Translations under genes and position numbers: made by a program
The notes under the pieces: model-generated
The model's input: the letters and a program-made list of their open reading frames with translations, nothing else
Databases searched by the model: none
Told to the model about the DNA's origin: nothing
Shown: in pieces, positions 1 to 64,000 of the stretch
How positions within the stretch are numbered: the first letter of the stretch is position 1
How the letters are laid out: every line of letters begins with the position of its first letter
NCBI GenBank assembly: GCA_002104985.1
Contig: MCGO01000155.1
Location: 24,953-88,952 of the forward strand
Origin: Rhizoclosmatium globosum
Taxonomy: Eukaryota > Chytridiomycota > Chytridiomycetes > Chytridiales > Chytriomycetaceae
Direction of reading: 5' to 3'
Length of the DNA: 64,000 nt

Positions 1-1926
1 GCTGGAAACATGAAGGGCGTGATGAAAGCTGTAAAGACCGGACGTATGTAGTATATTCGTATCCTCGCGCATGAATTTCATTCAATTTGTTAAAAAGTTA
101 AGCTACACCCCGAAAACGGTCAAATGAACGCGCTCTTTTGCAGAAACGCCGGCCAAGTCCTCAGCAACCATCTCGATTATGCAAAAATCAAACTCCCCCA
201 CTATTCTGAAATCATTCCCTTTTGTTATAAAGCCGCAGAAATGCTTCCCGATGATCCAAATGCCCAGGCCGATTTGGCTTTCGTGCTCAAAACAACAATG
301 CGATACAAAGAGGCCGTGGTTGCTTACGATTCTTGGCTAGAACGATTTGGAGAATTGAATCATGCCGATTTTATAATCACAAAGACAAACAAGGTATTAT
401 TTCGAAATATTTTGGTTTCCGACTTATTTCGGTGGTATAGGCACGAGCTCTGATGCGTGATGGTCAATTTGACGCTGCTCATCAAGTTTTGCTCGAAATT
501 CTTGACGATCCTGAGGGCCGGACATCAAGCAATATGCAAGCAGCCTCTATGAACCGAGCGATTGGGTACCCAATGGACCCTCTTGCCTGGGAATACAAAC
601 AGGAATCCCTCGAAATGACTGTTTCTGAGTTCACAATGACAGGAGGCAAAGGGAGTCCACTTTGTAATCCAGGAGGAAAATGGAGACTCGCTTACAACTA
701 TTCCGAAGAAGCAGTTGCTCATCCTGACCGCGTCCAAGTGACTCACTTGAATCCAGACACAGTGTATCAAAGCTATGGAACCCCCACAGATCCCAAATTT
801 GTCGGCTTTGAGCTACCACGATATCCAAAAGTCTATCACGAAAAGTCAATGTTCCTCGTCCACCTATCAGATACTTACATGTCCGGCCACCCAGGAGTCC
901 TCCACTCCGACTGCACCCTATACACAGGCTCCCACCACGTAAACATTGACCTCCAAATCTTCCCCGGCACCGACAAACACATGGAAATCGTAGAAATCAA
1001 CGAACCAGCCGTCAGCATCATCCAACACCAAATGTCAAACTACTACCACTGGGTCTCCGAAGTCCTCCCAAAGCTCCTCCTCCTAAACGACCACATCCTC
1101 AGCAAACCAGGAAACGAACACGTCAAGATCGTGATTGCAGCGCCCGCCGCGTCGAGCAGCGTCATTCGCGATACATTCAACATGCCGGAATTCAAGCACC
1201 TGAAAGGCCGGTTTATTGAGTACGATGATCCCGGCCGGAAACGGTACCATTTCAAAAAGGGGCTTTGGATCGTGGATTGGATTCATCCAAAGGTGGATTT
1301 GCATGGAACCTGGGATAAAAGCGTTTGGGGTGTGTATTGGCCGCCTCGAGGTGCCTATGACCGTGTGCGAAAGTTCTGGTGGGATGCATTGAAAGCGCGA
1401 AATATGTTCCCTGCGGAAGGCAGTGAGCCTGAGAATATTGTGTATGTCAGTAGAAAGGGTGCTGTTCGTGGGTTCCCTAATGAGGATATTTTGTTGGATT
1501 ACTTGCGTGATCGGTTTGGGACACGGTTTGTTGTTCATACAGGGAAAGAAGATGCTATGCAGCAGGTTAGGAAGTTTGTTGATGCAAAGGTTGTTGTTGG
1601 GAATCACGGTGCTGGGCTGAGTGGGTTTTTGGCGACCACGGGAAATAGTAGGCTGGTTATGGTTCCTGCAGACCCACATATCGACTTTTGTTTCGGACAC
1701 ATGGTTGCTGCTGTGGGCGGAAAGCATGTTGTGATTACCGAGGTATAATTGTAGTTTCGCTGTTCATTTTGGACTTTCTAATAACCTGAATTAGATTCCT
1801 GGAGCAAATTACTTTGGAACGTTTGGTCCAATTACTAAGAAGCAGATGATTATAATTGGTGATGCAATTCAGGCAGCATTGGATGAAGTGGATGCGGAGA
1901 CGGCGGTACTGCATGATGAGCTATAA
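1..1926 (+). CDS. TPR-GT61 family glycosyltransferase (5' end outside window)
   Basis: Glycosyltransferase family 61 (DUF563) protein, expected to work in the secretory pathway on glycans or glycoproteins. The frame is continuous over exons about 1-43, 98-393, 441-1742 and 1795-1926, with GT-AG introns of 47-54 nt. The N-terminal part is helical and TPR-like. The catalytic part has the family pattern: SNYYHWVSEVLPKLLLL near 1037-1087, VSRKG..RGFPNED near 1446-1490, and VVVGNHGAGLSGF near 1588-1626. The closest relative in the window is the convergent gene at 2178-4429, which has the same exon order and the same HDEL-like last residues (LHDEL here, RHDEL there). Such an ending suggests retention in the endoplasmic reticulum; this is inference. 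The signal-peptide exon lies left of the window. The first junction (43/98) is the least certain. The acceptor substrate cannot be told from sequence. Confidence 0.8.
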
Positions 1927-1980
1927 GAACGTCATATTTTTTTTTTATGGCATTAGCCGTTATATCTTAGGAAAATAAAT

Positions 1981-2050
1981 AACTTTCATCGGCAATACGT
2001 CGCTAATGTGCTCCGCGGGAGGACAGATGCAAGATAGGGTATTGTGTGGG
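1981..2050 (+). repeat. Diverged copy of the dispersed gene-end repeat
   Basis: This is a diverged copy (about 70 bp) of the repeat found nearly intact at 36320-36452, 53352-53430 and, on the other strand, 22398-22540. The shared core is TACGTCGCTA, then CTCC.CGGGAGG and GCAAGATAGG. It starts about 55 bp after the stop codon of the GT61 gene, directly after an AATAAATAA stretch. The orientation relative to the upstream gene is the same as in the other copies. Confidence 0.6.
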
Positions 2051-2177
2051 TTTTTACAGCCAGACTTTTCAAAGAACAACCGTTGTTCAAAGGTGACCTT
2101 TGAAGGATGGGGTGGAATCAAAATCACTACACATAACCATCACACACACGTATTTCTAGAATAAACAATGATCTACT

Positions 2178-4429
2178 TTATAGCTCGTCGTGTCGAGAAG
2201 ATAATTCAAGCTCCTCCATCTCTTTCCATGCACGCTCCACAGTTCCCACAATCGCCTCAATATCCACATCCCTCAAAACATCATAATTTCCATAATAATG
2301 ACTTCCAGGCACCGATGAAACCGTATAATGTCGACCCTCAAGAGCAGCAACCAAATGCGAAAAGCAAAACTCAACCTGCGGGTCCATTGGCACCTGCACC
2401 AGTGCCGTGAACTGTCTCGTATGCACATAATTCGCAAGCCCAGCTCCATGCGCTCCAACCACAACCCTTGCCTCCGAAAACATTTGCGCTTGCTCCAACA
2501 ACGACTCGGTTCCTCGATGAATCCGAACACGATCCACTCCAAGTCGTTCCTTCAACACCTTCACCAACTCATCTTCATTCGGGAAATTACGAATTCCTGT
2601 CCGCGAAATGTAAACCACAGTTCGGTCCGCATGTGTTGCAGCAGGTTTCGTTTGAGACGTGAAGAAAGACTGGACACGACGAAGGGACTCTTGAGGAGGC
2701 CAATATACGGACCAGAGACTGTTCGCCACAAACCCGAATTGATCGTCCCGGTGGTGAATCCAATCAATCAAATACAATCCTTTTGTAAAGTGGTATCGCC
2801 TTCCAGATGGGTTTTCATAATGAATGTAACGGCTTTTTAGAGCAGCGAATCGGGGGAGCGCGAGAAATTCGTCCACAGCTTTCCAAGAGCCTGGAACAGG
2901 AATCAAGATTTTGATATCCTCGTTCCCGGGCTTTTCGAGAAGGTGGTCGAGGAGGAAGAGGAGTTTGGGGAGGGACTCAATGATTGCGTGATAGTAATTT
3001 CCAATTTGGTGATTCATGATTGAGACGGCGCGGTGGGGGACTTTGATGATTTGGACGTTGTCGTCTGATTGTGGGAATGTTTGGAGGTCGACTGCAATGT
3101 GATGAGATCCTGAATAGAGTGTGCAGTCGCCGTGGACAATTCCGGGGTGGCCCGAAATGAACGCTTCTTTGATGTGAATGAGGTTGATGATGCGTTCATG
3201 GTAAAAATGGGGTTGTTTTGGAAGTTCAGGACCCACGAAGATGGGGTCATCAGAGCGCCCATACACTTTATAAGCAGTTTTCGGGTTCAATTGTGTGACT
3301 GTGACAAGTTCAGGATGAGCAACAGCTTCTTCTGTGTAATTCAACGCAAGTCTCCAGGTTTGGCCTGGCTTGCAGATTCGTTCGTCTCTAATTTGGAGCT
3401 CTTTCACTTCTTGCTCTATGGCTCTTCCTTTCAACTGTATGGAGACAACAAAATCTTAGACGTGCATTACTCGCAAGGATTATCTAATTTCCCACCTCTG
3501 CAGCTATTGGATCCATTGGCCAGCCGATGGACCGAATATGACCAACAAAACCAATATTTTGCGGAGTTGGACTCAATTCCATCAACTCTGTGGCAACTTC
3601 AAGAGCTTTTTGTGTATCGCCTGAACGCAGGTAGGCCGAACCAAGATTCAGAAGGGTTTGAGGTTTTCTGTCGGGATGTGACAGGGAGAACCTGTCCAAC
3701 CAAAGATTATATGCTGAATGGGGGAAATGCACCTATTTAGCCTGGTGCTGGTGGAATAAAGTAGGAATATATGTACCAGCAATTGAAGCGGGGTATTGCA
3801 CGAAAAGGGTCATGGCAGCCGCGTAAGATTGAAGGGCGCCTTGGTCGTCGGGAAGCAGAGTCACCGCACGTGGACACACTGTCACAGCATCAATTCGAAG
3901 CTGGTCCCGATTGACGCCCTTTGGAAAATCCTGAATTCTGTTTGTGTTTGCAACGAAAGCTGTCAAGAACAATACCCTGACCAGGTGTGTGCACGTACCT
4001 GTTCATGATCTCGGCAACAGCGGTGCAAAAGGACGAATGCAGATTGCCTTCATCTGGAAATCGTTTGACTATTTGGGTGTGAAACACAGGAGTATTAATG
4101 CGTGGTTCTACCTCTCGAACCATCTATCCAACAATCCATCAATCAATCCCACAATAAATAATGAACGCACCTGCCTTTCTGAATCGCTTCAGTCCCTTTT
4201 CCACTTTTCCAGTTCCAATTTCGCATCGTGCAATATTCGCTTCATTGTCGGCCCAATCAGGAAACACTTGTGCAAGTTGCTTAAACAGTGGCAATGCCTT
4301 TGCGTAGTTGTTGGAATTGAACAAGACTTTTGCCGTTTCAAAGATGGCTTCAATCTGCTTTCGGTACGCTGCCTCGTCAATTGCAATTACAAGACTTGCT
4401 GCCAAAAGAAGTCCCAACAATATTCGCAT
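2178..4429 (-). CDS. Secreted TPR-GT61 family glycosyltransferase, paralogue of gene at 1-1926
   Basis: Complete five-exon gene: 4429-4171, 4107-3999, 3937-3777, 3713-3496 and 3434-2178 on the minus strand, summing to exactly 668 codons. Residues 1-17 (MRILLGLLLAASLVIAI) are a clear signal peptide. Residues about 20-230 are TPR-like helices (NYAKALPLFKQLAQVFPDW near residue 40). The C-terminal 420 residues are the GT61/DUF563 domain, with GNYYHAIIESLPKLLFLLDH, VYISRTGIRNFPNED and VVVGAHGAGLANYV. It ends in HDEL, a classical ER-retention signal, so a luminal ER glycosyltransferase is the simplest reading. It converges tail to tail with its paralogue, about 250 bp apart. Splice sites were chosen so that the protein aligns with the paralogue throughout. 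Substrate unknown. Confidence 0.88.
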
Positions 4430-4709
4430 TTAAAAGAAAACAAATAAAACAAAGAAAAAAGAGAAAAGAGGGAGAGAAGAGGGAAGGACTTATCGAATTT
4501 ACATAGTCCTGATTCTCCTTCCCCTTCTCTTCAGTTGCATGGATATGAACGTTCCTTTGTCAGAACTCCGCTGGAACGTGGAACAGGACACATGCCACCA
4601 CACACCACCGTCTTTTCATAATACGAATAAACATAATTAGTCCTGCTAAAATCAATAATTGTCGTTGTAATAATGATGATAAATTAGTAATAAACGAACA
4701 AAATTATAT

Positions 4710-7700
4710 TCATGAAGATGCAGAAACAATTTGCAATACAATAACAACTAATGACAAAAGAGATGTTGAAAGAAGCAGCCCCATCGCCAACTGGTACCCT
4801 GTCACAGGCAACCAGAACGGAACCGCAATAAATGTTTCAGAAACATAGTGCGCATTCGTAGGCAACGTCATGGCCCTCTGAATCTGTCGTTGCGGCATCC
4901 TTCGACTCGATTTCGGAGTCACAACATTCAACTGTTCCCCTTCTTCTTCCCTTCCAAACGTAAAACTTGCAGGCGAAAATGGAATAATTTCTGGCTCCAA
5001 ACTAATCCCAAACGTGGATGTTGAATTCGACCGCTTACTTGCTGCATTCGATGTTCCAGTATGTATCCTCAAAACATTACTTGCATCTTGTTCTTGTGTT
5101 GTCACCTCGCTTTCCGTCTCGCGACTCGTTAGCGTAGGCTTTTTTCGTATCGTGTCCCTTGTCATTATAATCTGGGGCACTCGTGATGTGGCAGAAACGT
5201 TGCTATGGCCCCGGTTGAGCAAAGATCCAAACGGACTAGAATCCCGTTGTTGTCGCCCACCCGTCTCTCGACGCCGAAGTTGTTGCGTTTCCATACGATG
5301 TCCTTGCTGAGTCTCCAACAAACGATGCTCCATTCTCTCAAGTTCAGCATCAGGAACAGCTTCCTTCAACCAGAATTCTTCCACTTCTCCAGCATCAGCA
5401 ACCTCTTCAAGTACATGACTGCTACTAGCACCGCCAACGCCGCCACTTGCTACTAAAAATCCATATTCCTCAGGAACTCGCAAATGCCCGGCATCCACTA
5501 CAATTTCAGGGCGAATGGCAAGTGACCGTCGAGGATAGGTACTTGATCGACCACCACCCCCTCCTCCCACTCCATAGGAATTAATCGATGGAGGAACCAA
5601 CAACGAAACTTTCCTCGTAACTGGAGTCCCACCAGCCAATGACGAATCCTCTGTAATTTCTTCTACAGCAACATCGACCACCGGAAGACCTTGCTGATGC
5701 TCCACAACCTTCATCGGCCCTCGCAGAGTCTGGTGCATTACAACAATTCCCTTCCCAGACGGTGATGGAGATCGGCTCCGTGGCGCCGATGGAGGGAAAG
5801 CCATAGACATTGGAGACGGAGGAGCAGATATTCCGGAAGGAGATGCCGATCGGCGTATTGAACCGACAACGGCCAATGTGGCTGGTTGCGACGTGGTGCG
5901 GTTGTCTGAAATCAACGTTCGTCCTCGACTCATCATCTGACGAATAGTTCCAGTGCCGTTGCCGAATCCAAAGACGTTTCGATGATGGAGGATCCCAGTG
6001 TCCAAATACCTGATGATTGTCGTCGAATTTGCGTGCACTTGTTTTAGGATGCTTGTTTGTTTCGGTGTGAGGACTGTATAAAGTTGAGTCTTTGAGAAAA
6101 CAATGTGATGAATGTATACCTCTGTGTTCGTTGTAGTCGCGTCGAAACTTGAGACATTTGAGGTAAATTACGAATGGAATTACAAAATTCGCGGGTGACA
6201 CAAGTAACACGCCCGTCCAGTTAATAAATGAGGCCAATACGGACCCCGTCTGTAACGGTATCACCAATAACCACGGAACCACAAACACCATCAGTTTTAA
6301 CCCCAGCTGCTGCCAAAGCTTCTCCATTCTGAAATTCTGAGATAGATTCTGTTCACTGATAATGAACGAGACAGGAATCGCAGGAAGCAGCATGACAGTT
6401 GTAAAGAGGTAACAGAATATTTTGTTCACAGCTAAATGGTGTGCTTGGGTCGGGTCCGTAAGAATAGTTATTACGTTCATAGACGATCCAGTGAGTCCAA
6501 AGACACGTAGATTGTTGAATCCAAGGGCGGGAAAGAGTCCAACCAGCGTAAAAAATAAAATCGCGATTCCCATAGCTGTCCAGATTGTCTTTTGAGCATT
6601 TACAGTTTTTGACTGGTCAAGAAGAATGAAGATAGTATTAAGTATCAAATCCAGAATATTTTTGGAATTCACCTTCAAATTAATCCAAGACGGGACGAAT
6701 ATAGTACATGCAAAGTTTAAGATGATAGGTCCAAGAATACCTCCAAATGCTGACGATGCTGCGGCTGTCGGAACACGAGCCAACTGCATTCCAAACGAAG
6801 ATTCTATCATCCATTCCGACAGTACTAGGAGAGAAAGACCAAAACAAACTATGGATAGATAAGGCATGAGTCCGACGAGTCAATTTCGGAGACACAAGGC
6901 ATTTACCAATTTGCACTTGAATGTTATCATCCAGACCCGATATTGCAAGAGGAAAGCAGAGAAGAATAACGGCCTGATTGTTCAGTAGGTGAGACCATGA
7001 AGAAATGATTGGAAATACACACCAAAAGCCCCAACGTGAAAAGCATTGGTTGGTCCCCAAAAGGAGACCCACCAACTGATGCATCTACTGCCCATGATGT
7101 CGAATTATCGTTTGAGAAGCACTTCCAGCCAAAGTCTAGGCCATTTCGTGCCAGAGTCACACCACAAGTTTTGTGAAAGAGGTCAACAAAAATGTTATCA
7201 AAGGTCTAGTTCAACAAGGATATTAGATAGTTTGTTGTATCTGAGCCTTATGGATTTTACTTGAGCGGAAAGGACGATGTTGCTCATGGCCTGAGATTGG
7301 ATTGCCCCATACAAAAGCAACTGTCCAACAATATGCTCGACAGGTCCGAAATAGAAGTTGATCAGAGTTGCGTATTCGACCGTTCCTTGAAAGTGGCGAT
7401 TTCCTTTTCGTATCCGAATGTATTAGAATTGGTGCTTTCATATGTGAGAGATGGAAGTGTACCCGGCATTGCTTGCATAGCTTCAATGATAAAGAGGCAC
7501 GAGAAAGCAGAAATAACTGCAAATACGAAAAAGAGCAATATTGGCGGGATCCATCCAAGAGTGGCAAAAACACTGGTTTTGGTTTTGGTTTTGGTTTTGG
7601 GTGGGGTAGGGTTAGATTAGACCCAGGACAGCTTCCACAGCTTCCAACTGCCCACGGAAACCACTCCTGCGTCTCTCAGAAAGACAAACTAGATAGTTAC

Positions 7701-7932
7701 CTTCCAGTGTAGGGAATGCCAGCCCCGGTCAGTGCATTGAACAGCAGGCAGAACCCTTGTCACAATGATGATGGTGCTTTAGAAGGAGATTGCTGTCGCC
7801 CGTCGGACTTACCTCCGAGGAACGTCACTTTCTTTGCATCGTGTAGCTGGTTCGTTCGAATGCGGCACTTAGTATGTCTGCGGATGTAATGGTTTTGCTC
7901 ACATGATGTAACGTTGTTTTCCGTTCAACCAT
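4710..7932 (-). CDS. AAAP (SLC38-like) amino-acid transporter with long C-terminal cytosolic insert
   Basis: Multi-exon membrane transporter of the amino acid/auxin permease family (Aa_trans). It starts at the ATG at 7932. The first intron (about 7903-7848) contains an ACTAA branch site. The second block near 7720-7760 reads GFCLLFNALTGAGIPYTG, the conserved start of TM1 in this family. Further hydrophobic helices follow through 7570-6180 (WIPPILLFFVFAVISAF, LINFYFGPVEHIVGQLLLYG, FGGILGPIILNFACTIFVPSW, FFTLVGLFPALGFNNL, LLPAIPVSFIISEQ, NWTGVLLVSPANFVIPFVIYLKCL). A Ser/Pro-rich, probably cytosolic segment of more than 350 residues (about 6040-4850) then precedes a final TM segment and the stop at 4710. 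The long tail before the last helix is unusual for the family, but the neighbouring copy has it too. Likely role: proton-coupled amino-acid transport at the vacuole or plasma membrane. Exon boundaries were not all resolved. Confidence 0.75.
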
Positions 7933-8010
7933 TTTTTTTTTGGATAAGAAAGAGAACAACTCCAATTATAAAGTTTTTTAATATTTTCCAGTTTTTTTAT
8001 AGTAATAACA

Positions 8011-9390
8011 CTAATTAGCGCCGTTAGCTTGTAATGCTAAAACTACGACGGACAACACTGATGTCACAACAACCAAAAAAAAAGCAACCTTATATGGTTG
8101 AATCGGAATCCACAATGGCACTGCACGAAAAGTGGGGGATATGAAGTTTGGATGGAAAGGAACGCTTGGTCTGTGATTCAAGAGCACTTTCTTTCGTTTT
8201 AGACTCGATAAAAACTCATTATCTTTGCTGCTTCCTCGTGTGTGATTTGATGATTTCCTCTCCCCTTCAAGAATCGGGCTTAACCCCATCTCAAATCCAT
8301 TTCCGCGCTCTTCCGCAAGAGTTTGTGCAGAATCTCGCGCAATTTGATGGAGAGGCGATTCAGCCTCGCTTCCAATGTGAATTCTTGGAATCGACATTGT
8401 TTGCCGATTGGGGTCTTGTTCTTCCCCTTGGTGGTTGTTTATGGGTTGTCGCTTAAATGTTGGCGACACTGTTGACGCGTTGTTGTATGATTCAACTGAG
8501 TTTACATCAAAGGATGGCTTCCGATGCTCGCTGTTACGGTCTCCCCGTCGAGTAGTCACACGAGTAACTGACGTAGATGGGTTCCCTCCAAACATGAAGA
8601 AAATCGATCCTCTCCTTTTGGGCAATCCTTCCGTGTCTGACAGTTCTTCTTCGGGATCAGGGACTGGCTCACGTAACCAAAACTCATCTTGTACTTCTTC
8701 CACTTGCTTCGATTCTTTCGACTGAATGGAAATCCTACAATGAGAATCCAATGACCGAGATTCTACACTCAATTTCTTTCCTGGAAACCTTGGTGATGGA
8801 TATAAAATACTTGATGGTGTTGCATTAGGCGTTAACACCTCAATACTGTCAGGAACTTTGATGACGCCAGGAGTTCCTGAAACCGCTTCCGAATCTCTCA
8901 AAGACTCACCATCAGTCCATTCCACCACTTTCACATTCACAGATGATGGAAGAATGGGATCTTTTGTCTTGACAATCTGCGGCGTTTCCGAAGGAGGTGC
9001 TCGAGTTTTCCTTCGACTGCTTCCCATGAAAGGAAGTGATGCCCGGCGATACACATTCGCCAAAGTTCCTCGCGGACTTCCATCCAAGAACACTTGAATG
9101 AATTTATCTTTGCAATGCACCATTTTAAGTATTTTGGTCTGTTTTGCAGTGAGTTCGCGGGTGATGTTGTATGATTTTCGGAAACGTAGACACTTGAAGT
9201 AGATGAGGAATGGGATGACAAAATTTGCTGGAGATACAAGCAGGACTCCTGTCCAGTTCATGAATGTTCCCAGTGAGTTTCCTGTTTGGAGTGGTTCTTC
9301 CATCTTGGTATAGAAATAGTTCTGATGAAAGAAGCGGTTCCGTTGGAGACGAAGCTTCAGAATCAATTGAGCAGTTGAGCCTCCTGTCAT
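8011..9390 (-). pseudogene. 5'-truncated copy of the AAAP transporter
   Basis: An open frame matching only the C-terminal part of the neighbouring transporter. Homology begins near 9294 (PLQTGNSLGTFMNWTGVLLVSPANFVIP) and runs to the final TM helix (PLWIPIQPYKVAFFLVVVTSVLSVVVLALQ). The charged Ser/Pro-rich segment lies between (EEVQDEFWLREPVPDPE here; EEFWLKEAVPDAE in the parent). The nine or so N-terminal TM helices are missing, and the bases upstream of 9294 do not resemble the parent. It lies directly upstream of the complete gene on the same strand, so it looks like a tandem duplicate that lost its 5' half. The frame is still open over 1.3 kb, so it may be recent or expressed as a fragment. 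Confidence 0.7.
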
Positions 9391-10112
9391 TCTTCTCTGT
9401 TGCTGATACTTTTGCGTTTTGTTTGATGTTTTTCAATGAGGTTGGGATTGTCAACTTTGGGTGGGGGAAGCCGAATTTATATTAATATTCATACGAAAAG
9501 AAGTGTATGAACAGTTTCTAAACTAGTAGAGGTGTTTTTTGTTGATACAATGCTGGTGTTACTTTTGTAGTTTTTCTATGAACACAGCTGGAATTGTCAG
9601 ATTTGGATGATAGATGCTTGCTTGGGGTTGTTTTTCGTTGACATGTGAGAGAGCGAATGAATGAGAGAAGAAGTTTGGTTTTTCGTCTAATATATTAATA
9701 CAACAAACGCTTGCAAGTGAATCCCCTTTTTCCCCTTCATCCCTCCCCTTCCCTTCCCTTCTTCAAGCTGCGAGCGTTAGTTGTCTTTGATTGAGAACTG
9801 TTTGTTCACCTTGAGTCCTCTGCGATGTTACGGCATCCTCTCATTCCGTGATCTGGATTGTCATTGGGTCTGGACCACCGTCCCCCACTCAATTTGATTA
9901 CGATCCCATCTGCCCATATCTCACCCTTCAATTCCTCTTGATACCATCGGTTATTCACTCCTCCTTCCCTATGAACCTGTGGTTGTGTCAAATGTTTGTT
10001 GTTGGTGAAGGAGTGGAAACTTGCAGAGGCTATCTACGCCTAATTCCTTCCATGCCTTTCCTCTTCTTCTTGATTTAAGCACTGATACTAAATATCCGAA
10101 TAGACTTAAACG
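9391..10112. other. Intergenic region, no gene seen
   Basis: Divergent spacer between the truncated transporter (minus) and the giant nuclease gene (plus). It contains pyrimidine-rich stretches near 9728-9762. No convincing coding frame, tRNA or terminal inverted repeat was found by eye. If the downstream gene is part of a transposon, its left end should lie here or further left. Confidence 0.5.
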
Positions 10113-13100
10113 ATGCTATTCTCTTTCTCCGTCGTCGCTCTCTTTGCCTTCCTTTCAAAGGTCTTCACTGCAGCAGGTGTGTTGTGTCTCCTGAATCGCA
10201 ATGAGCATCACTGACAATATATTAACACATAGCATCCTATTCATTCCGTGGTCTTTCGCTGATCATTTGTCGGTGTTTGACGTCTCTTGTCCAAGTGAAT
10301 GTAATCAGGGGTTCCAAACACTGGTCGCCAACCACCGTGGGAGGATTCTTGGCTTCAATCTGTCTTCCACTTGTGGACACGCAGGTACGATTCTTGTGTC
10401 CTCTTGAATCGCATTTCTAACGTTTGTCTTTTCCTTTCCCCACCCAGGTCACCTTGAAACTCTCAATCTCGTCACTCCTTTCCGTGTCCATCTCATGCCC
10501 TCTTCCATTCTTTCTACTTGTTTGGGAAAGATTTCTATTCCAGAACTCACTACGTCTCCAGTTCAAGTTCCACTCAAAATGGTTGAGAAATCATGCTCTC
10601 TTTGGGTCTGTCAGGTACGAACGAAGAAGGAAAGAACATCGCCGACACAAGTCTTGGGCCAAGAGAACTCTCAAAGCCGTGGAGAAGGAACAGAAGATTG
10701 CTCAATTGGTGGAGCTGCTTGCTGGTTATGAACGACTAGTGCACGAGATCAAAGTTGCTGAGCTACTTGCTCGCTATGAGAACCTTGTTACCCCGTTCTA
10801 CGCACTACTGGACTTCTGTGGGTCTATGATTGGCGGGTTCTTGGATCTCGTCAAGTATGTCTGCTACACTTGGCTGTCCAGTTGCAGTTGGTTATCAGTG
10901 CCTTCAAAGCCGCTGTCCGTTCATGACAAGTTCTATCTATCTGTTATCGTGCCAAATGGCTCAATCACGATGGTTCTTGTCTCCAATGATTCAACTGTTC
11001 TTGAAGCAAAACAGGCTGCATCTGTTGGTCTTACAGTTGATGGTCTCCAACTGTATCGACCTGGCCGGCACTGGAAGCGATTGCCCTCATCTCGAACACT
11101 CTATGGTAAGATTCAATTCTTTTAAGGTATCCAGAGCTAATTGTTGGGTCAGGGCTCGGTCTAAATCCCAGTACTCTTGTTCGTCTTGCGTCACGTCCAA
11201 GCCCACACAGCGGATCAAATACCACCAAGACCTCCACTCCAATCACTACTTCTAACCATCTTGATTCAGTCGTGGCCAGTCCAGTTATGGTTGAAACAAC
11301 TGTTTTTCGAAATCCTCGTCTGTCACAGACGACGTCTGGCCAACCCAAGATTCCATCGACAAAGAAGAGTCATCTCTATTCTGGGATTTGGTTCTCGGAC
11401 ATGAATCCTCAATTATCCCCTTCATGGTCTCCTTCCATCTTTCATCCTGCAATGGGTGATATCTCGTCCTTGAATCGGTTGTCTGCTGCCAATAGAAACT
11501 CCACATCGTCTGTTGTCACAACTCCACCAATCCCATCTTTAGTCATCAAAAAACTAAGGCTTTACTTGCCACCGTATAAACCAATCACCTTGATTGACTT
11601 CATTCTGCCACATATGGTTTCTGAACTTGGTAACTGTTCGACACAATCTCTTTGCACTATTTCTCATCCAATATAATTTAATAGGTTTATCAATTCCACT
11701 CGAGCTTATTGACTCAAGTAACGCTGTCATTACCATACCTCAAAGCCACAGTCTTCCACCAGAACCACCTCCTCCTCCACCAACTCCGCCTCCACCACCA
11801 ACACTCGTCCAGCAACTCCAGTCCAAGACTGTTATCAAAACAAAAGCATCCTGGTTCTCTTTGCAATCCATGTCGCAGCATGATTGGATTCCATCACCCG
11901 CACTTGCTTTGGCTATCTTTGAAGCTTCAGATGCTGCACCAAGTGCGATGGAAAAACAAGCTATTATTAAAACAAGCTTCAATACGTGTTTGACTCAAGT
12001 TCTGGCGTTCTTTGTCAAATTGCTGGACGGGAAGCACTTGTTTGTCGAGATTCGGCAAGACACCACTGTTCTTGAGCTTCGAAATTATCTCTTCCAGTCC
12101 AGAAATGTTGCGAAAGCTTTTGCGCTTCAGTTGGTCTTTGGAGGACAGTATATGGATGACTCTCATTTACTCTCGTGTATGTCTGTAATGTTTTGTTTAG
12201 ATGTGATCTAACATTTTTAATTTAGCGTACAATCTCGTTGTTGACTCCACTATCAGATTTGTTGGGAAACTACCTGGAGGAGCCGATAATATGTACTCAA
12301 GTACTGACCCTGACCAAAAAGTTGGTTCATCCAGTACTGATGCGTCACCCGTCGAAAGTCAAGAACCACCGTCTGTTCCTCTTCGTGATGAGTCCAATGA
12401 GCTTCCATCTCTTGGTGGGTCATCAGTGGCTGGTTCGTCTGTTCCAAGTTTCAGCCCAATCCAGCCATATTCGCACCGAGGTCGTCGCCCCTTCCATTAT
12501 TCCCGCCAATCATCCACAACTGTATGTTTTTTTTTTCTTTTTATATTCGAAATAGTCTTGTCTCACTGGTTTTTTAGGATTCTGATCTCAACGTCGGCGA
12601 CTCTTCTGCGACTACATCACGTGGTGATTACCTCGACGTAGCGGCAACACCGACACCAAAGAATCTGAACCAAATTGATTATCAGTCTGACGAAGAGACG
12701 ACTGTCCCACTGAGGTCCAACACTTTAGCCACTTCTGGCTCCGTTGAAGGCGAAACAAGTTCTATTTCCGTTTTGACTTCTTCTCCGTTGCCTGAATACG
12801 CACCATTCGAAATGTCTGGTTTTGATGCGACTTCTATTCCTTCTGCCTTGTCTCAAACTGTTGAAGCCGAGTCGGGTCGTGCGTCCACGCTGTCTGCTCC
12901 TCCGGCTCCAATATCAGAATATGTTTCATTTATTGTGTCTGATTCTGAGACGGAAACTGAACCCTCAACGTGTAATGAGTCTGACCTTGAATCTGTGGCT
13001 GATGTAGAGGTAATATCTTGATTGATGCTCTGTTGAATCTAACTCTTGATGATAAGGTCAGTGACATTGATTCCGACCTACTTGATTGGTTTCAGCGATT

Positions 13101-16100
13101 TGGTTTCGACGACTCAGATGACTCTAACTCTGACTCTGACCCTGACTTGGACTTGGGTGTGGTGGACTTGGAGGTGGACTCGGACTCAGCTTCGGACATG
13201 GACTCTGTTGGTGGACTGGAGGAGTTGCTGAATGGAATCTCAAGTTTGAATATGGACAGCTTTGATGCAGTCAATCTTTTTGAATTGGAGCAAAACCTGG
13301 CAGATCTGGATCTTGCGTATGGCACTGCTCCGTTCATATCAGCTGCTGGAAAAGGCAAAGGAGCAAAGAAAGCAAAAGAGTCAAAACCGGCCAAAAAATC
13401 AGTGAAAGTGAAAGCAGCAACAGCGAAATCAGCGAAAGGGAAAGGAAAGAGAGCAGTGGAGGATGATGATGCGGATGATGTTGAAGAGGATCCTCCTTCG
13501 GATCCAGTACCAATGGTGAGTTTAGCAAAATGTTTCTCGTCATGATTCTAACCACAGTATTATTGTTTCGTAATAGGAGCCTTTGTCTCTTACCCGCGTC
13601 AAAGTACCTCGAGGTTCCATCTATGTTGATGCCAGCACATCATTTATTCCCAACACCCTGAGGCCACGCTACCGCCTGTTTGCTCGTGCTTATGATAGAT
13701 TCTTGAGTACCTCACGATCGCTACTTAGTTGTCAAGCCTTTTTGGATACTATTGACAGTATGACCATCCATGAAGCTCTGGCCTCTTTTGAATCTCAGTT
13801 TGGGTTCATTCATCCGGCCGGGCCTGCCTTGATTGCAATTCGTAATCGCATTATTTCCGTGCGCAGACACAATGTTGAAAACAATCTGGAGGGTGAAACG
13901 CAGTTCAGTATAGTACCTCAACTGTACAAGTGTCCTCAGGGTATGATTGATGGATTGGATCACTGCAGCTGTTTCACAGGGGACTGGAGCTACAGTATCA
14001 ATCAAGCAACTTTTAATGTACTTCAAGAGACCCATGCTGCCACTGTATTCCCTCTGAGTGGAAGTTCTGAACAGTTGAGGAAGGAGTTGGTGTCTCGAAG
14101 GCAAAACGTTGTTCCAACTGTTGTGTTTATCTTGTCGCTGAATCGGTTAGTTCTCTTTCTTACAGTAGAATTGTTGGAGTTGACGCATTTTGATTTATAG
14201 GTATCTGTTCTGTCCAAAGATACTCCTGGACGTTGGTGTGTGTGCTGAACCAGTTCTGGGAAACAAGGTTGCCAATGTTGAGGCTATTCACGAAGCCATG
14301 TACAAAGTGACTTTGGCGCTTTTAGTCAAAGCTGGTGCCGCTTCTTTGATGGATGAAGCAGAAGTCGATGTTGGTGAAGATGGTATAGGTATTGGCGGTT
14401 TTGGTGTTGCTGGTGTTGGTGTTGGTGTTGGTGCTGGTGCTGGTGCTGAACCTGGAACTGGTGTTGGTATTGGTGTTGGTGCTGGTGGGAGTGGGAGTGG
14501 GAGAGGAAGCGGGAGTGATGGCATGGAACGTCTTGTTGCAGACGAAGGATTCACGGCTGTTGGCAGTGGGAAACCTGGGATTCTCGGAGGGTCATCCAAT
14601 GTACTTGGAGGTGGTGGGGTCAGAGATGTTGGCAGAACATCCAATGTACTTGGTGGGGGAAGACAAGAAAGACAAAGTAGCTCTGTGTTTGGAAGCTGGC
14701 CTCAACGTCCTCGACCAGACAGCAGCGAAGCTTGGAAGAAGGAGCACTTCATACTAATGGACAAATTGCAGAATCAAGATTATCGACTTGCGGAGGTATT
14801 TACCGAACAACACTTCTTGGTATGATGTTTCATTTTTGTTTGTCATACTCATTTCAACACTTAGAATGGCTTCTGTCCACTGTGTCAAACTTCTCACCAA
14901 AAGTCAAGTGACGCGGCAACGTTGGCTGCGTTTGAAGCCCACTTGTTGGCTCAACATTTTCATCGACCTGCTTCGTCACGGCCTACTGTTCCTTCGAGAG
15001 GATCGTACACAGATGCCAATCTTTTCAACATCCATCTTGCTCGACTTATTTCAAACTCACCCAAAGCTGGATCACAGGTTTGTTTTGAATCTTGCCAATT
15101 TTATATTTTACTTACGTGGTGGTTCTGTTGTAGGACGATACTTGTCCTGTCTGCCTTCAAGATGGATATTGTCAAGACTTGATACGACACATGATTGAGT
15201 GACACCCAAACTATGATCCAGCTGTTACCGCTGTTCCTACTGTTCCTACTGTTCCTACTGCTCCCGTCGCTCCCGTAGCCCCCGTAGCCCCTGTTGTACC
15301 TGTCGCTCCCTTAGCCCTCGTTGCACCCGTTGCACCCGTTGCTCCTGATTCTCCCGTTGCTCCCGTTGCTCCCGTTGCTCCCGTTGCTCCTGTTGCTCCT
15401 GATTCTCCGGCTCTGGCTGATCCAACTACTACTGTCACTCCATCCACAAGTACCAACTCAGTTGTGAATCGACAATTGGTGGCTGGTTCTGACGCCTCTC
15501 GCTGTGTCACGTTGCTTGGGATTATGGACGCTCGTCTAGTAAACCAGGCCTTCGAAATGGGATCAAGTCACGTGTATTCAGTCAATCATCCAGCAACAGC
15601 AGCCCACTCTATGCGTCCAGGCAGTTATCCAATTTGGATCAAGACCAACGATGGAAAACAGTTGAAACCTCCACGGACAGCCATGACAAATCGGGAGCTT
15701 AAACTTCATGACTTTATTGTTCTTCGCCAACTGGCTGCTACCTGGCAGGCGTTCACAAATGGTGATCCGACTGACCTTGACATGTCTAACGTATATCACG
15801 CCGTGAAGAATCAAGACGTTTCTCAAAGCTATGGTCCGTACTTGGCGCACCGACTTGATTTCGCAGCAGCCAATAAATCCAAGCTGAGTGACAAGGAGGC
15901 AATAGAGTTGTTTGGTGCAGTTCAGCAGTACAACAAGAAGGGCGGGATCAAGAATGTGACTGGGGTTATTGTGGAAACACTGCACTGGACAAACAGTGCA
16001 CGTTTATTGAACACCCCCATTCATCAACACCGAGTCCAAGTTGCTCAGGACAACCAGCACCGTCTTGATCTTCAAGTTGATGCAGTTGGAAACGTTGTTG

Positions 16101-19100
16101 TTGGTGGTGTTGACGTTTTGCACGATAATGAAGACGTTGAGATGGGAGAGGCACATGGTGAGTGATTGTTGTTGAACCACGTATCAAAACTTACAATTTG
16201 AAAAGGATTGGGAGAGTGTCAGCTATTCATTAATGCCACTCCAATCAGTCCCGCATTTTTTCTCCAGTCTTCTGAAAACTACACAGAGCTGATGGACTTG
16301 AGCAAACTAATGTTGATTGGACTTTCTTTGCTCAACAAGAAGGTTGTTGGTCGCAGCCTCAAAGTACAAAAGAATGGTATGCATCACGTATTCCAATCAG
16401 CGTTGACGTTACTGAACGGGCTTGCTGACAATGGCCCAACGGTTACAAATGGAGAATGGTGTTCTGGGTCTGTCTTGTTCAAACACTATTCGAAAGCACC
16501 TGATTTCACCAAAGAACCAATGACGTTTTCAGGAGCTACGGAGCTTGGTGTTGTGTTCTTCAAGAATAAGGATTCAAAGATATCTCATGTATGTTTTTTC
16601 CACTTCTTTACAAGAATTAAAACTGAGCATTGAACAATAGATTCTACCTTTGTTTCAAGTGCTGGCTACAACTTCTTTCAATCCCACCAGGAATCAACCT
16701 GTCTCTGCCAAAATCAAAGTGCTGGGCCTTCACTCAATTCTTATGGGCGAGACTGTGGTTCTTCGGGATTTCCGATATCAAACAACTCATTTGCTCCACG
16801 TGGGGAAAGAGTCACATCAAAGACTGTATTCCATTTCTCAGTCATTCATAAGACCTGACACCAACGAAACCCAAGTCTATCTTTGGAATGAACTTATTTC
16901 TCCAGCTTGGAATGATACTCTTCGACGTGTTCGAGGCCACTCTGTTGCTGTTGGAATCCAAAACTTTGTTGCTGGCTTGGTACATGAACAGCCTGCCTCT
17001 CTTGTTTCTGTGTCTGGCAGTCAAGACAATGCCTCTGTGTACCGAAACAACTTCAATACAGTCATAAGGAAGCTCTTATCTCGTCACCCAAAGTTCAAGA
17101 ATTCCAACAATCTTGTTTTGAACGCTGCCATCGCAACCCACTTTGGTCGTGGTCGGGTCGCACAACCCATGTCGTCTCCACTGTCTATCTCGAAGCTTGG
17201 ATATGCAAACATGCGCGCAGTAGTCCAAAGGTGGTTAAAGCTGGAAGAAACTCTGCCGTATATGGAGCGACGTTTTGAAGGTGGCGCGCAGCTGACTCTT
17301 GATTTTGTCCTAAATCAAAGAGTTCAAGAGCGCTTTGATGATGATGACTGGGATTTTGTATTTCCTCAGCACAACTTTCCGAATCTGACACTTCAAACCA
17401 ATATTCTTCCTTCTGATTCCAAAGTCTTGAACATCCGTCCAGTTGTTGTTTCCTTGGATGGATCCAAGTTTACTTTCAAACTGGATACAAAGGAGCCCAC
17501 ATGTCTGGTACTGTGCCTTCACAACGAGTTCCGCAACTGGGCGAGGTTCCGCGTAACTGGTCCAACAATAATCAATACGAGGCTTTGTTTCTGCCGCTTT
17601 TCAAACAGAACAAGACTGGAGATTCTGAGACTGAGAGTGACAAGACCAAGAGTGATGGCCCCATTGAGATTGAAGAAGTTCAAGTCTTGGTATAATATTT
17701 AACGTATGGAACCTTAATGTAATCTCTAACCCAAATACCTAGAAACAACCTCGTCGCAAGATTGATACTTCAATCTTTGAACTAGACAACAAAAAGATAA
17801 AACAAATGGCTCCCAAAGTGATCAAGATTCTCAAAGAAGAGCAGGAACGTCAGCTGAAACAAGCATTTGTGAATCGCCGCAACCTTGCTGATGATGCAAC
17901 CCAAGAACAAATTGATCTTGCGTAAGTGTTCTTTTACTTCAACGTTGTCATCAAAGAACTGACCTTTCTGGGTTTAGGGACATGACTGCTGCACAAGCAG
18001 ACATGATACTTGAGCGGAAAAGGATGACGGTTGACAAGAAAGACCACGAACAGCATTTCTTGAATACATATGTAGCTTATGGTATGTTTCTCAGATAACT
18101 TTATACTCCTCTTTGTTTTTCTCATTTCATCACTTTTGCTGAATAGGAACGGTTCCAAATGAAGCTGAAAGACAGTCGCTCAAAGCTTACGTGGACCTTT
18201 CAACCTTGATCTTTGACACTGTCCACGTGCTTACTCCTGGAACCATCAATTTGTTCAACAAGTTGCATGCAGCCGCTGTAAACATCAGACTTCAAAATGG
18301 CCCGCCTGAAGATCAGAATCAATATCCAGTGCATCACAGAATATTATCGTTTCTAGACTCTCCAACATTCAAAAGAAACCAGAGCCCTGAGATTGAGAAT
18401 AATCGTCTATCTGTTGGTCAGCAACCTCAGCATCTTCTTGAGATTCTACGCGACCTGTTCGGAGATAAAAATTCAAACCCACTGAGAATTCTGTTTGATA
18501 TTGTTGTCGAACTTGATGGTCTCAAACAGTCAAAGTCGAGTTCTTGGGATCGAATGATTATCTTGGCCATGTTGTTGGGAGCAGCAAATACCAGTGAATC
18601 GCTTCAAGTTTGGGAAGAAGAAATGAATGATGGAGCTGTTGGGTTCATCACCGATTCTGGACAGTATTGGTACTATCCTACAGACCACTCTGCCAAACAG
18701 CTCGCGCTCTTAAGGACTGCTGTCGTTACTCAACTTTTGGATCCAGAATCTGGCTTCAACATCCCCAACAAGGAACATTACCTTGCAGTGTACTTGAAGG
18801 ACTCTAGCATCTCAGCGTTGAAATTGAGTCTGAGCATCTGGCTTGAAGATGACTTGAAGAGAGAAAAGAAGGCTGCAAAGGTGGCTGAAGCAGACAGTAG
18901 TGACAATGAAGAAAGTCTTCAGGGTGAGGATAATGAGGATTACATTCCACGCCAACAGAACACAAGTGAAGATACATCTGGAGAGGTTGTTTATCGAGTT
19001 CGACTTGCACCAGGTGTTGGTCAAGCTCTTCCAGTCCAAAATCTTCATGATGCTGCTCAAAGTTTCTCAGATCTCTTGTTTAATCGGTTCCCTGATTCCA

Positions 19101-22100
19101 AAGTCCCATTGACTGATGCAGAACTTGGTACCACTAGAGCCATGGATGTGATTATTGAAACTGGCCCGTTCAGTATGGTTGATGGGTTTCTGGTTGGTGC
19201 TGATCATCAAGTGACTCTGAATTCTTTGAGTCCACATGAACTTTCCATCTATCAGTATGTCATGAATTTACCTGCCTACCAACTGGACGAGGAAATCGAT
19301 GAAACTATACAGTCGCAGAATAATATTGAGCGTTACAGGCATCTGGCAATCATCACTGGAGTTCGGCCTGCTGTCGGAGGCAACTTTTACGCCAAGGCTC
19401 TTTCCCAGTTTCTGGATGCTCTTGTTGTTTCATTTGTCATTAAGCCCGTGAAAGAAATTGATGTTGAAATACCTGTTGGAGTTGGAGTTGGACTTGGAGT
19501 TGGAGGTGGAGTTGGAGTTCAAATGGAAGAGGGAGTGGATGAAGAAGACAAAGCCCCAGAGGACAACTCCCAGCTAACTCTTGCTCAACTAAGAACCTTG
19601 TTCAAGACCTCCATTCTTCAATATATCCAGCCTGTTCAGTGGGGCTTGTGTCTGGAAACTGGAACACGATTAGTATCTTCAAAGGCATATGTCAACATCA
19701 CACATTTATGCCGAGATGATCTTGTAAACTTGTTCACTGATATATTTAAGCTGAGCAAGAGCAAGTATTTGTTGTTTGGGAATGAAGGATACTTGGAAAA
19801 CAAGGTCGGTGAACAGCTCAATAACACAGGTGTTGTGCAGGGTGCGTTCAAAGGCGCTATTGCGAGATACAAGACATGGACTACAACTGGCCTGAAATTT
19901 GGTAATCTTCTTTCCTTTCTTTGACATCATGTCTTTCATTGCGCTTTCCTAATCCAACACATTCAACCAGGAAAATCATTCCATGACCAGTTCAGCCACT
20001 CAAATCGTCGATATCTCTCAGTTGATGGTCACACCATATTTCCCAGACTGCCTGACTCACAAGTTCGTGGGATGCAGTCTGCTGTCTTTGATCAAAACAA
20101 ACAAACAGCTGCACACACTGAGGGCTATTTCCTTGATTCTTGTGATGAACCCACCAGAGACATTCCATGGCCGCCTAACTTCCCTTCTGTCAATTTGCAT
20201 TACTTGAACTTGATGCGTCTGGCTTTAGAAAAAGGAGGTCCACTCTGTCAGAGACTTGTTGTTCATCCACTGGGATTCAAGATATTTGCGAGTGCAAGGA
20301 ATGTCATTCACCTTTGTCTGACAAAGAACTCCACGATTAACTTCCCGACTTCCAAGAATGAATTCGTGACGTATAGGCCAGGTGCAATCAGTATTACGTA
20401 TGACAGGGAAACTGGAATCTTCAAATCAATGCTGCCGCTTCAAACTCACCACATGAACACCCATGAATTAGGACAGATTACAAAACATTATTCATACAAC
20501 AACGCCCCTCGACGGTATCCAACAACAACACCCGCAGTCAACCGCAATTCCATTGATGTCATCTTTAATGAAGTCCAAGAGTTATTGTCAGATTCTTTGA
20601 AAGAGATGGCTGAGACACGAAAATACTATGCTGCAAATCCATCAAACTTGAAGGCACGCGAGGAATATCGGCATGCATCGCACTTGGTTCGGTACATTCG
20701 AAATCGAATTCAGAATGAATGTTCTGCAAAGCACCGCCGCAAACTGGAAGATGCCATGACTGTTTATGCTCGTCAACACAACTTTGGTTCGTTTCGTTAC
20801 GACTGTGTCAAATTGGGCGCAGTACATGCTGAAGATACGGAATTATTCAAATCTCGGATGGGATCCTTCCACAGTCCTGATGTTTGGATCACAAATCCAT
20901 CAGAAGCTGTTCAGTCTGCGTTTCGGAATGCGTTTGGAACATCTCGTTTATTGTTGAGCAGTGATCCAGGTGGAAGAACAGTGGAAACGCAGATGGCGAG
21001 TACAGGCCATGTTGTTCAGATTGGAGTCGGATTTGAAGCAGTGATTTGTCGTCTTCAGAAACGCATCAGCACTCTTCAATCGTTTCGAGACAGGGCCATT
21101 GATCAAATTGACACTGTGATAGTGCTACGGAGTCGTGTTGCCGCTGCTGAATTAGATCTTGTTCAATACGCTTCTGGTGATCAAGTTGTGGCAAAAGAAA
21201 CATTGCGACTGGAAAATCTTGTACTTGCAGCAGAACAGGAGTTGGAGGCTAGGTTGAAGGAGCTTCGCGCGTCAGCAAGAATGGTTCGTAAACCAACTCC
21301 TGGCCCAGATGACATGAATCTGGTGGACAAGGAAAATGATGTTCTGGATGAAGTGGGGAGAGTGGATAAGGAGTTGAAAAAGATGCGAAATGAATTCAAT
21401 GTTACCTTTGATGGAGGTGGTGTTGGAGGAGGTGGTGGAGATGACACCAACCTTTTGTCGCGCCTGCTCAAGAACGCACAGGACAAATTGAACAAGTACG
21501 CTCAACGAGTTCGTCGATCTGCTGCAGAATGGAATTCTGGTGCCGACTCATATGCCACATCGGACTTCAACTCCAAAACTACAAACAAGAAAGTGACTTC
21601 TGGGAAGGATGGTATTCCAAGTGAGTGTGATTGATCACTTAATTTTGAATCTAACCTCTTTTATCTTAGAATGGGTCAAGACTGTCCTCTCATATGCGGC
21701 CCATGCTTCCATCAGGAAACAAACTACAGTAATGGCGTACAAAAAGTCGGAAAATGACGGTGCATTCTTTAATCCTGGTGGACCTGCCTGGCATATACCC
21801 ACAATGAAGAGAGTCATGGCCAAAGAATTTGATCACCAGTTTCCTCTTGTTGGTAGAGTTGGAAAGATCAAGGCTGTAGTCATAGTGACTGAGGTAAGAG
21901 TCTCATGCATTTTACTTTATTTAACCTGTTCACTGTTCACTAGATTGGGTCAACAATCATGTGCTTTTGTGGCCGCATCTCTCGAATCGGGAAGGCAAAG
22001 ACGTTCAAGTGTTCGAATCCACGGTGCAGTGGTCGTGCAATATGTTCACGTGATAGTCTCACCTTTCGTCTCCCACGCGACATCAAAAGCGGCTTATTCA

Positions 22101-22519
22101 TTGAGAATCTAACGTGGGCAATTGCGTTGATGCGGGTTCATCACCACATTCGAGGTGGTGGGACGGGAGGTGCCGAAAACAATGATGGCAACGGCGATCC
22201 AGGAGGTGGAGGACCGGGTGGAGGAAGGAGAGGAGGAGGGAGTGGTGGAGTCAGACGGGAAGGCGGAGGACAAAGTGGTGGCAACAACAACAAACCTCCT
22301 CCGGCAAAGAAACAGCGTATTGTTAAAGGGCGTTTGGAATATGTTGCAGTGGAGGAGGTGGAGAGGGAAGGGAGATTGGACGAAGGTGGGATTGGTTCCA
22401 CTTCGAGGCAGGCTGAGGATCACTACGGAGGATCTCAGCAAATGGACAACAAATCCACACACTTTCCTATCTTGCAATTGGCCTCCCGTGGAGCTGCTGG
22501 ACACGGTAGCGACGTATAG
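10113..22519 (+). CDS. Giant Fanzor/TnpB-like RuvC nuclease with ubiquitin-like domains and zinc fingers
   Basis: One reading frame of about 3,750 residues can be followed through about 20 short GT-AG introns (first exons 10113-10176, 10233-10384, 10448-11105, 11153-11629, 11685-12176). N-terminus: hydrophobic, about 75 residues, then a basic helix. Ubiquitin-like segments lie near residues 232-290 and, more clearly, 553-615 ([37 protein letters not shown]). Acidic, Lys-rich and Gly/Val-rich low-complexity stretches follow, then two C2H2-like fingers (14872-14960; 15143-15205) and a Val/Ala/Pro repeat. The C-terminal 500 residues match the TnpB/Fanzor plan: Asp in SSDPGGRT (codon 20963), Glu in VTEIGST (21892), a C4 ribbon ([12 protein letters not shown]), Asp in CSRD (22052), then an NLS-like PPAKKQR. 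TnpB and Fanzor proteins are RNA-guided DNA nucleases; that activity here is inference. Problems: in-frame TGA at 15200-15202 and a frame change near 17500. A fusion of neighbouring genes is possible. Confidence 0.7.
14395..14515 (+). repeat. Gly/Val/Ala-coding minisatellite in the giant nuclease gene
   Basis: Tandem GGTGTTGGTGTTGGTGCT-type hexamers coding for GVGVGAGAG. They remain in frame and lie between two conserved blocks. A similar GTTGGA repeat occurs at 19478-19520 in the same gene. Confidence 0.8.
15215..15415 (+). repeat. Val/Ala/Pro-coding tandem repeat
   Basis: GTTGCTCCC-type 9-mers coding for repeated VAP units (with PTVPT units at the start), immediately downstream of the in-frame TGA at 15200. 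The pyrimidine-rich sequence could alternatively be the 3' part of an intron running from a GTGACA donor at 15199 to an AG at 15450, which would restore the frame and skip the stop. Confidence 0.6.
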
Positions 22520-22540
22520 CTGATGTAAGTGTTTTTTATT
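22398..22540 (-). repeat. Dispersed repeat overlapping the 3' end of the giant nuclease gene
   Basis: Read on the minus strand, this begins ACTTACATCAGCTATACG and runs to AGCCTGCCTCGAAGT. It matches 36320-36452 over about 130 bp and 53352-53430 over about 78 bp, with few differences. It encodes (on +) the last about 40 residues and stop codon of the giant nuclease. On minus it follows directly on the truncated P450, after an A-rich AATAAAAAA run. On + its outer border is a perfect GTAAGT splice-donor-like sequence. Confidence 0.75.
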
Positions 22541-23643
22541 TTACTGTCATTTTGCTCATTTGCTTTAGCGTCCATTGGATAGCGATGGAGACCGTGTCAA
22601 TGGTGCCGGCAGTAAGGTTGTTGAGCATATCACGCAGGGCCGAGGGTGATACGGTAGAAGCAAGAGAGGGGTTGTGAATGATAAGCTCCATAATGCTGGC
22701 ACCGTGATTGTCGTCCGTGTCTAACTTTTCGTCGACTTTTCCGTATTTTTCACGGGACATTTTCATGAGACGCTCAATCAAGGCGTTACCAGTTTGACGG
22801 ACTCGTTTCGCTTCATTGATGTGAGCATTAGGCAGCCACTTGAGCCATGGAAAAAACGCGCATTTGTCCGTGGCAGCGCCTGCCAACTCAAAGACCTTGT
22901 CTGTATTTTCAAGGAAGGTTGCACACACTTTGTCACCGACGTGATCAATTGATAGGCCAAAGCAAATGAGCAAAATGACAGAAAAGTTGAAGCGATCAAG
23001 TTGAGATTTCAAGTCCGCGTTTAAGTCCACGTGCTTGGCACCAAGTTGGTTCACAAGCGACTTCAGAAACACAAAGGTTTCAGCCTCAAGAACAGCACTT
23101 TGTTTAGCGAGGGCAGAGCGGGACAGCGAAAGCTGCACGAGTTTGCGGAAGGATTTAAAGTTAGGATTTGAGTGGTGGGTGAGTGTCGGAAGGCCGCCAA
23201 GGATAATGTTGCCAAGAACCATGTCCTGTGGCCTGTCATTGAATGCGGGAATAGTTACGAGGTCTCTCTGCAGGTAGTTTGGTAATTAAGTGAGATGCAT
23301 CAGACACAAGTTATCCACAAGACATCCAACAACAACAATAACAAACCAGGACAAATGGATCCGAGACAACAAGAACGCGTTTCACACCAAGGCGTATCGT
23401 AAACACGGGGCCATACCGCTCGCGCCAGGCCTTGAACGCCACGTGTGGAAGATCACCGAGATCAGAGTAGTTTCCATCGAGCGAGAACGGGAACGTGAAC
23501 AACGGCGGACTAGGACCCGGTGGCAGCTTCGTGCTACTACTACTGCCATTCATGCAATTCATGCCATTCAGAAACATGAATGCTGCGACTAAGCCCGCGC
23601 CAACGAGCGTGATGAGTGTAAAAGCACTTTCAAGCGTGTCCAT
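22536..23643 (-). pseudogene. Cytochrome P450, truncated after helix I
   Basis: N-terminal half of a microsomal cytochrome P450. It has a membrane anchor (LITLVGAGLVAAFMFLN), the proline-rich hinge (KLPPGPSPP near residue 40), an intron near 23361-23280, and conserved core sequence up to the helix-I oxygen-binding motif AGTIDTVS near 22600. The frame stops 16 residues later in LKQMSKMTVK. The K-helix ExxR motif and the haem-binding Cys loop are absent from the window, so no haem can be held. The break coincides with the dispersed repeat and the 3' end of the giant nuclease gene. The natural reading is a P450 gene cut by insertion or rearrangement of that element. Confidence 0.75.
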
Positions 23644-23852
23644 ACTATTTTTAGATGTGCCAGGAGCAGGATTGATTTGATTGGTTGTTTAAACTTTAGT
23701 ACTAGTACTGTATTTTTCCTGAAGGAAGACTCAAAAAAAACCCCTCCTCCCCCCAAACCGACCAATAATACAGTAGTGACCCATGGGGTTTTCAAACGAC
23801 CCCCACAGGTACATAATCGATAAAAAAGAATAAAAAGAAAAACCCAACAAAA

Positions 23853-26622
23853 TTACACTGACTTCTTCCGCTGCATTGTGAATGGCCTCTTCAGCCCATT
23901 CAGTCTCATATACCAAAAGCACATCCAAATATTCCTTGCTGCGTTTCTATCTCGGTCCCACATTGTACCACAGTGGTGGCAGTACTTGAGACCACGGAGG
24001 GGGCTACCAACAGGAACACCTGCATGAAATGCCAACTTCACCCGCTCAACCAATGGTAAGTGCTCTTTCCATCCTGGTCTAAAAGCTTTAGAGTGCTTGA
24101 GAATGGTCTTGGATTTTGCACGAGCCACAGAGTTGGTGAGTGGGATTCTTCTAACATCTTCAGGATACACATCCCCAACACCTTCCCGTTTCCATATTTC
24201 AGAAGGATGAGTGACATGGATGGCATATATCCCTTCTGGATCTAGTCCATCAGTTGAGGCTGGTGCAGACAAACTTTGAAGCAGAGTATCCAATGCAGCA
24301 CTCCACAACTCTTCTTCAACTTCCATAGAAGTAGAAGTGTCTCCACTAGTAGCAAGCTCTCCCTCCTCCAATACATCCTCCATTATGTCTGATTCCACAG
24401 CCAAACTCTTAGACTCAACAGTCACTGACACTGGAGCAGTTTCAGATTCCTCCAAATCCATAGGGTCTGAGTCATCTTCTTCCTCCACACCATCTCCCTC
24501 TTCAACAGTTGTTAAACTCTCTCTCAAGTCTTCACCATCTTCCCCAAATTCTCCCTTGTCATCACCATACCTTCCATTCTCCTCCTCTCCTTCTCCATGG
24601 TGATCAGCATCTTTTTGGGTAAAGAACTTGGAATTGTCAAACTGCTCAGTCTCATCAACACTGAATGACTCATCAGCACCCAAAGACTTCAACAAGGCTT
24701 CAATTTGTGCAAGATGGAGGAAAGTACCATCATCCCTCTGAGTCAACAACTCATTCAAATCTTTCCCTGCCAGCAATTCCTCTGTCAACTTTGCAAGTTC
24801 TTGTTCCACCTCAAAGTCGCAGCTACATGGACCCAAGTCAATCTTTCCACCTTTAAACCCTGTACCCCAACAACAACCAGGATTCATAGTTGATTTGAAC
24901 TCATCAACGTTGATCCAGCGGAACCTTTTCTTCATTTCTTTCAGCAGCCGCCCCCCACAGCCTGAAACAGTCCCCTTCATTTGTTGCGAGAATTCTGCAC
25001 TCCCAAAGACACAAGTCACCAACTTTGGATCCAGATTCCCATGAATGTATCCCATGAACACCTTCAATGCGCGTTGCTGACCACGATACACCATCATTTG
25101 TAGAAAGTCTTGCCGCAAATAGAGCTCATGGAGAACAGGGAAAGCAGCAAAGGATGTGGCACATGCATTGTTATACTGTTGGACAATAGTTGTCTTGCCA
25201 GACTGAATAGACTTGATCTTGTCTGAAATAGTAGCTTTGATGTGGCTCTTCTTGTCATCAATGATGGCATTGAACTTTGCAATCCTTGCCCCAGTCTTGC
25301 CATCCATGTTTGCACCATTGAGTTCCATTTCATATGCAGAACAAATCTCCTTCTGCAGGACGTCAGCCATATCCATATTTGCCAGATTTCGAAACTCCTC
25401 GTTGCGCAGTGGAAACCCCATGCCACGAGCCTTTTCTTCTGGAGATAACTTTTCGTAAGCAAATCTCCCAAATTGCTCCTTCCTCTCCTTGAGTTGAGCA
25501 AGTGTACGGGTTTGGCGGTTACGACTATATCGAGCCTTCTTCCGCTGCTTGTCGAGGGCAGCCTTTTTTATAATTTCTTGTCGTCGTTCTGCTGACGGAT
25601 GCTCAGGGGCACTAAATCTTTGTGAGAAACTATTAACAACAAGCAGGAAAATCACACCAAACAATACATACACAAAGGTTCCTTCCTTGATGGCTAAATT
25701 TCTAGCATGTCGATTTCTGTTCTTTCTTTGACTCTTTGAAAGTCTTGGAGTATTTGTTACAGGGTCAACAACAGGGGCTTTGGTTGGACCATTTGGGACT
25801 TGGTTTGGACCCAGACCAGCACCAGAACCAGGACGAGCTTGCACATGCACATAGAAAGGAGTGATGATACCCTTGTCAAAAGCAAACTCCAATCCTTCTG
25901 GTGGGAGAGAGATGGTTTCGGCAGTAGTTTTTCCAGTGTCTGGGGTAGCAACCTTGGGCCGAAGACAAGTGATGCTGACATCACTCTCAGATATGTTGAT
26001 GGATCCACCTTTGTTAATTGGATCAGTATGGATTGGAAACAAAGAAGTAGAACTCACCAAACTTTTTCAGGGTATTTTTGTCAAAGTTGCAGAGGGCCCC
26101 CCAAAGTTCTGGCTTTTTCCATATGGCAGAAGAAACAAAGGTGGATTGGTTGGTGTTTGGTGGAAGCTCCAGAGCATTTAAAACACGATCGCGCTCATTT
26201 CCTGTACTATACTTGACTGCAAGCATTGCCATTGTTCTGTCCAATAGATATCAACATAATAGAAAATAGTACAATATTAACATACTTTGTGTCAATTGGG
26301 AGAGATAAGGGTTTGAAAGAGGACTGAGGGTTGGTGTGCCAGCCTTTTGTAACTCCTTGAGGAAGGGTTCCAAAAGTTCCCACTCTAAAGTCTTTTTGTT
26401 GAATCCTTGAGATGCAATCCATGATGGCTGCATTCAACTTGTCAATCTCTTCTACATCGGCAACACTGACCACTCCTCTTGCACGGAAGAACATCTTGTT
26501 GTAGAATGGATCCGTTTTATTTGGATGGGAGAGGCCTGACAAGACACCACGACGGAACTCATGGCCAAGTACATTCATTTGAGCCAGTGAGAGAGGTCTT
26601 TTAACAATGTCTCGAATGATTT

Positions 26623-26701
<79 letters not shown>

Positions 26702-29700
26702 GTTTGGGAGAGAGAAAGACTCACTGTTGTAATAAAAGACTGGTGGGATTGTCAATGATGGATTCCCCTTGGAGGTTGCAATGTTTACTGGATCATACAA
26801 CTCCCTCATTTCTGCCAACCAGAAATGGCCTTGTTGATATCTGTCAAAAATAAATCAGACAGCATAGTCAAATCATTAAAACTTACTTGATTCCATGTAG
26901 CTTGAAATTCCTGTTGCACAAGGGAAGCATTCCCTGAAACTGAAACTCCACCAGCTCAAAAAAGTCCCCCATGTACCTCATTATTTCCTCAGCAGCATCC
27001 TGTGACTGTTCACCAATAAAGTCCAAGATCTTTTGATTGTCAAATGTAGCGTCATGTTTCCACTTTGGAAGCGGGGGTAGTGAATGGTGACCTTTCTTTC
27101 TTGCTTTTGCAAACTCCTTCTTGTCATTCACTTTGAATTTGGCAGTGTAGTACTTGCACAAGTTCCCCAGCTCCTTCCAGTCTACCACAAATATCCCATG
27201 ATTGCGCAGGACAGAGCGAATGATAAGAAACAGCGTATGTGTGATTCTGTTTCCTGTGTGTATCTGTTGGAGTATTGGTGTTTAGACTGGTGCAATTGAA
27301 CTTGTATTAACAAAACACTCACAGTAATATGCCTGAGAAAGTCTGCAGCAAGTTGCTCTGAGATGTGAACTAGTGTGTTTGCAAAATCAGTTGTGTCCAC
27401 AGGATGGATTGCAGGGACACTGGCATCACGTTTGAAATCTTTGAACCAAGCTCCCAGTTTTGGATGGCTTCCCTTGGTTGGTTGTTTCAAGTTTCCGTCG
27501 GATGCAACCATGACAAGAACTGTGCGGTAGAAGTTTGAATTGCAAGGCAGCATTGGAGCAGATTCAGACTGTTTGGATTCTTCATACATTCTCAAAGCTA
27601 CATTTGTGGCAAACCGAGGAACAATGAAGCGAATAAGAGCAAATCTATCAAGATTAAATGAGCAACAGCCAAAAAAGGATGAAACGCGACAAACCTTGGT
27701 AAATTCTTCTTTAGTTGAATATCCAAGCAACCTCCAAGGGGAACAAAACTAGAGTAGGAAGTCTTGACAGTGAATGAATCAGTTTTGGGCATCTTGGCAT
27801 GGGTTTCTGGACGCCCAGCCTCAATCCACTCAGTCAACATTGGTTGGAGAATTTGCTCAAAGTAAAACCGTGACTCCTTGAGATCCAAAGCAGATTGATA
27901 ATTTGGGTTCTTGCAGTTGACACTTGGAATAAGGTAAGCCACGATGGGGTTACCAGAATTTGCTGCCTTCCATTCTATCAAGTCAAGTGTCAGTCTAAAC
28001 AACACACAATTCATCAAAACAAACTCACGTTCAACTTTGGTCCACAGAGGATGAGTAAACTCTTCAAGCTGATGGTTATATTGAAACAAGCAACTGCTAC
28101 TAGTTGACCGCTTGTGATTAGCTATTCCACACTGACAGTTACCAGCCTTCATTTCATCCAGAGTGGCAATAAGAGGCATTCGTGGGGGAAATGAGAATAA
28201 ACTTGATGAGTCAACAACAACCTTGGCTTTTTGGACCTTGTTGAATGCTTCCTTGATTGATAAAGCCTCAGACAAAAGTGACTTGAATGTCCTTGCATTG
28301 CAAACCCACCATTTGAGGCAGGCATCACCCTTTGCAGCAGCAAAGACCTTTTCCACGTCCACAGCTGCAATTTGGTTCAGAGCCCGAAAGAGTGGCCCAC
28401 ATATGTATGAACTAGATACAAGCTTGAAGAAGTTTGCAAGAAGTTGAGGTTTGAGAGTTGGAGGGTTCAGAGATGATGAAAAGGACTTATTTGGACAAAA
28501 GTAGCCTGGAGCTTGTTGAGTGGCACCACTGGGATGAAGAGAAGATCCAATTCGACAATCTGGCAAGAGTGTTGAAGTGTTGTGTTTCAGTTCCAATGGA
28601 TTCTTGGCTCCTTCAGGTTGAGAGTAAAAAGGAGCAATCTCCACATGTGATGCAGCAACAGAGCCAATAACTTGACAATCATCAATGTGAAGGTAACATT
28701 GCCGCGCGATCAAGTTGATCTCCAACACACAATGGTCAATCTGCCACAGAATATCTGCTTGGTTACAATCCTCCCCTGAAAGCTCTGCATATGGAACAGG
28801 CTTTATTTGTGGGAAAGGGGGAAGGTCGAAACGAGGTGGCCGGGGTGCGAAAGCATGTGGAGGTGGGAAGTCAGACTTTGGAAGGTTCGGCGAATACAAA
28901 TTTGTAGCAGTGTCCCACTCAACCTCCTTTGCACTATTTACAAATGCAAAATGCTGAGCATCAGGTGACCACATGGCATATGATAACTGGTTGGTCCAGG
29001 TGGTTGAGTTTGAAACTGTGTTGAAGAATGCCGGAGGCCCATCCTTCTCTGGATAGAAGGCAATATGTGTTGGCAGTGCAGTTGGCAGTGCGAGGTTTGG
29101 GATGCCAGAAACAGAATCACATGGGACAGAGGCAACACAGGGAGCAGCAGGTGCACACGGAGCAGATGGAACACATCCAGATGGGCCAGTTTTACAAACT
29201 TGGAAGCGATTCTGGTTACAGGCAGCGCGAGCCTCTTCAGAATCCTCAATAATCACTGTCGAAACACCCTGGAGAGCAGCCAACTAGAGAATGAATGTTA
29301 GTTGCACTCTCAGCCAAAGTGCCGTCTTACCTCTTGGTCAAACAGTAGATTCAAAGAGCCCTCCTCAGTGTATCAGTTAAGGACAAGAACTCCAGCGACT
29401 TTACAGGCAGCATCTGAAGCGGCAGCAAAGGGCGAACCAGAAAATGAGAGGCGTCCAAGTCCCAAGAGATTTTTAACTGCACACTCAGCCAAATACAACA
29501 CTCTGCTGATTCTGACGTCATCTGCACTGAAAAGAGTCGATACGCGATGCTGTTCCAGGATGTTTGCACGCGACTGGCTCTGGAACCCGCCAAAGCATTG
29601 TGGAATCAAGTCAAGGCATAACTGAGGAGTCCGGTTTGGGTTTTGACGGAGAAGATTGATTTGATCTTTGCAGTTTCGAATCTTCTCGAGTATATCAGGG

Positions 29701-29789
29701 TCACTTGGCAGTCCAAAGTAATGGCAGCTGTTTGCAAGTTGGTCACCAGTAAGATGTTGCCGAAAGTTCAGGATTACAGTTTCAGGCAT
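23853..29789 (-). CDS. Large Fanzor-like RuvC nuclease (paralogue of gene at 38363-44258)
   Basis: Multi-exon gene of about 1,750 residues, homologous along its length to the gene at 38363-44258. The start ATG at 29789 directly follows an intron acceptor, so a 5'-UTR intron (29927-29791) is likely. The nuclease core has RuvC-I Asp in AFDKGIITPF (codon 25877-25875), RuvC-II Glu in VDEFKST (24902-24900), cysteines CCWG and CSC, then about 250 residues of acidic insert, CHHCG and RuvC-III Asp in DRDRNAARNI (23951-23949). This fits the published Fanzor pattern D-(TS)(TS)xx-C4-RD. A 54-nt in-frame intron starting at a GTATGT (about 25675) can be misread as a membrane helix. An in-frame TGA at 29375-29373 interrupts exon sequence that aligns with the paralogue on both sides. 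RNA-guided DNA cleavage is inferred from family. Confidence 0.75.
26628..26698. repeat. ATT and GA microsatellites in an intron
   Basis: A short ATT run followed by about 27 GA units, inside an intron of the minus-strand Fanzor-like gene. On the transcribed strand it reads as a TC-rich tract, so it may act as an extended pyrimidine tract. Confidence 0.9.
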
Positions 29790-29790
29790 C

Positions 29791-29927
29791 CTAAGTAAGT
29801 GTGAATCGTGTTAATTACATGATAATGAGGTGAGGAAGGGGAGTGAGTGACGGGTGAGAGAAGGGCTGCCAAGCATTCCCATCACTGTTGATTACACTGA
29901 GATACTGTTCTGATGATGACTGCTTAC
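29791..29927 (-). other. Probable 5'-UTR intron of the minus-strand Fanzor-like gene
   Basis: A strong donor (AAAG|GTAAGC, 29927) and acceptor (TTACTTAG, ending at 29791) flank this 137-nt segment. The coding ATG is two bases past the acceptor, and no in-frame ATG was found upstream. Confidence 0.5.
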
Positions 29928-30181
29928 CTTTAGAAGAAAAGAAGGAAGTGATGCCTTTCCTATTGAGAGCATGGTCAGTGTTGTGGTGGGATGAGCGATC
30001 ATGTGGAATAATTTTTACACCACTCGGCACAATGGCAATGTTGGGAAGAGAGAGGAGAAAGTATACTTACACCAAAGTATTAAAGCAGCAAACAAGCTGA
30101 TGTAGTGCGGGATTGGTTTGGTTGGGTAGGGAGTTGGGTAGTTGGTGAATTGAGAAGGAAGGGAGGAGGGAACAGGCCTGC

Positions 30182-30190
30182 TTTATATAA
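30182..30190 (-). promoter_or_regulatory. Candidate TATA box for the minus-strand Fanzor-like gene
   Basis: TATATAAAG on the minus strand, about 390 bp upstream of the ATG at 29789 and about 150 bp upstream of the proposed 5'-UTR exon. The position fits a transcript that includes the 5'-UTR intron. No experimental support. Confidence 0.25.
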
Positions 30191-30199
30191 CATCTGCAT

Positions 30200-31274
30200 G
30201 GGCTGCACGCGCCTCCCGCTTTCTCAAATTGGAGGATTTATCCTATCCGGTTCCGGGGGTTTCGCCTTATTTTCCGAAATCATCCTTAAACTTGAACTTG
30301 AACTTTCTTATTTGGGACGCAAGACGGCAACGGAGTGTACCAACTGCATAAACACACACAATTAGAAAGAATCCGGGGAGTCGATTGATGCCAGGAGGTT
30401 GTGGAAGGCCTATATTTAGCTTGGAAGCCGAGTCAGTCCCTAATTCTGTTGGCCACTCATCTCTTTTCTAATACTACATACAACAAGGGTTGAACAATTT
30501 ATTAAATGATCAATAACAGAGATAGATATAAGAGAAAGAAGAAGGTAAGGTAGAAGATAAACCAAAATGAAAGCAAAAGAATCGAATCGCATCAAAATAA
30601 ATAGGAACACAATCTTACCTTTGAGTGACCAAGTAGTAGTAGACAAATCGTATTAGGACGGGAGGGAACGAAGGAACAGAAGGCATCTACTTAGTCAACA
30701 ATAAAAGGCATCTGTACTGTCAAAGTCAACAATACAAGAGTCGGTACCTACCACTTAAAATGATAATAATATTGAAAACAGACTCATGAGTATGCGTCCC
30801 TTGGAACGCCAGTGTACATCTTCATCCACTAACCAAACCATCCAGGGCGTTTAAGCAGGTTCGCGACGCCCGCAGAGCTCCCAGAGGGGTTGGCTTCATA
30901 AAATCAGAGACATAGCTTTGCCAACAGAGGTATACTTAACGAGTTGTTTTTTTGAAAGAAAGATGATGCAGGAAGGAAATGCGAAGGAAATGTGGTCTTG
31001 GCTGTCAAACTTCCCTCCCGCCAAACAAAAACAAACAAACAAACAGACAAAAAAGAAGATGGAGAAATATAGAAGGAAAAGAAACGTTAGAACAGGAGAA
31101 CTGTGAAGATCGTCACTGCAAACGAATCGAAGTGCAAAGTTCTGTGAAACAACAAGCAATAAGAAGAAACAAAATTGCAGGTTGTTTTATTGTTATTTTC
31201 GTTTGATGAAGGAAGGGGAGAAAAACGGAAGGAGTATTGCTGTGGTCCACCAACCGACACATTCTATTCGTAGT
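30200..31274. other. Intergenic region, no gene seen
   Basis: No frame here looks conserved. AC-rich and A-rich simple stretches occur near 31020-31070 (AAAC repeats). Confidence 0.4.
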
Positions 31275-31655
31275 TCACGCCCTTATGCTAAGTCTATCTC
31301 TCTCCATGAATCCTATACACCAACGGGATGATGCGGTGAAGGTTTCTCTACGCTGTTCTGTTCCAACCCCCAGTGCTGCATCAGCCAATAAACTCAAGGG
31401 ATCCTTCACGTATGCCAACATCCACTCGCGCAAGTCTGCCGGTGACACTGCATATCCACGGTTTCTCTGGTCCGCCACCAGTCCAAACAGCTTCACTTCC
31501 TCCTCCAGGAACATACAGCGCACCATAGAGGGAGATGGAGAGAGTATAGATGGGTTGCCATCAAAATCTACGCTAATGCGCGAGAGAGAAGGAGGGGCTC
31601 TGATGATGCGACTGTGTTGCTTCCTTCCACCACCCACCCCATCACACGTCCCCAT
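31275..31655 (-). pseudogene. CENP-B/Tc5-type HTH DNA-binding domain remnant
   Basis: The frame contains EEEVKLFGLVADQRNRGYAV, SPADLREWML and, at its end, SSRWCIGFMERDRLSIR. This follows the CENP-B/Tc5 helix-turn-helix plan found in pogo/Tigger-type transposases and derived host proteins: an E..L..W...R..G..V segment, then S..W...F..R..LS.R. The frame stops at a TGA straight after the conserved LSIRA, and no DDE catalytic domain follows. It is probably a decayed transposase N-terminus. Similarity was judged by eye. Confidence 0.45.
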
Positions 31656-32021
31656 CCACAGTGCAGAGACTTCCCACCTCGCTTCACAGAATCGTCTTTG
31701 ATGGTTTCAAACTATCGCACCCACTTGGACAGCATCAACCTGTTGAGGGAATGTTTAGTAGCAACGGCAGTGAGGGCACCACTGCGAACCTTTCGGTGTG
31801 GCTTAGAGGAAACAAGCAACGCAGAGAGTGCATGTACTTCTTTGACAATGCATACTTTGAATGCATGTGTGTACTGTTTGCGAATGAGAGAAACAGCTAT
31901 GCAGGGTATTGGGAAAAAAAATAAAGTCGTGTGGTCTTCCTTTGGGAAAAGATCTTTTTTTTTAAAGGGAGGAAAAGAAAGGAGCCACAACTTTCTCCAC
32001 AAAGAAAAACCAATCCCAAAA
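31656..32021. other. Spacer with a weak repeat shared with 37.4-37.5 kb
   Basis: The stretch around 31835-31915 (translating as YFECMCVLFANERNSYAG) resembles the minus-strand stretch around 37400-37490 (FFKCESVLFGNERMSHRI). It may be part of the same decayed mobile element as the adjacent HTH remnant. No gene is called. Confidence 0.3.
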
Positions 32022-32633
32022 ATGGATACACCTTCCTTCCGCCACTTTGCCATTGCCACCGCATTTCTTGGTCTTAAAATGTGTGTTCTTGGTGGTGGAA
32101 TATCACTTGTTCGTGGTGCAACTTCTGTTTTTCCAACGCCGGAAGAGTTGAGTGCCTTGAGTATTCACTTGATTCGCAATCAATCAATTAACACACACGA
32201 ATAAACACAGCGAATTCTTCTCTCGTACCCTTGCGTACATTCGTCCAAAGAAATCAACGGGTACTCCCAGAACACCGGATCCAAACAGAGCCGCTCGTTC
32301 GTCGGCATTGATTGCAGTTCAGTGCCTTCCCTTGCTTACTGCCCTATTATATTAACTTGTATTGCTGCTGCAATCAATCATTCGCAGAGGCTCAATGCGT
32401 GCTTGGCTCATGATGTTGCCAATGTTCCCATTTTGCTCATCCTCGGATTTGCCTATGTCGCTACTGTCCGTCCGACAGAAAGTGAAAGTGCCAGAGTTTT
32501 TGCCACTCTTGTTCTGGCTCGTTATGCCCACTCTGTTGTCTACTTGCTTCAACTGCAGCCATACAGATTTTTGGCCCATGTGGCTTCCATTGGCACTGGT
32601 ATTGAGATGGCCATCAGGATTCTGGTTGCCTAA
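32022..32633 (+). CDS. MAPEG family protein (microsomal glutathione S-transferase/prostaglandin E synthase-like)
   Basis: Small integral membrane enzyme of the MAPEG family, which conjugates or isomerises lipophilic substrates with glutathione in ER-type membranes. The start MDTPSFRHFAIATAFLGLKMCVLGGG leads into SLVRGATSVFPTPEEL, the family's first helix and loop. After two short introns (about 32160-32211 and about 32322-32388) the sequence RLNACLAHDVANVPILLILGF replaces the usual RAHxNDxENIP block. The final helices contain ARVFATLVLARYAHSVVYLLQ and QPYRFLAHVASIGTGIEMAI, matching the family's ARxxFxxxYxxAR..H and QPxR..x motifs. The substitution in the ND-ENIP glutathione-binding loop could affect activity. 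Boundaries of the second intron are uncertain. Confidence 0.75.
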
Positions 32634-32879
32634 AGGAAGGATTTTACGAGGAGGATGGGAGAGCGAATGGAGGGAGTGGTAGAGGAATAAATATCTCATA
32701 TATTCACACTCTCTTACAAGTGATTCATCACAGAATATCTATATTTACCGCTTTAAAGAGGTCTAATAAATTCTCATAGACTTTTGGAAAATGTTGTATT
32801 TAACAAAAAGAGGAAATTCTTTTAGAAGTCATCTGATAAGAGGAAATCTAGTCTAATGTAATATAACTTTCGTACTTTT

Positions 32880-33480
32880 GTACAGCTTCAACCCAAGTAA
32901 GCGTACTCAGGGTGTTTGGCCATGCACCAAGCACGACGTGCTGCATAGTGCTTGAACGCCTGGAACTCATACTCACGAACTCCAAAATATGCAGCACCCA
33001 ATGCGTTGGCAGCTTTATCAAACGCGTTCATGTCATTCTGGGCAGCCGCGAGTGCGTTCCACAACGGAGTCCAACGGGAGTCCAAGTATCCACTGTCCAA
33101 AGAAATGGCCCGACAATCAGGAAGCTTTCTGTTGCAGAATGCACGTTGGTTCGTTGAGCCGGTGAGGCAGTTTGTCCCAGTTTATCGGCAACGGCACTGT
33201 AAATAGTTGGTTAAACTGTTTAAGGTATTTAAATCTGTTGTAGAGCACGTATATGGCTGGCTTAGCTGAATTGGAATACCCCCTTTTCAACTGGTCGCCA
33301 GAGAGATCCCTTCAAGTCATACAGAATTAGAACAGACATCTTAATGACGCAGATCTTACAATTTTTGCAAATAGCGCATAAGTGTACTCACAGAGTCTGA
33401 AGAGTGGTCAGCAATCCAACAGTCGTGGGTATACCTCCAGTAATTTGATTTTCGAAGGAGAGAAACTAGCAGAAAAATAG
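32880..33480 (-). pseudogene. Degraded copy of the secreted LRR gene (LRR plus C-terminal domain)
   Basis: Minus-strand fragment of the PAN-LRR gene found intact at 48910-50782. It keeps one LRR exon (33460-33385, NQITGGIPTTVGLLTTLQTL) and the C-terminal domain (33160-32888, SGYLDSRWTPLWNALAAAQN to KHPEYAYLG). The second and third LRR exons are gone. The fourth has an internal deletion joining VADK directly to the CLTGSTNQRAFCN block. The PAN and Thr-rich parts are absent. The C-terminal domain itself is nearly identical to the intact gene, so the loss is recent. Confidence 0.75.
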
Positions 33481-33573
33481 CCATCAAGGGTATGACAATT
33501 TGCGCGATAATCTGATGACTCACCAGCAAAAACAGTCCTTCTCTTTTTTCCCAATAAAAACATTACTCATCAA

Positions 33574-34353
33574 ATGCACTCATTCATGCATGGAGTCAAA
33601 CCCGTGGGATTATTAGGATCTCTGCTAGCAGCAAGATTGACAGTAGGAGGAGCAGGAGTACGAGGAGGGTTCCTACTTCAGCGCCAGCAGCAGCAACGAC
33701 CAATGAGCAAGCTGGCCTCGCTGGTTGGAAGCAGTGGCAGTCTCGCAATTACGCCACCAGGAACAAGTGTAGTATACACCGGGGCAATTGGGAAGGCGAT
33801 CCAGGCGTTGAAGCGGGTCTCTGTCATTTCACTGAGTGCCACGTGGGCTACGACGCCACTCTTTGCATTCACAAGTGTAGCTGAAGGTGGTGCTTCGACA
33901 GCTGCGATTGCTGTGATGGTTGGTGGTGAGTTGGTTCTACTTTGGTGGTTGGGTTGACTAACGAAGGTTCCATTTCCAGCTCTTATCGTGTCCTCTGGCT
34001 CAACAGCCCTGATTGCCTGGTGCTGCAAACCATATGTTGTTTCTATTGCCGGTGCTGGATCGCAGCTTACTCTGACCCGCCTGTCTTTCTTTGGTGTTCC
34101 ATATGCAACCACTGTTGACGAGTCTGAGCTGCGGACTTCGCGTGGACGGATGTTCTCCACGTGGGAAGCAAAGGGGGAACTATTTTATGTGCTTGCTGAT
34201 GGATCAGAGGGTCGCATGAAGGAAATCGTGGATGGTGTGCTGAAAAGGGAGGTTGGCCTGGCTTCTCCTTCACTCTCTTCCCACTCAAACTCTGCTGAAA
34301 AGAAGGAAAACTGGGATGATGTTGTGAAGCGATTGCGGGAAAAGAAGGATTAA
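33574..34353 (+). CDS. TMEM70/TMEM223-like mitochondrial membrane protein
   Basis: Two exons (33574-33922 and 33980-34353) with a 57-nt intron. The N-terminal 45 residues are basic, Gly/Gln-rich and acid-free, as expected for a mitochondrial presequence. The core has VVYTGAIGKAIQALKRVSVI, a first hydrophobic helix (TPLFAFTSVAEGGASTAAIAVMV) and a second with SSGSTALIAWCCKPYV, the plan of the TMEM70/TMEM186/TMEM223 group of inner-membrane assembly factors. The C-terminus is charged (ENWDDVVKRLREKKD). TMEM70 itself helps assemble ATP synthase and complex I; which subfamily this belongs to is not resolved. Confidence 0.6.
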
Positions 34354-34428
34354 TTCGGGTTTTATTAAATACTTTGAAATAAATAAAGGAGAAGAAAGAG
34401 AAAAGAACCAAACAAAAGAACCAAACAA

Positions 34429-36291
34429 ATGACTACTTCTCACATCATCACCTCACTTGAAGTAGCCCTCCATTCACATCAACAAATACCCGCATCAAAC
34501 ACTCACGAGTAAGTACTCAATTCCTGCCTACCTGCCCCAGCCTAACCAATCTCAACAGGCTCAATGCATCCGCCAAATCCATCAACGCCCTCTTCCACTC
34601 TCTCTTGTCCCACATTCGCAACGCACAAAAAGATGCCCTGAATTCAATCAAGTCTCTACCGCCTCAGAACGCCGAGTCGCTTCTTCTCCACCAAGTACGT
34701 CCATAACACTCCTACATTGGACTTGCGCTTGCTCTTCTTCAGAGTGTTTCTGTGTGTAGCGAACTGTGACAGAGTTATGCGCGAGAAATCCAAAATGAGT
34801 GTGAACAAGGGCGTGTTTTGACATCTCGAGTTGCAGTGTAGGCATTCGGAAGTAGATGGATGTATCGAGAGATTCATTCTCTTAATGATATCTGCTTTTT
34901 CTCAAGTGTATTATTGGTTGGGGGTCGTTTAGTTGTGTTTGTCTAGTTGCAGTATTTTGAGTGAGATACAGGAGCTTTTGAGTGACACTATATAGCTTGC
35001 TCCATGAAGAATTCTATTGGATGAGTACGAATACTTGGCTCGCGTCGTTTTAGTTGTTTTATTGTGTGGAAGTAAGGGGTCTTTTTTCAGCAATGGCGTT
35101 ATGGATTGGAGCATTTGAGCGAAATACGGGCTGTTATGAAGGTTACATGTGAGGAAGTTCACGTGGACTAGCGATTTGGTGAAATTGAGAGCGTCTGCCC
35201 TATTACCATACTAGTCAATCATTGTCGAGAAGTTTCTTTTGGGTGACTTGAAAAAAAGCGAGCGTTGAGTTATCAGGAAATCTTAAAAAAAATCGCGACT
35301 GAAGTCAGCGTCCAGCATTTTCAAACCCCTCCCAAAAGCCCTCACGATGTTTCATATGCGATATTCTCTCTCTAAAAAAAAACCGCGTTTCCTTCTTCTC
35401 CACCCCCAGGAAATCAAAACCCTCACTCGAAAAAAGGAATCCATCCAAGCACAACTCTCCCTCTACAAAGATACCCTTACCCATGTCCATGCGACCCTCC
35501 AAACACAGCTCTCCGCGTCATCACGTCTCCGCTCCCGCTCTGTCCTTGACGAAAACCACCTCGTGTCCATTGAAGAGATTGTGAGGGACCATATGCGGAG
35601 TAGCACCGTCCGGGATATGTTCAAGTCTGCTGCTACAACTGCGCCAGACGCTGTTTCGGGAGTACAAATAAGTCGACAGGGTGACCAGATGGATGGTGTA
35701 CAATTTGGATTGAATGGAGGGCATGGCGATAATGACGATGTCGATGACGACGAAGATGATGACGATGACAGTGACTTGGATGATGATGATTTGGATATGG
35801 ATGAAGGCGCGTTAGTGGCTGCAAGGCTTGTTGCTGCGAAGGCTGGGTCTGTGCCTGTGAGTACCGCTGTTAGTGTTGTAGGGACTCCGGCGGGGATGAT
35901 TGATTTGACTGGAGAGGATGACGCGGGAGGAGAAGTTGCTGGGGATTCTTCGGTGGGAGTAGGAGGGGCAGTTGGGTTTTTGGATGATTTCATGTTAGGG
36001 ATGCAGCCTGGGGTGGTGGGAACAGGGCAAGGAGAAGTGGATTTCGGAACCTTGATTGGAAGCTTTGATTTCTCGGGGTTGGGTGGGAGTGGCGGTGCTG
36101 ATGGTGGGTTATTACTCGGAGGGTTGGATTACTTGGGTGGGTTAGGCGCTGCCGGAGCTTCGGCAACGAGTTCATCTGTTGGAGGTACGCCGGGTTCTCT
36201 TGGAGTTGCGGCTGGTGGAGCAACTGGTACACCTAGCAATCCGATAGTTGTGGACGACGAAGAAGAAGGGCTTGGATATGATGATTTCTGA
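34429..36291 (+). CDS. Coiled-coil protein with acidic and Gly-rich C-terminus
   Basis: Three exons: 34429 to about 34508, about 34557-34692, and about 35409-36291. The first 110 residues are helical and heptad-like (NALFHSLLSHIRNAQKDALN, KTLTRKKESIQAQLSLYKDT). They are followed by a long Asp run (35735-35790), a Gly/Ala/Ser-rich segment and a C-terminal NPIVVDDEEEGLGYDDF. The layout recalls small Mediator-type or other nuclear scaffold subunits, but I do not recognise a family. The second intron is about 716 nt, more than ten times the local norm. The dispersed repeat begins about 30 bp after the stop. Confidence 0.6.
34693..35408 (+). other. Unusually long intron (about 716 nt)
   Basis: It lies between a CAA|GTACGT donor and a CCCCAG|GAA acceptor that keep the frame. 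No conserved coding frame or recognised RNA was seen inside; two poly-A runs occur near 35255 and 35285. Confidence 0.5.
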
Positions 36292-36319
36292 TGAAGATGA
36301 TGATTAAAGTTGGAAAAAA

Positions 36320-36452
36320 CTTACATCAGCTATACGTCGCTACCGTGTCCAGCAGCTCCACGGGAGGCCAATTGCAAGATAGGAAAGTGTGTGGAATTGT
36401 TGTCCATTTGCTGAGATCCTCCGTAGTCATCTTCAGCCTGCCTCGAAGTAAA
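36320..36452 (+). repeat. Longest full copy of the dispersed gene-end repeat
   Basis: About 130 bp nearly identical to the 3' end of the giant nuclease gene (22398-22540, opposite strand). It begins ACTTACATCAGCTATACG after an A-run, about 30 bp downstream of the coiled-coil gene's stop. Its minus strand has an ATG-initiated 34-codon frame (starts MTTEDLSKW, contains [10 protein letters not shown]) ending just before a GTAAGT donor-like border. Confidence 0.75.
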
Positions 36453-36520
36453 ACAACTTCATAAATATTGTTCTTCAGAAAGGAGAAGTAATTAATATAA
36501 TTTGGACGGTTTGTCGAGCT

Positions 36521-36760
36521 TCAACCCAAGTAGACGTACTCTGGGTGTTTGGCCATGCACCAAGCACGGCGAGCTGCATAGTACTTGAACGCCTGGAACT
36601 CATACTCACGAACTCCAAAATATGCAGCACCCAACGCATCCGCAGCCTTATCAAATGCGTTCATGTGATTCTGGGCAGCCGCGAGTGCGTTCCACAATGG
36701 AGTCCAACGGGAATCCAAGTATCCACTGTCCAAAGAAATAGCCCGACAGTCAGGAAGCTT
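36521..36760 (-). pseudogene. C-terminal-domain fragment of the secreted LRR gene
   Basis: About 80 codons matching the C-terminal domain of the LRR protein (LPDCRAISLDSGYLDSRWTP to KHPEYVYLG). The match ends upstream at the KLPDCRAIS junction, after which unrelated sequence follows. No promoter, start or LRR is attached. Confidence 0.8.
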
Positions 36761-36816
36761 TTTTTGAATAATGGAGCAAACTATGTATTACTTTATGGAA
36801 TTATTGCTATAACCAA

Positions 36817-37293
36817 TTAATGGCTGCAGCTACAGCCAACATGAATCACCCCAGAAGATGTGTGGGTTGGGTCCATTGGATCTCCCTTAACACCAAACTT
36901 TCGCAACACGGCAATGCACTGCACCGCAACCGCCTTCCCAGTCGCTGCATAATAGAGAGGACCATCTCCATCCTCATCCGTCAAATACAAATCACAACCG
37001 CGTTCACATAAAATCTGAACAGCTTCAGCTTGCACATCACCCGCCATACAGGCAAATAAAAGCGCCGTAGAACCATCAGATGATCGTGCGTTCACGTCGG
37101 CATGGAACTTATCAATTAGAAGGCGGAGAATTTCAGGGTGTCCTGTAGCAACGTGAATGGCCTGGGAGCCAGTGCGGGGGATAAGTGGCGTTGAGATCAG
37201 GGTCGGGTTTGCGGTCAGGAGATTTGATACGAGCACAATGTCGTTGGCTTGGATAGCTGCGAGCAGAGAAAGTGCGGGCTCTTGGTTGTGCAT
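36817..37293 (-). CDS. Small ankyrin-repeat protein
   Basis: Single-exon 158-residue frame starting MHNQEPALSLLAAIQANDIV. It holds about three ankyrin units: SQAIHVATGHPEILRLLIDKF, SSDGSTALLFACMAGDVQAE and DEDGDGPLYYAATGKAVAV. Ankyrin repeats mediate protein binding; no other domain is present and the partner is unknown. It is not closely similar to the NLR ankyrins at 60-62 kb. Confidence 0.75.
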   Translation of the reverse strand: MHNQEPALSLLAAIQANDIVLVSNLLTANPTLISTPLIPRTGSQAIHVATGHPEILRLLIDKFHADVNARSSDGSTALLFACMAGDVQAEAVQILCERGCDLYLTDEDGDGPLYYAATGKAVAVQCIAVLRKFGVKGDPMDPTHTSSGVIHVGCSCSH

Positions 37294-38362
37294 TGGAGTT
37301 TTTTTGGGGGGAAAGAGATTCCAAGATTTCCCAGAAGATTTCCGATATTTACTATTCTTTTCCCAAATTAAGACAATTAAACATGGTTTTTTTCTTTGCT
37401 AAACTTAACCACAATATGCGATGGCTCATTCGCTCATTGCCAAACAGTACACTCTCGCATTTAAAGAACGCATTTAAAACAGAATACACAAATTGAGAAG
37501 AGTTCCTTGTTTGAAGAAGAGGAGAAAAAGTTCGGACACACAGTAAATTTCTATCGCCATTACCTTGATGCTGTATATCTTGTTCGATGTGATGCCTGAT
37601 GCGCCTCAGGCGGAGAGTGGCTTCTGCGATGCACAGTAACCAAATGCGCCTCAGGCGAAACTTGTGTGTGTGTGTTGCAGCTGGCCCAATGGAGTCACAT
37701 TGCGACTGAGAAATGCAGCATCCCAAGGTAGTTGGCGAGAGAAAACGTGGCAACTCACATTGTTTATTGTCCTCCATCGTGCCCAGTACAGTCAGTAGGT
37801 CTATCTTACCTCTTGACATGTCTTATCAACTAATATCTCGACACAGGTCACTGTCAGTCTGCCATGAACAATCCTTCCCAAATACTGCCTCCGCTCCATT
37901 CTCAGTTCTTTTGTAGCATTTGCAATCCATAAATTCCTCGTCCTCAGGAGTAGGTACACTCTTTGTCATAAGCAACCTTTCTTTAATCTATGCTATTACA
38001 TTGCTTAGATTTGAAGTACAATACGCTGCAGCCTGTTTAAGCTATCGGAAAGAAGGGAGGAGAGCGATAAAGACTCTTTCTGCCGAAAGGGGTGATTCTA
38101 ACTCCCATTTTCCTATCAACAACTCTGGTGAGTCGTCGCATTCTTGGATCCTCGCCTTTCTCTCCCCTTCAGTCCTCTTCCGTCTTTCCGTTGCTATGGG
38201 TGCAACATGTGAATGGAGTTCGAATGCTTTCAGAAGCGTATTCCTTAGACTGAATACAGTTTGGAAGTGAATGAGGGATCAATACGTACTGATTGCATTC
38301 CCTGCTTCATATATGAGCTCTTGTCCTTTCCTCCTTCATGTATCAACGATTAACAAAATACA
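37294..38362. other. Intergenic region, no confident gene
   Basis: Contains the weak repeat shared with 31.8 kb (37400-37490) and two copies of a short palindrome CGCCTCAGGCG (about 37596 and 37638). No conserved frame was recognised. It holds the promoter of the plus-strand Fanzor-like gene. Confidence 0.4.
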
Positions 38363-41300
38363 ATGAACAGAAATGACAAGACTGCAGCATCCACCGCCTC
38401 CGCCCGAACCTCCTCCTCCAGTCGACGTGGTCAGTATTTTCTAGCTGTAATCTGTATAGCTGAGCTAAATGATTCTGTAGTCAAAAATCATGATACTATT
38501 CGCAGACCATTACACAGTGGAGGATCAACAACTCAACTGTTTGTCGTACTTTTCCATGGGTGGGGATCCACTTGCTACAGACAAAATCAACCACCTGTCT
38601 GCTGAACTCAGCCACTTGGAGTCACAGAATCCAAATAGTCCCAACGAGTACCTCGAGGCTGTTTCCACGTGTATTGGGTACAAAGTTCCATCAGCGTCAC
38701 ACATCAAGAAAGTCTTTGATGCCGTAACTCTGGCGAAATCCTCCGGACTCCAAGTTTCTGGAGTTCATACTATGGCTCAGTGCTCTCTGGGTACTCTCTT
38801 TGGTTTCCATCAGGACTCGTTCACAGGTTCTTTCATTCACTCATCAATGCAAGCTGTTTGTGATGCCTCTGGGATATGCGTGTTGGAGTTGTCATTACCT
38901 AATGGTCAGCCTGACCCAGAATATGCAGCAAAGGTAATTTTTTGTGTTTAGCTTGTTCCTGACAGATTTTTCATTGATTACTGACTGTTTCTTGGTTTAG
39001 TTTGATCTAGCAAAGAGAGACAAGTTGTATATGATTGTCGTCACCTCATCAGAGGCTATTGGAGGTTGTAACAAGTCTCTCCATGCTGTGCAAAGTAATG
39101 CGTGCCAAAACATCTGCTCAGCTGACAAAGAGTTTACCCCTACTCTGAGCCATAATACTGCACGTAATCCGCAGCCTAAAATACCTTCCTATGTTCGTTT
39201 TGTCCCAAATCAGGATGGGCATCCTGCCTTCTATTGTCACAATAGTCACTTGTCCAGTTGGGAGCCTCCAGATTGTTATACTGTGTATTCTCCAGAACAT
39301 GGACATTGGTGGATTGCTTCTGGCGGAGGCGTGTCATGGGATACTGATGGATTTGTTTCTGGCACTGTCTTTCCTCCAGGTTTAGAAACTGGCCCATTTC
39401 CCTACCCTCCTGCCTTTCCACCTGCACCTCCTTCAGAACAGACACCCTTTCTACAACCACCGCCTCTCCATCCTCCCATTCCATATTATATCAAACCCGC
39501 ATCTGCTGCTTCTGGAACAAGGTTTAAGTTGGATCACCAAATCAACAGAGCCCAAACACTGGCTCTGACAAGTTTCTTGGAATATTCTGATGTTCAAATT
39601 GTTGGATCAATCGCTGCCGAGCATGCAAACGTGATGCCGTTTCTGTCTTCTGCTGGAGTTCAAAAGAGTCCGTTGTTTCCCAATGCAGCTGTTTACAGCC
39701 GTCTTCATCCTGCCAGTTTGACACATACTCTTGCTGGTTTCTTCCCTCCAAACTCAGCATTCTCGCCACAACTTCACCCACCGTCCCTAAACGATGGAAA
39801 TCTGCCCAAGTACTTGAAGCAATTTACAGTCTCTCATCTGAAAGGACCATTGTATTCTGCACTGTGTCGGTTAATTGAGTTGGATGCTGAAAAAGTATTT
39901 GCTGTATTCAAAGACAACACTGTGGGTCGTTGGTTTGTTGCTGGTTCAAGAACCATGAAATCAATGGAGAAAGATGCATTGGCCATGTCAAGATGTCTCT
40001 CTCAGGTTGTTAATGTGAACCCACCATTATCAGTCCCTGTTGAATCCAAGTTCAAGTACACCCCTCCACCTGTTTATGTCGCAACAGTCACAGCTGTTCA
40101 GAATGGAAACTGTTTCTGTGGTGTTCGGGATCATGTCAAGACTACAAGCCGCAGTTGTTTGCTTCATTTTGACAACTATTCCAACCAGTGGATTCATCCT
40201 CTACATCTGTGGCTTGAAGGTAAATTTCTTCCTTTCCTCAACCTTCCCTTAACTTTGTGACAGAATGGAAGGTTGCAAACCCCAACCATGTCCTTTCTCC
40301 ATTTCTCTGTCGTGATGTAAATAGAAAGGAGAAACAGTTTCTTACAGCCATATCCTCCTCTGAATATAAGCAGTACTTGGAGCTTGTCCTTCAGCCCAAA
40401 CTCGTTGAATGGAATGTTGCAGGAAAACCAACAGATGTTGAAGGAAAAGCTGCTACAGAGTTGTACGTCATCAAAATGCCATTAACAACAGTACTTCGTG
40501 ATGCAACCTGGCTCCAGCCTCAAATTGAGATGCTTCTGCCTACGTGAGTGTCCACCTATCAGTATTCTTGTGATGTCTGAAGATATTGTGCAGGATAAAC
40601 TTGATTAGTACTATTGCGACCAAGTTTGGAACCAACGTTGGGTTACGAATGTATCATGAATCAAAAGCTGGGGAGCCAATGTTGCCGATAAATCAATCGT
40701 TCTTTATATCTGTCATCAAAACAGTTGCTACTAATGGAAAGAGCAAAACTTCTGGCCAGCACTCGAAACTGTGCCAATGGTGGATTGACTTCAAATCTGA
40801 AACTGGTGTTCCACTGCTTCCACCATTGGATCATGTGTTGTTTAGTAATATGATTGTATATGCAGCTGAAAGGATGGCAACAGACTATCAGCGCCATATC
40901 ACGGTATATATTGGTATCTTGTTTGAAAGCCTGTCCTAACTTTTGGTTACAGAAGGACTTGCACAATCACATGATCAACACCTTGTTCCAGCTATATCGA
41001 AAGTACATCCGTGACAACCATATTTCCTGCGATTTGACAGCACTTCGGAATGCCGCCCGCTTTGAGCTTCAACATCTGTTTGTGAACTACAAGAAACTCT
41101 TTGTTGAGCTTAGGAAAACTGCTGGCACTAGGGCGGCCTTGCCCAAGTTACCATTGCCATGGGTGTCTGTGGACAGAGTGTCTCCTGATCATCTGACCAA
41201 GTTGTTCTCATTGGACATTGCAGAAGAATTGGCAGGCAAGACATTGGCCTTCATCAAAGATCTGGAGGCTTGGTTTCCCAAACTGCTACCCCTGTGCAAA

Positions 41301-44258
41301 AGGATGTTCAAATTCCATAAGCTGTCGTGAGTGATTTTCTATTTGCAAGTCTTTATTTAATACTAAGTTTGGCTATCAAGGTACTCCTCCGGACACTACT
41401 ACCTCTTGGAGAGAAACCGCAGTCTTGAACCACAAAATATTCCCTCCACCAAGGAAGCTCCTTCTTTGAAAGCGCCAAAACCATTCCACATGAAAGGTGT
41501 GTATTATTGTCAGCTCCTATTGTCACTGAACACTATAACACAGCTGCAGTGCGTGATGCTGTGTCCAAACCAATTTCTTTTTTGCAGATGTCAGTAATGG
41601 TTCCTGAATATTATAGAAGTGTTGATGCTGGTCTTGCCCACCCAGACCAAACTGATCCGCTGTATGGATTAAGATTCTTCAGACATCGTGGGATAGTTAA
41701 AGAAACTGATTCACTGGTTCGGTCCAAGCTACAGGCTTCTATCAATTCAGATATTGATAGAATCCAGCGTGGAGACTTTCGGATTGAGACATATGGAAGT
41801 CTGCCTCAAGGAGCAACTAAGGGCTGGAACGCCCACCCTCAGACCACATTCAAGGAGAAGTCTTTCCAATTAGATAGCACGTACGTATATGTATAGGGTT
41901 TTTTGTGTAAACTAACTGCTTGTATAAAGTGATCTGGCGATGATGACGTACAAGTATTTTCCCCGTGGCTCAGGATGGGATACTTTGTGTCTGAGTTTAA
42001 ACCTGCCGACAGATTGTTTGCAATCTGACTTCAAGGTTGCTGGTATTCGGAAGCAGAGTATTTTGTGGGGAACTGTGTTGCCAGCTATTCGAAACGTTTT
42101 CAAGAAGGAAGAAATCGGTTCACAAGAGGATAAATCACAACCACGTCGATTTGGTGAGTTTCTTTTTAAACTTGTAAAACATTTGCTTACCCTCTGAAAT
42201 AGGTGGGTCTATGATGGTAAACTCCATCTCAGTAAGTCTTCACTGTCTCCGCCCGAAGAAGAAAGCCTTGGATCCAAATCAGCCCATGCTGACCCCTGAG
42301 AATCTCGTTCTACCTGCCGATTCTATAGTAATCAGTGGTGATCCTGGAGTCGTTACTCCAGTCATGTGGTACATGGCATTGAACCCGGGAAGTGCTCCTG
42401 GGCTTACACCAACCCAAGTGCCAAATATTTCAAGTAAATCCGGTTCCTATCACCAAGCAAATGAGAATAGGCGTAAAAAAGAAGTTGAAGTTGCGGAAGG
42501 ATCATATATGTACGTGTGCATTTCATTTGTCAACAAAGTCACTCATACTCTATAACAGCTATCATGCGCCAAAACTTCTTTCAGTACCTGAAGCTAATGC
42601 CAGAGTTGCAGTCATTGCAGCCAAGAAAAGGGCCAAAAAGAAAAGATACTTGAATAACCGGCGAAATCGTACGGCAGCTGAACAAAAAAAACTTGGAGAA
42701 CAGATTGGTGCTTACGCGTTTGAAAAGCTCTCCTGGGAGGAGCAGCTTAGTGGGCTATCGTTCAAGTTTGGACTTGCTGAATGGAAGGAGAAGACTCAGC
42801 AGAAATATGCTGAAATGCAACGTGTGAAGATCAGGGAAGTGTATGAAAAGGAGGCCAAGGTCAAGATCGACGCAGAGTTTGCAAAGTTGGCTGTTGCTTC
42901 CAGCAAGACTACGTCTGTTGCCGACTTCAACAAGTCCTCAAAGGTTTCTTTTGAAGTGTACCCGATACTCTATGAGCTCTATCGCCGTCAAGCCCACCTA
43001 CGATTCTTGACATATCAAGGAGAACAGCGAACTCTCAAGATCTTCATGTCGTACCTTCGTGGAAACTATCGGAGGGACCAAATTGTTCTTGCTATTGGGC
43101 ACGCAGGCTATGGCGGAAATATGAAAGGAACAGTCTCTGGTCCAAGTCGGAAGCTCGTTCGGGAAGCCCAAAAGACGTTCACAACGGTCAGTGTCAATGA
43201 AGGAAAGACGACATTTTGTTGTTCAGGTTGTCAAGGAACTGGAAAGTGCACTGATATTCTTGATTTGGGTCCTTCACCTGATGTCGTTTCAAAAGAGGAA
43301 TTGGATTATATTCGGAACTTGATTATAGACCATGATATTGGCACATTGTTTGAAACTGGAGCGGATGGGAGAACAGTGAAGCACTGGGCTCGAATTGAGA
43401 AAGTGCTCCGACTACTTGGAGTCACTGATGAGGAGTTCGCTGATTTGGAGGACGAGGACATTGATCGTTATCTGAAACAAGTTGACACAAATGACGACGA
43501 AGAAGAAGAAGATGTGGAAATCATGGAGCCAGAGGATTGCGAAGAAAGAGAACAAGAGAAGGAAATCGAAATGGAGGGGAATCTGGAGTCAAGCGACGAA
43601 GATGTAGCTGTTAACCAAGAGATTGACGACTTTCTCTTGGGATTGGATGGCATGAATATTGAGCCTGAGTTGTGGTACGGAGATTTTGGGGTTGAAGACA
43701 AGCTTGATGACTTGATCCATGACTTGAGTGACTTAGAGGAGGATCGAATGGAAGTTGATTCATCGTTTGGTGGAGGCGATTGCGGTTTGATGGGCGATGG
43801 CAGTGAACCTAATCCAATTGACAAAGTGTACAAAACAAATCCAGCACACTATTTTCTGCGGGAAGGGGTCGGTGACGTCGTTGCTGAAGGGCGAAAGAGG
43901 GAGTCTCTTACTCAGTCATATGTAACAACAACATCCAAGAACATCCTCAAACTGAAAAACAAAGCTTTTAGGGTGGGTTGGTTGGAGGAGTTTCCGCTGA
44001 GCGAGAGAGTGAGGAAGGCATTCCAGAATGGTGTTCCAGTTGGGAAACCACTTCGAGCTGTAAAGTATTGTCATAAGTGTGGTAATATTTGGGAGCGTGA
44101 CAAGTGAGTTCACCTCTTGATATTATTCGTGCGGCTTACCTAATTGTATTTGAAGGAATGCTGCTAGAAATATCTGGACTCTGTTTTGGTATCTGCGTTT
44201 CAACAAAATGAAACGTCCGTTTCCGTTTCAAGTCACCAGAAGGAAGAAAGATGAATGA
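38363..44258 (+). CDS. Large Fanzor-like RuvC nuclease
   Basis: Gene of about 1,750 residues over about 12 exons, first exon 38363-38428. The frame is continuous to TGA at 44258. No internal stop was found, so this is the best candidate for an intact member. The N-terminal 1,100 residues are shared only with the paralogue at 23853-29789. They include a Pro-rich stretch (39380-39490), a Cys/His motif (NCFCGVRDHVKTTSRSCLLH) and helical segments. The core has RuvC-I Asp in SGDPGVVTPV (codon 42340), a basic helix (KKRAKKKR), RuvC-II Glu in VNEGKTT (43199), CCSGC, a 230-residue acidic insert, CHKCG and RuvC-III Asp in ERDKNAARNI (44099, with an intron just after). This matches Fanzor D-(TS)(TS)xx-C4-RD. 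Fanzors are eukaryotic RNA-guided DNA endonucleases; activity here is inferred. No guide RNA was identified. Confidence 0.8.
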
Positions 44259-44574
44259 ATGATGAAAGAATTATGTGAATTATGCAACCGGAGCTGCGTG
44301 GGTCGTTAGAAAACCACGTGGGTCCTATTACTGTTTTCAAAGAAGGAGAGGAGGTTATGGGCTGGAGGGAAGAGGGGTTCTTTTTCTCTTTAAGTGTCTT
44401 ATTTTCTGAGAAATACAGTATGTGGAGAACTTAATCAATGGAATATTCTACAGTTAAATCAATTTCGCTCGAAGCCCGTAGTAACTGATTAGAGGAGAGT
44501 TCCAAGAAACGCGCAGAATATTGAGTATCCATAATCAAAAACAGGTGATGAAATAGTTTTCTACAGAAAAAAGA
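44259..44574. other. Spacer, no gene seen
   Basis: Region just downstream of the Fanzor-like gene. In TnpB-type systems the guide-RNA scaffold often overlaps or follows the 3' end of the nuclease gene, so this is the first place to look. No clear hairpin was picked out by eye. Confidence 0.3.
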
Positions 44575-45628
44575 ATGGAATGGAAAGAGAGAAAAGAAAC
44601 TTTGTCAAAAAAGATGGGATGGAGCGCAGCCTTCGATACTGAGCAGAACAGCTACTACTACTACAACACAGAGACTGATGAGACAACGTGGGAGCGGCCA
44701 GTCGGAGTTGAGATTGAAGGGCTGCCTGAGGAAGCGGATGCAAAGACAGCAACAGCAGGTGGTGGTAGCGGTGGTAGTAGCACCGAAGACTACTACAACT
44801 CAAAGGAGTACTACGACTGGTACTACTCGCAGTACGCTACCACACAACAGTACCAACAACAGCATCAGCACCAGTCTCACGCTAAGACAGATAGTGGAAC
44901 TGAAGACGCAGCCCCGGGCACAGCAGCAGCAGCCGCAGCAGCAGCACCTTTGAATCCAGGCCATCACTTTGCGGGTGCCTGGAATCCAATTGTGGCTGCG
45001 TCTGGCGAAGAACTTGATAAGGACTTTCAACCAGGTTCGGTCTTTGTTGTTTTTTGGTGATTTGTAGGGGGTTGGTCGGTCTTTTGTATAGGGTTGGGAT
45101 GTTGAGATGTACACTTGTCCCTCCTACTTCCCGTCTTCCTTCCATCCATCCATCCATCCCATTGTCCCTCTCTCTCTCTTTCACTCCCCTTTCTCCCTCT
45201 TTTTATTTGTATCGCGTGGCCCAGAAAGGTACTAGTTGACATCAATAGTGGCAAGACTAACTTTGTTTCCCCCCCCTCTTCCACACACTTCCTGAACATT
45301 CTCTCTACCTCGAAAATATCTTTGCTCGCCACTCCATCAAAAAAATACACAAACAGATTATACTACATCTGCTTCATTCAACGCACGAACTGGTCGCTTT
45401 TCTGCCCTCTCTGGCGCCGACTCTACTCAATTTGATCCCGTGTCCAAGGCCGAACGTCAAATGTCCCACTTTTTTGATATCAAGGCGTACCAGGAACAAC
45501 GCAACTTTGAAAGGCAGTACGAGAGCAAGAAACCCGTCAAATTGACAAAGAAGGAGTTGGAAAAGTTTAAGGAGAAGAATAAGATGAAGAAAAAGGAGCG
45601 GCTACTGAAGCGACTCGGCGATGATTAA
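44575..45628 (+). CDS. WW-domain protein with conserved C-terminal FNARTGRF/KKELEKFKEK region
   Basis: Two exons (44575-45034 and 45358-45628); the 323-nt intron is longer than usual. The N-terminus has a WW domain (GWSAAFDTEQNSYYYYNTET followed by TTWERP), which binds Pro-rich ligands. It is followed by a Tyr/Gln-rich segment and a poly-Ala run. Exon 2 encodes FNARTGRF, then QMSHFFDIKAYQEQRNFE and the basic KLTKKELEKFKEKNKMKKKE, a combination typical of small spliceosome-associated WW proteins. A role in RNA processing is inference. The start may be at 44575 or at the internal Met at 44611. Confidence 0.7.
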
Positions 45629-45714
45629 ATAAGTGTAATAAAAGAGATTCTGATGAGATGTTTTTTTTTTTGTTTTCTTGACTTCTTTCCTTATTGAACT
45701 TGGGTACACAGTAT

Positions 45715-46240
45715 TGTTTACAGAATTTGTGAATTGAGACCGCAGATCAATGCAAAGCGCACTGTGAGGCCATGTTTTCTAGCACACCAAATTGCGTTAC
45801 TGTAAACTATTCACCAACTTCTCAAACATGTTACCTAAAATCTCAAGCGGAATTTAATGTGACCTCTCAAGGGGTTTTAGGTACTTCATACAGTATATTG
45901 TTCGCTTCTTGGCAATCGGGTACAAAAGCTTGTAAGTCCTTTAGTATAGGGGTCAATCAATGAATCCATTAACATCATTCAACTCTGCTCAAAGCCCCGA
46001 ATACTGACTGTCGCGCCATTTCTTTGGACAGTGGATACTTGGATTCCCGTTGGACGCCTTTGTGGAATGCCCTGGCTGCAGCACAGGATGACATGAACGC
46101 GTTTGATAAGGCAGCAGATGCGTTGGGTGCTGTACAAAAGTACGAAAGCTATAATATTATAGTTTCCTCACAGGCATCCTCCTTTTGTAAAATCTTTTTT
46201 CCGTTCTTTTTGTCTTTTCAATTTAACTTAAAGGTATGAT
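45715..46240 (+). pseudogene. Fragment of the secreted LRR gene: PAN piece joined to C-terminal piece
   Basis: A PAN/apple-like fragment (DQCKAHCEAMFSSTP, 45748-45790, to SWQSGTKAC) is followed after about 60 bp by the C-terminal domain (TDCRAISLDSGYLDSRW from about 46007). That domain breaks off after DALGA at about 46132. The following bases match the 3' flank of the 32.9 kb copy, so about 100 bp were deleted between two GCTG microhomologies. No LRR or Thr-rich part remains. Confidence 0.75.
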
Positions 46241-46377
46241 ACGTTCGAAAATGGTATATGTGGGTGGAACCCTCAAGCGTTTTCATCGTCATTTTACTCT
46301 ATTTTACTCTATTTTATTCCTATCCTTCTCTCCTCTATTCCCCTTTTCTTCTTCTCCATTTAATTAATTCCTGAGAA

Positions 46378-47506
46378 ATGACGACTGTGCCAGTTCCTGC
46401 ACGGCTCTTTTCCGACAGCACGATCAAAGTGCGAGACTTTGGCTTCGCAGCAACGGATGCGCGGCACTACGGCCCACCGGACTCGGCCTCGCACATTGCA
46501 CATGCGCACTTGTTTCCGGTGTCGGCGGCGTCAAAGCGACTGAGTAAGTTGGTCAACACGCGGCCGCCTGAGCTGCTTTTCGATGCGAAGCCGGAGACCC
46601 ACGAGTTCCTCGGGCTTTCTGTTGGTGGTGAAGGTGGTGAAGGTGGTGAAGGTGAAGGTGAAGATGAGGAAGATGACGATGAAGATGAAGATGATGATGA
46701 TGGTGAGTGTCTCTCTAGTAACCTTACTACTACTAGTACTACTAGTACTAGTACCTTGCTAGTACCTTGCTAGTACCCTCCAACTAAAACACTCTTAATC
46801 ATTAATCACTCTAAAACAAGACGATGACGACAACAACACCCTCGCACCAACACTCGCCTCCTTCCCCTTCCTCGTCGACCACCTCTCCCGCCTCCTCAAC
46901 CGGCCTGTCCGTCGCGCAAAAGCCCAGTTTGATTTCGCAAAAGGCTCAGACTGCGAAATGGATCTCCGCGAACGCGATATTGTCCTGCTCCTTGTCCCCA
47001 CTGCCTCAGACTCAGACTCTGCAACAAACACTCAAAAACAAAAAGACTCATCTTCCTCTTCAGGTGGTGGTGGTGCTAGTGCTGGAAAACAGGTCGACCG
47101 TTTCGCTTCCATCGAAGAACTCTCGCCTACTTCTCCTTCTCCCATCCCCACTCCAGCCTCTCTTCTCCTCCTTCTTCAAGAACAACAACAACAACAACAA
47201 ATTCCTATCAAAACTGCCTCTTACCTCTCCCTCTCTCCTCCCCCCTCCGAACTCATTCTCCATCTCTCCGATTTCTTGCGCATGCAGGACGAATATGGTA
47301 CTGGTTGGGTCGTCGCTCTCAAATTTGCTTGTAAAGATGTCGGCGGTCGTGCTTTATCCTTGGACTCGCCTGATGATGAAGATTTGATTCAGGCGGGTCG
47401 AGTTGAAGGGGTCAATGGGGGATTACCTAAAACTGTTCGTGTCGTTCACAGGTTTAAAATGCGCCTTACGGATATTGGTCTTGTGCCCAATTCCTATGTC
47501 AGTTAG
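46378..47506 (+). CDS. SH3-domain protein with a large insertion inside the SH3 fold
   Basis: Two exons (46378 to about 46703 and about 46821-47506). After a 130-residue N-terminus ending in a Gly/Glu/Asp-rich run, the sequence RRAKAQFDFAKGSDCEMDLR opens an SH3 domain (ALYDF...ELSF equivalent), followed by ERDIVLLL. The next about 110 residues are Ser/Gly, Pro and Gln rich. SH3 sequence resumes with DEYGTGWVVALKF and ends with DIGLVPNSYV, the canonical GLVPSNYV strand. A further 35-residue insertion lies between these. SH3 domains bind Pro-rich peptides, often in actin or signalling complexes. The 3' end of this gene is partly duplicated downstream (47585-47703). Confidence 0.65.
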
Positions 47507-47522
47507 TTTTTTTTGGTTTTTA
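47403..47522 (+). repeat. 3'-exon repeat, first copy (gene end of SH3 protein)
   Basis: The last 35 codons, stop and T-rich 3' flank of the SH3 gene. Repeated almost perfectly at 47585-47703. Confidence 0.9.
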
Positions 47523-47584
47523 TTTTTTTTTGTTTTGATGTTTTATTCTTTTGAAGTGAGGGACGGACTTTCGAAGGTTTCGGG

Positions 47585-47703
47585 TTGAAGGTGTCAATGG
47601 GGGTTTACCTAAAACTGTTCGTGTCGTTCACAGGTTTAAAATGCGCCTTACGGATATTGGTCTTGTGCCCAATTCCTATGTCAGTTAGTTTTTTTTGGTT
47701 TTT
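47585..47703 (+). repeat. 3'-exon repeat, second copy
   Basis: About 119 bp nearly identical to 47403-47522, with two or three base differences near the left end, separated by about 60 bp. It retains the same reading frame and stop codon but has no upstream coding sequence. Confidence 0.9.
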
Positions 47704-48427
47704 AATTTTTACAGTGTTGTTCCAAAATGAAGAAACTTATTTTTTTCTTTTGCATTTAAATTATTCAGTCATTTATCCACAAAAATACACATGGAGATGG
47801 AAAGGAAGGGGCAGAGCGAAAGCGATTGTGCAGTGCGAAAGCAACTCACGTGTTTATTCTGGTTCAAGATCAAAATAGGATAAATACGGCTAAATGCATA
47901 TTCTCCAGAAGCAAATCCTCCAAATTGGAGGTGAGGAAGGGCCAGCTATTGCAGCTGCCTTCCTCCAGTTGTCACCAAAGTTGCTTCTTCACTAAAGGTC
48001 TTCCCATTTGTTTCAAGCAACCGCCCGCAATCTCTGAACCAGCGTCACAAAATGAATGTGAGGCGATCTTTGTAAGGCTGATTGATGTTGACAACTTTGA
48101 ATAGGCCGCCCCAAGTACGGCAGCGTTGGTGAAAGAAAGGGTGGAATGCCCCTTTGTTCGCTTTTACCTCACTGCAAGCAGTGAAAACCCACTTTACACT
48201 CCGAATTAACGTCCATCTGCTTTGGCAAGGGCAGGAGTGTCGATGACAACGTACAGTCGTAAGTGTGTTGTTTTGCTTAACCTCAGCTTAACCACCCTTG
48301 CTAATGTTCTTCTTTTGTGAAATGTTGTTTTGATAGGTTGGATATGTACGGATGCAAAAAGAAATTATAAAAATGTTATTATACACTTTTCAGAGATATA
48401 GGTTTAGAATGTGTCCATTGACTCATG
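47704..48427. other. Spacer, no confident gene
   Basis: No frame with convincing conservation. A 92-codon plus-strand frame (47826-48104) looks non-homologous to anything I recognise. Confidence 0.35.
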
Positions 48428-48705
48428 TTAGCCGGATGTGTCAGCCACGCCGTCGAAGGGTGCGATGACTAAAGTGAGGGACTTGACGGGTGGGTATTCT
48501 GTTTGTGTGTTTGTTGTGTTTGCTTTACATAGTATCCCATAGTATCCTATTCAAAAAAGAACCTACCTGCCGCACTCTCATACAACACTTCAAGTACTAG
48601 CTGGATGCATTCACGCACAACAACAGATGCATCAGGGAAGAGCTTGATAAGGTCGCAGTCGTGGGCTCCTTCATCAACTTGGATTGTCAATGCAAGTCCC
48701 TCCAT
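48428..48705 (-). pseudogene. Fragment of a basic secretory protein (BSP) family peptidase
   Basis: Two minus-strand pieces join in frame across one intron: MEGLALTIQVDEGAHDCDLI...FPDASVVVRECIQLVLEVLY, then EYPPVKSLTLVIAPFDGVADTSG and a TAA at 48430-48428. The pattern FPxA...VxxVLxxLY..PPVxSxTLxxxxxDGVAxTSG is the N-terminal half of the plant/fungal BSP family (PF04450). The zinc-binding HExxH half that should follow is missing. Either a truncated gene or a relic; family assignment is by eye. Confidence 0.5.
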
Positions 48706-48909
48706 CTTCTTTTTTCCTGAACATGAAGGCCTTCAGTGCATTTGCAGAGGCACATATCACGAGAAAGAGGGATTTCAATCTTATTTATACGTTTGGAATG
48801 TGAGGGAAAAGTAATTGTTTATGAGTTTGATGGGACATTATACTTTGAGGGACGGGTCTGGGGTTTGTTTTTGAGAATTGTCAGATTTCATCAAAAAGTC
48901 AGCGTGAGT

Positions 48910-50782
48910 ATGTTGCTGCAGGCGTACATCATCCTCGCTTGCTATGTGTTTCCCGCCTTCGGAACTACGTGGGGTACAGTTGTTGGGGTGCAGTACACAG
49001 GCGGGGCTGCTGATCTCGCAACCTACACAGAAACCGCGGATCAATGCAAAGCACATTGTGCGGCAATGTTTTCTAGCACCCCCAAATGTGTGGCCGCCAA
49101 CTATTCGCCAACATCTCAAGTCTGTAATCTGAAATCTCAAGCTGGATTTGATGTTGGAGCAACAGCAACCCTTGATTCGAACTGGAGAATCTTCGTTCCC
49201 CAAAATGTTCAAGCCTACTTTTACGGAATTGCATTTGCAATTGGCGATGGGACGCAAGGAGGAGTTACTTCGAAGGAAACATGTGCCGCGGCGATCATCG
49301 GCAATGCTTTTGGCGATGCTTACGCCACATTTGATACATCTACTTCAACTTGTATGATTCAGCCTGAGGCTCCTCACGGTAATCCGAATCTGGTCTCCCT
49401 CCAAGCGGGAGTTTATCTGATGATGGCTGGACCACTTTCGACAACAACCACATCCACAACAACCACATCCACAACAACCACATCCACAACAACCACAACA
49501 ATCACAACGTCTACATCTTCTTCCACAACCACCAAAACCACTTCTTCTTCTACCTCCTCAACCACATCCACTTCATCAACGACCATTACTTCGTCAACGT
49601 CAACTTCAAGCTCCACAACAACAACCACGACAACCACGGCCGGTAATACCAGTCAGAATCAATTATATGACGAATGCACACTTCTTGTCAAATTATTTTC
49701 CTCTGTCGCGTATCCATTTAATTGCACATCATATGATCCAAATGGTAAATTCGCTATATCTTCGCTGAAGAATCAACGCCGAGACAATAGTGTTTCCAGT
49801 CGTGACGAGTAAGTCTTTTGATATCGCGTCAATCAATCCATTTATTGACCATCCACCCTTTGAAAGCCCCAAATACGTGTTGTTTGAAAATCGCAGAGTG
49901 AAACATATCGTGTTTCCTCGACTCGGCCTTTCTCAAACTATCCCACAGGGTGTATCTGGATTCGGAATACTGAATATTCTGTTAGTTACTACTTTCATAA
50001 GATACACAAAGTTCATACTTACCTCTCGCAGCGATCTCTCTGGCAATCAAATTACAGGAGGTATACCCACCACAATTGGATTGTTGACCACTCTTCAGAC
50101 TCTGTGAGTAGATTTTGCCTATTTATTCATGTAAATCTCATTGCCAAAACACCACAGCAACCTTGCCGGAAATGCAATCACTGGAACAATTCCTACGCAG
50201 CTTGGAAAGCTGGCGAGTCTGCAAAAATTGTAAGATATGAATCAAAAAAGACAATCGTTCTAATTTTGTATGACTTGAAGGGATCTCTCCAGCAATCAGT
50301 TGACAGGAGGTATTCCAGCTCAGCTGAGCCAACTTTCGAATATTCAGTACATGTACGTGCCTAAAACAGATTTAAACAACTGGACAGTTGAACCAACTAT
50401 TTACAGTTCGATTGCCGATAATCAGTTGACTGGTGTGATTCCCGCTGCCCTTGTTGCAGCCATTGCCGCCAAAGGCGCCACTATCAACGTTGGGACAAAT
50501 TGCCTCGCCGGCTCGACGAACCAACGTGCATTCTGCAACAGAAAGCTTCCAGATTGTCGGGCCATTTCTTTGGATAGTGGATACTTGGACTCCCGTTGGA
50601 CGCCTTTGTGGAATGCCCTGGCTGCATCACAGAATGACATGAACGCATTTGATAAGGCTGCGGATGCGTTGGGTGCTGCATATTTTGGAGTTCGTGAGTA
50701 TGAGTTCCAGGCGTTCAAGTACTATGTAGCTCGCCGTGCCTGGTGCATGGCCAAACATCCCGAGTACGTCTACTTGGGATGA
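48910..50782 (+). CDS. Secreted PAN/apple-LRR protein with Thr-rich stalk
   Basis: Intact parent of the LRR fragments at 32.9, 36.5 and 45.7 kb. A signal peptide (MLLQAYIILACYVFPAFG) precedes a PAN/apple-like Cys domain (DQCKAHCAAMFSSTPKC, CNLKSQAGF), a second Cys block and a Thr/Ser-rich stalk (49438-49640) likely to be O-glycosylated. Four LRRs follow, IPxxLGxLxxLxxL type. LRRs 2 and 3 each sit on their own 72-nt exon, and every repeat boundary carries a phase-2 intron. After the LRR cap (NVGTNCLAGS..FCN) comes a 75-residue C-terminal domain with SGYLDSRWTPLWNALAASQN and KHPEYVYLG, which I do not recognise. No GPI signal or TM is visible. A cell-surface or secreted recognition role is inference. 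Confidence 0.75.
49438..49640 (+). repeat. Thr-coding ACA/ACC minisatellite (mucin-like stalk)
   Basis: Repeated ACAACAACCACATCC units followed by a more degenerate Thr/Ser/Lys stretch, all in frame within the PAN-LRR gene. Confidence 0.9.
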
Positions 50783-51003
50783 TGCTAGATTGAATTTCAC
50801 GTATCTTTTTTCCTCATTTTTTATCGTCCTTATTTACTCTGGCGTAAGGTGGCATTAGAATTAGAATTATAACTTTCATCCTTTCAATAAAGTCAATTCA
50901 GGTGGTCGGTCTTTGCAAAGAACAAGATCGGCAGTGTGAAAACAAGTGTGAAAAGGGATGTCCGAAAAAAGCACCCCCAAAACAACCAACAAAACAAACA
51001 AAA

Positions 51004-51315
51004 ATGCTTCGCACAGCCGCCACCCGCAACACCATCTCCGGAGTCCAGTCAATTGGAGTAGTCCGAGTAAGTGCTTTAACCCTCACTGATTTGAATGCAG
51101 CACTAGTTCAAACTAACCGTGGTTTTGCAGTGTATGTCTTCCAATTTAACTAAGCAGCGCAACTAACTGGCTCTCTCTTTCTCTGCTTTCCTTCTCTCTC
51201 TTCTCAACCAATTCCTTCTTTGAAAACAACCCTAACCCAACCCAGATTCCTCCTCCTTCAACAAAGTGATTCTGATTGGCAACGTGGGCGGCGACCCAAA
51301 GTACCACTCGTTCAC

Positions 51316-51348
<33 letters not shown>

Positions 51349-51769
51349 AGGCCCTTCAAATCAAAACACTCAACCAAACAACCAAAGCAAAGACCAGGCC
51401 GGTGGAAGCAGCGACCAGGACCGCGGCGTCTGGTCCTTCTCAGTCGCCACGTCGCGAAACACAAAGCGCAACAACGAATGGGTCAGCGAGACAGACTGGC
51501 ACTCAATCAAACACTACTCATTTGCAAACAAATTCTCGTTTGCTGAGGGGAAGGTTTCAAAGGGTGCCCTTGTCCTTGTGGAAGGTCGCTTGGGCTACAA
51601 CAAGGAGGAAGAGAGTGGAAGAACTTTCGTCACGGTTATTGCAGGTAAAATCAAACTCTTTTCTTTTTTTTTGATGTCGTTTTTGTGTTTTCTGTGCATG
51701 CATGGCTAATACTCGTACATAGACAAGGTCGAAGTGTTGAACTCAAGAGACCGTGATGAACGAAAGTGA
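51004..51769 (+). CDS. Mitochondrial single-stranded DNA-binding protein
   Basis: Bacterial-type SSB (RIM1/mtSSB family), which coats single-stranded mitochondrial DNA during replication. A short basic presequence (MLRTAATRNTISGVQSIGVV) is separated by a long intron from the OB fold: SFNKVILIGNVGGDPKYHSF, WSFSVATS, TDWHSIKHYSF, GKVSKGALVLVEGRLGY, GRTFVTVIADKVEVLN. The last exon (about 51722-51769) adds DKVEVLNSRDRDERK. The loop between strands 1 and 2 holds an Asn run and about 35 polar residues not usual in the family. Phase at the first intron (51069 to about 51245) is not settled and a micro-exon is possible. Confidence 0.8.
51312..51350 (+). repeat. CAA microsatellite coding for poly-Asn
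   Basis: About a dozen AAC/CAA triplets inside the mtSSB coding exon, in the loop after GGDPKYHSFT. Confidence 0.9.
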
Positions 51770-51996
51770 TTGATTTGTACTTTCAAATGAGATGATTTTG
51801 GTTTGCTGTTACTTTCAGTCTCGAGGATGAATATCAATGGCTCAGTTTCTTGTTTTTATTTCTTCTTTTTTCCTCTGCTTTATGTGCCTTTAATATCTTC
51901 AAATTGGGTCGTATTAAATTGTTCTTATGTATTCTATTCTACATTGATTCTCTCTTTTTTTTCAGAGCCACGACACCAAAAACAACCAACAAGAAA

Positions 51997-53300
51997 ATGG
52001 CCCAAGTGCTTGAAGGAATTGCCCGCTGGGCCCTGCCAATTGGAATTGCAGCGAGTGGACTGCAGTATGCGATGTATGATGGTGCGTGTAGTGTGCTTAG
52101 TTACCCGTGGAAGTATCCAGTTAACCCTCTATCCAATACTCACAGTGAAGGGAGGACACCGTGCTGTTCTCTTTGACCGTGTCCGTGGAGTCCTGCCTGA
52201 CACTGTATGTATCGGACACTATCTACTAGGCATGCATACACCCGCATTGCTAACGATTGAGTGGTTGGGTGCTAGGTTGCTGAGGGAACACACTTTCTTG
52301 TTCCATGGCTCCAAAAGGCGGTTATTTTCGATGTCCGCACTCGTCCTCGAAACATTTCTACCACAACTGGTTCAAAGGATATGCAGATGGTGTCCCTGAC
52401 ACTCCGTGTTTTGGTGTGTATTTCAATTGTTGCAAACGTGGATTGGAAATCAGATCGGATCCCACTTTCTACCCTTCCCTTTACCAAATGCACTCTGCTC
52501 TGGTATATGGTTGGCGTACTCGTAACAAGTTGGCCCTACTAAGTGGATTTTGGAGTGGTAGTGAGTTGGAGGGATACTCACTTTGAATATTGAAGCTGAT
52601 CTGAGATGTTCTGTCGTACTACTCTTTCGTATGGTTGGAAGGAAGAGGGAATCTGCGTATGAACAGTGATGGACATTCTTCCGATGCGATTTCAAATCCC
52701 TTCATGCACTCCATCCCATCCCACTCCATTTGGTACCATTCTAACATAAGAATATAGCACCGCCCTGAATACTCTCAACTCTCAACAATCTACCAAAACC
52801 TCGGCATGGATTACGACGACCGTGTCCTCCCATCCATCGGAAACGAAGTCCTCAAATCCATTGTCGCCCAATTCGACGCCTCCGAACTCATTACCCAGCG
52901 TGAACTTGTTTCCCAACGAATCCGCGACGACCTCGTGAAGCGTTCCTCCGAATTCTCCATCATCCTCGAAGACGTGTCGATCACACACTTGACATTCGGA
53001 AAGGAGTTCACGAATGCTGTTGAGCAGAAGCAGATTGCGCAGCAGGAGGCTGAGCGGGCCAAGTTTATTGTTGAGAAGGCGGAGCAGGAGAAGTTGGCAG
53101 CAATTATTAAGGCTGAGGGAGACGCTACTGCTGCTGACTTGATTTCTAAGGCGATTAGTAAGGCTGGAGTTGGATTGGTTGAGTTGCGTCGTATTGAGGC
53201 GAGCAAGGAGATTGCTTCAACCTTGTCTGGAGCCAAGAATGTGACTTACTTGCCTGGAGGCGCTGGAAACAACTTGTTGCTTAACTTGGGTAACCAGTAA
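51997..53300 (+). CDS. PHB1: Prohibitin 1, copy A
   Basis: Prohibitin of the mitochondrial inner membrane, which forms ring complexes with PHB2 and chaperones membrane proteins. Four exons: 51997-52081, about 52146-52203, 52276-52411 and 52758-53300. N-terminal hydrophobic anchor ([20 protein letters not shown]), then SPFH sequence [60 protein letters not shown] and [20 protein letters not shown], and a C-terminal coiled coil ([20 protein letters not shown]). Length fits the family. The same protein is encoded by the inverted copy at 54132-55444; the last exons are identical at protein level. The dispersed repeat and a PHB1-exon scrap follow its 3' end. Confidence 0.92.
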
Positions 53301-53351
53301 ATGGGAATTATGATGTTGCCTGTGTCAGTGGTGGTACTAGGTCAATAAAAA

Positions 53352-53430
53352 TACTTACATCAGCTATACGTCGCTACCGTGTCCAGCAGCTCCACGGGAG
53401 GCCAAGTGCAAGATAGGAAAGTGTGTGGGA
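53352..53430 (+). repeat. Dispersed gene-end repeat, third near-identical copy
   Basis: About 78 bp starting ACTTACATCAGCTATACG directly after GTCAATAAAAAT, about 50 bp past the prohibitin stop. It matches 36320 onward up to GTGTGTGG, then switches abruptly to a prohibitin-derived sequence. Confidence 0.75.
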
Positions 53431-53495
53431 GTTGGATTGGTTGAGTTGCGTCGTAGGCGAGCAAGGAGATTGCTTCGACCTTGTCTGGTGGCCAT
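53431..53495 (+). pseudogene. Scrap of prohibitin 1 last exon
   Basis: The stretch GGAGTTGGATTGGTTGAG to ACCTTGTCTGG copies 53164-53232 of the prohibitin gene with a small internal deletion (TATTGA missing) and one substitution. It abuts the dispersed repeat. Confidence 0.8.
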
Positions 53496-54120
53496 CAAGT
53501 TTCTTTCCGTATGAGACTAAACTATGGGAAAAGTAGCGATTTAACATATCTCGATGGTCTTCAAGTCACAGAACTATCTTTACTGCGGGTGTATGGAGAA
53601 ATTTAGGGTCTGCCTGCCTTGCCAGGAAAACTTAAGTCCTGGCTGTTGAAATATTTGATGCAATCTTTATCATGATTATCAGGGTTATTTCCTGATTGTT
53701 TCCAGGAATTTGACTCCGATTTTGAATAACCTAACCCCAACGTTTTTGCCAACACTCGTCAGCGGTGCTCTGGTGATTGCACGTTGCCAGGATAATTCCT
53801 TAATTGTCAGCAAAACCGTCCACGATGTTCTCAGACGCGTGAGTCGCTTAGGTAAGCACCAAAAACATCATTTCCAATAATATCACATTTGAAAAGAGGG
53901 AGAAACAAAGCCTCATACTGCTTGTTATTGAACTAGTTGAAATGAATGGCATCAAGGTGCGGAAGACTTCGACGCGCAAGCAATGAAAAGGAAGAGGTGG
54001 AGGACAGGGTGGAGGAAGAGAGGGAGAGAAAAAGAGAACAGAGAGAAAGCCAAAAACGTTAATAGGAGAAGTAAACTGATTTGACTGCACTCCTTTTATT
54101 CGCAAATGAAAACAGACACC
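53496..54120. other. Spacer between inverted prohibitin arms, no gene seen
   Basis: About 0.6 kb of unrecognised sequence forming the loop of the inverted duplication. No conserved frame, and no transposase or resolvase. Confidence 0.4.
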
Positions 54121-54131
54121 ATAATTCCCAT

Positions 54132-55444
54132 TTACTGGTTACCCAAGTTAAGCAATAAGTTGTTTCCAGCGCCTCCAGGCAAGTAAGTCACATTCTTGGC
54201 TCCACTCAAAGTTGAAGCAATCTCCTTGCTCGCCTCAATACGACGCAACTCAACCAATCCAACTCCAGCCTTGCTAATCGCCTTGGAAATCAAGTCAGCA
54301 GCAGTAGCGTCTCCCTCAGCCTTAATAATTGCTGCCAACTTCTCCTGCTCCGCCTTCTCAACAATAAACTTGGCCCGCTCAGCTTCCTGCTGTGCAATCT
54401 GCTTCTGCTCAACAGCATTCGTGAACTCCTTTCCGAATGTCAAGTGTGTAATCGACACGTCTTCGAGGATGATCGAGAATTCGGAGGAACGCTTCACGAG
54501 GTCGTCGCGGATTCGTTGGGAAACAAGTTCACGCTGGGTAATGAGTTCGGAGGCGTCGAATTGGGCGACAATGGATTTGAGGACTTCGTTTCCGATGGAT
54601 GGGAGGACACGGTCGTCGTAATCCATGCCGAGGTTTTGGTAGATTGTTGAAAGATGGGCATATTCAGGACGGTGCTATATTCTTATGTTAGAATGGTACC
54701 AAATGGAGTGGGATGGGATGGAGGGCATGAAGGGATTTGAAATCGCATCGACACAAACGTCCATCACTATTTTCCCCACATTCCCTCCTCTTTAACTGTT
54801 TAAGTCATACGAGACGATCTTAGGAGGAATAGATCTCGGATAAGCTTCAATATTTACAGTTGAGTATCCATCCAACTCACGACCACTCCAAAATCCACTT
54901 AGTAGGACCAACTAGTTACGAGTACGCCATCCATATGCAAGAGCAGAGTGCATTTGGTAAAGGGAAGGGTAGAAAGTGGGATCCGATCTGATTTCCAATC
55001 CACGTTTGCAACAATTGAAATACACACCAAAACACGGAGTGTCAGGGACACCATCTGCATATCCTTTGAACCAGTTGTGGTAGAAATGTTTCGAGGACGA
55101 GTGCGGACATCGAAAATAACAGCCTTTTGGAGCCATGGAACAAGAAAGTGTGTTCCCTCAGCAACCTAGCACCCAGCCACTCAATCGTTAGCAATGCGGG
55201 TGTATGCATGCCTAGTAGATAGTGTCCGATACATACAGTGTCAGGCAGGACTCCACGGACACGGTCAAAGAGAACAGCACGGTGTCCTCCCTTCACTGTG
55301 AGTATTGGATAGAGGGTTAACTGGATACTCCCATGGGTAACTAAGCAGACTACACGCACCATCATACATCGCATACTGTAGTCCACTCGCTGCAATTCCA
55401 ATTGGCAGGGCCCAGCGGGCAATTCCTTCAAGCACTTGGGCCAT
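54132..55444 (-). CDS. PHB1: Prohibitin 1, copy B (inverted duplicate)
   Basis: Mirror copy of the gene at 51997-53300, with the same four-exon structure and an identical last-exon protein ([14 protein letters not shown] to LLLNLGNQ). Exons differ by only a few bases, for example one in the codon after LQK and one in intron 1. The third intron has diverged more and contains different sequence after the first 190 bp. All splice sites and the ATG (55444-55442) are intact, so both copies could be expressed. Confidence 0.9.
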
Positions 55445-55762
55445 TTTCTTGTTGGTTGTTTTTCTCAGAAAAGAGAGAAATGGAAGGAGGAGAAGAGAGA
55501 AACAGTCGCGTTCTCCAACTTGATCACATTACAGTAGACAATAGTGGTTTAAGTGTTATAATTATCTTAATATGGGTCGTGTGTTGGTGCGAACCTCAAT
55601 AGCCAATGTCTTGCAAAGAAGGAGAACGTATTGAGTGAAGCATATTGAACGCAGCGTATGAAGTGAATTTGAAGGAACAATCAACAAGAATAATTATGTC
55701 TAATCATGTCTCTTTTGTTCATTATTTCCCTCACTCTTCCTCTCTGTTTTTTCAAAGTCAAA
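55445..55762. other. Shared upstream region of prohibitin copy B and eS8
   Basis: Divergent promoter interval of about 320 bp. No further gene. A pyrimidine-rich run (about 55725-55755) precedes the eS8 ATG, as is common for ribosomal-protein genes. Confidence 0.4.
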
Positions 55763-56817
55763 ATGGTGCGCACCCACCACTACCACCAACCCATCACCAC
55801 CTTTCCATCCTTCGAAAGGACCATCGCATCAAACTGACGCAGCAAACAAGGCGTAAACACTCTACTGGACACGGTTGAGGGACTTTGCGATGGAAGCGTG
55901 GGTTGTTGCGGGGCAGGAAAGGACTTGGTGGATTCGACATCTCGTGACCACGACAACGGCACCGATCAAATCTGGATACTCTGCATTCGTTATCGATATG
56001 AAACAACTGTTCTGGATTTATGGAGGATTCAACCCACTCACAAAGTCTGATTACTCTGCTACCTCTCACTCAGAAACCATGAATATTGCGAAATGTGAAG
56101 TGCTAACTCGCGGACTTCCTCCTTCAATCAATTAGGGTATCAGCAGAGACTCCAGACACAAGCGTAACGCGACCGGTGCCAAGCGTGCCCACTACCGCAA
56201 GAAGAGAAAGTTCGAGTTGGGTCGTCAGGCTGCTAACACCAAGATTGGTGCCAAGCGTATCCACACTGTTCGCGTTCGTGGTGGAAACACCAAGTTCCGT
56301 GCTCTCCGTCTTGAAGCCGGTGTGTTTTGAATTGTTTTTGCTTTTCCTTGTTTTGGATTGATGAACTGACTTATCATAAACAGGAAACTTTGCTTGGGGA
56401 TCGGAGCAGACCACCCGCAAGTGCCGTGTCATCTCTGTCAAGTACAACTCCACCAACAACGAGTTGGTCCGTACCAACACTCTCGTGAAGGGTGCCATCG
56501 TCGAGATTGACGCCACTCCATTCCGTCAATGGTACGAGTCTCACTACGCTGCCCCAATCGGTCGTCGTGGAAAGAAGCCAACTGAAGGAAACGAGGACAT
56601 CAACAAGACCCGCTCTAACCACCTCACTCGCAAAATTGCTGAACGCAAGGAGGGTTTCAAGGTTGAGCAGGCTATTGATGACCAGTTTGTTACCGGTCGT
56701 GTCTTGGCTAGAATCTCATCCCGTCCAGGTCAGTCTGGTCGTTGCGATGGATACGTGCTTGAGGGTAGAGAGTTGGACTTCTACTTGAAGAAGATCCGTT
56801 CCAAGGGAAAGCACTAA
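55763..56817 (+). CDS. RPS8: Small ribosomal subunit protein eS8
   Basis: Cytosolic 40S protein eS8. The ATG at 55763 is alone in exon 1; a 370-nt intron (55766-56135) follows, then [57 protein letters not shown], a second intron (about 56321-56383), then [45 protein letters not shown], and the C-terminal [16 protein letters not shown]. Residues and length (about 205) match the family throughout. Placing an intron right after the ATG is a common ribosomal-protein arrangement and often boosts expression. Confidence 0.95.
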
Positions 56818-57240
56818 ACAAAAACAATCTATTTCTGCCTGTCTGTATTTGCTTTCACTCTAACGGTGGATGCCAAAATAAACTCCTTTCCTTGTTTTTT
56901 TGCTGCTTTGTTCTTCCAACAGTGCCTTTTAAGTTTACATTGATGACACTGTCTTCAATTGTCGTCTTCAAGTTGTTAACAGTCGTCACTAAAGTTCTAC
57001 TGCATACGTATGGAATACAAACTCACTACTCATAGGTTGTCTATTCTTGAACTAGTGGAATGTAGACTTAGGAAACCTAAACTGCAGTATTTGTGTCATT
57101 GTTACCACTCGTTGGTTTCCCTGCCACAACTTAAGACACGAACTTGCAGTTACGACATTCTAACAACCAAGGTTAATAGATTATGCAATGATGTAAACAG
57201 AGAAATCAAAGTAACTTGTGCGCACGGACACAAAACAGAG
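56818..57240. other. Spacer, no confident gene
   Basis: Contains the eS8 3' end (AATAAA at 56876) and an uncertain frame (57010-57285) that might be a 5' exon of the NLR gene, but no homology supports this. Confidence 0.35.
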
Positions 57241-57299
57241 AGTAAATTTTCTCATTTGGATCTTGAAGGAAATGGTGAAAGGTGAGCGCTCCACCAAAC

Positions 57300-60200
57300 T
57301 GACCCTGTCTTACCTGATGGCGCAGGACTTCAACCCTCAGCTGACGCCACTGGCGCAGGCACAGGGACAGGCGGCACCCCAATTGTTAAAGGATCAAGTG
57401 AGTGTTTCATTGGTTGTGAATTACTAATTGAGTATCTGTTGGATACAATTCTAGTTGAAGACCTGATTGAGGAGGACCTCTTAAATAGACTCAAGAAAGA
57501 ATCCAAAGAACTTCTAACAGCTGTCGTGGACAGTAACTCCAAGTTTAAAGAACTCAAGAAGTTGTTGGAGAATGTTGAAGAAACTGAAGAAGGTTACACC
57601 AAATTGAAGGAGAAGTTCGATGCTATCCTCAAGACTGAAAACGCACTGAGTACACAAGTGAAATCTGTTCTGGATGAATTGAAGTCAGTCATAGACGATA
57701 TTGCAAATGTAAGCTACCGTTTTGTTGACAATGTATAACACCATTCACAGACACACCCAATTTTGAAAATTGCCTGGATTGCTGTATCAGTTGTTTACAA
57801 GGTGGGGGTTAGAGACAGTCAAGTCAATAGATTACTTACTTTAGGGTTAGACAGTGCAAGGCATGAAAGCTTTTGATGACAACATCGTGAAAGTAATAGG
57901 AAAGTTTAAACGTGGAATGAATCTCCTGAATGTCTCTTTGGAGGCACAAGTGCGTGGAGAAAACAGCAAAGTACTTCTCAAGGGTGATATTGAACATTAC
58001 GTTGATTGTCTTCTTGAACTTGTTGATGTGTGCAAGAAATGCCAAGTTGGGCCAAAATGGTATAAATGGTGTAGCTGTAAGTCTGTTCAGCAGATTGTAT
58101 TATGATTGAACTTATGACCACACAGGGAGCAATTTCAAGACGTCCATGACTGTTGATTGGGACAATTTGGCTAAGAAGCTTGATGCTGCAGCTGAAAAAT
58201 TGTCTCAAGCCCAAATTGCTATAATGTCAGTTCCTGACCAAAAAGAGCCTACCATGTCAGAAAAGATGTGAGTTTGAAAAACTTACGTGTAATTATACTT
58301 GGTTGAACACATCTTCTCAGTGAGTCTCTTGAGAAATGGTTAAATCAAAGAGACTCAGACACTTTAGAGCTGCTAACCCTAAGACAAGTGGTTGGACGAG
58401 AATGGTTTGAAATTGAGTTGAGAAAATGGCTTAACAGCTCCAAAAGTATCTTTTGGCTGTGTGAGTATATATTAATTTCCATATGCCTTCACTTACAAAT
58501 TGTGTAGATGGTGAGGCTGGATGTGGGAAAACCATCATGGCAGCAAAAACAGTTACTTGGATTAACAGTCAGAATCAAGAAGTCTTTGCCTTTTACTTCA
58601 ACCACAAGACACGTAACAACCCTAAGACATGTTTCAAAATGCTTGCTTACCAAATTGCAAAAACGTACCAAACCAAAAAACCTGAGATCACAAATTCTAT
58701 TTTCAACAAATGCAAAGTTTGGATTGATGAAAATTCTTTGGAAACTCAAAATCTCCAAAGTCTTTTTGTTCATCTGATACACAGCCCTTTGGAAAGGACC
58801 AAGTCATTAGTATTTGTTATCGATGCATTGGATGAATGTGACCCTAACTGCCTTGAGGAATTTGTGAGTATTCTGAGTAGCAATATCATGTGTCAATTTC
58901 GCATATTTGTGACAAGCAAGGCAAATGTAAACTTATATCATGCAAAGAAATATTCATTTGAACCATTATCTGAAGAAAACAAAAATGATTTGAAGGAATA
59001 TGCTGCCAATATTTTGAGATCAGGAGAAATTATACCTAAAGCCCAAGTTTACAATTATGCAGACCAACTTGTAAAGATGTCAAATGGAAATTTTTTGGTA
59101 GCTTCACTTGCTCTGGATATTCTTTGTACAAGGCAATCCACGTATAACTTGTTCAAATCAAGTTGGAACACACTAAAGGAAGTAGAATTCACAAGCAGCA
59201 GTCTTTATGAATATGTATGGTCAAAAGATATTAAAGACAATGGGTCTGTTTGCAGGATTATCGCTATTATGTTGTTGTCTAAACAGCCTCTCAAGCTCAA
59301 CAGGTTTGCTGCAGTGATAGATATAGATGTAGATGCTCTTAAACCAATACTTGCACTCATTGCACCACTGATAAAGGAAATTAACAGTGAGTCTGACTTA
59401 GTAAGGTTTAAGCACAGAACAGCAGTTGAATTTCTTGAAAGCAAACTTGAAGGCAAAATCACTCTACCAGTTGAATTAGCTACATCACTTATAGAACAGA
59501 TGGAAGATTTGTTGGACTCATTGTATCGAAGCTGTTACAGAGAGGCAGCGCAGTCTTTTAACAAAGAAGCAGTGCAGTCTTTTGCCAGCAATTCAAACAG
59601 GTTCAAGGTTGGCCTTGAAAAATTCACTGACCTTGAAAAGGATAAAATGTTGTATTTCATTGAGAATTGGGTAAAAATTGTTGATACAACTGCATTATCT
59701 GACGTTTTTGAAAAATTTGTAAGTAGCTATGGCCATATTTTACTGGCAGCTTGCATTTTTACACAAAATGAGTCTACATTTCTGAAGCTGAAAAGCAACC
59801 AAAATAATATCAGGCTGCTAGTAAATTCCAATTATTTCACTTCACCTGTGCTTTATGAAGCTGCAAAATTTGGACTTTCTAAGATATGTGATTGTCTGTT
59901 ACAATCAGGATTGGTAGATGTACACTGTATTGGTCAAGACAATGTTAGACCTGCTGGAAAACCACTTCATATTGCAGTACACTGCAAGTCACTTGAAACA
60001 GTCAAAATACTAGTTAAATACGAGGCAGACATATTTGCAGAGGACGAATCACACCTAACACCGTATGGGTATAGTGAAGGAGTTATAAAAGAGTACTTTA
60101 ACTCAGAACAAGAGAGAAAAAAAGAACTTCTTGCAGTTGAAACAATGGTAAATAGATATTACTTTGACCAAAAAATAACAGAAAAATAGACTTTACTCCA

Positions 60201-62245
60201 AAGAGCAATTTGTGATAAAAATTCTCAATTATTTGAAGAATTATTTACAGCCTCAGCAATGAGTGAACCAAATTTTGACGATGAAGAAAATACTGGATAT
60301 CATTATGCAGCCAGTTTTTACAACTGTGATATTTTTGAGATTGTATCTAAACAATCTGGATTTATAGCTGGTATTTCACTCAAAAATGCAGAAGGGGCAA
60401 CCCCACTTACACTTGCTGCAAAGAAGGGAAACTATGGTGCAATGAAACTCTTACTTGACTTTGGAGCAGATATTGAATGCAAAGACAATTTTGGTAGAAC
60501 ACCATTAATTAATGCTGTACATGGTGGTCACACACAAACTATTGAGCTCTTGCTTCAAAACAATGCTACTGTAAACTGTAAAGACAAAGATGGACTTACA
60601 CCACTGGCCCATGCTGCACTCATGAACCACTTGAAGACAGTAAGAATTTTATTCTCTATTTTTATATTTGTATTGATCCGGCCTAAAACAGGCTGTGTCA
60701 CTATTTGAAGAGGCTGCCATTGTGAAACAAAAAATAATTGTGGATTCAAGAGATAATAGAGGGTATACACCACTGACAGTTGCTGCTGAGAATGGGTACA
60801 TTGAAATGATCAAGCTATTGATCAATAATGGAGCAAGTGTCAATTGTAAAGGAAGACATGACATAACACCTCTCTTTCTTGCTGCAGAAAGAGGGCATAA
60901 AGAAATAGCAGAGCTCTTAATCAAACAAAATGCAGATCCAAATTTGACCAGCAAATGTGGAGCTTTTCCACTTGAAGTAGCTGTTTCAAATGGACATACA
61001 GAAATTGTTGAGCACCTCATTAGCATTACAGATTTAAGTGATGAGATTATATGGAGATCTCTATTTGAAACTGCAATAGATGGATATAAGGATATTCAGA
61101 TTGTCATGTTGTTACTACATCAGAATGAAAGTATTGATTGTGTGAACTGTGCCTTGACACTCGCAGCTCAGAAAGGGCGCAGAGAAATTATTGAACTTCT
61201 GCTAACAACTTATAATGCAAGCATTAATTACCAGGACCAAAATAAAAATACACCCTTGGTATATGCAGCACAAGATGGTCACACAGAAATTGTGTCCCTT
61301 TTGCTCAATGCTAATGCAAGTGTTGAAGCAAAAAACAATGAAGGAAATACAGCATTAGGACTGGCAGCAGCCAATGGACACATAGACATTGTGCATCTTT
61401 TTTTAAAAGCTGAAGCAAGTGTTGAAGCAAAAAACAATGAAGGAAATACAGCATTAGGACTGGCAGCAGCCAATGGACACATAGACATTGTGCATCTTTT
61501 TTTAAAAGCTGAAGCAAGTGTTGAAGCAAGAAACAATGAAGGAGATACAGCATTAGGACTGGCAGCAGCCAATGGACACAAAGAAATTGTGTCCCTTTTA
61601 CTAAATACCAAAGCAAGTGTTGAAGCAAAAAACAATGAAGGAGATACAGCATTAGCACTGGCAGCAGCCTATGGACACATAGACATTGTGCATCTTTTAC
61701 TTTTGTATGAAGAAAGCAATGAGTCAAAGGAGAGCTTTCCATTAGTGTTTTTTGCATTGGATGGGCAGGAAAAAAAATTAGTAAATTTAAAGAATAATAA
61801 GGGATGGACACCTTTGACATATGCCGCCTCAGAAGGACACACTGAAATTGTGAATCTCCTTCTTGACTATAAAGCAAATATTAATTCTAAAGACAAAGAT
61901 GGTTGGTCACCTTTGACACATGCTGTATTTCAAGGACATCAATCCACTATCAATTTTTTGATGAGCAGAGGAGCTAATGTAAATGCCAGAACCAGCCATT
62001 TCTTAAAAGAATTAACAGTTCAAAGACAAAAAGAAAAAGAACACTTTATCAAATATCTTGATTCTCAATTTGGTAACTCAAAAGAAACAAACAATTCAAA
62101 CAAATTTCATTCTACTTTTGCAACGACTGCAGATTCTACTGAAACAGGCAATGCCTTAAAAACCAAGGAGAAAGAAACAAACTCAGCAAGTCTTACATTT
62201 TGGGAATATAGGATTCAACCCATTTTAGGTGTGTTTGGAAAGTGA
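57300..62245 (+). CDS. NACHT-ankyrin NLR-like protein (STAND NTPase) with an in-frame TAG
   Basis: NOD-like receptor of the fungal type. The N-terminal exons (57300 to about 58460) encode a helical region (LLNRLKKESKELLTAVVDSN, KKLLENVEETEEGYTKLKEK). The NACHT domain follows: Walker A GEAGCGKT (58511-58534), Walker B SLVFVIDALDEC (about 58804-58840), then SRIFVTSK-like sensor sequence. Ankyrin repeats start near 59840 and continue to 62000; four or five near 61312-61690 are almost identical. Fungal NLRs act in non-self recognition and programmed cell death, with the repeats as sensors; the role here is inferred. The frame has a TAG at 60187-60189, with ankyrin-like coding continuing in the same frame (TLLQRAICDKNSQLFEELFT), then an intron at 60640-60691. 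The translation start is not resolved. Confidence 0.75.
61312..61692 (+). repeat. Near-identical 99-bp ankyrin-coding tandem repeats
   Basis: Consecutive 33-codon units beginning ASVEAKNNEGNTALGLAAAN. The first two are identical at protein level; the next ones differ at a handful of positions. The identity extends to DNA, implying recent expansion or ongoing homogenisation. Confidence 0.9.
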
Positions 62246-62365
62246 TTTGAATATATCCATTTTTTTCCCATTGAAATAAACATTGATATTGTTAAGATAT
62301 CCATACATCCTGGAGGGTGACCAATCTTTGAGAATAAAATCATTGAGATGCCTTAAATATTTGTG

Positions 62366-62430
62366 ATAGCAGCCCTAGGGTTAGGGTTATATAATCCAGA
62401 GCTAGGGTTAGGCTGAGGTTAGGATTAGGC
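62366..62430 (+). repeat. Degenerate interstitial telomeric repeat
   Basis: CCCTAGGGTTAGGGTT, followed by CTAGGGTTAGGC and GAGGTTAGGATTAGG, on the proximal side of the reverse-transcriptase fragment. It has the same G-strand orientation as the terminal array. Confidence 0.8.
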
Positions 62431-63883
62431 CAGAGGACAACCTGCGCGACTGTTCAACTTCAAAAGTACTGCCCAGCTGGTTACTGAAGAGACTGTGGAA
62501 GCAACCATGAAGAGACTGCCACTTGGAAAGGCCTCTGGACCAGACAACATTCCTGCCGAGCTCATCTACTATGGAGGTTCAGCAATGGTAAGAGTGTTCA
62601 CCAAATTCTTGACTCTTGTACACAAGACATCTACTATTCCTTCTGAATGGAGGAATGCCACCATTGTCCCAGTATACAAGAACAAGGGCTCTCCTTCTGA
62701 CATTGCCATGCACCGCCCGATTGCTTTCACCTGCACTGGACGCCGCCTCTATGAACGTGTCCTGCTGCCAGAACTTGTGCACCTAGCCATAGCAACGTTA
62801 GATGACACTCAAGCTGGTTTCCGCCCCTCCCGTTCCACCTTGGATCAAGTCATGGTATTGCACGAAATCCTGTCTGGTGCCAAGGAAGCTTTTGCAGTGT
62901 TGCTGGACCTGAAGGCTGCATATGATATGGTGGACAGGGACATTCTTTGGAAAGAGCTGGAGACATACTTTGGAGTATCAGCTGCAGCCATTCAACGTCT
63001 TCAGGATCTGTTTGACAAGAATCAGAGTATGCTGGTTGTTGCTGGAAAGATGAGTATTCCCATACCCAATGCTCGTGGTTTACTCCAAGGGTCTACCCTC
63101 TCACCTATCCTCTTCAACTTCTTCATTGATCCTCTCTGCAGAAGACTCAAGGCCATAGAAATGCCCACTATTGCAGTCCATGGAGTGCGTGTGAATCGGT
63201 TGTTGTTTGCAGATGACACTTCTCTGGTGGCATCAAACACAAGAGACATGGCCAAGTTGCTCAAGACCTGCGAAGACTGGAGTAGGGACGTTGGCATGCA
63301 GTTTGCACCTCAGAAATGTGTTGTACTTGGGCCACCAATCAACAGGAGAGACGTTGCCTTGAAGATGTATGGAGTGGATCTGCCTTCAGAGACTAGTGCA
63401 TTGTATCTTGGAGTCCCCTTCAACTCTTCAGGAATCTGCTGGAAAGAGATGGTATTGGCAAGAACTACTAAAGCCAAACAGGTCATTGCTTCTCTTGCTC
63501 CCATTGGATTCAATGCCAGAGGTTGGGCCCCTGCTGCTTCAGCCAGAATCTACAAGGCTTTCATCCGTCCTGTCATGGAGTATGGTCTTGCTCTCTACGG
63601 TCATGGCATGCCAGCCAATCTGTTGACCTACTATGAGCGAGTCCAAACTATGGCACTGCGAACATTGACGTCAACTCCAAGAAACACCTCCAAGGTTGCT
63701 CTCATGAAGTTACTCCAAGTCGAACCCATGTCCTATCGCGCAAAGATACTGAACTTGAATTGGGCTGCTCGTCTCAACTCCTCAGGTGATGAAGGAAACT
63801 TGGCTGTTAAAGTTTTTCACTATGCTATTCAGCCTGCTAGAACACCTCACAAGAATTCACTCCCAAAGCTTGCCATGCAGAAG
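62431..63883 (+). mobile_element. Non-LTR reverse transcriptase fragment bounded by telomeric repeats
   Basis: An open frame of about 480 codons covers the RT fingers/palm and part of the thumb of a LINE-type (non-LTR) retrotransposon: LGKASGPDNIPAELI, IVPVYKNKGSPSD, AGFRPSRSTLDQV, VLLDLKAAYDMVDRDIL, GLLQGSTLSPILFNFFI, LLFADDTSLVA (catalytic FADD), MQFAPQKC, YLGVPF. The frame is open into the flank at 62435, but no endonuclease domain precedes it. It runs straight into telomeric repeats at 63884, so the C-terminus is lost. Either a telomere-targeting element inserted in the array, or a broken element capped by new telomere. RT motifs are intact, but the protein is incomplete. Confidence 0.85.
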
Positions 63884-64000
63884 GGGTTAGGGTTAGGATT
63901 AGGGTTAGGGTTAGGGTTAGGTTAGGGTTAGGGTTAGGGTTAGGTTAGGGTTAGGGTTAGGGTTAGGGTTAGGGTTAGGGTTAGGGTTAGGGTTAGGGTT
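63884..64000 (+). repeat. Telomere (TTAGGG)n
   Basis: TTAGGG array with occasional TTAGG and GGATTA variants near its start, G-strand 5'->3' toward the right edge. This marks the right chromosome end; the window stops inside the array. Confidence 0.97.

Follow-up and report, generated by a model that had tools for sequence, protein, structure and literature searches.

Fanzor proteins are described by a short rule: a DPG motif, and an alternative glutamate six residues before the zinc ribbon (PMC10711439). The search pattern of the same source is DPG-x(120,160)-E with CxxC pairs, and the available part of PMC3627910 gives D-X(125,275)-[TS][TS] as the Fanzor spacing. Fanzor1 (Fz1) proteins mostly comprise 600-700 aa, according to an excerpt of PMC11423790. 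The window analysed here, the whole 64,000-nt stretch from contig MCGO01000155.1 of Rhizoclosmatium globosum, contains a much larger gene with motifs of this type. The best explanation, which together with the proposed mechanism we consider rather probable, is that a 13-kb chytrid element moving by copy and paste, with a single recognisable gene for a giant (~3,800 aa) Fanzor-like protein, has left a degraded copy here.

The giant gene (10113..22519, + strand) comprises 20 exons and 19 GT-AG introns, a reading based on the intron model, an open sibling and purifying selection. Its start is that of the first-pass annotation, adopted here, and its end lies at ~22519-22526. That annotation proposed a single frame through ~20 introns encoding ~3,750 aa, and this is borne out by a sibling copy at C13:487-500 kb (L028-L030), where the same 19-intron model gives 3,811 codons with no stop. 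The further supposition that the gene is intact at the window locus fails: relative to the siblings its frame breaks at ~17481, and an in-frame TGA occupies 15200-15202. Introns 17 and 18 are GT-AG in all 19 paralogues and intron 19 in 17 of the 19; the intron-retaining paralogues include a subfamily at 77-78% aa identity. A search for homologues in chytrid genomes, as had been proposed, finds relatives in R. hyalinum, Rhizoclosmatium sp. JEL0117 and Podochytrium.

The gene is under purifying selection. Whole-gene pN/pS is 0.28 between the window copy and the C13 sibling, with per-exon values of 0.06-0.71 in 19 of the 20 exons and no change in the remaining exon. Values of omega are 0.11-0.31 in the 14 pairs tested (120 are possible among 16 copies), four of the 20 loci being omitted (L007, L013, L015, L020). 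Because the exons are constrained together, as a single unit within the mobile element, the suggestion that a Fanzor was captured by another large protein, or fused to one, is unsupported.

The C-terminal part contains the Fanzor-type catalytic motifs in their published order. The RuvC-I DPG (20963..20971, +; sibling residue 3326) is matched by SDPGTRT in Podochytrium P0010. The alternative RuvC-II glutamate (VTE, 21891..21893, +), which intron 19 follows, stands six residues before the first cysteine of the zinc ribbon, the sibling reading E3619-x6-C3626. The C4 zinc ribbon (21962..22027, +) pairs its cysteines as C-x-C and C-x4-C, with 13 residues between; a divergent R. globosum relative, L153, is without some of these cysteines. 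The conserved RuvC-III RD (LPRDIKS, 22076..22081, +) falls 5-50 residues past the ribbon, the interval of the Fanzor criterion, and is kept (RDxxS...W...AL) in Podochytrium P0009 and L153. The DPG, VTE glutamate and ribbon are present, but the third catalytic aspartate as first annotated, that of CSRD (22052-22054), is probably wrong, as judged by comparison of the sequences: CSRD is not conserved in P0009 or L153, and LPRDIKS is.

The motif set is also kept in a homologue of 45% identity, to the extent that this fragment covers it, and partly in L153. When the C-terminal 611 aa are shuffled 20,000 times and the whole protein 3,000 times, the pattern DPG...E-x6-C..C..C..C..RD, composed post hoc from the observed sequence with spacings widened to fit, never occurs. 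The distances are longer than those published: D to [TS][TS] is 295, above 125-275, and DPG to the glutamate is ~290 residues versus 120-160, with the CxxC spacings of PMC10711439 absent.

Upstream, the protein has further recognisable parts. In a hydropathy scan, the N-terminal part (10113..11105, +) shows four hydrophobic stretches (sibling residues 1-23, 28-46, 77-98 and 182-211), and others lie near sibling residues 1539-1582, 2849-2867, 3374-3392 and 3611-3631. Two ubiquitin-like segments had been proposed. The second (12011..12275, +; intron 12177-12225 inside) is solid, matching Pfam PF00240 at E 1.7e-10 in the spliced sibling and ubiquitin in the PDB search; the first (10925..11185, +; intron 11106-11152 inside) is weak, its best PDB match being ISG15 at E 0.0011 and its exon having no Pfam match. 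The two proposed C2H2-like fingers are visible by eye, as CPLC...H...H (14874..14966, +) and as a second motif (15143..15205, +) that the TGA interrupts in the window copy, but neither has a significant Pfam match; the best, zf-Di19 at E 0.08 for the second motif, is below the cut-off.

Profile and fold searches were directed at the RuvC part. No Pfam TnpB/Fanzor domain is found there by the search of the species' own genome or by protein scans of the gene, Cas12f1-like_TNB (PF07282) being likewise absent, and PDB searches return no relevant match. The comparison with TnpB that had been suggested gives a weak alignment of the helix after RuvC-I, but with a profile built from 20 of 92 TnpB loci hhalign returns p 0.054, against 0.25 for the reversed control. 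Two AlphaFold runs (8 and 4 sequences) have mean pLDDT of 33 and 42, and the models are unusable. In viral contigs, 417 stretches fit a pattern and none is a relative by tblastn. Since profile searches and AlphaFold give no confirmation of the fold and the spacings exceed the published ranges, the protein is called Fanzor-like. The earlier proposal of a new giant Fanzor class is supported as regards the single ~3,800-aa gene, its Fanzor-type catalytic signature and its ubiquitin-like domains, but the fold itself is without profile or AlphaFold support.

This lack of profile and fold support would be expected of a large structural or effector-like protein in which a C4 ribbon and acidic residues have arisen by chance. 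The ubiquitin-like domains and hydrophobic N-terminus point the same way, as neither is, to our knowledge, a Fanzor feature; a Crinkler-type effector with a ubiquitin-like N-terminus was considered as an alternative identity. Such a non-Fanzor protein is nevertheless unlikely, given the order of the motifs, the exact Glu-to-Cys distance, the shuffling result, the retention of the motifs in the 45%-identity fragment and in part in L153, and a context that is mobile and multicopy.

That context is a mobile element copy of 12.8 kb (9702..22530, +), delimited by the points at which homology to C253, C13:488k, C21 and other copies stops sharply. The RuvC exon is near-full-length at 20 places in the R. 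globosum genome, the window included, and 7 more matches are partial or diverged. Right-end matches in the genome number 36 and left-end matches 11; 17 right ends are complete, with at least 199/200 bp matched. When up to 3 mismatches are allowed, the terminal 22-mer is found at 30 places and its reversed control at none. The copies have a fixed 3' end in common, retain introns and in some cases are 5'-truncated, as is the window copy, to the left of which the sequence shared by siblings extends a further 19 to ~200 bp. Seven fragments of 37-131 bp consist of the 3' end only, as far as the examined flank shows. In the window, end-only copies lie at 36319..36449 (-, 131 bp) and 53353..53428 (-, 76 bp, adjoining a prohibitin-like ORF), and a diverged 3'-end copy at 1982..2053 (-, 72 bp, 74% identical). 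The first-pass annotation overlooked where the element ends on either side, how many copies exist and that the 3' end is fixed. No terminal inverted repeats were noticed in the element, from a non-systematic look.

Copies are grouped on few contigs (C413, C13, C190, C334), and flanks are identical between C253 and C13:488k and nearly identical between L022 and L024, as they would be if a host gene family had spread by segmental duplication and no mobile element were involved. This we consider highly improbable: the flanks of most other copies diverge directly past the same 3' end, the 3'-end-only fragments are dispersed, and C253, which has a flank identical over 1.5 kb and shows many 1-bp differences, is likely a redundant, error-rich contig and was set aside.

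Duplications around the copies bear on the mode of movement. Exact duplications of at least 12 bp are found for 4 of 17 copies, versus 1 of 272 mismatched pairs, and 2 of the 4 lie away from the boundaries. At C413:141k the duplication measures 18 bp, one copy being 195 bp to the left of the 9702 point and the other 48 bp past the end; that at L050 (12 bp) lies 1 nt from the 5' boundary and 11 bp past the end; and L051 has an imperfect duplication of ~25 bp, identified by eye. A 15-bp repeat at C13:488k was rejected, its left copy being within a contiguous stretch present elsewhere in the genome, and a 16-bp repeat at window 53353, which is away from the boundary, was not scored as clean. The C13:488k stretch is FKBP-like by our own reading. 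Some 43 and 27 bp of the 3' flank at window 53353 recur in L002 and L003.

These duplications, the 5' truncation with a fixed 3' end, and 3' flanks common to several copies, as though carried along from a source, are compatible with retroposition: target-primed reverse transcription of unspliced RNA, the reverse transcriptase coming in trans from a LINE or a Penelope-like element, with nuclease help optional. The genome has 132 RVT_1 matches and, as the available part of PMC3846280 reports, Penelope elements can move genes with introns. Retroposition has in our judgement a substantial chance, though well short of even. Against it, introns are retained in the copies tested, no poly(A) is seen past the element end, Pfam finds no reverse transcriptase in the window exons or in 3,690 of the 3,811 residues of the spliced sibling, the RVT_1 match closest to a 22-mer end is ~9 kb off on the opposite strand (C63), and most of the 17 copies examined have no clean target duplication. 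The preferred explanation instead has the element mobilised by machinery in trans, most likely by one-ended, rolling-circle transfer as in CRe-1/2/3 of Chlamydomonas, which would retain introns and yield 5'-truncated copies.

The fixed 3' terminus (22456..22530, +) is conserved as nucleic acid. Its last 75 nt are 94% identical among copies that read them in two frames, whereas exon-18 third positions are 74% identical in the same pairs (on 14 of the 20 loci, 6 being left out). Covariation is seen at 0 of 19 pairs, folding z-scores are only -1.5 and -1.4, and Rfam has no match for this end. The last 75 nt are a candidate guide-RNA scaffold, as their conservation suggests, and may also or instead be a transposition end. 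In the proposed mechanism, RNA-guided DNA cleavage would be the work of the C-terminal RuvC/zinc-ribbon part; the 75-190 nt conserved at the 3' terminus would serve as its guide-RNA scaffold; the DNA immediately past the element end would supply the guide, as in SpuFz1; and cutting of the homologous or emptied site would help the element to spread or to be retained. An accessory role, perhaps in stability or localisation, would fall to the ubiquitin-like domains and the hydrophobic stretches of the N-terminus.

A bolder possibility, which we hold tentatively and rate as doubtful, is a new giant, intron-rich Fanzor class with built-in ubiquitin-like domains and its own 3' terminus as scaffold, in which the scattered 37-131-bp end-only copies would be standalone guide loci, one nuclease being aimable at many sites; alongside lies another multicopy family of large Fanzor-like genes. 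Such a giant Fanzor would be kept under selection while mobile, and would extend the Fanzor size range from mostly 600-700 aa to ~3,800 aa, with ubiquitin-like domains. This would raise the question of what 3,000 extra residues do in a eukaryotic RNA-guided nuclease. The 3' terminus, conserved as nucleic acid, and the end-only copies offer a direct test of guide-RNA biogenesis in a chytrid, and the intron-keeping amplification of a 13-kb gene bears on the unsettled mode of Fanzor element movement.

Several known systems offer comparison. The CRe-1/2/3 Fanzor1 families of Chlamydomonas, on one-ended Helitron2 elements, are alike in their fixed 3' end, 5' truncation and, apparently, variable-length target duplications in some copies, as the available part of PMC3627910 describes them; here, however, 11-48 bp separate the fixed end from the duplications, and no element-end match (22-mer with up to 3 mismatches, exact 12-mer) lies near the 18 Helitron_like_N matches. 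Intron-keeping Penelope-like retroelements share retained introns, 5' truncation and, apparently, target duplications (PMC3846280), whereas Pfam detects neither a reverse transcriptase nor a GIY-YIG domain here. By LINE criteria, the element likewise differs in having no reverse transcriptase by Pfam and in copies that keep introns. Bacterial TnpB (InsQ of IS609) has the same order of D, zinc ribbon and RD, and the helix that follows RuvC-I can be weakly aligned with it in the register that we expected, but the DPG and glutamate position are Fanzor-type and the protein here is about nine times longer. Relative to Fanzor1, for example SpuFz1 of the chytrid Spizellomyces punctatus, the differences are: ~3,800 aa against mostly 600-700 aa (excerpt of PMC11423790); 19 introns against one ORF; and a C-x-C/C-x4-C ribbon, a longer D-to-ribbon distance and ubiquitin-like domains. 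The end-only copies are comparable to the 'ghost' loci of PMC10432273, although those have both ends and the copies here are without the left one. The locus and SpuFz1 are alike in the DPG, the alternative glutamate and the distal RD, in being multicopy on a mobile element, and in a conserved right end at the stop codon.

The giant gene at window 10113..22519 (+) was described in the first-pass annotation as a single frame running through its introns. This description holds for the sibling element copy C13:488k, from the same genome, and breaks down in the window copy. Nineteen introns were placed by reading GT-AG boundaries, with the start kept at the first-pass position of 10113; 19/19 are GT-AG in both copies. 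Under this model C13:488k is open over 3,811 codons with zero stops, whereas the window copy is interrupted by a TGA (15200) and loses its frame at about 17481. The two copies differ by 33 indels. Exonic ones have lengths divisible by three, singly or, in a glycine-rich stretch near 14519, when added together, except those at 17481 and 22451; the others lie in introns or upstream. Between the same copies, whole-gene pN/pS is 0.28 and exon omegas range from 0.06 to 0.71, one exon being without change; over exons 18-20, 14 chosen copy pairs give omegas of 0.11-0.31. GT-AG boundaries stand at identical places in 19/19 paralogues for introns 17 and 18 and in 17/19 for intron 19 (L015 and L020 being ambiguous at the latter); introns 1-16 were compared in three copies only, among them that on contig C253. 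The introns (window 10177-21943) are less diverged between the window copy and C13:488k than synonymous sites (79/1,020 sites, 7.7%, versus a pS of 17%).

Upstream of the RuvC part, two ubiquitin-like segments and two C2H2-like fingers had been proposed. The second ubiquitin-like domain is a solid match. The first is weak (top match E 0.0011, the five best matches all being ISG15), and the two segments match each other at E 0.008 only. Both C2H2-like motifs are visible in the sequence but fall below significance. Residues 1-211 contain four hydrophobic stretches, and no further domain lies above the Pfam cut-off in residues 1-3,690. Among the papers listed by a literature search covering few subscription journals, no title or abstract opening mentions a giant or ubiquitin-bearing Fanzor.

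The RuvC part carries the family motifs SDPG[GT]RT, STGH and GFE..I..LQK.I..LQ, in that order, and a zinc-ribbon region reading ...FKCSNPRC. A widened catalytic pattern occurred in 0/20,000 shuffles. In the accessible text of PMC10711439, Fanzors are distinguished from most TnpB proteins by DPG and a Glu six residues ahead of the zinc finger; the giant protein has both. It departs from the search pattern given there as a whole, with about 290 residues from DPG to Glu (120-160 in the pattern) and cysteine pairs of C-x-C and C-x4-C. The spacing of 295 from D to [TS][TS] exceeds the 125-275 stated in the portion of PMC3627910 consulted. The CSRD Asp first proposed as catalytic lies 8 residues past the zinc ribbon, inside the pattern as excerpted from PMC10711439. 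That assignment is probably wrong: the Podochytrium homologue P0009 and the relative L153 retain the second RD only. L153 (G000:C334:103500-107700) is strongly diverged, at 25% identity; it carries FNDPG, TESNTTIMDFCG and GSRDPLSSQ, and its zinc ribbon is partly lost. The RuvC part has no Pfam match, aligns weakly with TnpB by hhalign, and gave unusable structure models. Because of these results and the spacing outside published ranges, the protein is labelled Fanzor-like and not formally classed as a Fanzor; it is probably a divergent Fanzor1 relative.

The element has sharp homology limits at 9702 and 22530 against other genomic places; it sits on contig C63, which is 88,952 bases long, in a genome of 56.9 Mb. 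A search of this genome with the RuvC exon (19973-21634) gives 27 matches. Twenty are near full length (551-553 of 553 residues), with identities of 77-100%; among them are the window itself, C253 and one copy in which two TGA codons occur. The seven partial matches include two rows at one place and one row for L153. C253 is probably redundant with the C13:488k contig, given that the two left flanks agree fully over 1.5 kb and that many of the internal differences affect a single base. Among annotated proteins, P0002 (BCR33DRAFT_727891, Rhizoclosmatium globosum) matches the exon query at 100% identity and 52% coverage. P0008 (R. hyalinum HDU99_007296) joins the element C-terminus to a PF00150 (cellulase-like) protein and is probably a gene-prediction fusion.

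Matches to the element's ends are unequal: 36 for the last 200 bp and 11 for the first 401 bp. At the right end, 17 span at least 199 of 200 bases, 11 start inside and reach the end, and 8 end short. Judged on fetched flank, seven of those 11 are 3'-end-only fragments of 37-131 bp (window 36319, window 53353 and L050-L054); the remaining four (L013, L022, L023, L024) are copies with internal deletions or rearrangement. Left ends are ragged, in part through later insertions. Common sequence extends leftwards beyond 9702 by 19 to about 200 bp, and therefore the window copy is slightly 5'-truncated.

The copies combine a fixed 3' end, 5' truncation, retained introns and few duplications. Exact flank-to-flank matches of at least 12 bp occur in 4/17 copies versus 1/272 mismatched pairs, with flanks of unequal length (150-1,400 bp). 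Those of C13:488k and window 53353 were set aside, lying away from the boundaries. Two exact cases (12 and 18 bp) and an imperfect one of about 25 bp remain, with a gap of 11-48 bp to the fixed end; in one exact case, C413:141k, the duplication is found 195 bp to the left of position 9702. The main rival explanation, target-primed reverse transcription of unspliced RNA, would account for the flanks common to L002, L003 and window 53353 (3' flank of about 43 bp in L002 and about 27 bp in L003). Rolling-circle movement has a slight edge, because introns are kept and because the Fanzor1 families CRe-1/2/3 behave likewise, which the accessible part of PMC3627910 attributes to one-ended Helitron2 transposition.

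Another multicopy family, again of large and split Fanzor-like genes, is represented in the window at 23853-29283 (-) and about 38481-44200 (+); it comprises five copies sharing 98-100% identity and a subfamily of six at 36-38%. The plus-strand copy has GDPG, E-x6-CxxC and WERDK; the minus-strand copy has DKG, WDRDRNAARNI and a weak TNB match, without E-x6-CxxC. The N-terminal part of a cytochrome P450 (22536-23688, -) adjoins the element's 3' end, and the ORF on the element's left side (8011-9432) matches no Pfam family. Two near-identical, inverted ORFs, presumably prohibitin-like from their translations (52758-53300, +; 54132-54674, -), flank the 76-bp end-only copy at 53353. ORFs at 58465-62245 (+) are, on our reading of their translations, taken to be NTPase-like and ankyrin-repeat-like. 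A reverse transcriptase ORF fragment (62429-63925, +) lies where the contig ends; genome-wide there are at least 132 RVT_1 and at least 18 Helitron_like_N matches.

The 3' terminus was aligned in 14 copies, of 20 loci. The protein ends in ...SDV in nine and in ...LLDTLATYS or similar in five, because the last 75 nt are read in two frames. Between these frame groups the 75 nt are 94% identical, versus 74% at exon-18 third positions; between the five frame-2 copies and a distant subfamily the values are 94% and 62.5%. Since other 60-base stretches in exons 18-20 also attain 95% between subfamilies, the difference in frame carries more weight. Selection or homogenisation therefore works at the nucleic-acid level. 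A guide-RNA scaffold is a candidate reading of this conservation; gene conversion or a signal for transposition would account for it as well. Covariation is absent from the terminus, and its RNA folding shows mild stability only. The right-end geometry is similar to that of SpuFz1, whose guide RNA, in the available text of PMC10432273, consists of a 75-nt right-end scaffold and 14-15 nt of flank.
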